Source: Candidatus Bathyarchaeota archaeon
GTDB taxonomy: Archaea > Thermoproteota > Bathyarchaeia > Bathyarchaeales > Bathycorpusculaceae
Direction of reading: 5' to 3'
Assembly: GCA_026014665.1 (NCBI GenBank)
Contig: JAOZHX010000019.1
Coordinates: forward strand, 124,001-188,000
DNA: 64,000 nucleotides
Shown here: piece by piece, positions 1 through 64,000 of the stretch
How positions within the stretch are numbered: position 1 is the stretch's first letter
Layout of the letters: each line of letters opens with the position of its first letter
The notes under the pieces: model-generated
What the model saw: only the letters and a program-made list of their open reading frames with translations
The model's database searches: none
What the model was told of the DNA's origin: nothing
Position numbers and translations under genes: made by a program

Positions 1-1016
1 GTGCCTTTATGGTTGCTACTTACAAGTTGAACCTGTTTACCCTTTGTTATGGAGCCGCTAAAGATTCTGCCGATGGCGACAGTGCCGCTGTGTGGATCCA
101 CTTCAATGGTGGATATGCACATAAGCAGGGGGGCGTTAGGGTCTACTTTTGCCATGCCGATGCCGACTGCACTGTTCGGATCTCCAGGCCAAATCTGCGA
201 TTGCCTGTAGGGTTGCGCTTGAACTGGGCTTGGCAGATGCTCGCAGAACATGTCAAGGATTGGTTCTGGCAAGGGTGCTTTCTGGCTGAGCTCAGCGACT
301 TTTCTGCCGACATCAGCTGGGTCGCCAGTGTAGGCATCGATTATGTCTTGGAAGGTAACTTTCTTTGCCCTCATGTGCTGGAGGTTTAGGCCCCATTTAT
401 GCAATGCGGAACCGAAGGCTACTCGGCTGTCTTCGATTTTGACTTGCCAATCTTGTTTGTGTTCAGGTGGCGCGTATTTTTCGATGAGGCTGTTTACTCG
501 GAGGAGAATCTTGGCGAATTTGCGTTGAATCTCCTGTGGGGTAAGTTTGATTTCTTTGATTAAGCGGTCAACTTTGTTAATGAATAGGATTGGTTTGACA
601 CGTTCTCTAAGGGCTTGCATGAGGACGGTTTCAGTTTGAGTCATGGGTCCTTCCACAGCATCCACGACGACGAGTGCGCCGTCGACGGCTCGAAGGCTTC
701 GTGTGACTGCACCTGAGAAGTCAATGTGCCCGGGGGTGTCGATGAGGTTGATGAGGTAATCTTGGTCTTTGTACGTGTGGACGAGGCTTACGTTTGAAGC
801 AAAAACGGTCATTTGACGTTTCTGTTCTAGGTCCCAGGAGTCAAGGAAGAGTTTTTGTCCCGCGGTTTGGGTGCTGATGATGCCAGCGGCTGCGAGCAAG
901 CTGTCGGACAGCGTGGTTTTCCCGTGGTCAACATGTGCAATTATGCTGGTGTTGCGTATGATTGCTGGGTTGTTCATCAGTTTAATGATTTCTTCGGTTT
1001 GTCTATACCTCGCCAT
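1..1016 (-). CDS. fusA: Elongation factor 2 (aEF-2), N-terminal part, runs off the left edge
   Basis: Ribosomal translocation GTPase; about 338 residues from the start are visible and the gene continues beyond base 1. The translation has G1 AHVDHGKT (P-loop), G3 DTPGH, G4 NKVD, and the archaeal/eukaryotic context VVVDAVEG and MTQTET, then the domain II entry after IEVDPHSG. ATG is at 1014-1016 with GGAG about 12 bases upstream. Switch I reads KRQMTV where most EF-2 have RGITI; the catalytic Thr is kept but the Gly is not. The diphthamide His lies in the missing C-terminal half; dphB at 56.7 kb implies that the modification pathway exists. Identification as EF-2 is firm. Whether it is the main copy or a paralogue cannot be seen. 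Confidence 0.95.
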   Translation of the reverse strand, partial: MARYRQTEEIIKLMNNPAIIRNTSIIAHVDHGKTTLSDSLLAAAGIISTQTAGQKLFLDSWDLEQKRQMTVFASNVSLVHTYKDQDYLINLIDTPGHIDFSGAVTRSLRAVDGALVVVDAVEGPMTQTETVLMQALRERVKPILFINKVDRLIKEIKLTPQEIQRKFAKILLRVNSLIEKYAPPEHKQDWQVKIEDSRVAFGSALHKWGLNLQHMRAKKVTFQDIIDAYTGDPADVGRKVAELSQKAPLPEPILDMFCEHLPSPVQAQPYRQSQIWPGDPNSAVGIGMAKVDPNAPLLMCISTIEVDPHSGTVAIGRIFSGSITKGKQVQLVSSNHKG

Positions 1017-1640
1017 AGCTATGCAATCTCCAAATTATACGAATTATTATCATCTTCAAAGGTTTGTTGAAGCATTATCACTAATCTCTTGGAAATTAGT
1101 AAGCTACATGGAAAGTGAGTTTGTAGCCTATTAACTTTATGGCACAATTCTTTAAAACATTTGGGCGCCGACAAAAGAGGTCCCCTGAGGATTTTTCTTG
1201 TTTTCTCGTTTACTACCAACTTTTGCTTTTTTTATCAAGACAGCGATTGGCTAGACTTCGCAAACAATGTTAAGTATAATTCGCAAAAAAGAATAAATTG
1301 AGTCTAACTTCCTATAAGCGAAAACAAACCATAACAGGGGAGAAAAAAGTCGATTAACAACATACCCCTTGCCTTTAATTCGGAAGTGAGGCCAATTCCT
1401 TTGCGCTTAAAAATCAATCTGCGTCCGATTAGTTTAAATGCCACATTAAACAATAGGCAAAACAAAATCTTAAAAATGGACCATTTGGTCAACATGTTGA
1501 GGATTGCATTGAACCTTCAAATTAACTCCACTCAAAGCATAATGCTTGCCCAAGGCACTCTTTCTGCATCGGGCATCTGGAGCTGTTCATAGCTACCATT
1601 TTTGCAGAGCTGGCGGTTTATCTTGGAAAAAGCTGCTTCT
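1017..1640. other. Intergenic region between EF-2 and the divergent P-type ATPase
   Basis: About 620 bases separate two divergently read genes, so both promoters must lie here. I see AT-rich tracts but no single convincing TATA box. A 66-codon open frame on the minus strand ends two bases before the EF-2 start, but it resembles nothing I know and starts with TTG, so I do not call it. No RNA gene or repeat is seen. Confidence 0.4.
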
Positions 1641-4388
1641 ATGCCGATTGAAAAGGTTTTCGACGACCTCAAAACATCTCAAGAAGGTTTGTCAAGCCAA
1701 GAGGCTAAGCAGCGCCTTAAAACATATGGGTACAACAGGCTAACCCAGAAAAGGAAGATTCCTTTCGTAAACAAGTTTTTCAGGCACCTTAGGGATCTAT
1801 TCGGCATTTTACTTTTGGTTGCAGCCTTACTTTCATACATTAGTGGCAGTCCAGAACTTGCCTTAATCATTTTGGGAGTAGTGCTTGTTAACATTTTTGT
1901 CAGCATGTTCCAGGAGTCTCGGGCTGAGAAAGCTATGGAAACCCTAAAAAGCTGGATGCCTGAGTATGCCAAAGTCTACCGTGATGGAGAACTAAAGAAA
2001 ATCTCGGTTCGGGAGCTCGTGCCAGGCGACATTATCTTTTTGGAGGAAGGCGACCGTGTTCCGGCAGATGCGCGGTTAATCGAGGCCTTCGATTTATGGA
2101 CCAACAACGTACCATTGACGGGCGAATCGGAGCCTCAGCCGCGGGTTGCTGAAACCGTGAAAACCGTTGAGAAAGCGTTTATACATGCTCCTAACCTTGT
2201 GTTTATGAGCACAAGCGTCGCCAAAGGACAGGGCAAAGCAGTTGTTTATGCTACGGGTATGGGTACGCAGTTTGGCCGCATCGCGAGTCTAACCCAGACT
2301 ATCCGTGAAGAAGAGAGCCCACTTCAGAAGGAAATTGGGTTAATGGCAAGGTATGATTTTCTAATTGCCATTGCTGTGGGAACGGTTTTCTTTATTGCAA
2401 GTTTTCTGTTTCTCGAAGTTCCCCTTGGCACGAGCATTTTCTTTATGATAGGGGTCATGGTGTGCTGTGTACCCGAGGGGTTGCAGGTCACGGTTTCCAG
2501 CGCCTTAGCAATCAACGTGCTTAAAATGGTGAAGCAGAATGTGCTGGTTAAGCGGTTATCAGCCGTGCAAACATTGGGCAGTGTCACAGTCATCTGTACC
2601 GATAAAACAGGCACTATAACCAAGGGCGAAATGACCGTTAACAAACTCTGGGTTAAGGACCGCGTGGTAGAAGTCTCAGGTTTAGGCTATAACCCAGTTG
2701 GCGACTTCACTATAAACGGCCAACCACTTCGCCCAGGAGAAACAACATCTCTTGAGAAGCTTTTGGAAATTGCAGCGCTTTGTAACGGCGCAAAGATTGA
2801 CCCGCCTTCCGATAGAAACCGTAATTGGAGTGTGATTGGTGACCCCACTGATGGCGCTTTGATGGTTGCCGCAATCAAATATGGCTTAACCATTGAGGAC
2901 GAGTTGATTAAGAAACCCATCGTTGATATTTTGCCGTTCAGCTTCGAACGCAAACGTATGAGTACCATTCACCACTTCAAAGATGAAGTGTTAGTTTACA
3001 CCAAAGGTGCGCCAAGAAACATCCTTGATTTATGCACCAAAGTCATGACGAATGGCAAGGTTGAAAACCTAAACCAGGAAACCTTAGATTCGATTGAAGC
3101 CAAAATCCTCGAGTTCGCCAACGAGGGCTTGCGCGTTATTGCAGTTGCCTTCAAACAGCTAGCCAAAAGCGACTACAGAAAGGGCGAAGATGTGGAAAAC
3201 GATTTGGTCTTTGTCGGTTTAGCAGGCATGCGTGATCCACCAAGGACTGAAGTTAAAGATGCCGTTTTGAAAGCTAAGCAAGCAGGCATAAAGACCGTCA
3301 TCATTACTGGGGATTATGGACCAACTGCCCAAGTTATCGCAGAGGAAGTTGGCATTGTGGAGCACCAATGCTGCCAAATAATTCGCGGTGTCGATCTAGA
3401 AGAGTTAAGCGACCAAGGGATTATTGAAGCGGTGAAAAACGGCAACGTGATTTTTGCCCGCGTTTCTCCAGAACAAAAGTTGCGTATAGTAAAGGTCCTC
3501 AAAGTTAGTGGCGCCGTAGTTGCAGTTACAGGGGATGGCGCGAACGATGCTCCCTCACTCAAGGAAGCAAACATCGGTGTTGCGATGGGAGCGTCTGGAA
3601 CGGATGTTGCCCGTGAAGCCGCAGACATAGTTTTACTTAACGACAGTTTCGCCTCGATTGTAGGAGCAGTCGAATCTGGCAGGGCAATATATGAAAACAT
3701 CCGCAAATTCATTGTCTACGTGTTCTCACACAACTGGGCTCAACTGGTTGCCTACGTCCTTTACGCCACCTTAGGAATTCCATTACCGCTCTTGGTAGTG
3801 CAAATTTTAGCCATCGACTTAGCAATCGACGTTGTTCCTTCCTTGGCACTGAGCCGTGAGCCGCCTGAAGCTGGAATCATGCAGGAACCACCAAGAAGCA
3901 TCAAAGAAAGACTCTTCACCCGCGGAGTTTTCCTACGTTCACTATACATAGGCTTAATCATCTCAGCCGGTGCAATGTACGGATGCTTTAGCGCTTGGAT
4001 GGCTGGCGGCTGGCACTTCGGCATGTCATCTGTTCCAAACCCAGATTTCTACGCTAAGGGTGTCACGATGACTTTTGCAGGCATAGTGTTAGGGCAGACA
4101 GGGAACGTTCTTGCCTGCAGAACTAGCAAGCAATCAATTTTCAAAACAAGCTTAGCAAAGAACAAATGGATAGTGGTCGGAATTGTCTCTCAGATTTCAA
4201 TACTTGCCTTCTTGATTTACATACCACTAATGCAACAATTCTTCGGAACAACAGCACTTGGCATAACAGATTGGCTCTACCTACTGACAATTACGGCAGC
4301 CGTTATTCTTGTCGAGGAAATACGCAAAGCATTTAGCAGAAGATTCGCAAAAACCACTGAAGACCTAAGCAAACATGATCACACCTAA
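1641..4388 (+). CDS. P2-type cation-transporting P-type ATPase (Na+/K+ or Ca2+ pump-like)
   Basis: Membrane ion pump of about 915 residues, the usual family length. Visible in order: an N-terminal cation-ATPase domain (LSSQEAKQRL), TGES of the actuator domain near residue 160, PEGL in M4 near 278, the phosphorylated Asp of DKTGTIT near 321, and TGDGANDAP near 630. The M6 sequence IDLAIDVVP keeps the two Asp residues typical of P2C (Na,K-ATPase-like) pumps. At the M5 position where Na,K-ATPase has Glu, my hand alignment gives Gln. The ATG at 1641 is preferred over a TTG at 1602 because family members begin just before this point. The transported ion is not certain. It stands alone, divergent from EF-2. 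Confidence 0.92.
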   Translation: MPIEKVFDDLKTSQEGLSSQEAKQRLKTYGYNRLTQKRKIPFVNKFFRHLRDLFGILLLVAALLSYISGSPELALIILGVVLVNIFVSMFQESRAEKAMETLKSWMPEYAKVYRDGELKKISVRELVPGDIIFLEEGDRVPADARLIEAFDLWTNNVPLTGESEPQPRVAETVKTVEKAFIHAPNLVFMSTSVAKGQGKAVVYATGMGTQFGRIASLTQTIREEESPLQKEIGLMARYDFLIAIAVGTVFFIASFLFLEVPLGTSIFFMIGVMVCCVPEGLQVTVSSALAINVLKMVKQNVLVKRLSAVQTLGSVTVICTDKTGTITKGEMTVNKLWVKDRVVEVSGLGYNPVGDFTINGQPLRPGETTSLEKLLEIAALCNGAKIDPPSDRNRNWSVIGDPTDGALMVAAIKYGLTIEDELIKKPIVDILPFSFERKRMSTIHHFKDEVLVYTKGAPRNILDLCTKVMTNGKVENLNQETLDSIEAKILEFANEGLRVIAVAFKQLAKSDYRKGEDVENDLVFVGLAGMRDPPRTEVKDAVLKAKQAGIKTVIITGDYGPTAQVIAEEVGIVEHQCCQIIRGVDLEELSDQGIIEAVKNGNVIFARVSPEQKLRIVKVLKVSGAVVAVTGDGANDAPSLKEANIGVAMGASGTDVAREAADIVLLNDSFASIVGAVESGRAIYENIRKFIVYVFSHNWAQLVAYVLYATLGIPLPLLVVQILAIDLAIDVVPSLALSREPPEAGIMQEPPRSIKERLFTRGVFLRSLYIGLIISAGAMYGCFSAWMAGGWHFGMSSVPNPDFYAKGVTMTFAGIVLGQTGNVLACRTSKQSIFKTSLAKNKWIVVGIVSQISILAFLIYIPLMQQFFGTTALGITDWLYLLTITAAVILVEEIRKAFSRRFAKTTEDLSKHDHT

Positions 4389-4527
4389 ACACCTTTCCTA
4401 TACGCACGTTCTATGAGAATATAATAGGGAGGAGGGGGAGGCTTAGCAAGCAACAATTTCTGGATAAACAGCGCGTACGTTTCTATATACTTGTTTATAA
4501 AAGGGGGTCAAGAAAAACAAAGTCAAA

Positions 4528-5817
4528 CTAAACGATTTCGCCGCTCAAGTAGGTTCCATGCGCTTCTGTGACCCTGACGTCCACTGTTTTTCCATGCAGG
4601 TTTTGAGCGCTTTTTATGACGATTGGCTTGTAGGCAAAATTACGTCCAACCCAAGAACCCTCAACCTTACCCTTCTCATCCACCAGCACTTGCCCACTCC
4701 AACCAACCCAACGCAAATTCTTCTCTGCCGAAAGCCTCTTAACGAGTTCAGCTGCAAGAGTGCTTCTGCGTTTGATTTCCTCCTTCTCCACCAAGCCATC
4801 CTGCATTTCCCAAGCGGCAGTTTTGGGTCTAGCAAAAAACTTGGAAACGTTAACCACGTCAGGCTTGACTTCCCCCAAAAGCACAAGCGTATTCTTGAAG
4901 GCTTCATCCGTTTCGCCCGGAAAACCAACGATAACGTCAGTTGCCAATGTCAAATCAGGAAACCTTAAGCGGAAAGCATCCACAATCGCTTTGAACTGTC
5001 TAGACGTATAGAACCTGCGCATACGCTGCAAAACCAAATCATCACCACTTTGAACGGGCAAATGCAAAAACTTAAAGATCTTCTCACAGTCAAAAGCATC
5101 AATCAACCTTTCCAGCATACCGATAACCAGATTTGGCGTCATCATGCCAACCCGAACCCGAAAATCCCCCTGCAAGCTACCCAACGCAAAAAGCAACTCA
5201 GCAAGGTCCATGCCCAAGTCCCTGCCGTAGCTGCCTGTGTCCTGCGATGTGACCCAGAACTCTTTTGCGCCACCGACAAAATCAGCTTGAACTCTTCCAA
5301 TGACCTCTTGAATACTGTAACTTCTTAAGTGTCCACGCGCATGGACCACACAACAATAAGCACAACTGCCCAAACAACCATAATTTACCGGAACAATGCT
5401 CACTACAGGGTTGGAGCGTTTCGTTGGAAGACTTAAAAGCGGCTTTTGCTCCATGGCACCTAAATACACCACCCGCTCCCCAGCCAACACCCGTTTAACA
5501 ACATCCACTATACCATTACCCAACGCTGGACCAACCGCACCGTCAAAACGGACCTCACGCAAAAGCCTCTCAAAACTTATCTTTGGCAAGCAACCCGCAA
5601 CAAGAATTTTCTTGTTTTCCGGAGCCAGTTTTAACGTATTGATCATACGGTTTTCAGTCGGCCCTTTCACAGCGCACGTGTTGTAGATTACCACGTCAGC
5701 TTGCTCCTCAGAAGCAACAAGTTCAAACCCTGCTCGCGTTAAGCAACCAGCCAACGTTTCTCCGTCTGCAGTATTGGACGAACAACCGAAGTTACGAATG
5801 AAAACACGCCAAACCAT
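4528..5817 (-). CDS. tRNA-N6-threonylcarbamoyladenosine methylthiotransferase (MiaB/e-MtaB family)
   Basis: Radical-SAM enzyme that adds a methylthio group to t6A37 in tRNA (ms2t6A). The 429 residues show the full MTTase layout. The N-terminal UPF0004 domain has cluster cysteines at 12, 48 and 76. The radical-SAM cysteines form a CxxxCxxC motif at 148/152/155, followed by TSQDTG and, later, HLPVQSG. The C terminus, from about 365, has a TRAM-like region (VGWSGQVLVDEKGK). Start at 5817 is ATG and begins directly with the first beta strand. The archaeal/eukaryotic e-MtaB type is favoured by the domain Archaea; MiaB proper is bacterial. It is separated from the RHH gene by a divergent promoter region. 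Confidence 0.9.
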   Translation of the reverse strand: MVWRVFIRNFGCSSNTADGETLAGCLTRAGFELVASEEQADVVIYNTCAVKGPTENRMINTLKLAPENKKILVAGCLPKISFERLLREVRFDGAVGPALGNGIVDVVKRVLAGERVVYLGAMEQKPLLSLPTKRSNPVVSIVPVNYGCLGSCAYCCVVHARGHLRSYSIQEVIGRVQADFVGGAKEFWVTSQDTGSYGRDLGMDLAELLFALGSLQGDFRVRVGMMTPNLVIGMLERLIDAFDCEKIFKFLHLPVQSGDDLVLQRMRRFYTSRQFKAIVDAFRLRFPDLTLATDVIVGFPGETDEAFKNTLVLLGEVKPDVVNVSKFFARPKTAAWEMQDGLVEKEEIKRRSTLAAELVKRLSAEKNLRWVGWSGQVLVDEKGKVEGSWVGRNFAYKPIVIKSAQNLHGKTVDVRVTEAHGTYLSGEIV

Positions 5818-5911
5818 AGTTTACCTGCACGTTACTTGTTTCACCAACCAATAAAAACATAACCCCCACACACCATTAATTGACAAGAACCTGCAACAAC
5901 CGCTTTAAAAC

Positions 5912-5925
5912 GCTTATAAATAAAA
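5912..5925. promoter_or_regulatory. TATA box, probably divergent
   Basis: CTTATAAATAAAAG is a good archaeal TATA element and is nearly symmetric. It lies about 95 bases upstream of the minus-strand methylthiotransferase and about 100 upstream of the plus-strand ribbon-helix-helix gene. A second AT-rich candidate (about 5955-5970) is nearer the latter. Orientation is inferred. Confidence 0.4.
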
Positions 5926-6022
5926 GCACAAACATGTTATGTGCATATTTAAAGCATAATATATAGAAGTATAACTGACGATCAGCGCTGTATAGCCATA
6001 CAAGAATGGGAGAGTTCAACCG

Positions 6023-6178
6023 TTGAAGCTAATCACTCTGTATCTACCTGAAACGTATATTAAAGCTTTAGACCAGTTGGTAGACGAACGATTCTATCCG
6101 AATCGTGCGGAAGCCATTCGGGTTGCAATACGCGATTTAATAAGTGCTGAAGTTTGGAGGCGAAAAGGCGTTGACTAA
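6023..6178 (+). CDS. Small ribbon-helix-helix (CopG/CdrS-like) DNA-binding protein
   Basis: 51-residue protein, too short for usual ORF cutoffs, starting TTG at 6023 with GGGAG about ten bases upstream. The translation begins MKLITLYLPETYIKALDQ: a beta strand (LITLYLP) followed by a helix, then FYPNRAEAIRVAIRDLIS as turn and second helix. This is the classic MetJ/Arc/CopG ribbon-helix-helix fold that dimerises on DNA. The short archaeal form with PNR/S-E-A-I-R resembles CdrS-type regulators linked to cell-division genes in other archaea, but no ftsZ is seen here. The next gene overlaps its stop codon, so the two are translationally coupled. A role as a regulator is inferred; the target is unknown. 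Confidence 0.8.
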   Translation: MKLITLYLPETYIKALDQLVDERFYPNRAEAIRVAIRDLISAEVWRRKGVD

Positions 6179-6443
6179 ACATGTCCATGATGTGTTAGGT
6201 GTGGAAGACCTCAAGGTTGAGATTTCGCCGCAAATCATCGACAATTGTGCCGTTATTGGTACACCGCCTGTCGCACAAAAGTCGAAGGGCAAAGTGAAAG
6301 TTAGGGTGGTTAAAGCGAAAGTGACTACAAGAAAAAGCCGTTTGGAGAAAGCCACACGAAACCTCTATGACTTGGAAGATTGCTTGGGTCCTGAGAAACC
6401 GCTCAACATCGACCTAGGTCTCTACCAGATGGAAGATTACTAA
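6171..6443 (+). CDS. Unknown small protein coupled to the RHH regulator
   Basis: 90 residues, family not recognised. I choose TTG at 6171, overlapping the upstream stop by eight bases, because GGAGG sits ten bases before it (6156-6160). A GTG at 6144 is in frame but would overlap the RHH gene by 35 bases. The middle is rich in Lys/Val (SKGKVKVRVVKAKV) and the C terminus is acidic and aromatic (NIDLGLYQMEDY). There are no membrane segments or cysteine clusters. The overlap with the regulator suggests a joint function, perhaps as a co-factor or partner of the RHH dimer; that is inference only. Confidence 0.65.
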   Translation: MTKHVHDVLGVEDLKVEISPQIIDNCAVIGTPPVAQKSKGKVKVRVVKAKVTTRKSRLEKATRNLYDLEDCLGPEKPLNIDLGLYQMEDY

Positions 6444-6480
6444 ACCTTCTTTCTCCACTCTATTGTTTCCCAAAAAAAGC

Positions 6481-6491
6481 CTATTATTTTA
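6481..6491 (+). promoter_or_regulatory. TATA-like element before the AlkD gene; mRNA probably leaderless
   Basis: CTATTATTTTA lies about 25 bases before the ATG at 6511 and there is no Shine-Dalgarno sequence between. The spacing puts transcription start close to the start codon, as in leaderless archaeal mRNAs. Confidence 0.35.
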
Positions 6492-6510
6492 GCGACCCTA
6501 AATTATTCAT

Positions 6511-7221
6511 ATGAACCAGATTTTAGCCCAGATTAGAGCTGAACTCCAGGCTAACGCTACTGTAGAGAACCGCCAGAATGCTCAGCGGTTTTTCAAAGAA
6601 CAAGCCGTCTTTTATGGCATAAAAACTCCAACGGTGAAAAAAATAGCAAAAAAACATTGGCAACAAGTAAAGGCACTAGAAAAACCGGCGATTTTTGAGT
6701 TATGCGAGGAACTGCTGCGTTCGGATTTTACTGAAGAAGCATTCATTGTAAACACATGGTTACCACTCTACATAGACTGCCTTGTACCTGCGGATTTGAA
6801 GACGTTTAGGCGTTGGATTGAATGTTACATCAACAACTGGGCGAAATGCGACGGATTTTGCAATCACACCATCGGCGACATACTACAAAAATACCCAAAA
6901 ACAATCTCAGAAGTCAAAAGTTGGGCAAGAAGCAGCAACCGCTGGTTAAAACGAGCTTCAGCAGTTTCTCTGATTGTGCCAGCCAAAAAGGGCTTATTTC
7001 TCAAGGAAGCCTTTGAAATCTGCGATGTGCTGCTGGTGAATGGGGATGACATGGTGCAGAAAGGCTACGGTTGGCTGCTCAAGGAGGAAAGCCGCAATCA
7101 CCAGCAAGAAGTTTTAGATTACGTGATTGCACACAGAGCCGTTATGCCACGAACCGCATTGCGTTATGCTATTGAATTGATGCCTAAAGAACTAAAAACG
7201 AGGGCAATGAACAGAGAATAG
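6511..7221 (+). CDS. alkD: AlkD-like DNA alkylation repair glycosylase
   Basis: 236-residue, all-helical HEAT-repeat protein of the AlkC/AlkD family, which removes bulky or positively charged alkylated bases without base flipping. Recognisable parts are the N-terminal NAQRFFKEQAVFYGIKTP, the segment NNWAKCDGFCNHTIG carrying the conserved Trp and Asp of the active cleft, and SNRWLKRASAVSLI with the conserved Arg. Length is normal (AlkD about 225-240). ATG at 6511 is the only good start. It is monocistronic with a likely leaderless mRNA. Family assignment is strong; substrate range is known only from bacterial relatives. Confidence 0.88.
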   Translation: MNQILAQIRAELQANATVENRQNAQRFFKEQAVFYGIKTPTVKKIAKKHWQQVKALEKPAIFELCEELLRSDFTEEAFIVNTWLPLYIDCLVPADLKTFRRWIECYINNWAKCDGFCNHTIGDILQKYPKTISEVKSWARSSNRWLKRASAVSLIVPAKKGLFLKEAFEICDVLLVNGDDMVQKGYGWLLKEESRNHQQEVLDYVIAHRAVMPRTALRYAIELMPKELKTRAMNRE

Positions 7222-7811
7222 CCTGCTGAATTGTTCTAATTTTATGCAGCTACTAGCTAATTGGAATGATAAACAGAATTTTAAACTCTCCAATCCACAT
7301 GCGTAACAAGCGTAAACCAGAGCACACAAATAAAACTCTTGGCAGCTACACCATACTCCCAACATAATCAACTACATCTTGCAATTTCTAAACCTCACAA
7401 ACGAATTTTGCCCTCTCCAATACAACACATCAAAAATTTTCGTTGCAAGTTCTTGTTTATCTATGGTTTTATCGTGCTTTGCGTTGCACTTTTGCTGCAC
7501 CCATCGCTCTTATGAAGAAAAAAACAAACGATACATACCACCACATCCACAAGAACACTCTGCTAACATAGAGCCATGCACCGCGTGTGGAAGAAAACAA
7601 TCATCTCACACCGAAACAAGCAAAGAGAAACATTGCAAAACCAAAAAGCAACCGCACCCACAAACCATCTTGTGGCAACCACAAAACCGCCACACCCATA
7701 TAAAGACCAAAAGCACAGACAAACCTAAGCCACGACCATTATAGGCGCCCTCTCCATGGTCGTGGCAACTAAAGACCCCAAGTGACCCCAATGAAAAGGC
7801 AGCACTAACTC
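7222..7811. other. Intergenic region between convergent genes, carrying repeat copy C
   Basis: 590 bases between the alkD stop and the stop of the minus-strand cysteine-cluster gene. The right half holds the dispersed 178-bp element. The open frame over it (7379-7744) has no recognisable protein and is explained by repeat composition. I see nothing else in the left half. Confidence 0.6.
7531..7708 (+). repeat. Dispersed 178-bp non-coding element, copy C (most diverged)
   Basis: Aligns over 178 bases, with no evident gaps, to copies at 34350-34527 (reverse) and 54375-54552. The 3' half is best kept: CAAAAAGCAACCGCACCC, then TTGTGGCAACCACAA, a six-base hairpin with a CAA loop, then CCACACCCA and AAAGACC. 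The 5' half is diverged and has lost the CAACATG/CATGTTG hairpin seen in the other two copies. Confidence 0.8.
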
Positions 7812-8396
7812 CTAAGGGATGCCTGCAGTAGCTTCCAGTTTAGCTTTTTTATTCAATAGTTTGAGAAGGGCTAATTCATCCCTCGTGATTCCTGCACGGC
7901 GCAGTTTAACAAGGCATGCTTTGAATTGTTTTTCAGTAAACTTTACCGGTTTAATGCTTTCTGCAGTGAAATGATAAGTTTCTTTTGAGTTTCTTCCTCT
8001 CCTTAAAACAGCACGTTGCCTTTTAAACCGAGTGAGCGCTTTGCAGTTTCTGGTTTGCATACCAAAAACAGTGTTTGGGAATTGTCGGCAGCCATCAGGC
8101 CTTACTTCATAAATAGCGCACATTTTGCCATCTAAGAATGGGCACAGCGAATGCAACGTATAAGAATCGTATTTTGCTTCACCTGCTTCAAAGAGCATCC
8201 CTAATTCTTCGTAAAGCGCTTCGAGTTTACGGTGAACCTCTGGAGCTTTATCAGGGCTGGCTTTGACTGGCCCAGCAGTCAAGAAATCCTCAAGCGTACA
8301 GCACACACTGCACTTGTCGCAAACGAAAGGCAAGTTAACTGACCACTCGCCCTTTTTTGTTTGAAATTCCAGATGAAGATAGAACGTTTCAAACAT
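7812..8396 (-). CDS. YkgJ-family cysteine-cluster protein
   Basis: 194 residues of the YkgJ/UPF0153 family, thought to bind an Fe-S or zinc centre. The N-terminal CDKCSVCC and the later SLCPFLDGKMCAIYEVRPDGCRQFP are the family signature: two cysteine groups about 70 residues apart, then a conserved RPxxCRxFP. The C-terminal 70 residues are basic (FKRQRAVLRRGR) and end in a helical stretch. Function is unknown in any organism; proposals include oxidation sensing or metal delivery. It faces alkD across an intergenic region and lies downstream of the flippase gene with an 80-base gap, so it may be read from its own promoter. Confidence 0.85.
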   Translation of the reverse strand: MFETFYLHLEFQTKKGEWSVNLPFVCDKCSVCCTLEDFLTAGPVKASPDKAPEVHRKLEALYEELGMLFEAGEAKYDSYTLHSLCPFLDGKMCAIYEVRPDGCRQFPNTVFGMQTRNCKALTRFKRQRAVLRRGRNSKETYHFTAESIKPVKFTEKQFKACLVKLRRAGITRDELALLKLLNKKAKLEATAGIP

Positions 8397-8476
8397 TGTA
8401 TTAATTCTCTTGCTTTAATCTGATTTTAGACTTTTAATAAATTTGTTTTTGCCAAACAATTATTCAAATACGTTCC

Positions 8477-10063
8477 TCAATTTTTACTTATACGTAATCT
8501 ACGCATTAGCCCTTCAATTAAATCAAGCAACCAATTTAATGGTCTGCGAAGAAGCCCCAGCCCATTAGCGATTTCCCGCAGGTTGCTTATATCCGTCCCA
8601 TTAAAGGTTCGGATCAGTATCGCTATGGAAAGAAACATAGCAACGAAAATCATGGTTCCAACCACAACCTGTACTAAACTAGAAAAAGGCATCAAAGAAA
8701 CAAGCAAGTATGTAACTAGGCCAGCTATTCCTGAAGAAAACAAAATTTTCACGGATGACACCCAATCCACTGATACACCAAACTGCTTCCTGACAAACCG
8801 CAAACTCAAAAACAAACCAGGAAGACCAGCCGTCAACGAAGTTAAGATTAAACCAATAACTCCAAACTGCGAAATCAACACAAAACCCAACGGAAAACCA
8901 ATCGCCACTGTAAGTATGGTTATCTTTAAGTTATACGAGGTGAACCCTTGACTATTAATTAAATTGCCAGTGCTGAAGCTTCCAAACGCAGAATAAAGAT
9001 AAGTTATAGACAACAACGCTAAATACAGAGGAGCCTCCACATACCTATCTTGAAATATCGTTACAATAACAGGCGAAGCAAGCGCTACAATAATAAACGC
9101 CACCGGCACAACAATCAAAGCAGCGTACTTAACAGAAAACTGAAAAACACTCCTCAAAATATCCCCATCCTTCTGCGCATCAAGCTTTGAAAAAGCAGGA
9201 AACAACATCGTAGTTACCGGAGTCGCAAAAAAAGTAATCAAAACAACAAAATTAGTGGCTACGTTGTAATTCCCTATAAGGGCATTATTGCTTACAAAAA
9301 TCGCCATTACGTAAATATAAAACTGAGTCAGAAAACCTGCTAAAATCGAACCGATCGAAATTGGCAACCCATACTTGAACAAAACCTTGGCGGTGGCAAC
9401 CAATTCTAACTTACAGTTGAAAACCCTAGGCAAGGACTTATACATCATATACATAAGCAACATACCAGTCAATCCAGCAACCAATACAGCGACGGTAAAA
9501 CCCCAAACCGCACCAAACGTCCCAAAACCTAAAAGCACAAGCCCAATTATAAGCCCAGTTTTAATTATCGATTGAACGATAAGCATGATGCTGTTTAGAT
9601 GCATTTTCTCAAGACCAGTAAAAGCTGCGGTGGCCACGTTAATGAGCCCACCAGTCACGATAGTAAAAGAGGATATCTGGATGAGCCCACCAATATCTGG
9701 ACGGTTGAAAGCTACCGCCAAGAAATCTGATAATGCAAAAGAGAGAATAGTAAGGAATAACCCAAAGATCAATTCAAAGAACGCCCCTGAAAAGAAGACG
9801 CTCCTTACTTTTGCCACGTTGTTTTCGCTATTATGCTGCGCAGAATACTTAACCATCGCTGTGTTTATACCCCAATCTCTGAAGTTGGCGAACAAGTTTG
9901 GGGCTGTTACGGCAATAGCATAGAGCCCATAGTTGTCTGCACCCAACAAGCGTGCGATGTAGATGGTGCCGATGGCTGAGATGAGTGTGGATACAACGAT
10001 TCCCCAGAGTAGGTGGAAGCTACCTTTCGCTGATATGCGTGCCATCTCGGTTGCTTTAGTCAA
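8477..10063 (-). CDS. Polysaccharide flippase (Wzx/RfbX-like, MOP superfamily)
   Basis: 528-residue multi-pass membrane protein with about 14 hydrophobic segments and the N-terminal signature RISAKGSFHLLWGIVVSTLISAIGTIYIARLLGADNYGLYAIA, typical of polysaccharide biosynthesis/oligosaccharide flippases. It would move the lipid-linked glycan made by this locus from the cytosolic to the outer face of the membrane. The short basic tail (LMRRLRISKN) is cytosolic. It is the last gene of the glycan block, separated from the rest by a decayed transposase, so it may have its own promoter. Assignment to the family is firm; substrate is inferred from context. Confidence 0.9.
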   Translation of the reverse strand: MTKATEMARISAKGSFHLLWGIVVSTLISAIGTIYIARLLGADNYGLYAIAVTAPNLFANFRDWGINTAMVKYSAQHNSENNVAKVRSVFFSGAFFELIFGLFLTILSFALSDFLAVAFNRPDIGGLIQISSFTIVTGGLINVATAAFTGLEKMHLNSIMLIVQSIIKTGLIIGLVLLGFGTFGAVWGFTVAVLVAGLTGMLLMYMMYKSLPRVFNCKLELVATAKVLFKYGLPISIGSILAGFLTQFYIYVMAIFVSNNALIGNYNVATNFVVLITFFATPVTTMLFPAFSKLDAQKDGDILRSVFQFSVKYAALIVVPVAFIIVALASPVIVTIFQDRYVEAPLYLALLSITYLYSAFGSFSTGNLINSQGFTSYNLKITILTVAIGFPLGFVLISQFGVIGLILTSLTAGLPGLFLSLRFVRKQFGVSVDWVSSVKILFSSGIAGLVTYLLVSLMPFSSLVQVVVGTMIFVAMFLSIAILIRTFNGTDISNLREIANGLGLLRRPLNWLLDLIEGLMRRLRISKN

Positions 10064-10254
10064 TTACCCTCTCTCTCAACAGCTGAGCATGTTGTACGTT
10101 AATTGTCATTGACGTAGTTGTGTCTTTAGGTTTGACAGATTTTAATTTGTTTGGGTGATGGGTTGTTTGTTTATATGGATTGAAACATGGATTCTATATT
10201 TGTAGTAGAGGTGTTCAGCTCTGCCTCTAATTTAGTATAGTGCCTTTGCTGAAG

Positions 10255-10760
10255 TAGACTTTGGGGTTTTAGCAATCGAAGGAGTACCTCTAAAAAGGCT
10301 GCTAAAATCAACCACCAAAGCGATCGATAATCTTCCAAACTCAATAGAAAAAACCGACGTTGGAAGGCAGAGATTTGACTTCAGCAAAATAACAGCGTTA
10401 ATCATCAAAGCTTATACTAAAAAAAGATTTACCGAGACACCAAAGTCTACCTCAACGACAACAAATAAACCCTCAAGAATTCAACCCAAAAGTACCCGAC
10501 CACAAAATAATAGAGAACAATGACCTACCACCCAGAACCATACCTAAAAGAACTCAACCAAACCGTTGGGCTCTTTTTAAAAAACGAGAACGATGCGCTA
10601 TAACGTACGCTAGCTGAAGAAAACGCAAACCAGGCACGCAAGATGCCCCCATCATGATTGGATTAAACTCCACGCAGCCGTAACAACGATAAAAAACTAT
10701 TCCCAGCATGGAAGTCACAGATGCCAACGCCCATGACTCTATAGAATTTTAAAGCCTGCA
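10255..10760 (+). pseudogene. Decayed DDE (IS4/IS5-like) transposase relic
   Basis: Between the flippase and the next membrane protein, no intact gene is present. On the plus strand, frame pieces read DWIKLHAAV at 10655 and, one frameshift later, EVTDANAHDSIEF at 10711. Together they match the K-L-H-A-A-V ... E-V-T-D-x-x-x-H-D-S core around the second catalytic Asp region of IS5-type transposases. Upstream, an open piece with SIEKTDVGRQRFDFSK and IIKAYTKK could be the N-terminal region, broken by stops. No terminal inverted repeats or target duplication were found by eye. It is clearly dead. Confidence 0.6.
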
Positions 10761-10793
10761 TAATGCGAGCACATCTCTAATTAAGAAAAAAGT

Positions 10794-12920
10794 CTAATTT
10801 AACGCCTCATTTACAGGCATATAAGTATTCAGAGCAGTCGTTTCATTGAACTGGAACAACCACGCATCCCCCACTTGCTTAATCACAGTGAAATAAGGCG
10901 TTACCAAGAATTGAGACGCATTAAAATGCCTATAATAAGGAAGATTAAGCGCGTACGTAGTAGCAATGGATCCGATGTAAACGTATGAAACGTTGTACTC
11001 AATCAAAAATGGAACCGCTCTCAAATCAGAGGCGTCAGCAGTCAAAAAAGACATCAAATCACTATAATTTCGCAAGTAACTATACATGGAAACGGTCTGA
11101 CGCTGAGTAACAGAAGTCACGAATTGACCACTATCACCAGCAGAAACCAAAATCCGACCATTCGATGGGATATTTTCTGAAATCCATTTTAGCAAAGATA
11201 CATCTGCAACGCCAAGAGATTGGTAAGTATTAAACAGAAGTTGCATTTTGCTATATTGAGCCTGTTGCTCGACAATAACGGGGACCATAAATACACCAGC
11301 AGTAGATACTAACAACACTAATAAAGCACATGCCAAAATTTTGTTCTTTCTTATAACCCTATTTGTTTTATTACCGCTATTAAATAATCGTCTCAATGCG
11401 ACAGAAAAAAAGTAAATAGCAGAGAAGAGGACAACCGCCGTTAGGATTGTAGCGGGAATAAAGATATGCTGCCAAACTCTTGCTGGATCAAAGAGATTCG
11501 ATAATAAGTTAATTGGTAAATACAGAGTTAAAGTCAGATAACCCATAATTAATAGCATAAAAAGGTAAACCAATAATAAACTGTACTTGAATTCTTTTGA
11601 GGGAAAAACTGAAGCTATTCTTTTAGACACATATGGAATAAACAGAACAATGAGTAGAATTAGTGAAAAAGATGCCAATGCGAGTAATTTACCAAACTCT
11701 GAAAAGAAAAGCCATAAAGCAGGAATATCAAAAATCCAGTCAAAACCAATTCGTGTTTTCACAAATTCCGAAGAAATATTTGTAACTGAATTTAAGGTAA
11801 TTCCTGTAGCAAATTTACCAGCAATATTGTTCATGTAATAGGAAAAAATGTATGGAACACCGAACAACAATGGTGTCAAGAAGGCTATTATCAAGAAAAG
11901 GTTACGTCTATTAAAAAATGTGCTTATCGAAGGGGTAATATTGCGTATGCCCTGAAAATTGGCAATTTTAAATGATAGAAGCATTAGAACCCAAAAAAGC
12001 ATCATAAGCAGAGCACTTGGATAAGTTTGCAATGCTATAAAAATAATAAAACCGATAAGCGATGCGTTTAACCAAGTCATTTTTTGCTTTAACAAAAATG
12101 TATAAATTAAGCCCATACCACTAATCGAAAGGTAAAAGGATAATAAGACAGGCAAACCACTCCAGGAAATAGGCACCCAAGATAATCCAAGAGTAAAAAA
12201 TGAAGCGATTATCAAGCTCACAATTGAGAGAGCCTTACTTTCAAAAAGGCACTTTATTGTAGAATAGAAAGCTAAAGCAATTAAACACGGCAGTATTGCA
12301 CTTAACAATAAAACGATTTTTTGTACTGGAATGCCTAGCAGAGTTACAAAGATAGCGCAAAGCACGTGTACTCCTGATGGATAGTTAAGCTTAAAGCTGA
12401 CATAAGGTTGCCCACTTCTAGTAAGCAAAGCGTTAGGATTGTCCAATATAATGCGTATCATCAAGGTGTGGTCGGCGCCGTCATCATTTGTTGCTCCGTA
12501 GAAACCGGTTATTAGAGTTGATGTAATGAATACAAGGCTTAAAAGGATAGCTAATACTATGATTACATCAAAATTATTTATAATAAAAGTCTTATTTATT
12601 CTCGGCAACTTGTTCTTTGAGTAACAACGAACAATTATAAGTGCAATAATGGATATTGACAATATCAAGAAACTTGAGGCTAAAAACGGAATTGGAGCTA
12701 TGGATAAAATCAGAATAAACAAAAAGGCAAAAATAAAGCCAAAAAGGATTTGAAAATTAGCTTTCTGAAAAACATCAAAAGAACTAAACGGGTTTACTTT
12801 TTTAGTTAATATACAGATTAACCCAAGAATCCCTGAGCCAACTAAATATAAGATAGCCACCGCAAATATAGAAAAGAACACAGAATCTTGCAAGGTTATT
12901 TGAGTCCATTCCCCCCACAT
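10794..12920 (-). CDS. Multi-pass membrane protein, probable GT-C-type glycosyltransferase
   Basis: 708 residues. About 13 hydrophobic segments fill residues 15-560. The first outside loop carries GATNDDGADH, an Asp-rich stretch where GT-C enzymes keep the catalytic or metal-binding acid. The C-terminal 130 residues form a soluble extracytoplasmic domain beginning SLLKWISENIPSNGRILVSAG and including SYVYIGS, a layout seen in several archaeal GT-C-like proteins. GT-C enzymes use polyprenyl-phosphate sugars outside the membrane. No exact family recognised; the role in extending the glycan is inferred from topology and neighbours. Confidence 0.75.
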   Translation of the reverse strand: MWGEWTQITLQDSVFFSIFAVAILYLVGSGILGLICILTKKVNPFSSFDVFQKANFQILFGFIFAFLFILILSIAPIPFLASSFLILSISIIALIIVRCYSKNKLPRINKTFIINNFDVIIVLAILLSLVFITSTLITGFYGATNDDGADHTLMIRIILDNPNALLTRSGQPYVSFKLNYPSGVHVLCAIFVTLLGIPVQKIVLLLSAILPCLIALAFYSTIKCLFESKALSIVSLIIASFFTLGLSWVPISWSGLPVLLSFYLSISGMGLIYTFLLKQKMTWLNASLIGFIIFIALQTYPSALLMMLFWVLMLLSFKIANFQGIRNITPSISTFFNRRNLFLIIAFLTPLLFGVPYIFSYYMNNIAGKFATGITLNSVTNISSEFVKTRIGFDWIFDIPALWLFFSEFGKLLALASFSLILLIVLFIPYVSKRIASVFPSKEFKYSLLLVYLFMLLIMGYLTLTLYLPINLLSNLFDPARVWQHIFIPATILTAVVLFSAIYFFSVALRRLFNSGNKTNRVIRKNKILACALLVLLVSTAGVFMVPVIVEQQAQYSKMQLLFNTYQSLGVADVSLLKWISENIPSNGRILVSAGDSGQFVTSVTQRQTVSMYSYLRNYSDLMSFLTADASDLRAVPFLIEYNVSYVYIGSIATTYALNLPYYRHFNASQFLVTPYFTVIKQVGDAWLFQFNETTALNTYMPVNEALN

Positions 12921-13029
12921 AGCCTACTCACATAATCATCTAATTATCGATTTGCGTACTCTCATGGGAAATTTTGTTTGTTCACTACTGTTTCATATGT
13001 ATTAAGCTCTAATCTTGCGGATCTATAGG

Positions 13030-14151
13030 TCATAGGTTAATTTTCTCTTTTAATATTCGGACTATTTTTTCTGATGCTTTTCCATCACCATAAGGATTAT
13101 TTCTGAACTTACTTTTAATTTCAGTATAATTTTCTTTTATGTGTTTTAATGCCTGAGTTATCCTTGCTGGATTTACATCTGTAATGAAATTAACTCCTAG
13201 GTCGACAGTTTCAGTCCATTCTGTCCTATCTCGAATTGTTATACATGGGGTTTTTGACCAAAATGCCTCCTTTTGTAATCCTCCTGAGTCAGTTATTGCT
13301 ATTTTTGCATGCTTTAGGAGCGCTAGCATCTCAATATAACCTACAGGATTTATGGCACGAATATTAGTATTGTTGAAAGAAATCCCGCTCCGTTTCAGCC
13401 TTTCTTTTGTTCGAGGATGAATAGGAAAAATTACATGCATTTTTGCCTTTTGTACTGTTTGCAATATTCCCTGGAGTTTAGCGGGGTCGTCGACGTTTTC
13501 CGATCTATGGGTAGTAAGCAGAATGTAATCATTGTCAATTAAATTTAGTTCTTCCCAGATGCTATTTTTATCAGCTTGGTTTGTGAAATTTAAAAAATTA
13601 TCATACATAGTATCACCCGTTAAGTAAATTTCACCAGTTACCGATTCTCCTTGAAGGTTTTTTTGACAATTAGCCGTTGGCGCGAATAGCAGTTGCGCGC
13701 TGTGATCTATAAGGCGTCTGTTAATTTCTTCAGCCATTTTCATATCATAACTTCGGGCTCCTGACTCAAGATGAGCCACGTCAATGCCTAATTTAACCGA
13801 GGCGATAGCTCCGGCAAAAGCAGAATTAGTATCACCTGGAACTAAGACAAGCGATGGTTTCTCCATAATTAAGTGTTTTTCTAGACGAAGCATAATTTCT
13901 GCACTTTGATAGATATGTGAACCTGAACCAACATTAAGGTTAACTAATGGTGCTGATGGTGAAAGTTCATCAAAGAAGACTTGTGAAAGGGAAGCATCAT
14001 AATGTTGACCTGTATGGATAATTTGTATACATAAATCTTGTTTTAATGCTTCTTGGAGGATTGGGACCGATTTTATTATTTGAGGCCTGGTTCCCAAAAC
14101 AAGGAATATTTTTTTAAAGGTCCTTTCGCTTTTTTTACGTGTTTCTGACAT
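13030..14151 (-). CDS. wecB: UDP-N-acetylglucosamine 2-epimerase (non-hydrolysing)
   Basis: 373 residues, normal length. Interconverts UDP-GlcNAc and UDP-ManNAc in the cytosol. Signature segments: VLGTRPQIIKSVPILQEAL at the N terminus, HTGQHYD, VPGDTNS, HLESGARS, EEINRRLIDH, TTHRSENVD, FPIHPRT and TDSGGLQKEA. The last holds the nucleotide-binding loop of the GT-B-like fold. ATG at 14151 directly abuts the stop of the upstream reductase, so both are co-translated. UDP-ManNAc or an oxidised derivative is thus a likely building block of this glycan. Confidence 0.93.
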   Translation of the reverse strand: MSETRKKSERTFKKIFLVLGTRPQIIKSVPILQEALKQDLCIQIIHTGQHYDASLSQVFFDELSPSAPLVNLNVGSGSHIYQSAEIMLRLEKHLIMEKPSLVLVPGDTNSAFAGAIASVKLGIDVAHLESGARSYDMKMAEEINRRLIDHSAQLLFAPTANCQKNLQGESVTGEIYLTGDTMYDNFLNFTNQADKNSIWEELNLIDNDYILLTTHRSENVDDPAKLQGILQTVQKAKMHVIFPIHPRTKERLKRSGISFNNTNIRAINPVGYIEMLALLKHAKIAITDSGGLQKEAFWSKTPCITIRDRTEWTETVDLGVNFITDVNPARITQALKHIKENYTEIKSKFRNNPYGDGKASEKIVRILKEKINL

Positions 14152-14895
14152 TTAGATATAAAAACCGCCATTTATGTTAAAGACTTGACCAGTAATGTAA
14201 CTTGCATCGTCTGAAACTAAATATGCTACAAGATGGGCAACTTCTTCAGGTTTTCCAAATCTGCCAAGAGGTATTTTGCTCATTATCTTTGGAATTATAT
14301 CAGGAGGTATTTTTTTTGTCATTGAGGTTTCTATGAAACCTGGAGCGATAGCATTCACCGTAATACCATACTTGGCATATTCTCTGGCAACAGTTTTTGT
14401 AAAGCCGATCACAGCTGCCTTAGCAGCAGCGTAATTAGCTTGTCCAATATTGCCTGTTTCCGCTACGACTGATGAAACATTTACAATCCGTCCATATTTG
14501 TTTTTTTTCATTAGAGCAACTGCTCTTTTTGTACAGTTAAACGTTCCAGTCAAGGTTACTGATAAAACGGCATTCCAATCATCATCAGTCATATTTTCTA
14601 AGAAAGAATCCTTAACTATTCCTGCATTATTCACCAGTATGTCAACTTTTCCATATTGTTTTATTGCGGTTTCAAATAGCTTATCAACATCGATGGCACT
14701 CCGAACATCGGCAGTAACGTTTATAGCATTACAACCCATTTCTTTTATTGCAAGCACAGTCTTATTTGCTTCTTCAATATCACGTTCATTATTGATAATT
14801 ATGGAGGCCCCTTCTTGGGCTAACTTAAAAGCTATAGCTCGACCTATTCCTCTAGAACTTCCTGTAACAAGTGCAACTTTGTCTTTAAATCTCAT
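14152..14895 (-). CDS. SDR-family reductase (FabG-like 3-oxoacyl reductase)
   Basis: Short-chain dehydrogenase of 247 residues from the chosen start. It has TGSSRGIG for NAD(P) binding near residue 13, NNAG near 88, the catalytic Ser in SSVV near 140, YAAAK (Tyr/Lys) near 154, and the C-terminal YITGQVFNINGG typical of FabG. I prefer ATG at 14895 (MRFKDKVALVTG) with GAGAGTGG just upstream; an in-frame ATG at 14931 would add 12 atypical residues and overlap the methyltransferase stop by four bases. Archaea lack fatty-acid synthesis of the bacterial type, so a sugar or lipid carbonyl substrate within the glycan pathway is likelier. Confidence 0.88.
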   Translation of the reverse strand: MRFKDKVALVTGSSRGIGRAIAFKLAQEGASIIINNERDIEEANKTVLAIKEMGCNAINVTADVRSAIDVDKLFETAIKQYGKVDILVNNAGIVKDSFLENMTDDDWNAVLSVTLTGTFNCTKRAVALMKKNKYGRIVNVSSVVAETGNIGQANYAAAKAAVIGFTKTVAREYAKYGITVNAIAPGFIETSMTKKIPPDIIPKIMSKIPLGRFGKPEEVAHLVAYLVSDDASYITGQVFNINGGFYI

Positions 14896-14927
14896 GTTTC
14901 CACTCTCAAGAAATGCAGGTACATACC

Positions 14928-15602
14928 TCATATATTTTTTGGCAGACTGATAGTTGAATTGGCTTTTTTACTAAGTATGAAAAATCTATGATAAGGATTT
15001 TCAATGACACGATATGTATTACAAACAGAAAAACCTGATTCATTCATTATCTGGCAGATTTTCTGAATCGGATATCCCTTTTTTCCAATTTCCCAATGAT
15101 GCTGCCCATCGAAAATCTGCTCCCTCTGAAAAACATTGGGCAATCCCATTATTTTCTGGATACCACCTAATGGGCAGTGAACATTGATGCTAATATAAGG
15201 AGTAACATCAGGCAAACTGATTATAGCTTTTGTAGTAACGACACGGTTTAACTCCAATAGTGCATTTTTAAGGTTTTTAAAAGGCAAATGCTCTAATACT
15301 TCACAACATAATACCACATCGAAAGAATTTTTTTCAAAAGGCAAATTCAATATTGAAGAATTAATTAGGGGTTTAAAACCTTTTAGGATATCAACGGTTA
15401 TCACTTCAAAACCAAAACGGTTTAGGTAATTTGATACAAATTTGTTACCTATACCAACCTCCAGAACTGAATTTTTATTAGTTTTAAACGTCTCTAAAAT
15501 CTGATGCCAATAGCTAATAAATGTAGCTTTTGAATCGACTTGCTTTAAGTAAGTTGTTGTTATGGCATTGTCTATACAACCATGATTTCGATTTTGTGTC
15601 AT
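14928..15602 (-). CDS. Class I SAM-dependent methyltransferase
   Basis: 224 residues. Motif I is VLEVGIGNKFVSNYL (SAM-binding loop), motif II is VITVDILKGF, and motif IV is FDVVLCCEVLEHLPF, typical of the Methyltransf_11/UbiE type. The following HCPLGGIQKIMGLPN and QHHWEIGKKGYP are specific to a subgroup common in archaeal and bacterial glycan clusters. It may methylate a sugar hydroxyl or acid group of the glycan, or a lipid carrier; this is inferred from position between the GH43-like and SDR genes. The 3' end overlaps an alternative start of the reductase by four bases. Confidence 0.85.
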   Translation of the reverse strand: MTQNRNHGCIDNAITTTYLKQVDSKATFISYWHQILETFKTNKNSVLEVGIGNKFVSNYLNRFGFEVITVDILKGFKPLINSSILNLPFEKNSFDVVLCCEVLEHLPFKNLKNALLELNRVVTTKAIISLPDVTPYISINVHCPLGGIQKIMGLPNVFQREQIFDGQHHWEIGKKGYPIQKICQIMNESGFSVCNTYRVIENPYHRFFILSKKANSTISLPKNI

Positions 15603-15639
15603 CTACTGATCCCATTGATTATGTTAAACATTTTTTCAT

Positions 15640-16629
15640 TCAATTTATATAGAAAATTGAGAGACCTGTTTTCCAAACGCCATCTGCACGATCCATTATT
15701 GCATAATACACCCACAGCTCGTCTTCCCTTATTATAGGCGAGGGAGTATCGAGTGCAAGTGAACTTTTAGCATCCGGATATAATTCTGCCTTTTCTTTTG
15801 GACCATCTATCAAAATTCTTTTCGAGAGTGGTTGTTCAAAAAATGGAGAAGTACTCTCAACGAGACCGATGTATTGCTTATATGGAAATGATATGGAATA
15901 AATCGAGCCTGTTGGTAAAAGGTAATGCTTGTCATTTAAACTAAAGTATCCCGGGCAGAACACAGACTCATTCCACGCACTCTTTTCACCATTTAGCTTT
16001 TTTAGCGGATTAGTTAGGTTTTTTTCCACTAAAACATCATGATCACGGATCTTTATCTTTACATAACCTATTTGCCTATGCAAATAATTTGAGCCTAAAA
16101 TCTTATGAAAAGATAGATAAGGTAACTTATTTGATACATTACTGTAAAATAAGATGAACGTATCGTCTTTTAGGGATACAACAGACGGCCCGGCATCAAT
16201 ATCATATCCTTCCCAACGCATTTGCGGCATGCATATTGTTTTAACAAAAATCCACGGACCCAGCAGGTTTTCAGCGACAGCTAAACCTAATCTTCGACCA
16301 CTCAACTGGTCAGGTTTGTAAGCAAACGCCATCCAATACTTGCCTTTACAAGTGAATAGCGCCGGAGTAAGGGCAATTTGGCCAACTGACAATACAGGAT
16401 TCCCGCTATATTTAGCAAAATTAATGCCATCTTGACTTAAAGCAACACCTATAGATGCCTTACATGAGATATGGTTCCAATCAATATTCGTTGAACCTGA
16501 GTAGAACATATAAAACCGTTTTTCGTTGGGCTCGTTGAATACACACTCGAAAGTGGATGCTGCTGTGTCAAACCCGAAATTTGAAGGTGACAGAATAATT
16601 CCAACATTTTTTTTTAATCGAAACATCAA
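15640..16629 (-). CDS. Beta-propeller glycosidase-like protein (GH43/GH130-like)
   Basis: 329 residues with repeated beta-blade patterns of five-bladed propeller glycosidases: FYMFYSGSTN, IGVALSQDGINF, PVLSVG, YWMAFAYKP, GYDIDAGPSVVS, FILFYSNVS and ELWVYYAIMD. Such proteins act on beta-linked or mannosidic bonds, and catalytically dead forms occur in polysaccharide operons. No signal peptide, so it should be cytosolic. The Asp in DIDAGPS and Glu in WNESVF are candidate catalytic acids. Whether it hydrolyses, phosphorylyses or only binds sugar cannot be told. Short spacers to both neighbours place it in the glycan operon. Confidence 0.7.
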   Translation of the reverse strand: MMFRLKKNVGIILSPSNFGFDTAASTFECVFNEPNEKRFYMFYSGSTNIDWNHISCKASIGVALSQDGINFAKYSGNPVLSVGQIALTPALFTCKGKYWMAFAYKPDQLSGRRLGLAVAENLLGPWIFVKTICMPQMRWEGYDIDAGPSVVSLKDDTFILFYSNVSNKLPYLSFHKILGSNYLHRQIGYVKIKIRDHDVLVEKNLTNPLKKLNGEKSAWNESVFCPGYFSLNDKHYLLPTGSIYSISFPYKQYIGLVESTSPFFEQPLSKRILIDGPKEKAELYPDAKSSLALDTPSPIIREDELWVYYAIMDRADGVWKTGLSIFYIN

Positions 16630-16659
16630 GTCACGTCCAAGACTTAAATAATCATTAAT

Positions 16660-17811
16660 TCAGGTAACCCCTTCTGTGAATGCAGCGGTAATAAACCAAT
16701 TGTATCTGTTTAATACTTGCTCAGGATTCAATGTATTACATGATTTTATAATTATATCCAAATTGGCAGTGAATAAGCGGTGAAAACCATTATCTACGAA
16801 AGCATGGCGCCATAAATTGAAAGAAGAAGTGGAAAGCCAAACCCTACCAAAATCAGCATTTGCTTTCTTAAAGTAAGAAATTGCCTGTTGTATAAGGAAA
16901 TAAGCGTCATTCTGTGCGCTCCTTAAGAAGAGAAAATCCACAATGTCTCCGACTAAATAGAAATTAAACCGTTTTTTAATTGTTACTATTATATAACCAG
17001 TAATTTTACTTCCATGCTTTGAGACAAACATTTTGTGTTCGATTACCGGATTATTCAAGAATCTCCATTGCAGATACCGCTTATCTCGCTTGATAGTTAT
17101 GTTTTTTTCTTCCTCAGAATATCTGCGCCATAAGTCATCTATTTCAGGAGTTAAAAACGGGTATGCAACTATATTAACTTTGAATCTATTCTTTAAGTTC
17201 ATTGCCTTCTTGTTTATTGTCCATGATCGATACACAGGTCCTGAAAGTGTACTAACTATGTTTCTGAGGTAAGGATTTTTTATTTTGTTATGCAATAAGA
17301 AATCAAGGGTTTTAACAGCGTTAAGTGGGAGTATCATGGTAACCATATTTTGGCACATATAATTATACCCTGCTTTAAGTTGAGGTTTAAGCGCGTTTTC
17401 CAGTGGCAACCCATAAATCAAGGAAATTTTCTGTTCGTCAGCTTTTTTGATTGCTCTTCTGATTAGAGTGTCAAAAATTCTTATCGGGCTTCTTTCGCCC
17501 GCGCAACGAATTTTTACATTAGCCTTAGCCCCTCTATAATCTGGGTGAACAGCCGAACCTTCAGCTTTTGCACCAAGCAAATTTTTTGTTCCATATTTTA
17601 TTTCTAGCGGTATTAAAGCATAATGTCCAATTATTTTGCCTTCGTGCTCTGCAACTTGTATCAGTGCATGACCCGCTGGAGAATTAGCGTACTCCCATTG
17701 CCAAATAGATAGGGCATCATTGTTATCCAGATGTTTCCAATGAGAGCGCAGTAATTTTATTATGCCAATTTCGTCACCTTTTTGGTAATCTCTAAAGATT
17801 AAATCACTCAT
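16660..17811 (-). CDS. GNAT-superfamily N-acetyltransferase, tandem domains
   Basis: 383 residues. The first half reads as a GNAT fold: FRDYQKGDEIGIIKLL, then QVAEHEGKIIGHYALIPLEIKYG, the acetyl-CoA pantetheine strand SAVHPDYRGAK, and IYGLPLENAL. The second half repeats a GNAT-like layout (MFVSKHGSKITGYIIVTI, VGDIVDFLFL, ARSAQ-like helix), as in Mnat-type or FemAB-like tandem acyltransferases. It probably acylates an amino sugar or a lipid-linked intermediate of the glycan. The basic patch after YRGAK (IKIRCAGERSPIR) would bind CoA phosphate. Substrate unknown; position between glycan genes is the only guide. Confidence 0.72.
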   Translation of the reverse strand: MSDLIFRDYQKGDEIGIIKLLRSHWKHLDNNDALSIWQWEYANSPAGHALIQVAEHEGKIIGHYALIPLEIKYGTKNLLGAKAEGSAVHPDYRGAKANVKIRCAGERSPIRIFDTLIRRAIKKADEQKISLIYGLPLENALKPQLKAGYNYMCQNMVTMILPLNAVKTLDFLLHNKIKNPYLRNIVSTLSGPVYRSWTINKKAMNLKNRFKVNIVAYPFLTPEIDDLWRRYSEEEKNITIKRDKRYLQWRFLNNPVIEHKMFVSKHGSKITGYIIVTIKKRFNFYLVGDIVDFLFLRSAQNDAYFLIQQAISYFKKANADFGRVWLSTSSFNLWRHAFVDNGFHRLFTANLDIIIKSCNTLNPEQVLNRYNWFITAAFTEGVT

Positions 17812-17851
17812 AACGTTTCACTACAAAAAATTTGAGAATCGCCATTTTGGT

Positions 17852-20800
17852 CTAAGAGTCTATAAATGGGAATTTCACCTTTTTTCTTAATAATGTAGGG
17901 ATTATCATGCTTGCAAAGACAACAAAGAGTATTATGATAATCGAAGATGACAAAAGATTCTCCCAAGGTATTGCAGTAAGCTCCCAATACAGCATGGAAA
18001 GTTTTGTTAACTGAGGCACGCTGAAACGCCCTGAATATGTTAAGTTTGTAAGAAGTATTACATTATTGCTTGAACAGTTAAAGTTGAAATGGGTTCTTCC
18101 TATAATTTGTACCTGTGAATCATGCACTGGCTGAATATAATTTGGAAAGTACGCATTGAAAAAAGTCGAATTTCCATCAACAGAGAAAGTTGCGTCACGC
18201 ATAAACAATAAGATTTCATCAAATCTTGGAACATTTGTTGAGAAATTAAACTTTGCATCTGAAGTTTCTATTGCATAATTTGCTATCGTAATATTTTCTA
18301 TGGTTAACGTTCCCGATTCCAAGTTTATACTGAAAGTTTGGTTATTCGCTGCGACAGATAAATCGACGCTGCTACCTTCTGTTATTTGGATGGTAGCATT
18401 GAAATTTGATTTCAATAGTAACACCCCGTAGCTACTATAATTTGTAGGTATTATAGAAATATTTCCAGAATCTACCATAAATTGAACCTTTCCTTTATAG
18501 TTGAAATTATCAATTGTAACTCCTTCTATTGTACTCTGTTTAATACTTAACCCATTTATCGTTCCATTGCCATTCAATATTAGTTTACTAACGCCAAATT
18601 GGTTAAAAGGCAATATAGAAGGAGATTCAATTTTGACTGATCCTTGAAGCGATATGCAATCTCTTATCCAAATGGTGCTATAGAACATATACATCCATCG
18701 TTTTTCAAAAAGCACATCAGTGAAATCCGTTGTTTGCAAACCTAATTGGCAAAAGATGCCACCTAACTTTGTAAAGTCTGATGCGTTTTTGTCTTCTTCA
18801 AGCGCCTTAAATAAGGAATCAATAAAAAAGTAGATTATTTCACCTTTACCCACCTGCTTAGAGAGTGCTAATGGAGTAGAATTGTTGTTATCATTATTGT
18901 ATGTTGAGATGATTTTTATGTTCTCATCGCTTGAAGCAAAAAAAGGAATTGATAAAGGATTAATTTTAGTGGTTCCAGATGAACTCACGATACTGTTTGC
19001 GTATAAGGTAACATTTGAGTTACAGGCAACAGAAAGTGTCCTTGCGAAATCGCCTAATCCATCGCTATCAAGCACTATCAAATGTCCGCCATTGTTAACC
19101 CAAGTAAGATAATCAGTAATTTGTTCAGCAGTCCAGTTTTTATCGGAAGGCAAAATAATATACTTGCTGTTGAAAATTGAGTTATCTTCAGTAATTTTAA
19201 TAGAATAATCTATTCCTGATTCCGCTAGCATGGATATGGGAAAATAAAATGTAGTGGTATCAAAATCCCCGATGCTTGAAGCATCTAAAGCCTTAAACAT
19301 GTAACTAGGGATTGCTAGTGAAAGGTTGGAATCAGAACTGGGAGGATTCATTTTAGGAACTTGATAGATAATCACCTCACTATTCTGAAAAATTATTGGA
19401 AGATATTTTATTAAATGTCCTGCAACATATCCGTTTGAGTGCAATGCGTTAATTTCACATTTGGTCGCAAAAAAATACGTAATATTGAGTGAATAAAGCA
19501 TTTTCAAAGCCAATTCAGGATTTATTATATCTACAAATTGTAAGGAAGGACTGATAGTAAACCAGTAAACTGATCTAATATGATTCATGCCAGAGAAGGT
19601 GTACGCTAAACGATTTGAAATCGTTGAAAGCCCAAGAACAGTTGAACCTGCGGGAGCATTTGCCCTTAAGAAGTCAAGTGCTTGCAATTGCGCGTTTGAA
19701 AAATTAGCATATGGATCACTTTGAGATTTGATTGAAATATAATCAAGCGCCAGAACATTTGACCCAACTCCACTAACAATTATTAGGGAAATCAGGAAAC
19801 ATACAAATAGATTAAGAAAGGGTTTCCGTAACTTATTGGTTGAAAATCTCAGTTTTGCAAGTAAATTATTAACAAAATGTGCTCCAAAAATACTTAATGG
19901 AATAATCATAAAGGAATAGTAGAGACGTTTTTCCCAATATGTTGTACTAGCAGGAAAATTAATGTTAATGTAAGATAGAGCCAACCCGGCTATGAAAAGC
20001 GCAATAAGCGATATAATTAGAAACTTTGTATTCGGTAATAATGACCGATTAACTACGATGTAAGTTATTCCCAGCAAACCTAAAAGTAGCGATAGACCAG
20101 AATTAATGGGATAAATATACCATGGCTTTAATCCAACATCTACAAGATTAGCAGTAACATTTAAGCTGAGAGTTGATTGCCAGACGATGAAAGAAAGAAA
20201 ATAAGCAAACCAAACAAAACATAGGAAAAACAAAACAATTTTTCGCGAAATTTTCAAAGAGATAGCTGTTCTTTGTTTAAAATAAATGAGGATAAAGGAT
20301 GCACAAACTACCACAAATAAATAAGGTAAGATTAAATCCATACTAAAGTAAAAATTGTTGAGGAAAGGAAGCCCTATAAGAAAGACCAAGAATAAACCTA
20401 GTAGAAGTGATAAGCTAAACCACTTAAGCTTTCCAAGATTTTCACGATTTGAGCAAACAATAAAACAGAAAAAAAATAGAACAAAAAATATTATTTCTGG
20501 ACTGTGAACAAGAAGGCCCTGTGCTACTAGAATAGCGGTTAAAAAACCTGTTATAAATGAAAAACTTTCTTGTCTAACCATAAGATAAATCAGAACAAAT
20601 AAAACTGAAAGTGAAAAATATTGAGGAATAGGACCATAAATGAAACTAGAGATTATATCATTATATGTGTAACTTCCTGCAGTATCTAAAGCTGTAACCC
20701 AACTATTTTGTGAACCTAACGAGAGAGCCACAATCCAGCCAAAACCAGCAAAAAGGGTAGCTATGAGCATCGCTATAACTGGAACACGTGGATGCTTATC

Positions 20801-21742
20801 GTTAACTATGCCTCGAACCATAACATAAAATGCCAAAACATAAAAGAAGTTTATAAAAGCATAAACCATCCAACCGTTAAGAGATGGAAAACCAGTTAAC
20901 TCAAATACAGACAGATAATGAAGAGAGAACCAAGTTTCAGCATGTAAGTAAGAAAGATGAGAAGAAGAAAGCAAATCACCTTTTGAAACATGTAGAAATG
21001 TATAATAATGTTCCCACATGTCGCCAGTTGAACCCAATTTATAACTTGAATAGTAAGTTAACCAACCAACAACAAAAAATAAGAGAACACATATCAAAAT
21101 CAGATAGTCTAATCGATAACATTTTGAGGATACTGATTGTATATTCGTTAGCTTTCTCGTCTTTAATGTTTCCAGTAGAAGCCCTATGAAAATTAATAGG
21201 TTGAAGCCAACAGTAACCCAATAGATATTCACAGTTGGTACATTTAAAATAATCAGGATATAAGAAAAAATTGCCATTGTGAAAACACTTACAAAAAAAG
21301 AGAGAACAAGCAAAACTAGCCCTCTATAGTTTCGCTTTCTATCTATGAGTCTAAGTAAACCATAACCCGGCAGAATACATGACAAAAACAAACCTGCCAA
21401 CAAGCGAATATAATTGAACATAGGAATAGACAACCAACTCATAAATTGTCCATCTGAAGCAAAAGGAACCAACAGAACAATCAAAATAGAAAGAGCATAT
21501 GCTATAAGGACAAGAAAGTCCCAATTTAGCTTGAAACCAAATTTATTCCAATTATTAAACAAATTGGCTGATTCATCTGCATCCTGTTGAGTTAAAAAGA
21601 AAACTAGGAATGCAAGTGCGCCGAGTACTATTGAAAAAAGGAAACGCAAGGGCATTTTGGATATTACCGAAATTGCAATCGTAACTATCAACGCTGTCAG
21701 CGCTCCTAATGTGTAAAAAATTAATTTTCCAGTAACTTTCAT
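17852..21742 (-). CDS. Very large membrane protein: GT-C-like core plus long extracellular beta-rich domain
   Basis: 1296 residues. Residues 1-690 hold some 17 hydrophobic segments; the first large outside loop has GSTGDMWEHYYTF, an Asp/Glu motif of GT-C type. Then comes an extracytoplasmic region: residues 700-820 with LDFLRANAPAGSTVLG, about 840-1030 with a ThuA/GATase-like strand order (GGHLIVLDSDGLGDFART), and about 1040-1260 of short repeated beta strands (LILNGNGTINGLSI, GTLTIENITI) with many N-x-S/T sites. It ends with a single membrane helix and KKVKFP. The repeats suggest a small beta-solenoid. Sugar transfer or sugar binding at the surface is inferred; no named family recognised. 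Confidence 0.75.
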   Translation of the reverse strand: MKVTGKLIFYTLGALTALIVTIAISVISKMPLRFLFSIVLGALAFLVFFLTQQDADESANLFNNWNKFGFKLNWDFLVLIAYALSILIVLLVPFASDGQFMSWLSIPMFNYIRLLAGLFLSCILPGYGLLRLIDRKRNYRGLVLLVLSFFVSVFTMAIFSYILIILNVPTVNIYWVTVGFNLLIFIGLLLETLKTRKLTNIQSVSSKCYRLDYLILICVLLFFVVGWLTYYSSYKLGSTGDMWEHYYTFLHVSKGDLLSSSHLSYLHAETWFSLHYLSVFELTGFPSLNGWMVYAFINFFYVLAFYVMVRGIVNDKHPRVPVIAMLIATLFAGFGWIVALSLGSQNSWVTALDTAGSYTYNDIISSFIYGPIPQYFSLSVLFVLIYLMVRQESFSFITGFLTAILVAQGLLVHSPEIIFFVLFFFCFIVCSNRENLGKLKWFSLSLLLGLFLVFLIGLPFLNNFYFSMDLILPYLFVVVCASFILIYFKQRTAISLKISRKIVLFFLCFVWFAYFLSFIVWQSTLSLNVTANLVDVGLKPWYIYPINSGLSLLLGLLGITYIVVNRSLLPNTKFLIISLIALFIAGLALSYININFPASTTYWEKRLYYSFMIIPLSIFGAHFVNNLLAKLRFSTNKLRKPFLNLFVCFLISLIIVSGVGSNVLALDYISIKSQSDPYANFSNAQLQALDFLRANAPAGSTVLGLSTISNRLAYTFSGMNHIRSVYWFTISPSLQFVDIINPELALKMLYSLNITYFFATKCEINALHSNGYVAGHLIKYLPIIFQNSEVIIYQVPKMNPPSSDSNLSLAIPSYMFKALDASSIGDFDTTTFYFPISMLAESGIDYSIKITEDNSIFNSKYIILPSDKNWTAEQITDYLTWVNNGGHLIVLDSDGLGDFARTLSVACNSNVTLYANSIVSSSGTTKINPLSIPFFASSDENIKIISTYNNDNNNSTPLALSKQVGKGEIIYFFIDSLFKALEEDKNASDFTKLGGIFCQLGLQTTDFTDVLFEKRWMYMFYSTIWIRDCISLQGSVKIESPSILPFNQFGVSKLILNGNGTINGLSIKQSTIEGVTIDNFNYKGKVQFMVDSGNISIIPTNYSSYGVLLLKSNFNATIQITEGSSVDLSVAANNQTFSINLESGTLTIENITIANYAIETSDAKFNFSTNVPRFDEILLFMRDATFSVDGNSTFFNAYFPNYIQPVHDSQVQIIGRTHFNFNCSSNNVILLTNLTYSGRFSVPQLTKLSMLYWELTAIPWENLLSSSIIIILFVVFASMIIPTLLRKKVKFPFIDS

Positions 21743-21797
21743 CTATTCAACCAGTCTATGATGGAGTTAAACCGTTAGATTGTGCAATTGTCAATTG

Positions 21798-22985
21798 CTA
21801 ATTTAACTCATTAATATCTTTGCAGATTGCGCTTAGAAAATCCTTAGAAAGCTGATTCCTATCAAAGTGTTTTTCGATTAGAATCCTAGCTTTTTTGCCA
21901 GCGTTTATTCTAAATTCTTTATCATTGTAAATCTTTGCTATAACCATAGCAAGCCCAATTTCATCCAAAGGGTTTGTACATAAGCCAATTTCATTTTCGC
22001 GTATTAACTTTGTTAATATTGAGTTATCGTATGAGGTTGTAATAACTGGTAATCCACAAGAACAATATTCATAAAACTTTGCTGGAAGGGAATTGCGCCA
22101 GAGAGGATTATCATCATATGGAATTATACCAACATGACAGTTAGACATTATTTCGGAAAGTCTTTTTTTATCGCATATTTCGCCGATATATTCTATATTA
22201 TTAGAAATGCCCAATAGAGCAGCTAAATCTAATATCTCTTTTACTTCACCTGAGCCAGCAATGATGAGTTTAATATTTATATCTCCCTCATCCACCAAAT
22301 GTTTAATGGATCTCAAAACTACATCTAACCTGTAATAGCCTCCAATATCGCCTGAATAAAATAGTTTGAAAAAGGTCGCATCTTTTTCACTGAGCGATGG
22401 TTTAAAAGTTTCTGTATCAGCGCCGTTCGTAACTAGTTCCACCTTACCTCTGCATCTCCTTCTCAATACAAATGCGGTATTCGTGGTTACCGTTACTATT
22501 AATTTAGACTTATCATATAGATAAGTCGCAATTTTTTTTATTTTATAAAAGACAGATGAAATTACGCTATTGCTTGATAGAGATATTATGTAATCTTCCC
22601 ACTCGTCTCTGTAATCAACCGCATATGATACCTTGAGTAAGTTGCAAGCTATCATTGATCCTAACCCAGTATTCCCCATAGGAACTGAGATTATTGCAAC
22701 GGATGGCCTCCTAGCGAGCAAAAAATAAGTTGAAGAAATGAACGAAAAAACGGCATTAAGTAAGAAAAATTTTGGGGAATCGGCACCTATACTCGGTATG
22801 CAATTGAAAATGTTGACTTGACCGACCTTTAAGTGTCCTCGTCTGCTAAAGGTTTTATTGCAAAAAGCACCTAAAATATCAACGGAATACCCCAATTTCG
22901 ACCAGCTGTCGGCGAAAAAACCTACACGCGCCCAGGCAGCACCTATGAAGGGATTAGTAAATCCTAGAACTATAAGGATTCTCAG
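21798..22985 (-). CDS. Glycosyltransferase family 4, probable CTG start
   Basis: GT-B glycosyltransferase. The C-terminal nucleotide-sugar half is clear: LFYSGDIGGYYRLD, IAGSGEV, IEYIGEI, then GIIPYDDNPLWRNSLPAKFYEYCSCGLPVITT. A TTG at 22895 would cut off the first Rossmann strand. The frame continues upstream as RILIVLGFTNPFIGAAWAR, the expected N terminus, up to a stop, with no ATG, GTG or TTG. CTG at 22983-22985 lies eight bases after GAAAGGG (22994-23000), so I extend to it, giving 395 residues. A frameshift or sequence error is the alternative. The 43-base gap to the upstream GT gene fits an operon. Confidence 0.83.
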   Translation of the reverse strand: MRILIVLGFTNPFIGAAWARVGFFADSWSKLGYSVDILGAFCNKTFSRRGHLKVGQVNIFNCIPSIGADSPKFFLLNAVFSFISSTYFLLARRPSVAIISVPMGNTGLGSMIACNLLKVSYAVDYRDEWEDYIISLSSNSVISSVFYKIKKIATYLYDKSKLIVTVTTNTAFVLRRRCRGKVELVTNGADTETFKPSLSEKDATFFKLFYSGDIGGYYRLDVVLRSIKHLVDEGDINIKLIIAGSGEVKEILDLAALLGISNNIEYIGEICDKKRLSEIMSNCHVGIIPYDDNPLWRNSLPAKFYEYCSCGLPVITTSYDNSILTKLIRENEIGLCTNPLDEIGLAMVIAKIYNDKEFRINAGKKARILIEKHFDRNQLSKDFLSAICKDINELN

Positions 22986-23028
22986 AAACGAAACCCTTTC
23001 AAAGATATATCAAGTTAATAGCGATTTG

Positions 23029-24321
23029 TTAACTTTGCAGTAAGTTACTGTACTGTTTATCTTTCGAAAGAATAGTGAGGTAGGTATTTCGCTCAATTTC
23101 AGAAACAAAATGCCAGCTATGTTGTTTTGCATATTCCCTCGCAACGTCGGAAAGTTCCTTAAGCAATTTTTCATTAGAAATTAATTCTACTAATATCATG
23201 GCAGAGTTTTTCACATCGCGAACATTTACAATGCAAACAGATTTGCAATCACCGTAAGCATTCAAAATACCTGGAAGACCATATGTGACAACAGGAAGAC
23301 CACAAGCTAATGCCTCACCGATAATTAATGGCCAAACATCTTTCATTGTAGGGTAAAGAAATACTTTTGCACGATTCATTTCATTCCATAATTTGAACTG
23401 CGGCAACCCTCTCAAAGGGTCGCATAAAAGAAATATATTTTTTTTAATATTTAAATTTTGAATAAGTTTATCAAATTCTTCAAATACATCAGGATTTTCA
23501 TAATAAACTACTCCAGCGATAGCCAGTTTCGCATCAGGAAGACGATCAACCACCGCACGCCATATTTTCGCAACTTCAAAAATCCCTTTCTGTGGGCTAA
23601 AATTGCCAGTTGCGTAAATAGCATCAAATTCTCTTGGAAAATCACTGGTTAATGAGACTATCTCCGTGTAATTTATTCCATTCCCTATACAGGTTGAAGC
23701 GATTTGTTTTTTCAGACCTATTTTTGAAATCGCCTCAGCAACAACCGAGCTGAGACAAAGTATATTAGCCGACGGAGATTCAAGCACTTTAAATGAAAGA
23801 TACCAAACAAAGGCTTCTAATATCGCTCTAAAATTCGACCTTTTAATACCTCTCAGAGATGTATAAAGTTCCTTATAAGATATAGCTTCTCTCTTTAAAC
23901 TTACATTCTGCACACCTACCGAGCCATAATACGGAATAGTATTCATAAAGACAGCGAATTTTCTAGCGGTAATCTTTGAAGCTACATACGACAAAATAGT
24001 TGCTTGTGGGTCTTCCGTCGGGCTCAGAATCAGGTTTATATTATTTTTTTTAATTTTTTTCAAAGCTCTGATTATTGAAAAAAGCATGGAAAAAAAAAAT
24101 TCAAGTATACCCAGAGTTACTGGAACAGGTAATTCATTTTTAAATTCAACAAAATGATACGCAATCTTTTCCCTATTGGCAGTTGCCAACACCTTTTGGA
24201 AACGAAGCCATCCTCCAGCCCCTTTTCCACTTGATGCCAAATTATTAAAACTTGATGGCACAAATGCTAATACAATTAATTTTCGTGCCGCACTTTCTAG
24301 ATCATCTGACGAATTTTTTAT
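23029..24321 (-). CDS. Glycosyltransferase family 4, non-standard start
   Basis: GT-B glycosyltransferase of about 430 residues. C-terminal half: IYATGNFSPQKGIFEVAKIW, LAIAGVVYYENPDVFEEF, and KVFLYPTMKDVWPLIIGEALACGLPVVTYGLPG, with the E-x7-E-like motif of GT4. A GTG at 24261 would begin inside the first beta strand; upstream the frame reads ARKLIVLAFVPSSFNN and stays open to a TAA, with no ATG/GTG/TTG. AAGGAG at 24332-24337 is ten bases before an ATA (24321) and one base before a CTG (24330), so ATA is my choice with low certainty about the exact codon. It transfers a sugar to the lipid-linked glycan; sugar unknown. Confidence 0.83.
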   Translation of the reverse strand: MKNSSDDLESAARKLIVLAFVPSSFNNLASSGKGAGGWLRFQKVLATANREKIAYHFVEFKNELPVPVTLGILEFFFSMLFSIIRALKKIKKNNINLILSPTEDPQATILSYVASKITARKFAVFMNTIPYYGSVGVQNVSLKREAISYKELYTSLRGIKRSNFRAILEAFVWYLSFKVLESPSANILCLSSVVAEAISKIGLKKQIASTCIGNGINYTEIVSLTSDFPREFDAIYATGNFSPQKGIFEVAKIWRAVVDRLPDAKLAIAGVVYYENPDVFEEFDKLIQNLNIKKNIFLLCDPLRGLPQFKLWNEMNRAKVFLYPTMKDVWPLIIGEALACGLPVVTYGLPGILNAYGDCKSVCIVNVRDVKNSAMILVELISNEKLLKELSDVAREYAKQHSWHFVSEIERNTYLTILSKDKQYSNLLQS

Positions 24322-24345
24322 TGGCTTCAGTCTCCTTAAGCTTAG

Positions 24346-25410
24346 TCAACCATAAGATCGTTGTGAGCAGTTTGTCATGTGAAATCTTTGAATTTGTGAA
24401 TATTCATTTATCATTTCTTGTAAAGACGCAAAAAAAGAAGAAGTAAATAATATGCTATAAGGTTTGGTTTTATTAGTTCGGATCTCAGATCGCTTATGCA
24501 GTATCGATCTTAAATTTTTTAAGATCCAAATGTGAGCCTGGAAAATAGCTTTAACTTCATTTCTCCTTCTCCGTTTAATTGAAGATATAAAGATAAAAAT
24601 ATAGTATATCAATGAAAGGATAATTCCTTGAATGACATGCTTCAAGTCGTAATTCTTTAAAATATTCATATACGAGTTCTTCGCGGCATGGAAAACCATA
24701 GAAGTTGATACTCTGCTTCCCCACCCACCGGTCCCACCACCGACGTGATAAAAAACAGATGCAGGAGCATAGATTACTTGATAACCATACAGCCAAGTTC
24801 TTAAACCAAAATCGGTATCTTCAAGTGAGGTAAAATAGGCTTCATCAAACTTTCCTATAGATTCGAAAACATCTTTCTTAATTAACATACTTGCACCATA
24901 TGGTTGAATAATAAATTTGGGTTTAGTATAATACTTATCATCTTTCCGACCAAAATTTATGCAAAAGCCCCTACCGATAAAGGTTGCCTTTGAGCCACCG
25001 TGGTCAATTATTTCTGGTTTATCAATAAATAAAGACTTGCTTGTCACCACTGCATTAGGAAAACTTAATGCAACCTTAATTAGTTCTGTGAGCCAATTTT
25101 TGTCGACGAGCACGTCATTATTGAGAAAAACAATATACTCCCCTGTAGCTATTTTTACGCCATTATTATTTCCACCCGTAAAACCATAATTTTGATCCAA
25201 GGGAAGAAGTTTAACCCATGAATAATTCTTTCTAACATAATCAACTGAGCCATCGGAAGAAAAATTATCAACCAAAATAATTTCTAGCATGTTTTTGGGA
25301 TAATCGATTTTATCTAAGGAAGTAAGGCAACCATCAAGATACTTTTTACCATTATAATTAAGTATAATTACGCTAACGCTAGGAAGAGAGTAATTTTCTG
25401 TCTTAACCAT
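24346..25410 (-). CDS. Glycosyltransferase family 2 (rhamnosyltransferase-like)
   Basis: 354 residues with GT-A fold: SVIILNYNGKKYLDGCLTSL, ILVDNFSSDGSVDYV, NYGFTGGNNNGV, FLNNDVLVDKNWL (DxD-like metal site), GASMLIKKDVFESIGKFDEAYF and TSLEDTDFGLRTWLYGYQ. This matches the WbbL/rhamnosyltransferase subgroup. After residue 265 there is one hydrophobic segment (IILSLIYYIFIFISS) and a basic tail, probably a membrane-surface anchor. The start (ATG at 25410) overlaps the upstream GT4 stop by eight bases. The donor cannot be read from the sequence. Confidence 0.9.
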   Translation of the reverse strand: MVKTENYSLPSVSVIILNYNGKKYLDGCLTSLDKIDYPKNMLEIILVDNFSSDGSVDYVRKNYSWVKLLPLDQNYGFTGGNNNGVKIATGEYIVFLNNDVLVDKNWLTELIKVALSFPNAVVTSKSLFIDKPEIIDHGGSKATFIGRGFCINFGRKDDKYYTKPKFIIQPYGASMLIKKDVFESIGKFDEAYFTSLEDTDFGLRTWLYGYQVIYAPASVFYHVGGGTGGWGSRVSTSMVFHAAKNSYMNILKNYDLKHVIQGIILSLIYYIFIFISSIKRRRRNEVKAIFQAHIWILKNLRSILHKRSEIRTNKTKPYSILFTSSFFASLQEMINEYSQIQRFHMTNCSQRSYG

Positions 25411-26614
25411 CTGGTAAGTTCCTAAAGAGTGATCTCATTTTCAAACCTATAGCGTTGATTGAAGCGCTTATTTCCACAAATTTCTGTCCATTCGAACCCA
25501 TTAGTCTACATAGTTTTTGATTCTCTTTTAAACAGAATACAGCTTGGGCTAGAGCTTGAAAATCACCAGGATTTACTGTCAACCCTGAACTGGTTTCTAT
25601 TACGTAATGTGAAGGCAATCCTTGACTACATGAAATTATGGGTTTTCCCACAGCTTGATATTCATATAGCTTGGACGACATGCCACGATAAGGCGTTTTA
25701 AAATCTGCAAGCGGCAAAATCAGCACGTCCGCTTGACTCAAGAACTCGCTTACTGCCTCACGGGGTAGCAGTTTATCGATAATCTGCACATTTTTCAATT
25801 TCAATTCTTTTACTCTCGATTGCATAGAGCCTAAGAGTTCGCCTTTTCCCTGAATAATAAACTCGACATCGCTATTTGATTCTTGAATTATTTTTGCTGC
25901 TTGGAAGACTTGTTCAAAATCGTAAGCAATTGAGAAGCCGCCTGAGTACATAACCACAAATTTGCCGCTGTTACCGCGTTTAGGATAAGGTTTGAAGACT
26001 TCAAGATCCACGCCGCCCCTGACTACTTGGATCATGCGTCTGTTGACGCCATAGCGCGCTATGGTTTCGACATATCCAGGGCTGATTGGTGTGGCTGCTT
26101 TGACCTTTGAGAATAAGAATCTGGCGAAAAACTCTGCAAGTTTTGATGTTGCTGAGCCTCGTTTCACAAGGTTTAAGTCGTATAGGTCTTCGATTATTAG
26201 GTCGTCAACGTTTGAGACGACGGGTTTTCTTTTTATGCCGCCGTACGCGATTGCTGGAATGAGCACGAATATGTCTGGGTTTGCTGCCCAAATTACGTCA
26301 ATATTTCCAACGAGAAGGAGAGCAAACATTGATGAAACGATGAAAGAGGTGAAAATGAAGAGCCTTCTTAAAATTCCCTTTGATTCTAAGGGCAGTATCC
26401 AAGTGCGGATAATCCTAATTTTTCCAGCGTACTCGACCTTCAGCGGTTTGGAGTGGTATTCTTTGGGGATTTTTCCTGTTGGATAATGTGGAAAAGCCGT
26501 GACTACTGTGACGTTGCAGTTGTTTATGGAGAGGCCTTTTGCAACGTTGCTTGCTCGGGTTGCTGCGCCGCCGAGGTCGGGTGGGAAGTATTCGCCTATT
26601 ATGAGAACGTTCAA
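25403..26614 (-). CDS. Glycosyltransferase family 4 (WbuB-like)
   Basis: 403 residues, full GT-B enzyme. N terminus: MNVLIIGEYFPPDLGGAATR, with the donor/acceptor loop GGAATRA. A hydrophobic stretch near residue 90 (LFIFTSFIVSSMFALLLVG) suggests membrane association. The C-terminal half includes VMYSGGFSIAYDFEQV, FIIQGKGELL, VSEFLSQADVLILPLADF and SKLYEYQAVGKPIISCSQG. This layout is typical of WbuB/fucosaminyl- or N-acetylhexosaminyl-transferases of O-antigen loci. ATG at 26614 follows the upstream stop by six bases. Donor sugar not determined. Confidence 0.9.
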   Translation of the reverse strand: MNVLIIGEYFPPDLGGAATRASNVAKGLSINNCNVTVVTAFPHYPTGKIPKEYHSKPLKVEYAGKIRIIRTWILPLESKGILRRLFIFTSFIVSSMFALLLVGNIDVIWAANPDIFVLIPAIAYGGIKRKPVVSNVDDLIIEDLYDLNLVKRGSATSKLAEFFARFLFSKVKAATPISPGYVETIARYGVNRRMIQVVRGGVDLEVFKPYPKRGNSGKFVVMYSGGFSIAYDFEQVFQAAKIIQESNSDVEFIIQGKGELLGSMQSRVKELKLKNVQIIDKLLPREAVSEFLSQADVLILPLADFKTPYRGMSSKLYEYQAVGKPIISCSQGLPSHYVIETSSGLTVNPGDFQALAQAVFCLKENQKLCRLMGSNGQKFVEISASINAIGLKMRSLFRNLPDG

Positions 26615-26620
26615 GTTTTT

Positions 26621-28684
26621 TCAGGGTATCTTGTAGCGTTTAGGTGCTGAATTGATTACTTCTATGGCTTTGTTCATGTCGAAATCAATTGCTTGCCCGT
26701 ACCATTCGATTGATTTGAAGCGTGGTTTGTTTTCTTCCTTGACTATTTCGTAAGCTTCTTCCCTTGTAAGTTTGCCTTCGCGGATTTGATGGCTTCTGAA
26801 AATGTCAAATTCGGTGAATCCTGCCATTGTCATGTAAATGTAGTTGTAGAAGGCGGCTGTGCCGTCGTCTGTGCGCCATGTTGCTATCGTGTCGGTTTCT
26901 CTCTCCCAATTGAACTTCTCGGTTATCGTGTTTAGGACTGTTTTTTCGTCCCACTCAAGGTAGTGGAAAAGGTAGAGGTAGTCATCGGGCAAAACGTAAG
27001 AGGAGTAGTAAGCGAAGAGAGTATCAAACATTGACTTGTTAATGTACGCGGGGTTTTTAATGAACTGCTTGAAGTAGTACCACATCATTTTCAACTTGTT
27101 TTTGGTAGAGATACCTGTCATCCTCTTTAGCGCATTTTTTGTTCCTTGCGTGGTGACATTACAAAAGCCATACTTGAATAGGCCTGTGCCTTCTTCGCCT
27201 TCGTAGCCACCGCAGAAAATGAACAACTTGATACCGGTTTGCTTGCGAACCTTGTGGAAGTAGTAATAAAACTGTTTGTCGCCTGCCATGAGGATCGGTA
27301 CCATGCCTAAATCAGGTTTTTTCAGCCATGCTTTGAGGTTTTTGCGGATGTTAGCTCGTTTGGTTCGGATATCAGCCGAGATAACTATGTGTTCGATTCC
27401 CAATTTGCCGACGACGCGGGCTTGGTTTCTGCGTGCAAGGTCATTTACCATGCCCCAGTCATAAGTGAATGTTATGGGGTGCAACTTTAAAGTGTTCTTT
27501 ATGTAGTCTAATCCAAAGGCGCTGTCTCTTCCGCCGCTAAAGCCTATTAGAACGTCAGGTTCGCCTGTGCTGCTCCTGTATGGTGCTATAAATTCTGTTA
27601 GAGCTTTTTCGCCTTTCAGGTAGTTGCCTCTGGTTTCATAGTCCCTGCAGTAACTGCACACGCCTTGCGCGTCAAAACTGATAAATGGCATGGTTTCAGG
27701 TAGCAGGCAACGTGTGCATCTTCTGAGCACATTCTCGTCTTTGTAGAGGGCTTCCCAATTTTGCAGCATGGATTGTTTGATGTCTTCATGCAAGAGGTAT
27801 TGGCTCATATCAGGTGGCGGCTGCGCGGTTGTGTCGTAGAGTTCATAGATTTTGATTTTATTTTTCAATGGAGCACTGCTTGTGTTGTCAACCGATTGGT
27901 CATTTAATGTGAACAGGTGTTTTTGGGACAGGTTAAGGTCTATTAGGTAGCCTTGCCCCGCCTTTACCTGCGTTATTGGGCTTTCTGCAAACAGATCTTT
28001 TAGATGCTGATTGCCTAGTGCCTGTTGGAGGATGTATTTTTCAGAGGCGAAAACAAGGATTTTCGGATTTTGGCTGAGAGCCATGTAGAGTGAGCCCGTG
28101 TTCGATGCAAGCACGAGGTTGTTTAAGTCGTCGAACTGGATGGCAACAGAAGCGGATCCCTCGATTTGTTCAAAAACAAGTTTGACAGCTTCAATTAATG
28201 GTTTGCCTTGTGATCGGTACATCTGTAGAAGGCTTAAGAATACTTCGGTGTCTACGTCATACATCTTTTTGAGATTTGGAAAGGCAGTCCAAAGTTTATG
28301 GTCGTTGACGATGATTCCGTTGTGGATTCCAACAGCACCATCTTTGACGACTGGTTGATTGTTTGTGTTGATTTCGCTTTGCCCGTTGGTTTGCAAGCGG
28401 GAGTGACCAAGGATTAAAAGTGGCGCTGTTAGTTGGAGACCATCCCATCCTGTATCATGTAATGTCTTTTCAAATAATTCCTTGTATTTGGGGGTCTTGA
28501 CTAGGCGTGATGAAGTTATTGGCTCTTTATAGACGTAGATTTTTTCGTTGAATCTAATGGCTAAGCCCGATGCTTCTTTGCCTCGGGATTCTGACAGCTT
28601 AAATATACTATTTATGATTTGCATAAGCTCTTTTGGAGAGAGCTTTAAGTTTTCACCGATTGCTATCCCAAATATTCCGCACAA
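26621..28684 (-). CDS. Class II glutaminase fused to WbpG/PseA-type N-acetyl sugar amidotransferase
   Basis: 687 residues, two enzymes in one chain. Residues 1-290: Ntn glutaminase (MCGIFGIA with catalytic Cys2, LGHSRLQTNGQSEINTNNQP, GIHNGIIVND), closest to GlmS/PurF-type domains. About 335-365: a four-cysteine knuckle, CTRCLLPETMP then CSYCRDYE. About 370-600: PP-loop ATPase with IGFSGGRDSAFGLDYI and FTYDWGMVNDLARRNQ, matching sugar amidotransferases (WbpG, PseA). Bacterial WbpG-like enzymes receive ammonia from a separate HisH-like class I glutaminase; here a class II domain replaces it. Product would be an acetamidino sugar. The reaction is inferred from the families. Confidence 0.86.
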   Translation of the reverse strand: MCGIFGIAIGENLKLSPKELMQIINSIFKLSESRGKEASGLAIRFNEKIYVYKEPITSSRLVKTPKYKELFEKTLHDTGWDGLQLTAPLLILGHSRLQTNGQSEINTNNQPVVKDGAVGIHNGIIVNDHKLWTAFPNLKKMYDVDTEVFLSLLQMYRSQGKPLIEAVKLVFEQIEGSASVAIQFDDLNNLVLASNTGSLYMALSQNPKILVFASEKYILQQALGNQHLKDLFAESPITQVKAGQGYLIDLNLSQKHLFTLNDQSVDNTSSAPLKNKIKIYELYDTTAQPPPDMSQYLLHEDIKQSMLQNWEALYKDENVLRRCTRCLLPETMPFISFDAQGVCSYCRDYETRGNYLKGEKALTEFIAPYRSSTGEPDVLIGFSGGRDSAFGLDYIKNTLKLHPITFTYDWGMVNDLARRNQARVVGKLGIEHIVISADIRTKRANIRKNLKAWLKKPDLGMVPILMAGDKQFYYYFHKVRKQTGIKLFIFCGGYEGEEGTGLFKYGFCNVTTQGTKNALKRMTGISTKNKLKMMWYYFKQFIKNPAYINKSMFDTLFAYYSSYVLPDDYLYLFHYLEWDEKTVLNTITEKFNWERETDTIATWRTDDGTAAFYNYIYMTMAGFTEFDIFRSHQIREGKLTREEAYEIVKEENKPRFKSIEWYGQAIDFDMNKAIEVINSAPKRYKIP

Positions 28685-28701
28685 GATTTTTACTCAAAAT
28701 T

Positions 28702-29706
28702 TTAGTTTTTATATGAAGCGCTAATGTTTTTCCAGTTTGCCTTGAACCAAGCATTAACCTGTTTTAGTCCTTCTTTGAAATCCATGTTAGGATTGTATCC
28801 GAGGATTTTCTTGGCTTTGTTTATTGATGCTAACAACCTGTTTTTTTTGTCCCAATCGCGTCTGTCAGCATACACTATTCCAGCGGGATTGCCCGTGATT
28901 TCGTTGATCCATTTTGCCAAATCGCCTATGCGAATTTCTCTTCCAGTTGCCAGATTGAATGCTTCCCCTATCGCTTCTTTATAGTATGCCATCGCTAGCA
29001 ATCCATTGATGATGTCTCCGACGTATGTGAAATCTCTTGTCTCATCGCCAGTGCCAGTAATTGGTAGTGGTTGCTTGTTAATCGACCAGTAGAAGAAGTT
29101 AGGTATGACGTTTCGATATTTGCCTGGAACTTCTCCAGGGCCGTATGAGTTAAAGAATCTCGCATTCACAATTGGAAGATGATAAAGGTTATAGTAATAG
29201 TTAGTGTAAAGTTCACCAAGCATCTTTGTTACCTGATAGGGTGTATACAGCTTCATGGACACATCGTGCTCTTCAAAGGGCATTTTTGAACCAGCACCAT
29301 ATATCCCGCAACCTGATGAGGCATAGATGAAGCGTTCAACACCGACTAAATGGGCATACTCTAATACCTTTAAGGTTCCCATTCCATTAACCATTAGGTC
29401 AGTTTCTGGGTTATCTACGGAATTTTGGTTTGCGAAATGAGCTGCCAAATGATAGACTATTTGTGGTCTATTTCTAAATGCCCACTTGAGCTTTTCATCG
29501 TCAAGAATATTACCTTTTATAAAGAGAACCTTTGGGCTAACAGGCATATTCCATTCATAAGATGACGATAAGTCGTCTAAGATGACAATCTTTTCAGTTT
29601 CAAGTTTTTCCAGAGTTGCCACTAGATTGGAGCCAATGGCACCAGCGCCTCCAGTTACCAGAATAGTTTTGCCGTTGAAGGCTTCAAGCACTTTTTCATC
29701 CATCAA
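28702..29706 (-). CDS. NAD-dependent nucleotide-sugar epimerase/dehydratase (extended SDR)
   Basis: 334 residues. NAD-binding TGGAGAIGSNL lies near residue 18, then ILDDLSSS and YHLAAHF. SSGCGIYGAGSKMPF carries the conserved catalytic Ser region; YQVTK (catalytic Tyr and Lys) is near 157, and RFFNSYGPGE follows. The C-terminal ARREIRIGDL-like helix region reads EAFNLATGREIRIGDL. It resembles GDP-mannose 4,6-dehydratase-like or UDP-GlcA-type enzymes of O-antigen loci. Its start overlaps the next-upstream epimerase stop by four bases, so both are made together and may act in sequence. Exact substrate is unknown. Confidence 0.88.
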   Translation of the reverse strand: MMDEKVLEAFNGKTILVTGGAGAIGSNLVATLEKLETEKIVILDDLSSSYEWNMPVSPKVLFIKGNILDDEKLKWAFRNRPQIVYHLAAHFANQNSVDNPETDLMVNGMGTLKVLEYAHLVGVERFIYASSGCGIYGAGSKMPFEEHDVSMKLYTPYQVTKMLGELYTNYYYNLYHLPIVNARFFNSYGPGEVPGKYRNVIPNFFYWSINKQPLPITGTGDETRDFTYVGDIINGLLAMAYYKEAIGEAFNLATGREIRIGDLAKWINEITGNPAGIVYADRRDWDKKNRLLASINKAKKILGYNPNMDFKEGLKQVNAWFKANWKNISASYKN

Positions 29707-30641
29707 AAATTCCTCTCAGACGCTTGAGGATCGTATAGCGTTTTGAACCATTCTACTGTTCTGCGCATGCCTTCCTCTGGATCGATTGTAAGCTTGAAAT
29801 TTAGGTCTTTTCTTGCTTTTGACGCGTCTGGAGTTTTAATGCGAGTTGTAAATGGCTCGCCTTCCTTGTAAATCACTTTTGAGTCATCTTTGTTTAGATT
29901 TCTAAGTATTAAGTCCGAGACATATTTGATATCATACTGGGTTTCCCCGCCGAAATTGTATACTTCGCCAGGTTTGAAGTTGTCAATTATGTTGACAAAT
30001 GCCCGGCATAGGTCATCGACGTATTCAAGGGTTCGTTTATGCCCCAGATAAACGGTATATGGTTCATCATGCATAGCTTTGTAGATGAATTTGGGTATCC
30101 AACCTCTGTAAGGGGTGTAATGTTCGCCAACGCCATAGACATTGAACAAACGCATTCGAACTGTTTCAGTTCCAAACATAGCTTCCGAGTTTAGGATTTG
30201 CATTTCGTTGACCCATTTAGAGATGGCGTAGTCATTCATCTGTTTAATCGGAATAGTGTCCATAACTTCTTCACGCATGACACCATCGTAATCGCCGTAA
30301 ACCTCAGCACTTCCAAAAAAAATCATGCGAAATTTTTTCTTTTCCTGCATCCTAAGTATGTTCTTTGTGCCGATGGCATTGGTTTGCCATAGATTTTCGT
30401 AGTAGTCTTCACCATTCCACCTGCCATATTCAGCCGCGGCGTGGTATACGTAATCGAAGTTGTGTTCAGTAAACAAGCGCTCAACTTGACTAAATTTACT
30501 TACATCACAGCGAACGTAATTTTGCTGATGTGAGTGCATTAGATCGCAAGCCCAAGCTTCATACCCGCGCGTTTGCAGTTCGCGGATTAAATTTGAACCT
30601 ATGAAACCCAAACCGCCAGTAACTAGCACCCTTTTGCTAAT
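29703..30641 (-). CDS. NAD-dependent nucleotide-sugar epimerase/dehydratase, probable ATT start
   Basis: About 312 residues. Sequence marks: SKRVLVTGGLGFIGSNLI (NAD site), YHAAAEYGRW, FFGSAEVYGDYDG (Ser), MNDYAISKWVNEM (Tyr/Lys), RLFNVYGVGEHYTPYRG. An in-frame ATG at 30692 would overlap the upstream GT2 gene by 56 bases and add an atypical Cys-rich leader. An ATT at 30639-30641, overlapping the upstream TAG, lies seven bases after AGAGAGGG (30649-30656) and gives the expected MSKRVLVTGG. A GTG three codons later is the other choice. The tandem with the neighbouring epimerase suggests a two-step sugar conversion. Confidence 0.86.
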   Translation of the reverse strand: MSKRVLVTGGLGFIGSNLIRELQTRGYEAWACDLMHSHQQNYVRCDVSKFSQVERLFTEHNFDYVYHAAAEYGRWNGEDYYENLWQTNAIGTKNILRMQEKKKFRMIFFGSAEVYGDYDGVMREEVMDTIPIKQMNDYAISKWVNEMQILNSEAMFGTETVRMRLFNVYGVGEHYTPYRGWIPKFIYKAMHDEPYTVYLGHKRTLEYVDDLCRAFVNIIDNFKPGEVYNFGGETQYDIKYVSDLILRNLNKDDSKVIYKEGEPFTTRIKTPDASKARKDLNFKLTIDPEEGMRRTVEWFKTLYDPQASERNF

Positions 30642-31581
30642 ACGCGTTCCCTCTCTGCATACTAAACCGTTCAGACATTCGCAATATCGCATACAATGTG
30701 ATGGCTGTCGACAATAAGAAAAAGCCGATAAGAATGAAGCTAACCGACGCTAACGCAATGTTTGTTTCAATTGAATGAACGGTAGCGTAAATCTGTAGCA
30801 TCCATAGGCCGAAACCAACACCGGCTAGCAGGCATAATAGGCTTGGAATCCCCAGCATGAGAAGCGGTCTTTCTTCTACAACAAGCCTGACTAATGACCA
30901 AATTACACCTATGCCATGGGTTAGAGGGTGTTCAGTTGAGGTAGAAACATCGCCATTCTTATATTTGCAGGTGCTTGGTACCTCAACGATGCGAAGGTCA
31001 CTCTTACTGGCTTTAAGTAAAATTTCAACGCTAGCACCCATTCCATTTTCTGAAAAGTTTAGCAGATTTAGTGCTTGGTAACTGTATGCTCTAAAACCAC
31101 TCTGGGCATCAGTCACGCCGTTTTTTGCTGAACCATTGACCATTTTTGTGATCAGTTTAGCACCTATTTGCCTGTACAAGGGCATTTCTGCGGTTCCACG
31201 TTCGCCGACAAAGCGGCTGCCGATGACGATGTCTGCAGCTCCGTCGAGAATTGGTTTTATAACATATGGGATCTCGTTGGGTGCATGCTGGCCATCAGCG
31301 TCTAGAGTGACAAAGATATCAGCTCTCAACTCATGTGCACGCATAAAGAGACTTCTGATGGAAGCGCCGTAACCCCCGTTCTTCTCATGGCAAATCACTT
31401 CTGCACCTAAACCTGCTGCAATTTCAGCTGTATAATCGGTGGAACCGTCATCACAGACTATAACTTGGCTGGCGAACTGTTTAGCTTCCAAAATGACTCG
31501 AGCGATAGTTTGCTCTTCGTTAAACGCTGGAATGCCTACTACAATGAAAGGTTTTGTATGAGGTGCTGTCTTGATCTCCAC
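30637..31581 (-). CDS. GT2 dolichol-phosphate sugar synthase-like (Dpm1/AglJ-type) with two membrane helices
   Basis: 314 residues. GT-A domain: FIVVGIPAFNEEQTIARVI, VIVCDDGSTDYTAEIA, EKNGGYGASIRSL, FVTLDADGQHAPNEIP (DAD metal site), VIGSRFVGERG and DAQSGFRAYSYQAL. Two hydrophobic segments, about 230-255 and 265-290, make a membrane hairpin at the C terminus. The family transfers a sugar from a nucleotide donor to dolichyl phosphate on the inner face; AglJ-like members add the first sugar of an N-glycan. Start is GTG at 31581. It would supply donor lipids to the GT-C proteins of this locus. The sugar is unknown. Confidence 0.88.
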   Translation of the reverse strand: MEIKTAPHTKPFIVVGIPAFNEEQTIARVILEAKQFASQVIVCDDGSTDYTAEIAAGLGAEVICHEKNGGYGASIRSLFMRAHELRADIFVTLDADGQHAPNEIPYVIKPILDGAADIVIGSRFVGERGTAEMPLYRQIGAKLITKMVNGSAKNGVTDAQSGFRAYSYQALNLLNFSENGMGASVEILLKASKSDLRIVEVPSTCKYKNGDVSTSTEHPLTHGIGVIWSLVRLVVEERPLLMLGIPSLLCLLAGVGFGLWMLQIYATVHSIETNIALASVSFILIGFFLLSTAITLYAILRMSERFSMQRGNAY

Positions 31582-31721
31582 TGCCTCTATTTGTATCGCT
31601 TATTCCTCCGTTCTGGCAAGGGGTAGGTTTTTTATCTTCGTATTGTTAGGTGCGAATTAAAAAGGCTATCGCAATATTCGGTTTTTTAGGTCTCATATTA
31701 GCGATAATTACGTTCCATCTA

Positions 31722-32663
31722 TTAGGTGGAAGCCATTCTTTGCTTGAGCAAATCCCGTAATCCGTCTGGTAAAGAAACTTTGGGCTTGTAACCTAGGAGC
31801 TTTTTTGCCTTGGAGATATCTGCATAGCTGTCTTTGATATCTCCTGTTCGAGGACTTTCATAGATAACCTCTAAGTCTGTACCTGTCAATTCTAACAGCG
31901 TCTTAGCTAATTCATTGATCGACGTGGGCTTACCAGAGGCAATGTTGAAAACTTCCCCCTCGCCTGCCCTACTCCTTACTGAAGCCAAAACTGCTTCTGC
32001 AACGTCCATGACGTTGACGAAATCTCTGGTTTGTGAGCCGTCTCCATAAATTATCAAAGGTTTTTTTTGTATGCAACGTTCTATGAACCGTGTTATGACT
32101 CCGCTATAATCATTCATAGTTTGCCTAAGACCGTATACGTTGAAAAAACGTAAAATAATAGTTTTCAAAAGCAATCGGTCACTAAAACCGAAGCAGTACC
32201 GTTCGCCTATGAGCTTGGATTCTGCATAGGTGGAAATGGGGTTGGTTGGAGTTTGTTCTGTAACTGGCAACATTTCAGGGTTGCCGCAGACTGCACAGGT
32301 GGAGATATAAATGAATTTGTCAATTTGGTTTTTGACGCTGGCTCGAAGCAAGTTTAGAGTTCCTAGTAGGTTTATATCGAAGGTGAGGTTTGGATTTTCT
32401 ATGGATAGAGGAACACTGACCAAAGCAGCCATATGAATAATTACATCTACATCTTTTACGCTTTTTTCGACTGCTAAGGTGTCACGTATGTCGCCCTTGA
32501 TGAGTTCCGCTTTTCCCTTAGTTATATGCTTTTGAATATTTTCTGTTTTTCCTGTAGATAAGTTGTCGAAGATTCTGACGTCGTATTCGTTATCTACCAA
32601 TCGGTCAACTACGTGACTTCCGATGAAGCCAGCGCCTCCGGTGACTAAGATTTTTGTTGGCAT
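31722..32663 (-). CDS. UDP-glucose/UDP-GlcNAc 4-epimerase-like (GalE/WbpP family)
   Basis: 313 residues. ILVTGGAGFIGSHVVDRL (NAD), IFDNLSTGKTENI, HMAALVSVPLSIENP, ISTCAVCGNPEMLPVTE, YAESKLIGE (catalytic Tyr/Lys), LRFFNVYGLRQ, and YGDGSQTRDFVNVMDVAEA. The usual catalytic SS(A/S) segment is STCAVCG here, with Thr next to Ser. Of the three epimerase-like genes, this one is closest to archaeal GalE/WbpP enzymes. It would provide UDP-Gal or UDP-GalNAc. Spaced about 140 bases from the downstream GT2 gene, so a promoter could lie between them. Confidence 0.9.
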   Translation of the reverse strand: MPTKILVTGGAGFIGSHVVDRLVDNEYDVRIFDNLSTGKTENIQKHITKGKAELIKGDIRDTLAVEKSVKDVDVIIHMAALVSVPLSIENPNLTFDINLLGTLNLLRASVKNQIDKFIYISTCAVCGNPEMLPVTEQTPTNPISTYAESKLIGERYCFGFSDRLLLKTIILRFFNVYGLRQTMNDYSGVITRFIERCIQKKPLIIYGDGSQTRDFVNVMDVAEAVLASVRSRAGEGEVFNIASGKPTSINELAKTLLELTGTDLEVIYESPRTGDIKDSYADISKAKKLLGYKPKVSLPDGLRDLLKQRMAST

Positions 32664-32693
32664 GAATTAAGTTTCTTGCTGAGTTTTCATGGG

Positions 32694-33056
32694 TTATCTG
32701 TTGATATGCATTATTGATAAGAAGAATGCAAACGATGTGTCGGTAGCCCATTTTTTTGCTGTGCTGTTGCCCCAGCTTGTGGCTATTGAACTTAATTTTT
32801 CGGCGAGCGGGCGACCGATTGTTTTTATTGTTTTCTGCATACTGCTCTCTAGTATCCCCTCCAACTTACTCACCACGGCAAGAATACTTTTAGCTAAATG
32901 TGAACTACGTATGTTTTCAGTCACTGTTATCGTCAAATCTACAAGCACCCTATCGATTCTAGGCAAAGACTTGAACCAAACGCCTGCACGTATGGCTTTG
33001 ATCTTCAGCTTTTTCAGATCATTTCTATTAAGTGGGAAAGGAGAGCTCTTTTGCAA
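32694..33056 (-). CDS. Small basic helical protein of unknown function
   Basis: 120 residues, TTG start at 33056. The translation is basic and helical: RNDLKKLKIKAIRAGVWFKSLPRIDRVLVDLTI, then TVTENIRSSHLAKSILAVVSKLEGILES. I have the impression that this segment (K-x-L-K-I-K-A-x-R-x-G-V-W-F) recurs in archaeal hypothetical proteins, but cannot check it. The opposite-strand frame at 32689-33078 is longer by a few codons but reads as low-complexity and lacks a ribosome site. The gene sits in the right strand and spacing for the glycan operon, yet its composition does not suggest an enzyme. No transmembrane segment or metal site is visible. Confidence 0.5.
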   Translation of the reverse strand: MQKSSPFPLNRNDLKKLKIKAIRAGVWFKSLPRIDRVLVDLTITVTENIRSSHLAKSILAVVSKLEGILESSMQKTIKTIGRPLAEKLSSIATSWGNSTAKKWATDTSFAFFLSIMHINR

Positions 33057-33178
33057 TGCAGCCAGTAGCCACCATTAATTCGGTTGAACTGACCATTATT
33101 CGTATAATCCTAAAAAAGATTTTCGGTTTTCACGGTAAAATAATTAAAGCTGCAAGCCGAGGAACTAGCATGCAAGTG

Positions 33179-34273
33179 TTAAAATGCATGGTAAATATGC
33201 GAAACGATTTTGCCAATTGTAGAAATGTCTAGGCTAGGATAAATTGGCAGACACAAGATGCGATCTGCAATTTGCCTCGCATTAATAAGCCCGTATTTTT
33301 TAGTCAGATCTTCGCCAGTTTTTTTGAAGTAATTGAAATCAACTGTCAGGGGAAAGAAATACTTTCTGGGCTTAATTCCATTGGCGATAAGTTGTGAGTA
33401 GGCTGCATCTCGTTGGGTTCGGGTTTCGAACAGGACGGGCATGTAGCTATAGTTGTATTTTGAAGCTACGATCTTCTGGAAAGTCACGGGTGAACCAGAT
33501 AGACGTTCAACATAATGCTCGTATAGAGCCTTTCTTGATGCAATAGATTTGTTGACTGATTCAAGGTTGCATAAGCCCATGGCTGCTTGGAACTCGTTCA
33601 TTTTAGCATTTATCCCGGGAAGAACGACTTCAGTTTCTGATCTGATGCCGTGGTTTCTCATGAGTTTTAACTTATCCACAATTGCGCTATCTCTCGCAAC
33701 GATTGCGCCTCCTTCGATTGTGTTAAATACTTTTGTAGCATGAAAACTGAGGATCGAAGCATCGCCAAATGAAGCAATCGGCTTAACTGCGTATTCGACT
33801 CCGAAGGCGTGGGCAGCATCATAAATTAGCCTAAGGTTATACCTTCGAGCAATTGTTTGCAATTCTTCTATATAGCAAGGATTTCCATAAACGTGCACAG
33901 CAAGTATTGCAGTTGTTTTGTCCGCGATTTTTTCTTCCACGGCTTTAGGGTCGATATTGTAGGTTTCTGGATTTATGTCGGCAAACACCGGTGTTAAGCC
34001 TTCCCATACGAGCGCATTTGTCGTTGCTGCAAAGGTGAATGGGGTAGTTATGACTTCTCCTTTTATTTCCATAGCTCTTAGAGTTAGCTGCAATGCCAAA
34101 GTACCGTTGGAGGTTAAGACAACGTTTTGGACACCCAAGTACTCTTCTAGCTTTTTTTCCAATAACTGTACGAGTTCGCCGTCGTTTGTGAGCCAATTAT
34201 TTGACCAAATCTTTTTCAAATATTCGATATAAAGCTCTAAATTAGGTAAATCTGACTTTGTAACATTTATCAT
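33179..34273 (-). CDS. DegT/DnrJ/EryC1-family sugar aminotransferase
   Basis: 364-residue PLP enzyme that aminates a keto nucleotide sugar using Glu or Gln. N terminus: YLKKIWSNNWLTNDGELVQLLEKKLEEYLGVQNVVLTSNGTLAL; then ITTPFTFAATTNALVWEG, INPETYNIDP, YDAAHAFGVEY, and SFHATKVFNTIEGGAIV, where the HATK lysine binds PLP. FRMNEFQ-type active-site segment is NAKMNEFQAAMGL. Normal family length. The NeuD/PglD-like acyltransferase lies immediately upstream, so an amination then N-acetylation (as PglE-PglD make diacetamido sugars) is likely, though the dispersed 178-bp element sits between the two. Confidence 0.92.
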   Translation of the reverse strand: MINVTKSDLPNLELYIEYLKKIWSNNWLTNDGELVQLLEKKLEEYLGVQNVVLTSNGTLALQLTLRAMEIKGEVITTPFTFAATTNALVWEGLTPVFADINPETYNIDPKAVEEKIADKTTAILAVHVYGNPCYIEELQTIARRYNLRLIYDAAHAFGVEYAVKPIASFGDASILSFHATKVFNTIEGGAIVARDSAIVDKLKLMRNHGIRSETEVVLPGINAKMNEFQAAMGLCNLESVNKSIASRKALYEHYVERLSGSPVTFQKIVASKYNYSYMPVLFETRTQRDAAYSQLIANGIKPRKYFFPLTVDFNYFKKTGEDLTKKYGLINARQIADRILCLPIYPSLDISTIGKIVSHIYHAF

Positions 34274-34349
34274 AGAGCAAGTCGCTTCAATTAAGCTGTA
34301 AACAAGAGCTTTAAAAGATTTGTGCAGTAGTTCGTCTTGGTCGCTTTTG

Positions 34350-34527
34350 GGTCTTTATGTGGGTGTGGAGGTTTTGTGGTTGCCACATAGTGGTTTGTTG
34401 TTGTGGTTGTTTTTTGGTTTTGGTTTGTTTTTCTTTTTGTGTTTACGTGTGGGATAAGTGTTTTTCTGCACATGCCCAACATGACTCCATGTTGAAAATA
34501 CTACGGTGTGGATGTGAAAGCATGTTG
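34350..34527 (-). repeat. Dispersed 178-bp non-coding element, copy B
   Basis: Read on the minus strand, this copy starts CAACATGCTTTCACATCC and ends CCACATAAAGACC. It matches copy A (54375-54552) closely over exactly 178 bases, including the perfect seven-base hairpin CAACATG/CATGTTG with loop GAGT and the TGTGGCAACCACA hairpin. It lies in the 361-base gap between the aminotransferase start and the acyltransferase stop, where most neighbours are a few bases apart; the rest of the gap shows nothing else. Confidence 0.88.
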
Positions 34528-34634
34528 ACGGTATCTAAGATTGGCACATCGAAAAGGGAGGAAAATTCGCTAAGAAAAAACAATCAAACAAGCAATAAAG
34601 AGCTTGAGCTGAGCATTCATTTAAGGAGAGTTAT

Positions 34635-35315
34635 TCACCAAGGTTTCTCCTCCGAAGACTTGTATATTTTTTTCACTGTAGCTGGGTTACCGGCTACGAG
34701 CGCAAGTTCAGGGACATCTTTAATTACAACTGCTCCTGCCGCTATTATGGCTCCTTTTCCCACTTTGATTCTATCGATAACGGTTGCGTTCGCACCGATG
34801 AAGACCTCGTCACCTAAACGGGCGTATCCCATTATGCTGGTCGAAGGTGAAACTGTGGTGAAATTTCCTATTTCTACATCGTGGCCAATTTTAGTTCCAA
34901 AATTGACGATTGCGTGATTTCCTATTTTTGTTTGACAATTTATGATTGTTCCTGGAGCTATTATGCAGCCATGACCTATTCGTGTCCAATCTGAGATTAT
35001 GGAGCTGGGATGTTTAATTGAGTCAAATTTGAACCCTCTTTTCTCAAGTTTCATTAATAGTGTTTTGCGCTTTGTTGTGCCGATAGCACCTATTAGCAAA
35101 GGCATGTTTTCTATGTTGTATTGGTCTAGAAATGATAGGTCGTGGATAGGCTTTCCATTCAAGTCGGTTCCGTCAGCCTTACTGTTTTCCTCCAAAAACC
35201 CGCATACGTCTTTTTTTCTACCTAAAGCTGTATAAATGTCAAGAGTTTCTCTTGCCATTCCACCAGCGCCCAAGATAAAAACGGGGCTATTTTTACGCTC
35301 ACTTTTATGCATCAT
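34635..35315 (-). CDS. Sugar O/N-acyltransferase, NeuD/PglD family (left-handed beta-helix)
   Basis: 226 residues. The N-terminal Rossmann-like part (PVFILGAGGMARETLDIY) binds the nucleotide sugar. From about residue 100, hexapeptide repeats form a left-handed beta-helix: IGHGCIIAPGTIINCQTKIGNHAIVNFGTKIGHDVEIGNFTTVSPS and later VFIGANATVIDRIKVGKGAIIAAGAVVIKDV. The conserved His is in IGHD. It ends AGNPATVKKI, the CoA-binding end of the family. Trimeric acetyl-CoA-dependent acetylation of the amino group made by the neighbouring DegT enzyme is the likely job. Short distance to the upstream gene. Confidence 0.9.
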   Translation of the reverse strand: MMHKSERKNSPVFILGAGGMARETLDIYTALGRKKDVCGFLEENSKADGTDLNGKPIHDLSFLDQYNIENMPLLIGAIGTTKRKTLLMKLEKRGFKFDSIKHPSSIISDWTRIGHGCIIAPGTIINCQTKIGNHAIVNFGTKIGHDVEIGNFTTVSPSTSIMGYARLGDEVFIGANATVIDRIKVGKGAIIAAGAVVIKDVPELALVAGNPATVKKIYKSSEEKPW

Positions 35316-35362
35316 TATTCCGTCCGTTGACTGGCAAATCGTTAACTTTATTGGTTTAGCAA

Positions 35363-36547
35363 TTATTTGAAAGTATATTCGCCCTCATAAAAATCCTTGA
35401 GATTTTTCAAATAGCATTCATAATTATACAGCTTCTTACAAACTTCGAATTGCTTTTTTTGATACTCAGAAAAAGTATTTTCATTGTTAAGAGCAGTTAT
35501 CTCATGGACAATACGATTTTCTAGATCAGCATAGGATGGGAAAATGGTTCGCATGTTCTTGAAGTCGGAAGTAAAAAAGTTTTCATTAAACACGCTAATA
35601 CCGACGCCCCCACTAAAGACTGTCTCAATAAAGTAACCATCGAGGCCTTCACCAAATGTTAGCGCCCATTTTGCATTTGAAATGGTTTCTTTGTAATCCT
35701 CGTAGGTAAGATTTTTGATTACTTGTACCTTTAAGAATGGAAGCTTTTGTGCTATGTGTTGCAGAATTTGGTTTTTTTGAGGATTTTTGTCTGGTGATAC
35801 AATCATCAAATCCTGTTTTTCGGAATATTTTTTAAAGTTGTAGCTTTCAGGGCTGATGAAAACCGATAATCGGTGCAGTGGAAACCCAAGCCTGTTTCTC
35901 AATGTTTCGTTAGAATATTTTGCGTGGGCAGTTGTAGCGGTTAGTTTTCCAAATGCCCAGAGCCTTCTTAGATACTTAACTGAAGGGAGGAACTCGATGT
36001 TTTGTATTAGAATGTTGATGTGGGCATCCCTGATTTTAGTTAAAATTCGTTTATTTTTTCTTGAAATGAACCAAAAGAAGCGATAGATGAAATGTTCGGG
36101 GATATGGATTGTTAATTTCTCGATTCTGGTGAAATATTGCAGGGCGTCTTTAAAGTTGAATAAGTAATTATCGTTGTCAAATTTAGTGTATTTCAGAAGT
36201 GGTGGATCAGTAGGGTAGTTGCAAAGGATAACCTCTGAGCCATGCACTTGTCTAAGACGGCTGGTTTCTTGAAAAAGAGAGGTTATTGATAAGATGCCTC
36301 CGTTCACCATATCGACTCCGGGTGTTAAAAAAATAATCAATTGTTTTGTATCGACAGAATACTTCTCACGTAAGAGTTGTTTCTGAATTTTTCTGATGTC
36401 TTTAGAATACGGGCGAAGGGATTCCATATATCCCCGTGTTACTTCGAATCCTTCGTTAACTATTAGGAAGGGTTTCCTTGGCAATCTATGTGAAGCCTGC
36501 TTGAGGAATTCGAAGGCTTTTTCTGAGGTTGTCATGATAGGTTTCAT
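35363..36547 (-). CDS. Probable glycosyltransferase of unusual type
   Basis: 394 residues, not close to a family I can name. The central and C-terminal parts read like a GT-B fold: IQNIEFLPSVKYLRRLW and TTAHAKYSNETLRNR in the N-terminal half, then QDLMIVSPDKNPQKNQIL, and WALTFGEGLDGYFIETVFSGGVGISVFN. The latter has the G-E-G-x-G-x-x-x-E layout of nucleotide-sugar-binding loops. It lacks signal peptide and membrane segments, so it is cytosolic. N-terminal IIFLTPGVDMVNGGILSITSLF resembles some O-antigen GTs. It lies between the acyltransferase and a GT-C-like gene with short gaps. Function as transferase is inferred. Confidence 0.65.
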   Translation of the reverse strand: MKPIMTTSEKAFEFLKQASHRLPRKPFLIVNEGFEVTRGYMESLRPYSKDIRKIQKQLLREKYSVDTKQLIIFLTPGVDMVNGGILSITSLFQETSRLRQVHGSEVILCNYPTDPPLLKYTKFDNDNYLFNFKDALQYFTRIEKLTIHIPEHFIYRFFWFISRKNKRILTKIRDAHINILIQNIEFLPSVKYLRRLWAFGKLTATTAHAKYSNETLRNRLGFPLHRLSVFISPESYNFKKYSEKQDLMIVSPDKNPQKNQILQHIAQKLPFLKVQVIKNLTYEDYKETISNAKWALTFGEGLDGYFIETVFSGGVGISVFNENFFTSDFKNMRTIFPSYADLENRIVHEITALNNENTFSEYQKKQFEVCKKLYNYECYLKNLKDFYEGEYTFK

Positions 36548-36567
36548 CTTAAGGATAATTGTTTTAT

Positions 36568-39309
36568 TTAATTTTGAAGTTGCTTAATTGATGTTTTATT
36601 CAGGTAAAGTAAGCTTATACATAGTAGTAATACGGTTGCTGCTGATATTACAGAGCAGTACTCGAACCAAGTCTGAGGTTGATATTCAATAGTTATGTCA
36701 AATTGACCAGTTTGCTCAACCTCGAAACCCTTCAAGCCTAGATAAAGAGATATCGGTTTTACGGCTTGACCTTTGATGTGGGCAACCCAGAATCGGTCTA
36801 GTTGTTGAGTGGTTGCTAAAATGAACGGTTGAGTCGTGTTTACGGTCACTATGGTTTTCTGCGGGGTGACGTTTTGAAAATGCAAGATCTGTGTTGGCTG
36901 GGTCCTATTATCGTCTGGATAGAGGTGCTCTGCTCCGGTCATGTTTAAAGTTGAAGCAATCCCTGTAATGCTTATGTTATTTACCATTAGAACGCTTTGG
37001 GAGGTTTCATGGGGCAACTGGCTCCATAGTTTAATATTAAAATACTTGGTGCGTATATTTGTGGGTTCAAACGTATAATCCAGTTCATAGTTATCGAAAT
37101 CTTGTAGGTCGATCCGGCTTACAGTTGAGTTGCAAAGTAAAGTCATTTGGTCGGAGTATTCGGCAACTTGGAAAATCAGCTGGGAGTTATTTCTTGCATA
37201 GAGCGCTGCGTAGATTTCATAGCTTGTTTCGCTTTCCACTGGTAACACGGGTGAGTTAACGGTTACCCAACCGTTCGTTACGTTATAGAGGGTGACTTGT
37301 AATCGATTATCTTTTTGGTTAATTATACAGCTTTGTTGTGATTGTGTAAGATTATTTGAGTTAAGCCAGTCCTGGAATTCTTGAGGGCTTAAGGAACTCC
37401 AAGTTTTATTCATAATCAAGCTATTGCCAATTTGGATGTTTATTTTTTGTAAACTGTCTGGGGATATGGCGTAGATTGACGGTTTAGCTTCTGTATACTC
37501 GTAGATGTCTATTTCACCATAGGTTTTGATTAGCTTGAGGTAGGGCTGTTGAGCAAAGAAGGCTTGCATATAGCTAGGTGGTCGCAGGTTTCTTCCTTCC
37601 ATGTTTGTTTTAACATCGTTCCTTTGGACTATGTATTTAATACTCAACACGTCGAGAAGAGTCTTGAATTCGTCTGTACGGTTAAACTTCACAGAGGCCC
37701 TTATCTGTTTTAAAATAGCGGAAGTGTTAGCGTTGGTTACATATCCGTTCAAAGCGACAGTTGACACAATAGGTTTCTCGAAAAGCCGCTCCAGCAACTG
37801 GTCGGTTCCATAGTAGCCCCATTCATAGGGCATTTCATAGAAATCGTTGAGTGGTGTTAAGAGTATTTTCCAGTCGCCGGGTTGATTGTTAATCCATTCA
37901 GTTGCTTGATACCAATATTGAGGAATCTGGACATAAGAGGAATACGGCAGTTGCTCAGTTTTAGTGTCTGCGAAATGAGAGCCCATGAATATCGGAAAAG
38001 ACGACACTACGAAAGCAGTGACTAAAAAAAGCAAGATTGTGGCTTTAGCGGCTTTGAATACTTTTGGTTTGATGTTTAATTTGAGGTTAGCTATGCTATC
38101 AGCTAAATAACCAATAAGCAAGGCCACAAAAGGAATAACCAATAAGGTAAATTTGGAGGCGGGTTCCCGAAACATATTGAATAAGGGGATTTTTTCATAC
38201 AGCAAGCCATCGCCCAACGGTTCATGCAGGCCTTTTGCCAAGAAGATGAAGACAAGAATTGTAAGCATTAGGTAAGCATTCAGACGCGATTTATTGCTTT
38301 TGAATAACAATGCTAAACCAGCAGCCAAGAAAGGAACGAACGTTAATACGATAACAATTGGATTTGAGTAGAATTTGATGTAGGGAACATATTCAGGTAG
38401 CCACCCCCAGACACCGTTAAACCAGAATAGGTTTAAGAATGAAGATCGTGAATGCGTCCAACTCCATGCCACAATGTTTACGTCTGGATTTAGCGCTGTG
38501 GGTGAAAAAATAAATGTGTTAAGCATCGGATAGATCCACCATACATTAACAGGGATTGTAACCGCTATGGTCTTGCCAACGGCAAAGAGGAAAGGGGCTA
38601 TTTGCTTTCTGTATTTTATGATGTAATAAATGGCGAACGCAGATAACGCAAACAGGAAAAGAGCGATGTTTGCTGGGCTGATGCTAGCAACAGATAACGC
38701 TAAAACAGAAAACAGAGCAAAAAGCACGGTGTTTATGTTTGCCAATCGTTTATCTTGACGATAAGTTGCGTCCACTATCCGAACAAAAAGAGCTAGGATT
38801 AGCGGTAGAAATGTGTAGGTCCAAGCGAACCCTATATTGAATCTGCTGCTGAGGACGAAGAAGTTTAGCATATAGAAGAGGGAGGCAAAAATTGGGGCAA
38901 GCTTACGTTCTGGGTAGATGGTTTTTGAAAAGAAATACATGCAAAAGCCAGCGCCCATATAGAGGAGAACCTGAATCAGAATTTGTATGACGCTGACGCT
39001 AACGCCGAATTCGCTAAGTACAGCTGCGAAATAAGTGTTTAGAAGGTAGGAGGGGTTAGGCGAGGCATAACCAAGATAATCAGGGGACCACATGTTTGTA
39101 GAAGAACTGAAAGTTTTGTCAGCGTTCAAAGAGGGCGGTATGTTGTCGCCATTACTAATAATATAGCCTGGTTGTAGCCACAACAAAGGGATTAAGCCTA
39201 CAAAAAAAATTATAGCGATTTGTAGGACTGTGAACTTTTTCATCTTTAACAGCCTGTCTGAACTCAGTATTACTCTTCTTTTATGTCTTATAAGAACGTA
39301 GCTTTTCAT
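36568..39309 (-). CDS. Large membrane protein, AftD/YfhO-like GT-C-type glycosyltransferase
   Basis: 913 residues (891 from the inner ATG at 39243, MKKFTVLQIAIIFF, which better fits a signal-anchor start). About 12 membrane segments to residue 460. The first outside loop, GYIISNGDNIPPSLN, with a later SPDYLGYASPNPSYLL, resembles the arabinofuranosyl-transferase-like (DUF3367) and YfhO groups. Residues about 470-880 are extracytoplasmic: an N-terminal alpha/beta part and then a beta-sandwich/carbohydrate-binding-like region (TLYNVTNGWVTVNSPVLPVESETSYEIYAALYA). A final hydrophobic segment ends in a short cytosolic tail. It would act on the outer face, using polyprenyl-phosphate sugar. Confidence 0.78.
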   Translation of the reverse strand: MKSYVLIRHKRRVILSSDRLLKMKKFTVLQIAIIFFVGLIPLLWLQPGYIISNGDNIPPSLNADKTFSSSTNMWSPDYLGYASPNPSYLLNTYFAAVLSEFGVSVSVIQILIQVLLYMGAGFCMYFFSKTIYPERKLAPIFASLFYMLNFFVLSSRFNIGFAWTYTFLPLILALFVRIVDATYRQDKRLANINTVLFALFSVLALSVASISPANIALFLFALSAFAIYYIIKYRKQIAPFLFAVGKTIAVTIPVNVWWIYPMLNTFIFSPTALNPDVNIVAWSWTHSRSSFLNLFWFNGVWGWLPEYVPYIKFYSNPIVIVLTFVPFLAAGLALLFKSNKSRLNAYLMLTILVFIFLAKGLHEPLGDGLLYEKIPLFNMFREPASKFTLLVIPFVALLIGYLADSIANLKLNIKPKVFKAAKATILLFLVTAFVVSSFPIFMGSHFADTKTEQLPYSSYVQIPQYWYQATEWINNQPGDWKILLTPLNDFYEMPYEWGYYGTDQLLERLFEKPIVSTVALNGYVTNANTSAILKQIRASVKFNRTDEFKTLLDVLSIKYIVQRNDVKTNMEGRNLRPPSYMQAFFAQQPYLKLIKTYGEIDIYEYTEAKPSIYAISPDSLQKINIQIGNSLIMNKTWSSLSPQEFQDWLNSNNLTQSQQSCIINQKDNRLQVTLYNVTNGWVTVNSPVLPVESETSYEIYAALYARNNSQLIFQVAEYSDQMTLLCNSTVSRIDLQDFDNYELDYTFEPTNIRTKYFNIKLWSQLPHETSQSVLMVNNISITGIASTLNMTGAEHLYPDDNRTQPTQILHFQNVTPQKTIVTVNTTQPFILATTQQLDRFWVAHIKGQAVKPISLYLGLKGFEVEQTGQFDITIEYQPQTWFEYCSVISAATVLLLCISLLYLNKTSIKQLQN

Positions 39310-39329
39310 AATTTAAAATAAAAAATTAT

Positions 39330-40358
39330 CTATTTTGGTTTAATTTTTTCGAATTTTGGCATTCCCACTGTTGTAAAAATCGCGAGTTTATTGTAGCCAC
39401 TTAGCATATGCTTGGTAATTTTGCGGTCGCAAATTTTCCGTTCACCTTGAATTTTGGCTCTTTCACGAAACGTGTCCTGAAGGTGTTTTAGGTTCCAAGT
39501 GATCGCTTTTAAAATATTTCTGGATGCAATTGGGTTACCAGCGAATAACCAGAAAAATGATTCTAAGACAAGTAAGCCCACGTAGAACGGAACAATTGTT
39601 AAGATATTATCAGTACTGTAATTTTTGATCAAAGCCCTTAGTGTGTTCCTTTCTCTTAGGTAGATTCTTTGGAAATTAGTCCTGTAACCAGATTCCTTTA
39701 TTACACCACCCAGCATACTGCCGCCGCTTGCATGATAAATTTTAGCGACAGGGTTAACCGCTATATCGTATCCCGCGAGGCGAAGTCGCCAGCAAAAATC
39801 CAGGTCTTCAGCGAACATGAAGAGCTTTTCATCAAACAAACCAAATTTTTGTATAAGCATTGCTTTAATCATCATGGCGCAGCCGGAGACAAAAAATGGA
39901 TAGCCTTCTTTCCGTAAAGCTAATGGATAACCAAATTTATCGATTGCAACACCCATTTCTTGCATCGACCGCTTATTTTGTAGGTCAAAAACCGCGGGAC
40001 CTGCTACGCCTGCTGTCTTATTATTTTCCAGGGTATTTACGAGAATCCCAATCAAATCCTTATGTGATTCTGTATCGTTGTTAACTAAGAAAACATAATC
40101 AGCTCTTGCATTCAAAGCAAGCTTTACGGCTGCGTTGTTAGCTTTTGCGAAGCCCTGATTCTCGACTGCTTGAATTAGGGTTGCTTGGGGAAATTTCTCT
40201 TTCACTACAGCTGGCGAGTTATCGGTTGAAGCATTATCGTAGACAACTACTTTGTAGTTTGGGTAGGATTGTTGATAGAGTGAAGAGAGGCAAGCGTTGA
40301 GGTATTTGGCGCCGTTGTAGTTGACAACGATAACGTAAACCAGGGGGTACTTAGGCAT
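39330..40358 (-). CDS. Glycosyltransferase family 2
   Basis: 342 residues. GT-A marks: YVIVVNYNGAKYLNACLSSL, VVVYDNASTDNSPAVV, NQGFAKANNAAVKLA, FLVNNDTESHKDLI (DxD-like), GCAMMIKAMLIQKFGLFDEKLFMFAEDLDFCWRLRLAGYD. The last is the E-D-x-D-x-x-x-R acceptor/metal segment of rhamnosyl-type GT2 enzymes. C-terminal residues about 265-285 are hydrophobic (IVPFYVGLLVLESFFWLFAG). Its start overlaps the stop of the neighbouring GT4 by eight bases. It is similar in plan to the GT2 at 24.3-25.4 kb. Donor sugar unknown. Confidence 0.9.
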   Translation of the reverse strand: MPKYPLVYVIVVNYNGAKYLNACLSSLYQQSYPNYKVVVYDNASTDNSPAVVKEKFPQATLIQAVENQGFAKANNAAVKLALNARADYVFLVNNDTESHKDLIGILVNTLENNKTAGVAGPAVFDLQNKRSMQEMGVAIDKFGYPLALRKEGYPFFVSGCAMMIKAMLIQKFGLFDEKLFMFAEDLDFCWRLRLAGYDIAVNPVAKIYHASGGSMLGGVIKESGYRTNFQRIYLRERNTLRALIKNYSTDNILTIVPFYVGLLVLESFFWLFAGNPIASRNILKAITWNLKHLQDTFRERAKIQGERKICDRKITKHMLSGYNKLAIFTTVGMPKFEKIKPK

Positions 40359-41433
40359 TGGTTATCAGCTTCATGAATTCTTCAGCCGTCTTATCCCAGC
40401 TGAACTGTTTTGAGTAATTAAGCGCGTTTTGGCTAAGTTTCTCTCTTAGCTCATCATTTCCTATAATACTGATTGCTTTCTCGGCAAGGGCATCAACGCT
40501 CCCAGCTTTCACCAATATTCCCGTTTCATTGTTCTTAACACTATCCCTCAAGCCATGAACATCATAAGCGATAGCTGGGACTCCTAATGCGTTAGCTTCG
40601 ATGATATTCAAACCCCATCCCTCTCTCAGCCCAGGTACCATTAGAATCCAACTTTTGCTTAACAATTCTCTGCGCTCTACATTGCCCAAGTTTCCAAAAA
40701 AGGTGACGCCTGATTCACTCATACTTTCAAGTTTCTGCCTGAAAGGTCCATCGCCAAGAATCCATAACTGTGCATCAGGAAATTTTGCCTTGACAATCTT
40801 GAAAGCTTTAATTGCATGGTCTGGTCGCTTTGCTCGTTTCAGCCGTCCTGAGAAAGCAAGGATGGGGATGGGCTCTTTTTTGGGTAAGGTATTTGGTGGT
40901 TCAAAATTCAAGCCTTCTGGAACGATAGCTATGTGTTTAAAACCTAAATCTGATAGGTCTTTGCGTGTGCTCTCTGAAACGGTAATTGTATAAACATCAG
41001 TATACTGTTTTAACCAGTGATTTTCAAGAAAACGATAACCTAAATGGTTAAGCGGATAAGGGGTTTCATACAACCAGTATTCACGTGCTAACTGGTGGAT
41101 CAAAGCGATAACTTTCTCCTTATTCTCGGCAAAATGATGCGCAAAAAACGGCTGGGTGTTTATCTCGTCGATTATGACGTCGAACTTTTCATGCCTAAAA
41201 CGGTTTCGGTAGTACCTTTTTGCTTGCCGATAAACTGTTAAGGAGCCGCCTGCCCGAACAATGGATACTCCGTCGACCGTCTCCTCATTTTTACAGCCTG
41301 GATACCTAGAAGTAAACAATGTGACATTATGACCATCATTTATCCAGCGTTTTGCAACTTCGTGAGTGAAAACTTCGGCGCCGCCCATACTGGGGTTGAG
41401 CCAGCAACGCCAGTTTAGCCAAAGTATCTTCAT
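40351..41433 (-). CDS. Glycosyltransferase family 4
   Basis: 360 residues. MKILWLNWRCWLNPSMGGAEVFTHEVAKRW is a typical N-terminal GT4 loop with GGAE, followed by FTSRYPGC and RAGGSLTVY. Second domain: IPILAFSGRLKRAKRPDHAIKAFKI, LWILGDGPFRQKL, VTFFGNLGNVERRELLSKSWILMVPGLREGWGLNIIEANALGVPAIAYDVHG. The E-x7-E motif (EGWGLNIIE) is intact. Mannosyl- or glucosyltransferases often look like this (GDP-/UDP-sugar). Close to and overlapping the flanking GT2 gene. Exact linkage cannot be told. Confidence 0.92.
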   Translation of the reverse strand: MKILWLNWRCWLNPSMGGAEVFTHEVAKRWINDGHNVTLFTSRYPGCKNEETVDGVSIVRAGGSLTVYRQAKRYYRNRFRHEKFDVIIDEINTQPFFAHHFAENKEKVIALIHQLAREYWLYETPYPLNHLGYRFLENHWLKQYTDVYTITVSESTRKDLSDLGFKHIAIVPEGLNFEPPNTLPKKEPIPILAFSGRLKRAKRPDHAIKAFKIVKAKFPDAQLWILGDGPFRQKLESMSESGVTFFGNLGNVERRELLSKSWILMVPGLREGWGLNIIEANALGVPAIAYDVHGLRDSVKNNETGILVKAGSVDALAEKAISIIGNDELREKLSQNALNYSKQFSWDKTAEEFMKLITNA

Positions 41434-41443
41434 GCCCGTAAAC

Positions 41444-42205
41444 CTACTTATTCGAGCTACCGTTCGTATTCATCTGGCGCTGATACCAACGGATTACCTT
41501 GAGTCTATATGCAATTCCGAGGAGGTCAAGAAACATGCGTGAAACCTCTTTGGTTTTGAAGGAGGAGGCTAATTTTATTTTAACTGGCATTTGCGTTATC
41601 TTTAAACCGTATAGACGAGCCACAGCCAACAGTTCAACATCGAACGCATAACGTTTCACTGCAAGTCGAGGAAAGATAGCGTTTACAGCGCTTCTTTTCA
41701 TCACTTTAAGGCCAACTTGAGTATCCTTGAGCCTGAAATCAATAAGCGTCCTAACTAAAACGTTGAAGGTTCGACTTAGCAGTTTTCTCGTCAAAGGCAT
41801 CCATACCTGTGAGTCAGGGTGCCATTTGCTCGCAATTACGATGTCGGCTTTGTCTAGAGCATTAACATAGGTTGAGATTGTGTTTAGGGCTATTTCCATG
41901 TCGCCGTCTATGAAGATGACTACGTCGCCTGTTGATTGCATGACGCCTGTTTTGATAGCAAAGCCTTTTCCTGAGTTTCTTGCGTAGCGTATGACTTTGA
42001 CATGACCGTTTCTTTTGGCATATTGCAGTGCTTTTTGGTAGGTTTTATCTTGGCTGCCGTCATCCACCACGACAATTTCGTAGTCAATTCGCTTATTTTT
42101 GACTGCTGAATCGAGTGACCCTAAGGTGTCGACTATGTAAAACTCCTCATTGTACGCTGGAATTACAAATGATAAATCAATTTGCCCCATAGATGGCGCT
42201 TTCAC
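41444..42205 (-). CDS. GT2 dolichyl-phosphate sugar synthase-like (Dpg/AglD-type)
   Basis: 253 residues with GT-A marks LSFVIPAYNEEFYIVDTLGSL, IVVVDDGSQDKTYQKAL, NSGKGFAIKTGVMQSTGDVVIFIDGDMEIALNTI (DGD metal site) and KDTQVGLKVMKRSAVNAIF, as in dolichyl-phosphate beta-glucosyltransferases. No membrane hairpin, unlike the enzyme at 30.6 kb. The next (80-residue) membrane protein starts upstream and overlaps it by four bases; such small two-helix partners can replace the missing membrane part. It would make a Dol-P-hexose for the GT-C enzymes. Confidence 0.88.
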   Translation of the reverse strand: MKAPSMGQIDLSFVIPAYNEEFYIVDTLGSLDSAVKNKRIDYEIVVVDDGSQDKTYQKALQYAKRNGHVKVIRYARNSGKGFAIKTGVMQSTGDVVIFIDGDMEIALNTISTYVNALDKADIVIASKWHPDSQVWMPLTRKLLSRTFNVLVRTLIDFRLKDTQVGLKVMKRSAVNAIFPRLAVKRYAFDVELLAVARLYGLKITQMPVKIKLASSFKTKEVSRMFLDLLGIAYRLKVIRWYQRQMNTNGSSNK

Positions 42206-42444
42206 CGTTTTCTCCGATTTTTACCAAAATGGGCTATCTGCAGAATTACACCGAAAAGCAACGCGAAGTATGACCAGTTTGCAAGTGATTCGGCGATTGA
42301 GGATATCCCTGCCGCCAAAAAGAGTGATGCAGCAAACAGAAGTACCAAAAAGCCAGCGATGAAAGGAAAACCCCAATTTTCAAAGGTGTATTCTTCTATT
42401 TTAATCTGAAGTCGATGCAAGGATGCGAGTGTTTTCTTCATCAC
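42202..42444 (-). CDS. Small two-helix membrane protein, partner of the Dol-P-sugar synthase
   Basis: 80 residues, two hydrophobic segments (FPFIAGFLVLLFAASLFLAAG and WSYFALLFGVILQIAHF) with a basic end, KNRRKR. It ends within the first codons of the GT2 synthase gene (four-base overlap) and so is translationally coupled to it. The role as a membrane anchor or regulator, comparable to the small DPM2/DPM3 subunits of eukaryotic Dol-P-mannose synthase, is a hypothesis from size, topology and position; I see no sequence resemblance to those. Confidence 0.7.
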   Translation of the reverse strand: MMKKTLASLHRLQIKIEEYTFENWGFPFIAGFLVLLFAASLFLAAGISSIAESLANWSYFALLFGVILQIAHFGKNRRKR

Positions 42445-42571
42445 TTAGATCAGTCTTATCTTTTGCTATGCTAATAAGTCGACTAAAATTTAACATTTAC
42501 CCATATTTATACTATTATAGAGAATAATGGTCGATAGCGAACTCAAGCTTGGGATGCTGTCTTGTGACCTT

Positions 42572-44164
42572 TTACGGGTTATTGTACTTGTATATGGCTA
42601 TGTTTCCACTTCGATAGATTTCTCCATACACAGCAGGTACGGTGGGTTGATCATACCAGCCGCTTCCATTCACCCACCAAATCAGATAAAGCAGATCGGT
42701 TGAATTATCTTGTTGCAGTCTGTTTGTCACTAGAGTTAGATTTTCAAAGAAATAGGGCGCTAAACGCTCACTGCCTAATGCCAATGCGCCCCAACCGTAA
42801 AATGCTTCGTGAACCATGAGGCGTCCGCCGGGAGGCATATTGTTTTTTGTCCAAAGCAATGCGTTTGTTGTATCTTTGCAGTCGCTGAGTTGGAGAGTGT
42901 TTTGTAGCATGGATTTCGGTACGTATGTGGTGTAGGTTCCGTAGTAGGTGAAAGCCTCGTTATTAGGTAACACCATAAATGAAACACTCAAAGTGGCCAG
43001 TAGGGCTCCGACTGCTAATCCGACAGCGATTCTGCCCCATTTCCATTTTATAGCGTATAAACCTTCTACGGCATAAAAGCTAAGTGGGAACGTGAGCAAG
43101 ATGGTCCAGCGGTAAGGAAGCACTCCGCCAATGAACAATCCGCTTGGGGTAATGATGGCGATGAGCAAAGGAACGAAAACCCAAGCGATCCATGCGTTTA
43201 TGTGAATTTTGTTCTTGAAGTGTTTAGCACCAAGGATGATTAAAGGTATTAGGGGTAGATAGCAGAAAGCAAGAAAGCCCAAGATGTCAACAATCAATTC
43301 AGTATGAGAAATGCTTGAAAGCGCTTCAAAGCCGCCTGAGTAGTTTATCGAGTACCCCAATACAGGCGACGAATAGACGAAGTAATTGATGTAAACTATT
43401 AAAAGCATAAACGCTGTTGCCGGAACGGCAGAAGCGATTATTCTGTACACTTCCGCTTTATTTTTTTTCAGGGCAAATACAGCCAATGTGACTGCAAGAA
43501 TCGCAAACATGATGACGGCTATAAGTTGATGGGATAAAACAACCAGTAACATAGTCAATGAAAGCAACAATCCATCCCTGAAGCGCCACTTACCGCTCTG
43601 GACTAAAATGAGAGCTAAAAAGAGAAATATGAGGGCAAGCTCGCTTCGTAACATATCCCAAGATATTCTAAGAGCCACAAAGTAGAGCGTTGCAACGAGC
43701 GCTACAAGCAAGCTTTTTTTTGGCGACCACCCAAGACCTCTGAATGCATAGAAATAGATTGCAAGCCCCAGGAAACCCAGAAGTAGGGGGGCTAAGATTT
43801 TCAACGAGATAATAACTGATGCCCCAGTTGATATTACCCCCATCAACAACAGGTAGATTAACGGTGCAGAAGATAACAGGCTTGAGAGGCTGACGCCGTT
43901 GTTTAGCCAAGTTATCGTGTTGGGTACATAATAGCCGATGGGGTCGAATCCGACCAAGTATTCACCCATTAGAATTTCGGGGACAGTTCGGATGAGCACA
44001 GGTATTATGAATGCAAGGGCCGGGATAACTAATTCTCTACTTTGACGGAGGCTTCTTCTATGTTGATTAAAATGGCAGATCACTTCGTTCCCACTGGCAA
44101 TGTGTATGGAGTGGTTATGTAAGTTTGGCTGCCTAAATGCCTTGCGATAAAAAAGGATAGCCAT
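42572..44164 (-). CDS. Multi-pass membrane protein, probable GT-C glycosyltransferase
   Basis: 530 residues, with a hydrophilic N-terminal 45 and about 12 membrane segments to residue 405. The first outside loop has GEYLVGFDPIGYYVPNTITWL, with FDPIGYY near the Asp and Tyr expected for GT-C enzymes. A short extracytoplasmic domain follows (LWTKNNMPPGGRLMVHEAFYGWGALALG), ending in GNIAIYKYNN. Of the four GT-C-like proteins in this locus, this is the shortest. A GTG at about residue 28 is another possible start. Acceptor and donor not identifiable. Spaced 28 bases downstream of the DUF3131 gene. Confidence 0.76.
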   Translation of the reverse strand: MAILFYRKAFRQPNLHNHSIHIASGNEVICHFNQHRRSLRQSRELVIPALAFIIPVLIRTVPEILMGEYLVGFDPIGYYVPNTITWLNNGVSLSSLLSSAPLIYLLLMGVISTGASVIISLKILAPLLLGFLGLAIYFYAFRGLGWSPKKSLLVALVATLYFVALRISWDMLRSELALIFLFLALILVQSGKWRFRDGLLLSLTMLLVVLSHQLIAVIMFAILAVTLAVFALKKNKAEVYRIIASAVPATAFMLLIVYINYFVYSSPVLGYSINYSGGFEALSSISHTELIVDILGFLAFCYLPLIPLIILGAKHFKNKIHINAWIAWVFVPLLIAIITPSGLFIGGVLPYRWTILLTFPLSFYAVEGLYAIKWKWGRIAVGLAVGALLATLSVSFMVLPNNEAFTYYGTYTTYVPKSMLQNTLQLSDCKDTTNALLWTKNNMPPGGRLMVHEAFYGWGALALGSERLAPYFFENLTLVTNRLQQDNSTDLLYLIWWVNGSGWYDQPTVPAVYGEIYRSGNIAIYKYNNP

Positions 44165-44192
44165 CCAAAAGTTTGAGGAAGCGGTTGCAGGT

Positions 44193-45728
44193 TTAACCCT
44201 TCAGGGCATATCGAGCTGCGCCTAGAATTAAGCCGTTTGTGTTGCTACCGACCTCTTTAACAACATAACTGCCGTAGCCGTCAGGGATGAAGTCGCAGCC
44301 TTCTCCATAGCCTCTTGTGGGTTCTGGGAGGGCTTTTTCAACGTAGACAGATGCGTTTTTGGCGTATGTTGTGTTGTAAAGCGCTAGGAAGCTTAAGGTG
44401 ACTTTAGTGTAGATTATTGGATTAATGTTTTTAGGTATGCCCTCTTGCAGTTTCACTATCCAAGTTTCGCCTGCGGAAGTGGAGACCCATTCGTAGATAA
44501 ATTCTCCATAAGCGTTTCCTTCGCTGAATGCCGTGAACTGACCCGTGGCGGCATATCGAGCTTCATGAGCATTGTATACCATAGTTGCTAACTCCATAAG
44601 TTTCGGGTTGCGCGGGAGCTCGAAGACAGAGCATAGCAAAGGTTCACATAGGATATCTGCTTTAGGCAATGGAGCATTACCGTAGGGGGTAACTGTTCCG
44701 GCATTCTTTATGTTCTCAAGCACTCTGTCTTGTAGTCCAGCGAGTTCTGTTGGCCAGAAGCATGCGTAACCGCTTGCAACGTAGTAAAAGTAGATGCTTG
44801 TTGAATATGCACTTTCAGCTTTGACGCCAGGTATTAAAGCTGCATAGTTTGATCTATTGCCAGGTCCAATGACTATTTTATCAATTCGTTGACCCATAGT
44901 TGAATTGTAAGCTTTTACATTGTTTAAGGCAACAAACAAACGGCCTATATCAACTGAATCAGCCATAGTCGTGGCTTTATTTGATTGCTCAGTATAGACT
45001 TTCCCGTTATCTGCTCTGTAGAACCAATATGGGTAGCTTGCATTGTTTAATTCACGGGTTTCGAGGAAAGTTAATACTTTGTTGAGTCGATAATCAGCGC
45101 CCCAAGGCTCAGTTCTATTGATTAAGCCAATTTTCTCAGCATCAAGTATGGCTTGAATATAGACGCCTAGATCCCAATCAGTAAAGTACGGGTAGCCATC
45201 GACGGCACCAGGAAGCCCCGTGTTCGAATCTACGCCAATGCCTGGTTGGAAATATTTCCAAGCGTTTGTGGCTACCGCTTTCCAAACAGTGCTGTTCATA
45301 ACTCCAGCGGATTCGATAACTCCCGGGGGCTTGGGAGGGATTATGATGTCTATTATTTGATTTATTATTGAAGGAGAGTTTCTTTGAGTCAGTGGTTTTT
45401 GCGTTGCCGTGGCAGTCGGGCTATCTGTTGCTGTGGCGTTTGGTATATCTGTGGGGTTATCGGTGGTTTGCGGCTCAATGTTGTTAGGAGTGCTTCGTGG
45501 CAGGAAGGCGAAGATAGAAATTAAGAGAACGGCTATGATGGCGAAGACTATGGCATATTTTGCCTTCGTATTAAGATGCCAAGCGCTCTTATTGGATAAG
45601 CGTTTTTTTCCTTCAGCGGAGGGCTCAACAGAAGAGTGTAATCTTGATTGAGAAAGCAGTTTTTGTCTAATCGTTAAGGAATTAAATCTTTTTTTAATTG
45701 CCAGCCCGCTTCTCAATTGAAGGAACAC
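44193..45728 (-). CDS. Membrane-anchored DUF3131-domain protein
   Basis: 511 residues: about 60 cytosolic residues, a membrane anchor (YAIVFAIIAVLLISIFAFLP), a Thr/Pro/Asn-rich linker (DNPTDIPNATATDSPTATATQ) that may be glycosylated, and from about 150 an alpha/alpha-barrel domain like DUF3131. The match lies in YFQPGIGVDSNTGLPGAVDGYPYFTDWDLGVYIQAILDAEKIGLI, where Asp-containing N-x-x-T-G-L and T-D-W-D-L are family marks. DUF3131 domains accompany polysaccharide synthases and may bind or process the nascent glycan. It lies downstream of a processive GT2 gene with a gap of about 160 bases. Confidence 0.82.
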   Translation of the reverse strand: MFLQLRSGLAIKKRFNSLTIRQKLLSQSRLHSSVEPSAEGKKRLSNKSAWHLNTKAKYAIVFAIIAVLLISIFAFLPRSTPNNIEPQTTDNPTDIPNATATDSPTATATQKPLTQRNSPSIINQIIDIIIPPKPPGVIESAGVMNSTVWKAVATNAWKYFQPGIGVDSNTGLPGAVDGYPYFTDWDLGVYIQAILDAEKIGLINRTEPWGADYRLNKVLTFLETRELNNASYPYWFYRADNGKVYTEQSNKATTMADSVDIGRLFVALNNVKAYNSTMGQRIDKIVIGPGNRSNYAALIPGVKAESAYSTSIYFYYVASGYACFWPTELAGLQDRVLENIKNAGTVTPYGNAPLPKADILCEPLLCSVFELPRNPKLMELATMVYNAHEARYAATGQFTAFSEGNAYGEFIYEWVSTSAGETWIVKLQEGIPKNINPIIYTKVTLSFLALYNTTYAKNASVYVEKALPEPTRGYGEGCDFIPDGYGSYVVKEVGSNTNGLILGAARYALKG

Positions 45729-45890
45729 TCCGTCTTTGCGGTTAGAACTGTATAGTTCTCAGGGTCATTTAAGATTATGGTAAAAAGAGCGGAACTTAAA
45801 GTGTTCTATTGCCATCATTAGGAGCAAATCAATGGTTTATTGCAACAATTGAAATTAAAAAATGAATGGGTATTTGACATAATGTTGTGT

Positions 45891-47105
45891 TTAGCATCCT
45901 TTCTTTTCGGTTTTTGTCCAGTCGCGTTTTCGCCTGAACACAAGTTTTAGAAATGCCCAGCCCGCGATACACATTTGAAGCAGCCAATAGATGTAAATTG
46001 AGGGTATCCATAGGAGATTTTTTAATTTAATCGGTTTTTCGGATGCAGCCAAAGCAATGCCTACTGAAAACAGAGAAACGGCAGTTAGTGCTATGACCAA
46101 CCCTGTGAAATTTATAATTGGATTGCTTTGGGAAAGAAACACTGCCACTCCAACCCAGTTAATGTAGCTCAGCAGGGAAACCACCATCATGAAAGGTCCA
46201 GCGAGCGAGACTTCAGCATCGACTGTTCGCTTGTTTAAATTGTCTAAGAGACGTCCATATTTTAGGGCTGTCTCCATGTATCCTCTGTACCAGCGAACTC
46301 TCTGCCTGAAAAGGTCGCGTAGACCGCAAGGTGTCTCCTGCGCCGAGCAAACGTCAGGAGTGTATTTTATAATGTGGTTTTTTTCGACTAGGCGTAATGC
46401 TAGTTCCACATCTTCGGTTAGTGAGTTTTGGTCCCAGCCGCCTAACTCATCGAGCGCAGCTTTTCTGACGAATTGGCAACTTCCTGTCAAGGGCACGAAG
46501 AGTTTCAATTTTTCTCTTCCGTAAAGAAGAGCTTGGAACCATGCTTTCTCTTCCATTGCGATGACTCGGGTGAGGACGTTACTTTTTTCGTTTAGTGAGG
46601 TTGTTCTGCCTTGAACAGCCATAATTTCTTTGTCGTTGAAGTAGGAGACGACTTTTTCTAAGACGTCTTTCTCGGGAACACTGTCGGCATCAAACACTCC
46701 GATTATTTCTCCGTTCGTGAAGGGGAGGGCTGCGTTGAGTGCGGCTGGTTTGCCTTTAGTAGCTGTTTCGTTTATAAACTGAAAAGTTTGAGGGTATTTC
46801 TCTACGTATCTGGCACAGATCTGCGCTGTTTTATCCGTGGAGTTCCCGTCCACTACTATTACTTGCAGTTTGTCTTGTGGATAACTCATTTTTAGAATAC
46901 CGTCTAGACACCGTTGGATGACAACTTCTTCGTTCTTTGTGGGCACGATTAGAGAGATTTTTGGCAACTCACTCATTTGCGGGGCGTTTGCTACGGGCTG
47001 TTTTCTTCTACTTTTTATTCCGACGTAAATTATTGAGCCATTGTAGACTGTCCAAAAGAGAAGCACCGTGAGAAGTATAATGGAGATAATATCAAATATT
47101 ACCAT
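45891..47105 (-). CDS. Processive GT2 polysaccharide synthase (cellulose/hyaluronan synthase-like)
   Basis: 404 residues with one N-terminal and about three C-terminal membrane helices. GT-A core: ISLIVPTKNEEVVIQRCLDGIL, VIVVDGNSTDKTAQI, ATKGKPAALNAAL, IIGVFDADSVPEKDVL (DxD), FVPLTGSCQFVRKAALDELGGWD, LTEDVELALRLVEKN (TED base) and QRVRWYRGYMETAL (Q-x-x-R-W, the processive mark). Such enzymes build and export beta-linked homopolymers. It is the first gene of the minus-strand glycan block. With the DUF3131 protein it forms a likely exopolysaccharide module that may work apart from the lipid-linked glycan path. Confidence 0.9.
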   Translation of the reverse strand: MVIFDIISIILLTVLLFWTVYNGSIIYVGIKSRRKQPVANAPQMSELPKISLIVPTKNEEVVIQRCLDGILKMSYPQDKLQVIVVDGNSTDKTAQICARYVEKYPQTFQFINETATKGKPAALNAALPFTNGEIIGVFDADSVPEKDVLEKVVSYFNDKEIMAVQGRTTSLNEKSNVLTRVIAMEEKAWFQALLYGREKLKLFVPLTGSCQFVRKAALDELGGWDQNSLTEDVELALRLVEKNHIIKYTPDVCSAQETPCGLRDLFRQRVRWYRGYMETALKYGRLLDNLNKRTVDAEVSLAGPFMMVVSLLSYINWVGVAVFLSQSNPIINFTGLVIALTAVSLFSVGIALAASEKPIKLKNLLWIPSIYIYWLLQMCIAGWAFLKLVFRRKRDWTKTEKKGC

Positions 47106-47500
47106 ATGTCACCTGCCTGGTTCAAGCGCTTTCTGGACTGTTGATTATTAATGTAAACTGTTATAATGTTTTGCGGTAAAACCGTGGTTGGAAAGTCAAA
47201 TTTTTCTGCCTTTGACCTCATTAGTTGAGTATTACGAGGATAAATAAATGCATTGTTCATTCGATTCACATATATTTTTTAAGTTTTTAAGGTTTGTTTT
47301 TATTACTCAGGGATAGGCTGTTATTAAACCCATTGTGTAGAACATGTTTAATAAAAGTCTATCGAATTAACGCTTTCTTTGGGAGTTACAGAAAGGAAGT
47401 TTCCATACCGAAGAAAGCTAATGCCACAAGAGCATTTTTATATCGAATGCTTGTAAGTAGACTTAAAGAGGACGTCAACCTTTTTTTTAATTAGGAAAGC
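47106..47500. other. Divergent intergenic region upstream of the glycan block
   Basis: 395 bases between the polysaccharide synthase (minus) and the metalloprotease (plus). It is AT-rich and must hold both promoters. A 66-codon frame at 47294-47494 is not recognisable as a protein. No repeats or hairpins stand out. Confidence 0.4.
47434..47443 (+). promoter_or_regulatory. TATA-like box upstream of the matrixin-like protease
   Basis: ATTTTTATATCG includes a TATA-like core about 60 bases before the ATG at 47501; GGAAAGC just before the ATG can act as ribosome-binding site. Confidence 0.35.
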
Positions 47501-48433
47501 ATGTTAAGAATGCAGAAAGTTTTTTTGCTTTGTTTGCTGGTTTCTACCCTCTTTCCCCCCGTGATGCAGAGTAGTGTAGCGGAAGCTCAAAATCAGGATG
47601 TTTATTCCTTAGACTTACAGGGCTTTGTGTGGCCTCGTTCAACGCTTTATGTGCTTGTTGTGATGCCGCTTAATGCTTCTTGGTGGGACTTAGTTTATCT
47701 TAATACCACTCTTCGGGCTATAGGTCAGTGGAATGATGCGGTTTCTTTTTTTGCCGCTAACTATTCCAATTATAGTTACCTTTCAGCTGTAAAGTTGGAA
47801 ACTACCGTTTCTGAGGATGTTAGGTCTGGTTTTAATATTTACGTTAATTGGACGGATTCTGCGCTGAGCGGTACGGCAGATGAAGTTGGTTTATCTAGAA
47901 TTACAACGGGGGAAGGTAACAGCATAGTTAATTGTACCATAACTCTTGCGGTGAAGACCAACCATGGATCTTCTTTGGGTGAAACAGATGCGCAAAATAT
48001 TGCGTTACACGAGTTAGGTCACAGCTTGGGTTTAGGGCATAGTAACTATACCCGTGATTTGATGTATCCAGTATATGTTTTAGATAGTTCTCCGCGGAGT
48101 GTATCTACGCTTGACGTTTATGGAGTCGCATCAATTTTTGGATGGCTGCAAAATCCAGCAGATTCCCTGAACAGTGGTTTGAGTGAAAACTCTGTTGTTT
48201 TACCCGCCACTATATCATATGAGCCTTTGCCGGTTTCTCCCCAAAACATGGAGCCCCAGACAATTTTGGATAATCCGATTTTTCAGGTATGGTTATTGAT
48301 GGTGGAGCTTATGTTGCATCCTGATGTTTTTCTAATTATGGTAGTATTCATCGTTATCTTTGTTACTATAGGGAGTTTTCCAACAAAAAAGCGGAAGCCC
48401 CTTAGTGTTGATGAGGCTAAGGTTGGCTCATAA
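47501..48433 (+). CDS. Secreted, membrane-anchored matrixin-like zinc metalloprotease
   Basis: 310 residues. Signal peptide: VFLLCLLVSTLFPPVMQSSVAEA, likely cleaved near residue 29. Catalytic motif HELGHSLGLGHSNYTRDLMYP at 170-190 has the full HExxHxxGxxH zinc site and a Met turn, as in the matrixin/M10 family. Several N-x-S/T sites occur (NAS, NTT, NYS). A C-terminal membrane helix (VFLIMVVFIVIFVTIGSF) and basic tail anchor it, catalytic domain outside. Its 3' end overlaps the convergent MBL gene by 17 bases. It may trim S-layer or other surface proteins; target unknown. Confidence 0.88.
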   Translation: MLRMQKVFLLCLLVSTLFPPVMQSSVAEAQNQDVYSLDLQGFVWPRSTLYVLVVMPLNASWWDLVYLNTTLRAIGQWNDAVSFFAANYSNYSYLSAVKLETTVSEDVRSGFNIYVNWTDSALSGTADEVGLSRITTGEGNSIVNCTITLAVKTNHGSSLGETDAQNIALHELGHSLGLGHSNYTRDLMYPVYVLDSSPRSVSTLDVYGVASIFGWLQNPADSLNSGLSENSVVLPATISYEPLPVSPQNMEPQTILDNPIFQVWLLMVELMLHPDVFLIMVVFIVIFVTIGSFPTKKRKPLSVDEAKVGS

Positions 48434-49031
48434 ATTCTATGAAATCTTGCAGGCTTCGAGGTCGAAGGGTATAGTTTGTTTTTCTTTCTGTGCCAATTGT
48501 AGATGAAGGTTTGAATCCATAATCATGTCCAGGATAAACTTCGATGGCATCGTTGAGTTTTAGGAGCTTATTGAACAGGCTTTCGTACATGCTTTTTGAG
48601 TTGCCGCTTGGAAGGTCTGTTCTTCCACATTCCCCCACAAACAATGTGTCGCCCGTCAAGAGCTTTTCGTTATTCACCAGCAAGCAAATGCTGTCGGCGG
48701 TATGGCCTGGAGTATAAATAATCTTAATGGTAACTTTGCCGACACTTAGCATTTCGCCCTCATCAACGTCTAGATCATGATGTATTTTAGATAGCTTATG
48801 CGCTACTACCTTTGCTCCAAAGAAAGAGCGTAGCTCGATGTTGCCCGCTGTATGGTCTGAGTGCCCATGGGTGTTTATGATGTATTTGAGTGTTAGATTG
48901 TGTGTTTCTATGAATTTGATGAGTTCGCCTGCGTTGTAGCTAGAGTCAACGACCGCTGCCTCTCTGGTTGTTTCGTCAGCTATGATGTAGGAAAAGTTGT
49001 CGCCGTGCACTTGAACCTGCTTAAAAATCAT
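48417..49031 (-). CDS. MBL-fold metallo-hydrolase (glyoxalase II-like), copy 1
   Basis: 204 residues from ATG at 49031, with GGAG ten bases upstream; a longer frame to 49079 would overlap a gene remnant. Motifs: INTHGHSDHTAGN (HxHxDH metal site), YTPGHTADSICL, LLTGDTLFVGECGRTDLPSG, VYPGHDYG. This is the glyoxalase II/YcbL type, hydrolysing thioesters or acting on persulfides. A related but distinct enzyme lies at 62.4-63.1 kb. The persulfide-dioxygenase subgroup has GRTDF; here GRTDL. Cellular substrate not known. Confidence 0.88.
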   Translation of the reverse strand: MIFKQVQVHGDNFSYIIADETTREAAVVDSSYNAGELIKFIETHNLTLKYIINTHGHSDHTAGNIELRSFFGAKVVAHKLSKIHHDLDVDEGEMLSVGKVTIKIIYTPGHTADSICLLVNNEKLLTGDTLFVGECGRTDLPSGNSKSMYESLFNKLLKLNDAIEVYPGHDYGFKPSSTIGTERKTNYTLRPRSLQDFIEFMSQP

Positions 49032-49047
49032 ATTTTGGATGCTCCAT

Positions 49048-49224
49048 TTAATATTTCTCCATAAAGTGGAAGTATGCATCTAAACCTTTGGTTACTTGCG
49101 TGAGAACATAGCTTGCGGTTAACACGTTGTTAAAGGATGGTATGCCAACTAGTATGTCGGCTGCTTCGATATCATGCAGATAAACGTGGGCGTCAAGTGA
49201 GAGAGCGACGTCTTTTTTGTTCAT
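49048..49224 (-). pseudogene. N-terminal remnant of a GT-A glycosyltransferase
   Basis: 58 codons, ATG at 49224 to TAA at 49048, not an intact enzyme. The reading MNKKDVALSLDAHVYLHDIE then ADILVGIPSFNNVLTASYVL resembles the first strand and helix of glucosyl-3-phosphoglycerate synthase-like or other GT-A enzymes (which begin with I-L-V-G-I-P-S-x-N-N). The catalytic DxD and all following parts are missing. It ends at the start of the MBL gene. I think it is a truncated leftover; an independent small protein is less likely. Confidence 0.5.
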
Positions 49225-49368
49225 GCGAAGTCACATTAAATAGGCTCTTTTAGTCATAAAAGATTATTCTCATAACGGGGAAGGGCTGACTGACCCGATT
49301 TTTTGGGAACGCGTTGCTTGGGGCAACAACTGCCATCAACAGCACACATCATACAAACCGTTTTCATT

Positions 49369-50115
49369 TTATGCGAAGTCAGTGAGCATTTTTATGTCAG
49401 AGGGAGGATAGCCTGAATAATACTTGTCAAAGTAACCGTAAACCTCCATTTGACCGTTTAAGTAGGGCTTGATTTTTTGTGCCCAAGCCTTGAGATCGGC
49501 CTGTCGCTCGACTTCTATTCTGCCCAAAGTGCCCTTGACTCTTCTTCGGTCGCCTTCCCAGCGAATATAGAGAAAATCAGCCGTGACTTCGCGGATTTTT
49601 GCCATGAGAGGGCTATCTGTCCATGCCAAAGCAACCTTGATGTCTCTTAGAAGACGTAAAAACTCAGGGTTAAGCCATGTTTTATTTCTGACCTCAACTA
49701 CGTAGCGGGACTCTTTAGGCAGCCAATGCAAATAAGCCTCAAAGTCACCCCAATGGTTGGCGGCAAAGCTGGGTGGAAACTGCAGCAGTAGAGGACCTAG
49801 CTTTTCTTTAAGCAAGCCTACTCTGTTTAGAAAAGCGTCGGTTTCGTCTTGGCAGTCTTTGAGCATTTTAACATGCGTTATGATTTGCGGAAACTTTAGC
49901 GAGAACACAAAGCCACCGGGGGTTTGCTGTTTCCAGTTGGTCACTGTTTGCTGGGTGGGAATGCGATAGAATGTGCTGTCGACTTCCACAGTGTTGAATT
50001 GCGTAGAGTAGTAGGCAAGGTAGTCTTTGGGTGCTATTTTGGTAGGGTAGAAGTTGCCCTTCCAGAAGCTGTAGCTCCAGCCGATGGTGCCCAAACGCAA
50101 GTTAGGCATGCTCAT
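49369..50115 (-). CDS. DUF72 (YecE-family) TIM-barrel protein
   Basis: 248 residues of the DUF72 family, full length. Typical marks: LGTIGWSYSFWKGNFYP, YYSTQFNTVEVDSTFYRIP, FVFSLKFPQIITH, LGPLLLQFPPSF, YVVEVRNKTWLNPE, YIRWEGDRR and VYGYFDKYYSGYPPSD. Biochemical role is unknown; some members are linked to nucleic-acid processing. It starts inside the end of the ligase gene (overlap of 14 bases; the second ATG at 50109 also works), so it is part of the NHEJ operon. This placement suggests a role in DNA end repair or nucleotide handling, by association only. Confidence 0.9.
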   Translation of the reverse strand: MSMPNLRLGTIGWSYSFWKGNFYPTKIAPKDYLAYYSTQFNTVEVDSTFYRIPTQQTVTNWKQQTPGGFVFSLKFPQIITHVKMLKDCQDETDAFLNRVGLLKEKLGPLLLQFPPSFAANHWGDFEAYLHWLPKESRYVVEVRNKTWLNPEFLRLLRDIKVALAWTDSPLMAKIREVTADFLYIRWEGDRRRVKGTLGRIEVERQADLKAWAQKIKPYLNGQMEVYGYFDKYYSGYPPSDIKMLTDFA

Positions 50116-51562
50116 CTTTTCCCTTTAGTAACAACCAATCCTTTTGGTCCTCTGCCTTTTTGAGACGCACCAGAACAAAGCGTCCTTTGAGGCGCTGCCC
50201 ATCCAGCGTGAACTCGATTTTATCGTCTTCCCAAACCTTAGGTGTATAGTGTCCTTTATCCCAGATTTTCACGGTTCCAGCCCCATACTGCCCTTTAGGA
50301 ATTTCACCCTCAAAGCTGGCATATTCGTATGGGTGGTCTTCAGTTTCTACGGCTAGCCGTCGTTCCTTGGTGTTCTCAGGCATGCCTTTGGGGATAGCCC
50401 AGCTTTTGAGCACCCCGTTATTCTCCAATCGAAGGTCAAAGTGGAGCCTTCTGGAGCGGTGCTCTTGAATTACGAATATGAGTTTCTCAGGCTTTTCTTC
50501 TCCACCTTTGGGCTCAGGAGTTTCGCCGAAACTACGTTTAGACATGTACTCTGCAAGTCTTTCGTTCACATCCCCCCTTTGGGGGTTGTTTTTTGTTTGG
50601 CTCATTTTTTTATTCTCCGTTATTTGGTCAAGCGTACATTCGGAAGGCAATTTATCATCTCTTAACCGTTTAAACCGCGCCATCCGCAGCCGCATATCCC
50701 GTGTAAGGACCTGGTAGGCGACTTCACAGACGAGTTTGGGTTCAAGCCAAGTTACTTGGTCGCCGCTGTCAGGCTTAAAGGGCTCGATGTCGGTTTGTAT
50801 TTTTTCGAACTTATCCATCAAAATCCGCAGCATCTGCTGGGTGAAGCCCGTGCCGACTTTTCCAACGTAAACAGGTTTGCCGTTAACATCGTATAGTCCC
50901 AGGAGGAGGGCACCGAAGGTTTGTTCTCTAGCTTGTTCCCCGCGTGTGTAACCGAAGATAACGCAGTCACAAGTTTTGAGTTTCTTGATTTTCAACCAAC
51001 TCCCCGTGCGTAAGCCTTCCTCATAACGGCTATCCTTCCTTTTCGCCATGACGCCCTCCAAGCCCTTCTCAAGGACTAACTTGAAGTAGGCTTCGCCCTT
51101 ATCCTCTATGTAATCGCAGAGCAGCACATATGCGCCTTCCCGTAATGAATCCTTTAGCAATGCTTTGCGCTCCATCAGGGGCAGATTCGTGAGTCCTTCG
51201 CCGTCCTTCTCCAAGATATCAAACACTATATAGGTGGCTGGCATCCGAGTGGATTGTCTTTGAATCTCGCTAGCCGAAACAGCTTGTCCCCGCTCGAGCA
51301 ACGACTGGAAATCAGGTGTGCCTTCACGCATGACTATGATTTCGCCATCAACCACTATGTTACTACTGAGGCGCTTTAGTTCCGTTAGTTCTGGGAAGTT
51401 GCTTTTGAGTTCTTTGCCACTGCGGCTTCTAAGGCTGAAGGGTTCTTCGATGTAGGCTATGGCTCTAAACCCATCCCACTTGATTTCGAAAATCCAGTCT
51501 TTGTCAGTGAAGGCGTCGGCTGCGACTTTGGCAAGCATCGGCTTATACAGGTGGCGACTCAT
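50102..51562 (-). CDS. ligD: ATP-dependent DNA ligase fused to 3'-phosphoesterase (LigD-type)
   Basis: 486 residues. Ligase domain first: EIKWDGFRA with the adenylated Lys28, VDGEIIV, EGVMAKR, and KTCDCVIFGY and GKVGTGF of the OB part. A charged linker at about 310-350, then the 3'-phosphoesterase domain: IFVIQEHRSRRLHFDLRLE, SWAIPKGMPEN, ETEDHPYEYASFEGEIP and GQYGAGTVKIWDKG, with the HxD and EDHP residues of the LigD PE site. So the order is ligase-PE with a separate polymerase gene, not the bacterial Pol-PE-Lig chain. Overlaps Ku by four bases. Confidence 0.94.
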   Translation of the reverse strand: MSRHLYKPMLAKVAADAFTDKDWIFEIKWDGFRAIAYIEEPFSLRSRSGKELKSNFPELTELKRLSSNIVVDGEIIVMREGTPDFQSLLERGQAVSASEIQRQSTRMPATYIVFDILEKDGEGLTNLPLMERKALLKDSLREGAYVLLCDYIEDKGEAYFKLVLEKGLEGVMAKRKDSRYEEGLRTGSWLKIKKLKTCDCVIFGYTRGEQAREQTFGALLLGLYDVNGKPVYVGKVGTGFTQQMLRILMDKFEKIQTDIEPFKPDSGDQVTWLEPKLVCEVAYQVLTRDMRLRMARFKRLRDDKLPSECTLDQITENKKMSQTKNNPQRGDVNERLAEYMSKRSFGETPEPKGGEEKPEKLIFVIQEHRSRRLHFDLRLENNGVLKSWAIPKGMPENTKERRLAVETEDHPYEYASFEGEIPKGQYGAGTVKIWDKGHYTPKVWEDDKIEFTLDGQRLKGRFVLVRLKKAEDQKDWLLLKGKDEHA

Positions 51563-52383
51563 TTCTGTTCCAACTGCTTGAGCGTTTCGCGCAGGGCAAC
51601 CATCAATCCTTTAGCTTCCACTTGAGGGGGCTTTTCCACCGTGATTTTTTCGCCCTTCAGTTTTTGCTTGACAAGTTCTTCGACTCGTTTCATGTAAGTA
51701 TCTTCAAATTCAGTTATGTCAAAGTCGCCCGAGAGGTCTGTGATGATCTTTACTGCTAAGTCAAGTTCAGCCTTCTGCGGTTCTGATAGCTTTTGGATGG
51801 GTTCGAAATCTCTGGGGTCAACCACGTCGTAGGCATAACGCAAAGTAGTCAACACCAGAGCGCCTTTGTAAGGATGCAGCAAGGCAGGGTATTCTTTGGT
51901 TCGAAGGGTTATACGTCCGGCACCTGCCTTGTTGGTGCGTTCGAGCGCTTTTAGCAGTAGGCTGTAGGCGTCTTTGCTCTTGTCTGGGAGCAACGCGTAG
52001 GTTCGGTCGAAGTAGACTGGGTCGACTGAGAAGTAATCAACAAATTTGCTGATTCGGATGCGTTTATCAGATTCAGGACGAACCGCATCGAGCTCTTTTT
52101 TATCGAATGCTATGTATTCGTTGCGTGCGACTTCATAGCCCCGGATTACCTCATTCCACGGGACAATCTTGTCGTCTTTAGTGCACATTTTTACGTATTT
52201 GAGGGGTTGCCCGTCGGTTTTGTGGAGAAAATGGAAGGCTATGCCTTTATCGTAGACCATCGAGTAGAGTTTGACGGGAACGTTGACTAGACCTATGGTT
52301 ATGCTGCCAGACCAGATTGAACGGCTGGGCGCTTGGGCGCTTACCTTTTCAGGTTCAGTCTTTTCAATGTTTTCTTGAGTCAT
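51559..52383 (-). CDS. ku: Ku family DNA end-binding protein
   Basis: 274 residues, typical of prokaryotic Ku homodimers that encircle broken DNA ends and recruit LigD. Core: RSIWSGSITIGLVNVPVKLYSM, ISFHF-like AFHFLHKTDGQPLKY, VRGYEVARNEYIAFDKKELDAVRPESDKRI, KVDYFS-type VDPVYFDRTYALLPDK, and the bridge region KAGAGRITLRTKEYPALLHPY. The C-terminal LDLAVKIITDLSGDFDITEFEDTY is the LigD-contact region. It starts four bases before the polymerase stop gap and overlaps the ligase start. Archaeal Ku occurs in few lineages, so the gene is probably of transferred origin. Confidence 0.95.
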   Translation of the reverse strand: MTQENIEKTEPEKVSAQAPSRSIWSGSITIGLVNVPVKLYSMVYDKGIAFHFLHKTDGQPLKYVKMCTKDDKIVPWNEVIRGYEVARNEYIAFDKKELDAVRPESDKRIRISKFVDYFSVDPVYFDRTYALLPDKSKDAYSLLLKALERTNKAGAGRITLRTKEYPALLHPYKGALVLTTLRYAYDVVDPRDFEPIQKLSEPQKAELDLAVKIITDLSGDFDITEFEDTYMKRVEELVKQKLKGEKITVEKPPQVEAKGLMVALRETLKQLEQK

Positions 52384-52386
52384 AAA

Positions 52387-53283
52387 CTAAATCTCCAATT
52401 TGCATCTTTTCTCAAAAATGTGTTTCCAAGGATCAAGTTTTCTCTCAACCACACTTAAGATTGTGTAGTCGGTAGGATTTATGCCTCTCTTAACTTCACG
52501 CCACTCCAGCGGCGCCGATACGGTTGCTTGAGGAGTTGGACGCAAACTGTAGGGGATAACCATGGTTCGCATCGGTGAATTCTGCAGATAATCAGCGAAG
52601 ACTTTACCTGGTTTTTTTGTGTCTTTGAATTCAGAAACCACCAAGTCGTTTTCCTTCGCCAGTTCAACGCCTATTCGGTGTACAAAAGCCCGCACTTTAT
52701 CAAACGTATGCTCAGGCACTATGGGAATGATTACATGCAAGCCTTTTTTCCCCGAAGTTTTGATAAACGGCGTCAGCCCCATACTTTCGAGTTTCTCTTT
52801 AAGATGTAGAGCGACATCGGCGGCGTCGCTTAATGTGGCAGGAGGCTCAGGGTCAACGTCAAAGAACAGGAAATCTGGTTTGTCTAAATCAGCGGTTGTG
52901 GCAAAAGGCATGTGAATTTCGAGCGCTGCCATGTTGGCTAGCCAAATAAGCGTGTCAAGGTCATTACAAATGACGTAATTCACATCCCGCTTCGATGTTT
53001 CTGAATAAATGGCGAATGTTTTAATCCAATCAGGAGTGCCTTCAGGCGCATTCTTTTCAAAAAAGCTAGTTTTTCCAAGTTCAGTATTTTCTATGCCTTC
53101 GGGATAACGAGTTAAGACAAGGGGTCTGTTGACGATGATTGGGAGAATTTTCGGTGCCATTTTAATGTAGTATTCTATAACTTGGCCTTTGGTGATTCTG
53201 CTTTGTGGATAGAAAATTTTATCGAGGTTCTTTAGCTCTACCCTTGTCAGCCTTTTTAGCTCTTTTAGTTCATCTTCTGCCAT
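52387..53283 (-). CDS. ligD: LigD-type NHEJ polymerase/primase domain
   Basis: 298 residues, archaeo-eukaryotic primase superfamily, acting in NHEJ to fill gaps with ribonucleotides. Marks: LDKIFYPQSRITKGQVIEYY, RPLVLTRYPEGI, HMPFATTADLDKPDFLFFDVDPEPP (the metal-binding DxD), SGKKGLHVIIPI (His), VVSEFKDTKKPGKVFADYLQN and PYSLRPTPQATVSAPLEWRE. The C terminus YTILSVVERKLDPWKHIF is typical. First gene of the NHEJ operon with a TATA box about 85 bases upstream. As a separate polypeptide it matches the split archaeal NHEJ arrangement seen in Methanocella. Confidence 0.94.
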   Translation of the reverse strand: MAEDELKELKRLTRVELKNLDKIFYPQSRITKGQVIEYYIKMAPKILPIIVNRPLVLTRYPEGIENTELGKTSFFEKNAPEGTPDWIKTFAIYSETSKRDVNYVICNDLDTLIWLANMAALEIHMPFATTADLDKPDFLFFDVDPEPPATLSDAADVALHLKEKLESMGLTPFIKTSGKKGLHVIIPIVPEHTFDKVRAFVHRIGVELAKENDLVVSEFKDTKKPGKVFADYLQNSPMRTMVIPYSLRPTPQATVSAPLEWREVKRGINPTDYTILSVVERKLDPWKHIFEKRCKLEI

Positions 53284-53366
53284 ATTTGCACCAAAAGCCA
53301 GTATTCACAAAATCACTAGTCTATTACGTAATCTACTCTTTTTGCTTTTTGGCGCAGATGCAATCC

Positions 53367-53378
53367 TTTTTATAAAAT
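53367..53378 (-). promoter_or_regulatory. TATA box of the NHEJ operon
   Basis: On the minus strand the sequence is ATTTTATAAAAA, close to the archaeal consensus, about 85 bases before the polymerase ATG. Transcription would start about 55-60 bases upstream of the coding region. Confidence 0.5.
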
Positions 53379-53436
53379 CATGTTTTTTCCCTTGAAAAAT
53401 ACTCTTTTTAAGAGTTATACCTATATAGTTAGCCTG

Positions 53437-53447
53437 CTATAAATTTA
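53437..53447 (+). promoter_or_regulatory. TATA box of the OB-fold gene
   Basis: CTATAAATTTAG lies about 100 bases before the plus-strand ATG at 53546; AGAGGAAAAGGGAT before the ATG provides the ribosome site. The NHEJ operon promoter lies back-to-back with it. Confidence 0.4.
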
Positions 53448-53545
53448 GAATGCGGAATTAAATCAAGAAAAAGTAAATTTTGGCTAACCCGTTTGCTTGT
53501 TTCAAGATTATTCGCTAAATAAGGAATAGAGGAAAAGGGATCGAT

Positions 53546-54169
53546 ATGAAATCAAGAAAGCCATCTTTGGAAGATCAGTTGGCTTTTATTTCAGCCCAGC
53601 ATGACATTTACCCCACTGAGCTTTTTCAGGGGTTAATTGATGCTAGAAAAAGGGGTAAAGCGGTCGTGTCTTTTTTGACGGTTGAGTATCGGGGCAGCGT
53701 TAATAACCAAGCCATCTTTCTCATAACCAAGGACGGCAAGGTGGTTGCACAATTCCGAGTGCTAGAGGAAACCCTGACACGAAGAGACCTCTCTTTTGAG
53801 AGCTCGATGGATACAAACCGCGTGCGTAGAGAAATCGCTCGACAAAACCCAGCGCCAACTCATGTTAAAATTGAAGAGCTCCGTGTAGGTATGAAAAAAA
53901 TCAACTTAATTGGAGAGGTACTCGAAGTTTCTGAACCATCCAAGGTGCACACACAGTTCCGCGACAACGCTGTCGTCTCGAACGCTGTCATCGGCGACGA
54001 AACAGGAAAAATACTGCTGTGCCTCTGGGACCAGCAGGTCGGCTCCGTCTCCGTCGGTGACTACATCGAAGTAAAAAATGCACACGTAGCCCTATTTAAG
54101 GGTGAAAAACAATTACGACTGGGCAAAAATGGTTCAGTCACAGTGCTCGAAAAGCCCCCAAGAAACTAA
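53546..54169 (+). CDS. OB-fold nucleic-acid-binding protein (RPA-like)
   Basis: 207 residues. The N-terminal about 90 residues are of unknown fold (LIDARKRGKAVVSFLTVEYRGSVNNQAIFLIT). Residues 105-205 are a clear OB-fold: VKIEELRVGMKKINLIGEVLEVSEP, VVSNAVIGDETGKILLCLWDQQVGSVSVGDYIEVKNAHVALFKGEKQLRLGKNGSV, typical of archaeal SSB/RPA-like proteins. No zinc finger. It is read away from the NHEJ operon with a 262-base divergent region. Single-stranded DNA or RNA binding is inferred from the fold; a link with end joining is possible but unproven. Confidence 0.87.
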   Translation: MKSRKPSLEDQLAFISAQHDIYPTELFQGLIDARKRGKAVVSFLTVEYRGSVNNQAIFLITKDGKVVAQFRVLEETLTRRDLSFESSMDTNRVRREIARQNPAPTHVKIEELRVGMKKINLIGEVLEVSEPSKVHTQFRDNAVVSNAVIGDETGKILLCLWDQQVGSVSVGDYIEVKNAHVALFKGEKQLRLGKNGSVTVLEKPPRN

Positions 54170-54374
54170 CCTGACTTTTTACTTAGCGAATAGGTGTATT
54201 CGACTTCTTTTCAAACAAGAACCAACATACAGCTGAACCAGCACTCCATAAACATGCTAAAACAAATCTTGGCTCACCATAATGCTACTTCACCAACTCA
54301 GTTTGGGGGCTGGTGGATCTGCTTTGTGGAGCATGCTAAGCTATCAATGTGCCTTGTGAAAAATTAAACGGTCT

Positions 54375-54552
54375 CAACATGCTTCCACACCCACACCGCA
54401 GTACTTTCAACATGGAGTCATGTTGGGCATGTGCAGAAAAACACTTATCCCACACGTAAACACAAAAAGAAAAACAAACCAAAACCAAAAAGCAACCGCA
54501 CCCCCAAGCCATCTTGTGGCAACCACAAAACCTCCACACCCACACAAAGACC
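54375..54552 (+). repeat. Dispersed 178-bp non-coding element, copy A (best preserved)
   Basis: Begins CAACATGCTTCCACACCC and ends CCACACAAAGACC. Contains the perfect hairpin CAACATG-GAGT-CATGTTG, then an AC-rich middle with almost no T, then the hairpin TTGTGG-CAA-CCACAA. Copies B and C have the same length of 178 bases. Differences between copies are spread over all codon positions, so it is not protein-coding. Confidence 0.9.
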
Positions 54553-54664
54553 AATATCTCTTAACAGAACCAACACCAGAAAACGAGACACAATTTCCAA
54601 CAGAATTTTGCCCTAATGAATACGGGAAGGGGTCTATCAAAGACCAACAATTCTGTCGAGCCGC

Positions 54665-54672
54665 TTAAATAC
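54665..54672 (+). promoter_or_regulatory. TATA box of ribK; mRNA probably leaderless
   Basis: TTAAATAC, preceded by the GC-containing BRE-like CCGC, is about 20 bases before the ATG at 54687. This puts transcription start at or next to the start codon. No ribosome site is seen between. Confidence 0.45.
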
Positions 54673-54686
54673 CAAAAAGACCTATC

Positions 54687-55406
54687 ATGCTAATCCAGCG
54701 GAGAACGGATTCGTTGACTGAAAAACAGCAGTGGCAACACCTCTACATGCTCCTAAAACTCGCCGAAATGGGAGCTTACAAAAGAACAGCCAAAGTTTCA
54801 ACCGAGTACTTAGCCAAAAAACTCGCCATCTCCCAGCAAACAGCTTCACGCTACCTAATCGAGTTAGAACGCTTAGGCTGGATACAGCGCAACATAACTC
54901 CAGATGGCAGCCTAATAAAAATCGAGGACCAAGGAATCATAGAACTCAAAAAACTCTACTCCAGCTTAAAAATTCTAATCGAAAGAACCTATCCACCCTC
55001 TGTAACGCTGGAGGGAAACGTCTTTACCGGACTAGGCGAAGGAGCATACTACATTTCAAAAGAACACTACAAAAAACAAATCATAGAAAAATTGGGGTTT
55101 GAACCATACCCAGGCACATTAAACCTCAAACTATCAACAGACTACGATATCAAAACGCGTATGGAACTTGAAGCATACCCTGCCATCGAAGTCAAAGGAT
55201 TCCAGAACGCGGAACGTGCATTCGGTCTAGTCAGATGCTACCCAGCTCTTATCGACAACAAAATAAAGGGTGCCTTAGTCACGGCACTTCGCAGTCACTA
55301 TGATGCTTCGGTAGTAGAAATCATCGCTCCTGTCTTCTTACGAAAACAACTAGGCATCAAAGACGGAAACAAAGTCAAAGTTGAAATCTACACTCAACAA
55401 GCCTAA
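54687..55406 (+). CDS. ribK: CTP-dependent riboflavin kinase with N-terminal winged helix (RbkR type)
   Basis: 239 residues. N-terminal about 85: winged helix-turn-helix with STEYLAKKLAISQQTASRYLIELERLGWIQR. C-terminal about 135: archaeal riboflavin kinase (DUF120) with LEGNVFTGLGEGAYYIS, KLGFEPYPGTLNLKLS and AFGLVRCYPALIDN, and a C-terminal barrel end (KQLGIKDGNKVKVEIY). It converts riboflavin to FMN with CTP. The fused form is known from other archaea as the repressor RbkR of riboflavin genes. Its tail-to-tail neighbour rhomboid overlaps it by four bases; RibL, the next step, lies one gene further. Confidence 0.95.
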   Translation: MLIQRRTDSLTEKQQWQHLYMLLKLAEMGAYKRTAKVSTEYLAKKLAISQQTASRYLIELERLGWIQRNITPDGSLIKIEDQGIIELKKLYSSLKILIERTYPPSVTLEGNVFTGLGEGAYYISKEHYKKQIIEKLGFEPYPGTLNLKLSTDYDIKTRMELEAYPAIEVKGFQNAERAFGLVRCYPALIDNKIKGALVTALRSHYDASVVEIIAPVFLRKQLGIKDGNKVKVEIYTQQA

Positions 55407-56005
55407 AACGGCATTGTTGAATACGAATACCGAACCGAATACTGCGCAGGTTTTCGGTTAGAAGCAATAAAGTAACCCACCAGTAAACCGAAAGCTAACC
55501 CTCCGATATGCGCCAAATCATTTACTTGAGCACCTGAGCTTAAAAACAACAAAAAGAAAGCGTAAACCAACGCTCCTACAATCGATTGCCTAACAGAACG
55601 CCGAGCATAAATCACGCATGCTCCAAACATGGAAAATATGGCGCCTGAAGCTCCGACTGAAATGAATAGTGGTCCGAAAACTAGAGATAGCAAGTTTCCT
55701 ACCAAGCCACCGACTAAGTAAATTGCTAAGAACTCTGGTAAAGAGAACATTTCTTCTCCACGCAACCCGAAGATTAACAAAAAGAGCATGTTGCCCAGCA
55801 AATGGGATATGGTGGCATGTATGAAAATGGCGGTGAAAAGCTGATAGTATGCGCCTTGAAAGACAAAATAGTTGACTTGTCCCCACTGCAAAACAACGTT
55901 CTCACTGGTTTCAAGCGCATTGCCTCCAGCAAGCGAAGTCAACACGTAGATAGCCACGTTTAGTGCAATGAGGATGAATGTTGGCTTGTACTGTTGGCAA
56001 CCCAT
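55403..56005 (-). CDS. Rhomboid intramembrane serine protease
   Basis: 200 residues, six membrane helices. Ser120 in VGASGAIFSMFGA and His166 in VNDLAHIGGLAFGLLVG make the Ser-His dyad; the conserved HATISHLLGNMLFLLIFG loop follows the first helices. N terminus YKPTFILIALNVAIYVLTS is typical. It cleaves membrane-spanning substrates; which ones is unknown. Read in the operon of ribL and DUF357 with 13 bases between it and ribL, and convergent with ribK. Confidence 0.93.
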   Translation of the reverse strand: MGCQQYKPTFILIALNVAIYVLTSLAGGNALETSENVVLQWGQVNYFVFQGAYYQLFTAIFIHATISHLLGNMLFLLIFGLRGEEMFSLPEFLAIYLVGGLVGNLLSLVFGPLFISVGASGAIFSMFGACVIYARRSVRQSIVGALVYAFFLLFLSSGAQVNDLAHIGGLAFGLLVGYFIASNRKPAQYSVRYSYSTMPF

Positions 56006-56018
56006 GGCAAGTAACCAT

Positions 56019-56480
56019 TTATTCGGAAAGTTTTTCGATTATTTTCTGTTTAATTTTTGAGGAACTATCTAAAGCATTCTCTCCGAACTTGCCGATCTGC
56101 ACGATTTCAATAGGCAATTTATGTGACGCGATATAAGCAGAAACTTGCTGCTCCATAGTCGTTTGATCATAACCCAAAGCGATAACATCAGGCTTAATCT
56201 TCTCAATTACCCCACCAATCTCTAAGCCCTCGAAACCCAAAATCGCTTCATCCACAACCTTCAAAGCTTCGACCAAAGCCCTACGTTGATCCTCAGACAT
56301 TATGGGTTTTCTGCCCTTAGTTTTTTCTACAGTACTATCACGAGCGATGATCACGACGAGTTTAGCGTCCTTTCCACCTGCGTTTTTTGCTGCCTCAAGG
56401 AAACGCACATGCCCCAGATGGAGCAGGTCAAAGACTCCTGAGGCTAACACTACCTTTGTTTTTCTTGTTTTGTTGGCCAT
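56019..56480 (-). CDS. ribL: Archaeal FAD synthetase (RibL), nucleotidyltransferase
   Basis: 153 residues, cytidylyltransferase-like fold. HxGH in VFDLLHLGHVRFLEAAKNAGG binds the nucleotide; MSEDQRRALVEALKVVDEAILG is the family-specific helix, and the end DSSSKIKQKI replaces the ISSTKI motif. RibL of Methanocaldococcus converts FMN to FAD using ATP. It overlaps the DUF357 gene by 31 bases, a conserved archaeal pair; the two are fused in some genomes. With ribK nearby, both steps from riboflavin to FAD are encoded here. Confidence 0.92.
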   Translation of the reverse strand: MANKTRKTKVVLASGVFDLLHLGHVRFLEAAKNAGGKDAKLVVIIARDSTVEKTKGRKPIMSEDQRRALVEALKVVDEAILGFEGLEIGGVIEKIKPDVIALGYDQTTMEQQVSAYIASHKLPIEIVQIGKFGENALDSSSKIKQKIIEKLSE

Positions 56481-56731
56481 TCAAACTTCACTGCGCCGAT
56501 TAATCTTAAAGCGTCCAACAGCCCTTCACAGTAAGCGATACTGGTTAGGCTGGTTTCAAACTTGTTCTGAGCCTTATAATACTTTGCATCCTCTAAGTAA
56601 TCGGTTGCCCACCGCAAAGCAACCTCTACAGCATCCTTTGAAACGCAAATGGGCATTTGCGTTAGTTTGAGGTCTTGGAGAACCTTCTCGGCAGAAGCGA
56701 TGTATTTGGTTGTAAGGGCTTCGAGGCTCAT
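56450..56731 (-). CDS. DUF357 helical protein
   Basis: 93 residues matching DUF357: LTTKYIASAEKVLQDLK, then AVEVALRWATDYLEDAKYYKAQNKFETSLTSIAYCEGLLDALRLIGAVKFEW. The family is archaeal only, helical, and is often joined to RibL. Function unknown. ATG overlaps the dphB stop by four bases (ATGA) and its 3' end overlaps ribL by 31 bases, so the three are co-translated. Confidence 0.9.
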   Translation of the reverse strand: MSLEALTTKYIASAEKVLQDLKLTQMPICVSKDAVEVALRWATDYLEDAKYYKAQNKFETSLTSIAYCEGLLDALRLIGAVKFEWPTKQEKQR

Positions 56732-57525
56732 TTGGCAAGCCTCCTCAAATCGATGGGTGCACCAGCAAGTGCGATCAAAGCTTCAACTTCCATGAAATGC
56801 AAATCGCCGGGAATAATCAGGCTGAAAGGCGGTTCGCCAAAATCAAAATCCATCAATCCCTCGATGAAATCAGCTTTCAACATAGGCTTGTCACTGCCAG
56901 CCCTTGCAATTCCAACGGCAACTGTTTCAGGGGAAATTATCTTCATTTGCTTTTTCTGCTCCATTTCGAGCAGCATTTGGAGGGCTTGTTTAATTGATAA
57001 ATACTGGTTCTCGGATGCCTTGAGGTCTAAGAGGCAAAGCGTATGCAAACCCAAGTTTCGGTTTTGACCAATCACCATGTAAGGTGTCTCGGAAAAGTTT
57101 TCTCGAAATGGTATAGTGACCGTTTTGCCGAACTTGTAATTATGCAAACCAGATAAGCTAATGATTGCAGATATGATGGATATTCCGTGAACAATACGAG
57201 TTTTGATTCCTTGCTTTTCCGCGTCAATGCGAAGTGCTAGGTGAGTTGTGGCGATGAAGGGATCACCTGGAACCAGAAACACTGCTTTCCCACACTTAGC
57301 TGCATTCAGGATAACTTTGCCGCTATCTTCCTCTAGGTCCTGTCTGATGAGCACTTGGATTTTTTTACCGCACAGTGTTTCAAAGCGCTTAAGGGAAAAC
57401 TTTGGCATGAGGCTTGTGTAGGTCTCCATGAACACAGTGTCGGCTGTTCGGGTTTCCTCTAAGCCCTTGAGGGTTATGCCTTCCTCGTCGTTTAATCCTA
57501 AGCCCACGAACACAAGTTCATTCAA
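56728..57525 (-). CDS. dphB: Diphthine synthase
   Basis: 265 residues from a TTG at 57525 with GAGGG seven bases before it; the longer in-frame start (57594) would overlap the upstream small gene and add an atypical leader. It is a SAM-dependent methyltransferase of the CobA/RsmI-like fold: ELVFVGLGLNDEEGITLKGL, FLVPGDPFIATTHLAL (GDP loop), VHGISIISAIISLSGLHNYKFGKTVTIPF, TLCLLDLK and ETVAVGIARAGSDKP. It methylates the modified His of EF-2 in diphthamide synthesis. Its presence supports a diphthamide-carrying EF-2 in this organism. Confidence 0.94.
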   Translation of the reverse strand: MNELVFVGLGLNDEEGITLKGLEETRTADTVFMETYTSLMPKFSLKRFETLCGKKIQVLIRQDLEEDSGKVILNAAKCGKAVFLVPGDPFIATTHLALRIDAEKQGIKTRIVHGISIISAIISLSGLHNYKFGKTVTIPFRENFSETPYMVIGQNRNLGLHTLCLLDLKASENQYLSIKQALQMLLEMEQKKQMKIISPETVAVGIARAGSDKPMLKADFIEGLMDFDFGEPPFSLIIPGDLHFMEVEALIALAGAPIDLRRLAK

Positions 57526-57562
57526 GTTGAGCCCTCGTATAAAATAAATGGTAGGTTTAACT

Positions 57563-57748
57563 TCAAACCTTTTTTCCACTCTTCCCTTCTTCAACTATTT
57601 GTTTGTAGAAGACTCTACACACATCTATCGAAACTCCATGCCTCTCACAAAACACCGCTAGAACCTTCTCCACTGGCTCATCAGGTTTTCTATTCTGGAG
57701 CATTTCCTTTAATTCCTTAACCTTATGCCTATCGATTTTATCGCTCAT
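57563..57748 (-). CDS. Small conserved-looking helical protein upstream of dphB
   Basis: 61 residues, ATG at 57748. It is charged and helical (KVKELKEMLQNRKPDEPVEKVLAVFCERHG), with two Cys (CERHGVSIDVC). I do not recognise the family. Short distance (37 bases) to dphB, same strand, and no better reading in other frames make it a real gene; function unknown. It may be the first gene of the operon, with promoter in the shared divergent region to cobD. Confidence 0.65.
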   Translation of the reverse strand: MSDKIDRHKVKELKEMLQNRKPDEPVEKVLAVFCERHGVSIDVCRVFYKQIVEEGKSGKKV

Positions 57749-57844
57749 CCGTCATCTACACCTTACTGCCAATTACCTGTATTATGGGTTGAGTTCAAAA
57801 TGTCTTTTGGTAAATGGTATTTTTGGATGGAGCATCCAACCAAA

Positions 57845-57855
57845 CATTTATATGA
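57845..57855. promoter_or_regulatory. TATA box, nearly palindromic, before cobD
   Basis: CATTTATATGATT contains a TATA core readable on both strands. It is about 60 bases before the cobD ATG and about 100 before the minus-strand small gene, so either or both could use it. A seven-codon frame (57891-57914, ATG to TGA) overlaps the cobD ATG and may be chance. Confidence 0.4.
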
Positions 57856-57909
57856 TTTACGTTTACAAGAAACCTCAGTGTTTAGCGGCATGGTTGAAGG
57901 AAGGTTTGC

Positions 57910-59040
57910 ATGAAGCCTGTTGAGTGTTTGGTGAGGGATGGTGTTCGGGGTTTTAGGCCGTGTGTTCATGGTGCAGAGGTTTTGGGTGCTGCGTTGGAGA
58001 GTGGGTTGTTGCCTGGTGAGATTTTGGATTTTAGTTCGAGTGTGAATCCGTTGGGTTCTTCTCGGAGGGTTCTTGATGCTGTTGTGGGGGCTTTTGGTCA
58101 GGTTGCTGCTTATCCTGATTCTAACAGTACTGGGTTGCGTCAGGTTATTGCGGAGCATTATGGGGTGGGTTGTGGGAATGTGGTGGTTGGGAATGGTTCG
58201 ACTGAGTTGATGTATTTGTTTGCTGATGCTTTTCTTAAGAGGGGTGAGTGGGCGGTTATGCCGGCGCCAACTTTTGGAGAGTATGAGAGTGCGGTTTGCA
58301 AGACTGGTGAAAGGGTGGAGTTTGTGAGGTTAGGTGAGGGTTTTAAGGTTGATGTTGGGGCGTTTAAGCGGCAGATGCGTGGTGCAAAGCTGGTTTTTTT
58401 GTGTAATCCGAACAATCCGACAAGCATGCTTATTCCTCAGAATGTTTTGAGGGATATTGTGGAGGAGGCGTTGGTGCAGGATGCGCTTGTTTTTTTGGAT
58501 GAGGATTTTTTGGAGTTTGTTGATGATGAGCAGTCGCTTTCGTTGATTGGTAGCATCGATAAGTATCCTAATTTGTTTGTTTTGCGGTCGTTTACGAAGA
58601 TTTTTGGTTTGACTGGTTTGCGGGTGGGTTACGGCATAGCTAACAGGGATATTGTTGATGTTTTGTTGAAAGTTAAGATTCCTTGGAACGTGAATTGTTT
58701 GGCGCAGGTTGCGGCTGTTGCGGCTTTGCGTGATGAGGAGCATTTGAGGATAACTCGTGAGCTTATCAAAGAGGAGAAGGCGTGGTTAGGAGGTGAGTTG
58801 GCGCGGTTTGGTTCGTTTAGTTTTTGTGAGCCTGATGCTAATTTCTTCTTTATAGATATTCGTAAGTCGGGGTTAACGGCTGCTGGGCTTAAAGCCAAGT
58901 TGTTGTCTGAGGGCATTTTAATTCGTGATTGTTCTTCGTTTAGGGGTTTGGATGAGTTTTATGTTCGGGTGGCGGTTAAGACACATGAGGAGAATGTGCG
59001 GTTGATTGGAGCGCTTAAACGGGTTTTAGGGGCGGTTTGA
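57910..59040 (+). CDS. cobD: L-threonine-O-3-phosphate decarboxylase (CobD-like, PLP)
   Basis: 376 residues. Fold type I aminotransferase: N-terminal VHGAEVLGAALESGLLPGEILDFSSSVNPLGSS, as in CobD/CobC of cobalamin synthesis; VVGNGSTELMYLFADAF; LVFLCNPNNPTSMLIP; VFLDEDFLEFVDDE; and SFTKIFGLTGLRVGY, where Lys binds PLP. HisC is the close relative; the cbiB gene 10 bases downstream decides for CobD. It makes aminopropanol phosphate for the nucleotide loop. Start is ATG at 57910 with GGAAGG before it. Coding strand is strikingly G/T-rich. Confidence 0.88.
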   Translation: MKPVECLVRDGVRGFRPCVHGAEVLGAALESGLLPGEILDFSSSVNPLGSSRRVLDAVVGAFGQVAAYPDSNSTGLRQVIAEHYGVGCGNVVVGNGSTELMYLFADAFLKRGEWAVMPAPTFGEYESAVCKTGERVEFVRLGEGFKVDVGAFKRQMRGAKLVFLCNPNNPTSMLIPQNVLRDIVEEALVQDALVFLDEDFLEFVDDEQSLSLIGSIDKYPNLFVLRSFTKIFGLTGLRVGYGIANRDIVDVLLKVKIPWNVNCLAQVAAVAALRDEEHLRITRELIKEEKAWLGGELARFGSFSFCEPDANFFFIDIRKSGLTAAGLKAKLLSEGILIRDCSSFRGLDEFYVRVAVKTHEENVRLIGALKRVLGAV

Positions 59041-59050
59041 GTCTTAGGTT

Positions 59051-60022
59051 ATGTTTTGGTTGGATTTTTCTTGGTTTGTTGATTCGATTTTTATTTTTGT
59101 TTTAGCGTTGATTATCGATTTGGTGTTGGGTGAGTATCCTGATAGGATTCATCCAACTATTGGTATTGGGAAGATTATTGCTTATTTGAGGCGTAAGGCT
59201 AAAAGTGCAAATGCCTCTGTGGAGAGAGCAAATGGCGTGTTGATGGCGGTTGTTGCCATTTTGGTTGTTGTCTTGCCGGTGTTTGTGCTGTTGTTTTGGC
59301 TTAGGTTGTCTTTTGGTTCGATTCCGTATATTGTTGTTGGTGCGGTTTTGTTTAAGGCTACTTTTGCTGTTAGCGGTATGGGACAATATACCAAGCCTAT
59401 TGCTGTGGCGTTGAAGAAAGGGGATTTGGCTGGTGCACGGAAATGGTTGCCCTATATTGTGCGTCGTGATCCAAGTACGCTTGGTGAGAGGCAGCTTATT
59501 TCTGCTGCGGTGGAGTCGATTGCTGAGAGCACGACGGATGGCATTACTGCTCCGTTTTTTTATTTTGCGTTGTTTGGGGTTGCAGGTGCGTTTGGTTATC
59601 GGGTGGTTAATACGTTGGATTCTATGGTGGGTTACAGGAATGTTGAGTACCGAAATATTGGTTGGTTTTCAGCTAAGCTTGATACATTGACGAATTATGT
59701 TCCTTCGCGGTTGACTGCTTACTTGATGGTTGCGGCTGCGTTTCTGCTTGGTGAGGATTGGCGTGAGTCATGGAGGATATTGCAGCGGGATAAGCATAAA
59801 ACTGCAAGCCCAAACGCGGGTTACACGATTTCTGCTATGGCTGGGGCGCTTAAGATTCAGTTGGAAAAGCAGGGGTTTTACACGTTGGGTGATGACCATG
59901 GCGTGATTTCTCCGGATGATATTGGGAAGGCATTGCGGGTTATGACTTTGACGGCTGTTTTGTTTGGGTTGGTCGTGGTTTTGCCTGTTTTGGCTTTGAG
60001 AGTCTATGTTGTAGGGCTTTAG
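59051..60022 (+). CDS. cbiB: Adenosylcobinamide-phosphate synthase CbiB
   Basis: 323 residues, multi-pass membrane protein of the CbiB/CobD family that attaches aminopropanol (or its phosphate) to adenosylcobyrate. Marks: ALIIDLVLGEYPDRIHPTIGIGKIIAYL near the start; YIVRRDPSTLGERQLISAAVESIAESTTDGITAPFFYFALFG, the conserved core; VNTLDSMVGYRNVEYRNIGWFSAKLDTLTNYVPSRLTA; and ASPNAGYTISAMAGAL. Co-transcribed with cobD. Shares the G/T-rich coding strand. Other cobalamin genes are not in the window. Confidence 0.95.
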   Translation: MFWLDFSWFVDSIFIFVLALIIDLVLGEYPDRIHPTIGIGKIIAYLRRKAKSANASVERANGVLMAVVAILVVVLPVFVLLFWLRLSFGSIPYIVVGAVLFKATFAVSGMGQYTKPIAVALKKGDLAGARKWLPYIVRRDPSTLGERQLISAAVESIAESTTDGITAPFFYFALFGVAGAFGYRVVNTLDSMVGYRNVEYRNIGWFSAKLDTLTNYVPSRLTAYLMVAAAFLLGEDWRESWRILQRDKHKTASPNAGYTISAMAGALKIQLEKQGFYTLGDDHGVISPDDIGKALRVMTLTAVLFGLVVVLPVLALRVYVVGL

Positions 60023-60259
60023 TAGTTTGGCGGAAACTATAGCCCCCTTATAAATAGTCGTATATGGAAACGTATGCGTAAACGTAGATCATCCTTGCTG
60101 CTTTGCAGGGATCCCCCTCCCCCCTATGTAGCTGTTTTTTGTTATGGGTTAAGCTTTTAATGTAAAGACGGATTGAAACTAAACCCACTGAATTCTATGA
60201 TAGTTTAAGCCGTTGCAATTAGCATCCCAATATAATGTGAGTAATCCGTGCAGTAGGTG

Positions 60260-60487
60260 ATGGATAATCTTCTAATTGGTAACTTTAATACTGGTAAAGC
60301 TGCTCCACCAACAGGAGGTCTAAAGAAAAGGGTTGTTAATGCAGATTATTTATTGTATGTGTTAATCGCTATTATAGCGGCAAGTGCAGCGGCGATTGCA
60401 AGCGTCTTAGCTTTGGTTGCTCGCTATAAACGCCGTGAACAGAAAAGCAAAGCTCAGTTGATCGTTGAGGACCATTTAAGGACTTAG
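60260..60487 (+). CDS. Small single-helix membrane protein
   Basis: 75 residues from the ATG at 60260 (a GTG at 60257 is adjacent). Residues about 32-52, LLYVLIAIIAASAAAIASVLALVA, form a membrane helix, followed by RYKRREQKSK, basic and cytosolic. The Gly/Pro-rich N terminus would be outside. This is the design of the C-terminal anchors of archaeal surface proteins, so it could also be the tail of a lost larger gene; I see no upstream coding remnant. No functional hint. Confidence 0.5.
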   Translation: MDNLLIGNFNTGKAAPPTGGLKKRVVNADYLLYVLIAIIAASAAAIASVLALVARYKRREQKSKAQLIVEDHLRT

Positions 60488-60519
60488 ATTAGCTTGGGGT
60501 TTTTATTTTATAGAAGCAC

Positions 60520-60527
60520 TATATAGT
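60520..60527 (+). promoter_or_regulatory. TATA box before the SAM methyltransferase
   Basis: CTATATAG, about 50 bases upstream of the chosen TTG start. An mRNA starting about 60545 would exclude the earlier TTG at 60529 and fit a start at 60571 or 60589. Confidence 0.4.
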
Positions 60528-60570
60528 ATTGATCTTTAACTTAGTAAAATCTGGGGGTTGCTCTGCAGGC

Positions 60571-61365
60571 TTGAATGTTTTTGATGAGATGGGTGTTTAC
60601 TGGGCGGAGATGGCTGATAAAAATCATACTGAGGAGCAAATAGCGTTCTTGAAAAGTCAGTTGAGGTGCAACGGTTACATTTTGGATCTCGCTTGTGGGA
60701 CAGGTCGGCATTCAATTCTCTTAAGCATGGAGGGGTATAGTGTCGTGGGTTTAGATGTTTCATTGAGGCTTCTCCGAATAGCTAAAACGAAATACAAGCA
60801 CGTTGACCTCGTCAGGGGAGATTTGCGCTCTTTGCCCTTCAAGCCTAGGGCGTTTATGGCTGCCATAAGCATGGATACCAGCTTAGGATACTTGCCCTCA
60901 GAGGAAGCTGATGAGCTTAGCTTAGTCGAGGCTCGAAGAGCGCTAGATGATAGCGGCATTTTTGTGGTTGATGTTTTCAACCGTGAAAATCTGGAGTCGA
61001 AGTCTCGCCGCCTATCTTTTTTAGATAAACTCAAATGGGGTTCTGTACCCTTTTGGGTGAGGTTACATAGCCGGCGGGTGCTCTTTTGGTTATTTAACTG
61101 GAAGGACTACCCAAGTTTCTGGTTATTACAGAAGCGAACATTAATCCAAGGTAGCGGTTGCCTTCGTCATTTATGGGTTGTCTGCGACAAGGCAAGTGGT
61201 AAAATGCGTATTTTTGAGCATGTTGTACGTTTGTATGGATTGGAACGTTTGAGGGATTTGCTGAATAGCGCTGGTTTTTTGGTTAACCACGCTTTCGGCG
61301 ATTACAAGGGAGGAGAGTTTAGCGCTGGCTCAAGTAGGCTTATTTTGGTTGCGAATACAAAATAG
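60571..61365 (+). CDS. Class I SAM-dependent methyltransferase
   Basis: 264 residues from TTG at 60571 (GGGGGT about a dozen bases upstream; ATG at 60589 is also possible). Motif I: GYILDLACGTGRHSILLSMEGYSVVGLDVS, binding SAM; motif II: VDLVRGDLRSLPF; motif IV: FMAAISMDTSLGYLPSEEADEL; and post-motif IFVVDVFNRENL. The C-terminal 100 residues, with aromatic-rich WVRLHSRRVLFWLFNW, are subgroup-specific. Small-molecule methylation is probable; substrate unknown. It is not clearly part of the cobalamin operon. Confidence 0.85.
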   Translation: MNVFDEMGVYWAEMADKNHTEEQIAFLKSQLRCNGYILDLACGTGRHSILLSMEGYSVVGLDVSLRLLRIAKTKYKHVDLVRGDLRSLPFKPRAFMAAISMDTSLGYLPSEEADELSLVEARRALDDSGIFVVDVFNRENLESKSRRLSFLDKLKWGSVPFWVRLHSRRVLFWLFNWKDYPSFWLLQKRTLIQGSGCLRHLWVVCDKASGKMRIFEHVVRLYGLERLRDLLNSAGFLVNHAFGDYKGGEFSAGSSRLILVANTK

Positions 61366-61412
61366 TATTTGAGTGTGATTTTGTTCGGACGGAATTGGCG
61401 GTTCTCCGCATA

Positions 61413-61423
61413 AAAGTTATAAG
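61413..61423 (+). promoter_or_regulatory. TATA box of htpX
   Basis: AAAAGTTATAAGC lies about 40 bases before the ATG at 61459. AAGTGAAG just before the ATG is a weak ribosome site. Confidence 0.35.
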
Positions 61424-61458
61424 CTTCTAAACTAAGAATTTTAAAAAAGTGAAGTAAC

Positions 61459-62442
61459 ATGAACGCTTGGAAGCTTCGTTTTTCCATGGTTGCTACATTA
61501 GCAGCAATCTTTGGCTTAACTACGCTTGTGTTCTTGGTAGTTCTCACATGGGCTGGAATAGGCCTAAGTTTGATGACCATCGGCGTCTTAGTCGTAGTAC
61601 TCAACATCGCACAGTGGTTACTTTCACCCTATCTTGTCGGTGCAATTTACAGGGTTAAAGAACTCCCTGAAAATGAGAACCCCCAATTGCACCAGATGGT
61701 CGCAGACCTCAGCATCAAAAGCAAAATATCTAAACCTAAGCTTATGCTCTCGAAGCTTCAAATTCCAAACGCCTTTGCCTATGGCTCACCGCTAACCGGC
61801 AGCAGAGTTGCGGTTACGGAAGGTCTTCTCAAAAACCTCGACAACGGAGAAGTAGAAGCCGTTATTGGCCATGAGCTTGGGCACCTTAAACATCGCGACG
61901 TGCAGGTTATGATGATTGTTTCTTTCTTACCTGCCCTTTTCTATTACATTGGTTACTCACTTATGCTTTCAGGGATGGTCGGAGGAGGACAACGCAAAAA
62001 CGAAGGTGGCTATAACGCTTTAATCGGCTTAGCTTTCATGGCGTTCTCATGGGTTCTAACCCTATTCACTCTGTATTTGAGTCGCCTGCGGGAGTATTAT
62101 GCTGACAGGCACAGCGCTTCAGTGGTTGAGAATGGAGCAGAAAAACTATCCACTGGCTTGGTAACGATTGTTGAAGAAAGCAAGCACACACGCCAAACTA
62201 AGCAGCAACAGAAAAACAACAGCGCCTTTAAAGCCCTCTTCATCGCCGACCCAGACCGCGCCAACGCTGACTCAGCAGAACTGCACGCATCCCGCGCATC
62301 AAACAAAAAAGAGCTGCTACGAGAAACCCTATCAAGGGAACCCACCTCTGGCGACAAATTCCTTGAGCTCTTCTCCACCCACCCCAACATAATAAAACGA
62401 CTGCGTGCATTGCAAGAACTCACACAGTCGCCAAATGCTTGA
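61459..62442 (+). CDS. htpX: HtpX-type membrane zinc metalloprotease (M48)
   Basis: 327 residues. Two N-terminal membrane helices (VATLAAIFGLTTLVFLVVLTW; LMTIGVLVVVLNIAQWLL), then NPQLHQMVADLS, PNAFAYG and VAVTEGLLKNL. Catalytic HELGHLKHRDVQ has His138, Glu139, His142; the third zinc ligand is the Glu in SRLREYYADRHSA. Two further hydrophobic stretches follow the HExxH motif. It degrades misfolded membrane proteins. Stop codon abuts the convergent MBL gene, with no gap. Confidence 0.93.
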   Translation: MNAWKLRFSMVATLAAIFGLTTLVFLVVLTWAGIGLSLMTIGVLVVVLNIAQWLLSPYLVGAIYRVKELPENENPQLHQMVADLSIKSKISKPKLMLSKLQIPNAFAYGSPLTGSRVAVTEGLLKNLDNGEVEAVIGHELGHLKHRDVQVMMIVSFLPALFYYIGYSLMLSGMVGGGQRKNEGGYNALIGLAFMAFSWVLTLFTLYLSRLREYYADRHSASVVENGAEKLSTGLVTIVEESKHTRQTKQQQKNNSAFKALFIADPDRANADSAELHASRASNKKELLRETLSREPTSGDKFLELFSTHPNIIKRLRALQELTQSPNA

Positions 62443-63060
62443 TTAAAAGAAAGTGTATTCGCCCCTCAAGAAAGGGTTGATTTTCTTCTCACGCCCCATC
62501 GAGGTGGCTTCACCATGCCCAGGGTACACTAGCAAGTAATCGGGCAATTCAGCAATTTTTTGCAGCGATAGCCGCATATCTTTAGCGGAGCCTTCTGGAA
62601 AATCCGTTCTACCGATACTGCCTGCGAAAAGTGTGTCCCCTGTAAAAACAAGTTTTTCTCCAACTAGGCATATGCTGCCAGGGGTATGACCAGGCGTGTG
62701 GAGGACTTTGAGAGTTTCATTACCAAGCGTAACGTTGCTGCCTTCTTCCAACAAAACATTAGCTGGGAAAGCGTCTTGTTGCGTTTCTTCTAGGAAGTAG
62801 GCGTCCAATGGGTGAATGCTGATTGGAACTCGGTATTCCTCTTGGAAGAGGGTGTTGCCGTTTACGTGGTCTTGGTGTCCATGCGTGTTGATTATGGAGG
62901 TGATTTTTAGTTTGCTTTGGGCTATGTAATCCATGATTGGTTGTGCTTCATTGCGGAAATCTATCCCAGGATCAATTATCACTGTATCCTTTGTTTGCTT
63001 GGAGCTTGCGACATAGCAGTTTGTTGCCAACATGCCGACAACAAAAGTCTCTACAAGCAT
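62443..63060 (-). CDS. MBL-fold metallo-hydrolase (glyoxalase II-like), copy 2
   Basis: 205 residues from ATG at 63060 (MLVETFVVGMLATNCYVA); a longer frame to 63117 adds a hydrophobic leader with no family match. Motifs: INTHGHQDHVNGN (metal site), LHTPGHTPGSICLVG, VFTGDTLFAGSIGRTDFPEG, VYPGHGEATSMGREK. This is the YcbL/GloB-like subgroup, differing from copy 1 at 48.4 kb in the N-terminal region and the GRTDF motif. Hydrolysis of an S-acyl thioester such as lactoylglutathione-like compounds is the family role; archaea lack glutathione, so another thiol is likely. Confidence 0.9.
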   Translation of the reverse strand: MLVETFVVGMLATNCYVASSKQTKDTVIIDPGIDFRNEAQPIMDYIAQSKLKITSIINTHGHQDHVNGNTLFQEEYRVPISIHPLDAYFLEETQQDAFPANVLLEEGSNVTLGNETLKVLHTPGHTPGSICLVGEKLVFTGDTLFAGSIGRTDFPEGSAKDMRLSLQKIAELPDYLLVYPGHGEATSMGREKKINPFLRGEYTFF

Positions 63061-63216
63061 ACAATCAACCACGCATATTGCCGAAGCGAAAAATAAGAAT
63101 GTTACCACAGCGCCCAATCAACGCCAAAAAAAACAACAGCAGCATCTCCAAATTCCAATACCATAGATGCCGCAGAAACTAAAGATAAAATTCGTAGGCT
63201 ACTGGATGAAACTCAT

Positions 63217-63465
63217 TTAAGCATCGAAGCCTACTGGGAACCCCGTTAGCCTTATGATGCTTTGGCATTTGCCGCAGGATATGATTAGCTCTGAGAGCTC
63301 ATTGTTGACGACTTTAGTGTCCATGATTTGGTAGGTTTCCTCTGAAGCGTCGTCAGGCGAAATCGACCTTCCACACTTGGGGCATTGGAAAGAACCATCT
63401 TCTTCAAGTAAGGCTAGGTTTACTGTAAACTCCGTTGCTTTCTTGTCGAGCTTTTTCATCATCAT
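63217..63465 (-). CDS. Small zinc-ribbon protein
   Basis: 82 residues from the ATG at 63465 (MMKKLDKKATEF), with GGGA shortly upstream; a TTG at 63492 adds nine residues. Two cysteine pairs, CPKCGRSISPDDASEETY and SCGKCQSI, spaced about 35 residues, form a treble-clef or zinc-ribbon. It could be an RNA-polymerase- or transcription-associated ribbon, but nothing more can be claimed. It lies between the MBL gene and PEP carboxykinase, on the same strand. Confidence 0.75.
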   Translation of the reverse strand: MMMKKLDKKATEFTVNLALLEEDGSFQCPKCGRSISPDDASEETYQIMDTKVVNNELSELIISCGKCQSIIRLTGFPVGFDA

Positions 63466-63594
63466 GGTCCCATCACTCACTTTTTCTTTCAATGAATTTC
63501 TTAATTAATCGTTATGAAGTTGGAGTTAATATGCAGAGTAAGTTTAAAAGTTTGACCCAAAGAAAGGGTGAAGACTCAACAGTCACTTGCATCT

Positions 63595-64000
63595 TTAAGC
63601 TCCTGTTTCCTTCTCAAAGTTCTCAGGGGAAATGTAGTCACCGTATTTCTCTTTCGCTTCCAATAGACGTTGGCGCTGCAAGTAAAGAATGCCGAAAAGC
63701 TCCAGCGGCGTATCCGTGACGTTTTCCTGGTAGAAACGTGAAACCCGATCAATCTTTGCTAAATTCTCTGGTACACGGATGGTGAACTGCTTGATGTAAT
63801 CTTCTTTTGGGTAATTCTTGCCTAACACTTGCTTGAAGAGCCTCCTCAAATCCTCATACTTTGGAATATAGCCTGTGGGCGTAATCAAAGCGCCTACTTC
63901 ATCGTGAACACGCAACTCCATCCATTTAACCCAAACATGCTTATCATGAGGACTGTTGAGGTACTTGCCGTTACCAACTTCCCTAAGGAAATAGTTAACG
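63595..64000 (-). CDS. pckG: Phosphoenolpyruvate carboxykinase (GTP), C-terminal part, runs off the right edge
   Basis: The last 134 residues are visible: WVKWMELRVHDEVGAL, then ITPTGYIPKYEDLRRLFKQ, KEDYIKQFTIRVPENLAKIDRV and EAKEKYGDYISP at the end. This matches my recollection of the tail of archaeal GTP-dependent PEPCK (G-x-I/L-P-K-Y-E-D-L; K-Y-G-D-Y-I-S-P). The catalytic P-loop and kinase motifs lie off the edge. The frame remains open across 63922-64000, so it is a partial gene and not a small protein starting at the ATG at 63921. Enzyme converts oxaloacetate and GTP to PEP and CO2. Confidence 0.8.
   Translation of the reverse strand, partial: VNYFLREVGNGKYLNSPHDKHVWVKWMELRVHDEVGALITPTGYIPKYEDLRRLFKQVLGKNYPKEDYIKQFTIRVPENLAKIDRVSRFYQENVTDTPLELFGILYLQRQRLLEAKEKYGDYISPENFEKETGA

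Follow-up and report, generated by a model that had tools for sequence, protein, structure and literature searches.

A partly mobile, CCACA-rich intergenic element of about 176 nucleotides, dispersed in genomes of Bathyarchaeia and tentatively read as a protein-binding array

Introduction

Dispersed binding sites that serve chromosome partition have been described in the Sulfolobales, where SegB, the partner of SegA, binds tens of sites and bridges them into loops in vitro; in S. solfataricus there are 39 peaks and 46-49 sites, some near the partition genes, and the motifs are 13-bp palindromes mostly within genes (PMC12284271). This precedent makes the bridging of dispersed sites a possible mechanism in archaea. 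A second system, AspA-ParB-ParA of pNOB8, couples AspA to a ParA ATPase, and the same account lists the form of archaeal centromeres, clustered or dispersed, as an open question (PMC5120986). Two kinds of repeats are also relevant. Prokaryotic MITEs are short, multicopy and intergenic, with inverted ends that they have in common with transposase-bearing IS elements (PMC10969869). The REP/BIME repeats are abundant palindromes, arranged in regularly spaced composites with alternating orientation, and some are bound by host proteins (PMC2817692).

Here, we describe an intergenic element with a core of about 176 nt, first seen as three copies (A, B and C) in a window of 64,000 nt, that is, the whole stretch of DNA analyzed. 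The window belongs to a 2.37 Mb genome (G000), which we compare with other genomes of the genus, chiefly the relatives G006, G012, G018 and G029. Like the SegB sites, the cores are dispersed by the tens and some lie near partition-like genes; they differ in being CCACA arrays of about 176 nt, intergenic and partly mobile, and in adjoining an AspA/Sso10a-like operon. The operon resembles pNOB8 in that a winged-helix protein with weak similarity to AspA adjoins a ParA ATPase, whereas an Sso10a-like gene lies upstream and none of the three operon proteins examined matches ParB. With REPs the elements share abundance and alternating orientation, but they are not palindromic overall, and they pair over kilobases. 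With MITEs they share shortness, multiplicity and intergenic location, as well as, in G018 and G006, inverted ends, which in G018 are common to a transposase-bearing IS; unlike those MITEs, the core lies outside the IS, occurs with several flanks and keeps its length across species. Among the papers listed in literature searches, none was on this element family.

Results

The three copies in the window

As the initial annotation had claimed, the three copies (Table 1) align without gaps over 178 nt and share an AAAGACC end. Its relative dating of them has to be revised: core identities of 92.1% (B-C), 75.3% (A-C) and 72.5% (A-B) make B and C the close pair and A the divergent copy, rather than A and B close and C older. 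Likewise, the perfect CAACATG/CATGTTG hairpin assigned to A and B is found in B and C, not in A. The TGTGG-CAA-CCACA hairpin does occur in all three but does not characterize the family: the CCACA in it, at copy position 149 and thus column 150 of the alignment, falls outside the positions filled in at least 25 of 138 copies. All three copies lie between long genes, although A sits inside a 121-aa ORF (7379-7744, plus strand) that runs through it; this ORF has no Pfam match and is probably an artifact of the scarcity of stops on the A/C-rich strand.

Table 1. Coordinates of the element copies and associated features in the window
Feature	Position	Strand	Remarks
Core copy A	7531..7708	+	Profile match E 2e-39; divergent copy; type III upstream flank
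Core copy B	34350..34527	-	Profile match E 4e-43; type I upstream flank
Core copy C	54375..54552	+	Profile match E 1e-46; type II upstream flank; query of first genome search
Upstream flank of A, type III, GCTCTTATGAAGAAAAAAACAAACG	7506..7530	+	Similar flank in other G000 and G018 copies, by eye
Upstream flank of B, type I, AAGCTCTTTATTG...TTTCGATGTGCCAATCTTAG	34528..34605	-	Also in other G000 copies
Upstream flank of C, type II, TGCCTTGTGAAAAATTAAACGGTCT	54350..54374	+	Similar flank in other G000 copies, by eye
Downstream tail of C, like the tail of G018 units	54629..54650	+	2 mismatches; 0 expected from shuffles
5' CCACA-N-CCACA doublet in C, columns 12 and 18	54385..54395	+	85 and 65 of 138 copies
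CCACA in C, column 77	54450..54454	+	114 of 138 copies
TGTGG (inverted CCACA) in C, column 142	54515..54519	-	125 of 138 copies
3' CCACA-N-CCACA doublet in C, columns 161 and 167	54534..54544	+	79 and 108 of 138 copies
Block of 26.6 kb between convergent A and B	7709..34349		ORFs nearly all on the minus strand (simple ORF map)

The ends of the 178-nt alignment are not where homology stops, since it continues upstream, though into flanks that differ between copies; thus, those of B and C are distinct despite cores that are 92% identical. By eye, the flanks appear modular, with three upstream types and several downstream types combining with the core. The type I flank was picked up in 17 G000 copies by a loose pattern, not all of them true members, and in more by eye. 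Around copy A there is a 10-nt direct repeat, GCCCTCTCCA, at -119 and +38 (about 7409-7419 and 7746-7756), the second-best case in G000 after that of copy L028 (see below), with a score equal to that of the best mismatched pair, as chance could produce. Beyond A, B and C, the family profile found no further significant match in the window (next best E 0.47).

Copy number and distribution

The expectation that three copies in one window imply many in the genome was borne out by a sequence-only model built from 40 copies, which gave 84 matches in G000 at E<=0.01, some of them partial, with 150 of 995 candidates scored; the relatives gave 37 (G006), 13 (G012), 48 (G018) and 35 (G029). The family thus extends to related genomes, being present at E<=1e-8 in 11 of the 32 genomes of the genus, the window's own included, with a patchy distribution of 1 to 78 matches per genome at this threshold. 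Under stricter filters, with 13 candidates scored in the genomes listed, the family was present in 12 of the 201 genomes sampled from the class and in 2 of their 84 genera. The named element-bearing genomes (BE326-BA-RLH and fen_992) are Candidatus Bathyarchaeota; from these and from the riboflavin kinase-like protein of the window (see below), we assign the host to Bathyarchaeia. The element was not matched in collections of viruses, plasmids and phages, as judged from two exact patterns in viral contigs and blastn of copy C.

The copy numbers are probably lower bounds because assemblies break at the element, the core standing at the start or end of several contigs (L204, which is G013 C54; L199; L215; and G000 C27). 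Amplification has been mostly species-specific: the nearest relative lies in the same genome for 65 of 70 G000 copies. The alignment set comprises 156 distinct sequences of 164 matches, of which 138 are near-full-length. For the positional analyses below, we used 82 (neighbor distances) or 77 (pair permutation) of the 84 G000 matches, 36 of 37 in G006 and 47 of 48 in G018, leaving out the weakest, partial or contig-edge matches.

A core of nearly constant length with a CCACA array

The core measures about 174-178 nt, a nearly fixed length at about 20% divergence. In the multiple alignment, indels are rare throughout the three best-sampled genomes, with 45 of 70 near-full-length copies free of them in G000, 21 of 29 in G018 and 16 of 20 in G006, and the length is held even though such copies carry 30-40 substitutions on average. 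Flanking DNA proved an unreliable control: the upstream comparison mixed flank types, and the pairwise count (305 indels in the core, 336 in the flank) came from a method that we judged to over-insert gaps. We therefore rely on the multiple alignment of the core and on the spacing between the left inverted end (see below) and the core, which ranges from 51 to 94 nt across 13 units of G018 and G006. A minority form of 163-165 nt, shorter by 11-13 nt, comprises seven copies in two species (L128, L129 and L130 in G006; L137, L147, L148 and L150 in G018).

Columns that are conserved in other genomes show 4-12 times fewer differences between nearest copies than variable columns do (0.058 against 0.259, 0.040 against 0.228 and 0.026 against 0.324). 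This low divergence fits selection on individual copies and selection on many source copies alike. Further, CCACA or its complement TGTGG recurs at alignment columns 12, 18, 57 (inverted), 77, 142 (inverted), 161 and 167, each filled in 65-125 of 138 copies, and amounts to 5.47 occurrences per copy against 1.34 in dinucleotide shuffles. The seven-position array reads as a set of putative protein half-sites. The initial suggestion of a protein-binding site of fixed length is thus favored by the array, by the rarity of indels and by the convergent pairing described next, the binding itself being predicted from sequence.

Convergent pairing of neighboring copies

Among mapped copies of G000, G006 and G018, neighbors in plus-then-minus order lie a median of 7.3 kb apart (41 pairs) and those in minus-then-plus order 37 kb apart (36 pairs; Mann-Whitney p 8e-7). 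Of the 28 neighbors less than 8 kb apart, 21 are convergent, one is divergent and six are on the same strand, while permuted labels predict 7.0 convergent pairs and reach 21 in none of 20,000 trials; the convergent share is 8 of 12 in G000, 2 of 3 in G006 and 11 of 13 in G018. The pairing was noticed while looking at loci and is hence a post hoc finding. In the window, A and B form a wide convergent pair, 26.8 kb apart. The orientation of adjacent genes was considered as the cause and rejected, as the neighbors of 81 copies showed no clear bias (27/19/18/17); in this survey, a simple caller placed ORFs over 58 of 143 copies, and we take these to be spurious.

CTCF-type loop anchors of animals are orientation-dependent sites whose convergent pairs bracket a segment of DNA. 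The convergent arrangement found here is comparable by analogy.

Cross-genome pairs beside shared genes have the same arrangement in 36 cases, two of which count one copy twice, and the mirrored one in 35. Where sites match, the cores were not clearly more similar than random copies. With orientation near chance at shared genes, we claim conserved sites only beside the ParA operon.

An Sso10a-like/AspA-like/ParA operon beside the element

This operon encodes a winged-helix protein with HTH_45 that matches Sso10a-2 (E 4e-5), a second, TrmB-like winged-helix protein with a weak match to AspA of pNOB8 (E 0.007-0.013) and a ParA/MinD ATPase; a further gene (F3) lies 3' of parA in most genomes. In G000, G018 and G029, the operon lies between convergent copies, in G006 and G024 one copy lies some 20-25 nt past the parA reading frame, and in G012 and G022 one copy lies upstream, at 1.5 kb in the former and as a weaker match (E 5e-10 to 3e-9) in the latter. 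Thus, 7 of the 11 core-bearing genomes have a copy no more than 1.6 kb from the operon, against 0.41 expected at random. Assuming random, independent placement, P is 1.8e-9, and it would be 1.6e-7 for 6 of 11; the locus was chosen after looking at many, and the distance limit was set afterwards (the copy of G012 is at 1.5 kb). Shared descent could inflate this count. All 10 adjoining copies point their 3' end toward the operon. In 10 core-less genomes with the operon, the fetched flanks held no core-like match. Of the other core-bearing genomes, G015 has only a weak partial match at the operon (E 2e-4), and G008, G010 and G013 have no copy beside it.

The reverse relationship is looser. Matches to AspA occur in 27 of the 32 genomes and matches to ParA in 22, many of them without the element; the AspA-like/ParA system, therefore, does not need the element. 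Hence, while the family resembles parS or SegB sites in lying near partition-like genes (the 7 of 11 above, a post hoc count) and in its numbers (up to 84 matches per genome), genes and sites do not regularly occur together, and on that account, with binding predicted, we do not class the element as a member of either. The Sso10a-like gene follows the cores more closely, being present in all 11 genomes with cores and in 5 of the 21 without (Fisher 3.4e-5, uncorrected for phylogeny), a co-occurrence that may only follow phylogeny. Separately, the genomes G017, G022 and G003 (3.2-3.5 Mb) have 9-19 Sso10a-like winged-helix matches and few or no cores.

Discussion

A proposed dispersed, orientation-dependent binding array

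We tentatively favor, at somewhat less than an even chance, the view that the elements are mobile, orientation-dependent protein-binding arrays, perhaps SegB- or parS-like, that would serve as anchors for chromosome looping or partition. In this view, IS transposases would have carried a non-coding core about the genomes of Bathyarchaeia, in part at least as MITE cargo. A dimeric winged-helix protein, for which the Sso10a-like and AspA-like proteins encoded in the operon are plausible candidates, would bind the CCACA/TGTGG half-sites of the core and bridge the copies, with a preference for convergent pairs a few kb apart, and the bridged elements would act as dispersed anchors. Transposition would supply new anchors, among which selection would keep those of useful orientation and intact length, the latter being needed for the correct spacing of sites. 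The array model has its difficulties: DNA binding leaves the A/C richness of one strand unexplained, most copies lack recognized inverted ends, and outside the operon orientation at shared positions is not conserved. A more specific version, which we consider rather unlikely, holds that some 80 mobile 176-nt CCACA arrays in convergent pairs are the sites of the Sso10a/AspA/ParA products, and that their transposition rewires chromosome loops, which would make them the archaeal equivalent of convergent loop anchors.

If the binding-array model is true, it would show how, in archaea that are uncultured, the cargo of a transposon can turn into a site of chromosome architecture throughout the genome. 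If it is not, the family is still a MITE cargo kept at a fixed length across species. The family provides countable candidate sites, together with a candidate protein operon, for the question of the archaeal centromere.

Mobility and the MITE alternative

Mobility is most evident in the relatives. Units of about 254-305 nt with CAGTAGATCAAAA inverted repeats at their ends enclose the core in G018; both ends, with at most three mismatches each, flank 9 of 29 copies in G018, 4 of 20 in G006 and 1 of 11 in G029, and a reversed-motif control found none in G018 or G006. The same ends bound a 1,113-nt IS of G018 (C22:38857-39969; L171:1857-2970), which encodes a DDE_Tnp_1 transposase (PF01609, E 1e-11), and two further units of 174 and 177 nt (in L172 and L173). 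A partial homolog of this transposase (57% over 160 residues) was found in G012 and none in G006, G000 or G029. Equal 4-nt flanks, a possible sign of target-site duplication, occur at 7 of the 19 elements checked, where shuffles give 2.8 on average and reach seven in 39 of 5,000 cases; they are found at all three of the IS and core-less units, at 4 of 12 G018 core units and at none of four in G006.

In G000, by comparison, these ends flank none of 75 copies (nor any of nine in G012). General searches for inverted ends in G000 gave the same or nearly the same scores as mismatched partners did, and an end-motif search found five places, four of them beside cores, against seven for its control. 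One G000 copy, L028, has inverted ends of its own by eye (TGTCTCTT/AAGAGACA) and a 12-nt direct repeat. The proposal of a non-autonomous mobile element is accordingly supported for some of the copies of G018 and G006; for the window, mobility is inferred from these relatives. As to the element being merely part of a longer IS, the G018 IS has the same ends as some core units but no core.

These data make an ordinary MITE family a serious contender, albeit an unlikely one on balance: the copies would be decaying and non-autonomous, with no host function, and the core would be an old transposon interior. The inverted ends of G018 and G006 with the matching IS in G018, the excess of equal 4-nt flanks, the patchy distribution and the mostly species-specific amplification all agree with it, and for the 9 of 29 G018 copies the ends are indeed shared with a transposase-bearing IS. 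Against it, the core is absent from that IS and from both the 174- and 177-nt units, so that other interiors exist between the same ends. Nor does the core behave as an unconstrained interior, given that its length is constant, that it has conserved columns and that its motifs keep their positions, all the more as the distance from the left end varies. Moreover, the convergent excess is not expected of neutral insertions and is left unexplained by the neutral models that we considered. The chief rival to the binding-array model is a MITE family whose length constraint and pairing would have some other cause.

Composite units, inversion or local hopping as possible explanations

In another reading, which we regard as improbable, pairs in inverted orientation would mobilize or invert the genes they enclose, or new copies would land near one another in a preferred orientation. 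The convergent pairs themselves speak for it, as does the near-identity of some convergent partners in G018 (100% and 93%). In one instance, a G018 pair separated by 3.4 kb is 100% identical in the core and has in common the right-hand inverted repeat and, on the left, the DNA as far as it was fetched. Divergent neighbors can be near-identical too (98.8% at 31.6 kb); near-identical neighbors indicate that local transposition or gene conversion does occur. Against this reading, of 16 close neighbors of less than 80% identity in G000 and G018, 11 are still convergent (one is divergent and four are on the same strand). Inversion, by reasoning, is symmetrical between inverted copies and would give no preference for convergent over divergent pairs. 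Partners can have different flanks, and two of the enclosed blocks hold what seem to be a purine-synthesis and an FtsZ-like gene, in ORFs read by eye.

RNA and coding readings

A family of small RNAs, A/C-rich or, from the other strand, G/U-rich, had been suggested from the window copies and now appears decidedly improbable. The strand asymmetry (A+C 59-69%), the conservation of linear motifs and an orientation relative to neighboring genes that lacks clear bias are in its favor. Yet stems tested on 138 copies are paired about as often as independent columns predict, RNAalifold on 40 copies returned one 5-pair stem without compensatory change, the strongest covarying columns are mostly close neighbors and Rfam gave no match.

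An ATG frame with a CxxC peptide, visible in many copies and with a motif recognizable across species, was convincing at first through the recurrence of CxxC and was set aside after stop and codon tests. Of 97 ungapped copies, 48 have this frame open, as do 18 of 21 in G018; changed codons show a mild conservative excess (per changed codon, 0.35 BLOSUM units in G000, 0.06 in G018 and 0.40 in G006), and pN/pS is 0.75 within G000 and 0.64 between genome consensus sequences, whose differences fall on the three codon positions as 101/86/121. However, stops in this frame are not depleted (78 against 83.1 expected from independent columns) and many copies have them at common sites, no common stop codon follows the motif, column-shuffled pN/pS is 0.91+-0.12 and goes down to 0.62, an antisense frame does as well (0.66 and 0.55) and several conserved codons are conserved at the third position too. 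Genes or pseudogenes for a 58-residue CxxC peptide (MLPHPH..NMEPCxACGEK...HTHIK) are, on these grounds, hardly tenable. The early remark that differences do not respect codons is largely upheld by the undepleted stops, with the qualification of the mild conservative bias in the ATG frame. Given the stop count, the weak codon tests and the lack of stem compensation, we treat the element as non-coding and without a supported RNA fold.

Other genes of the window

Several predicted proteins encoded around the three copies can be recorded in their own right. Within the A-B block, 17852-21742 (minus strand) has a weak DUF4350-like match below the cut-off of that family, and beyond B, 36568-39309 (minus) matches GT-C_AftD. 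A predicted matrixin-like metalloprotease (PF00413, E 8e-12) is encoded at 47501-48433 (plus). The window also encodes a protein like the CTP-dependent riboflavin kinase, which we take to be an archaeal marker.
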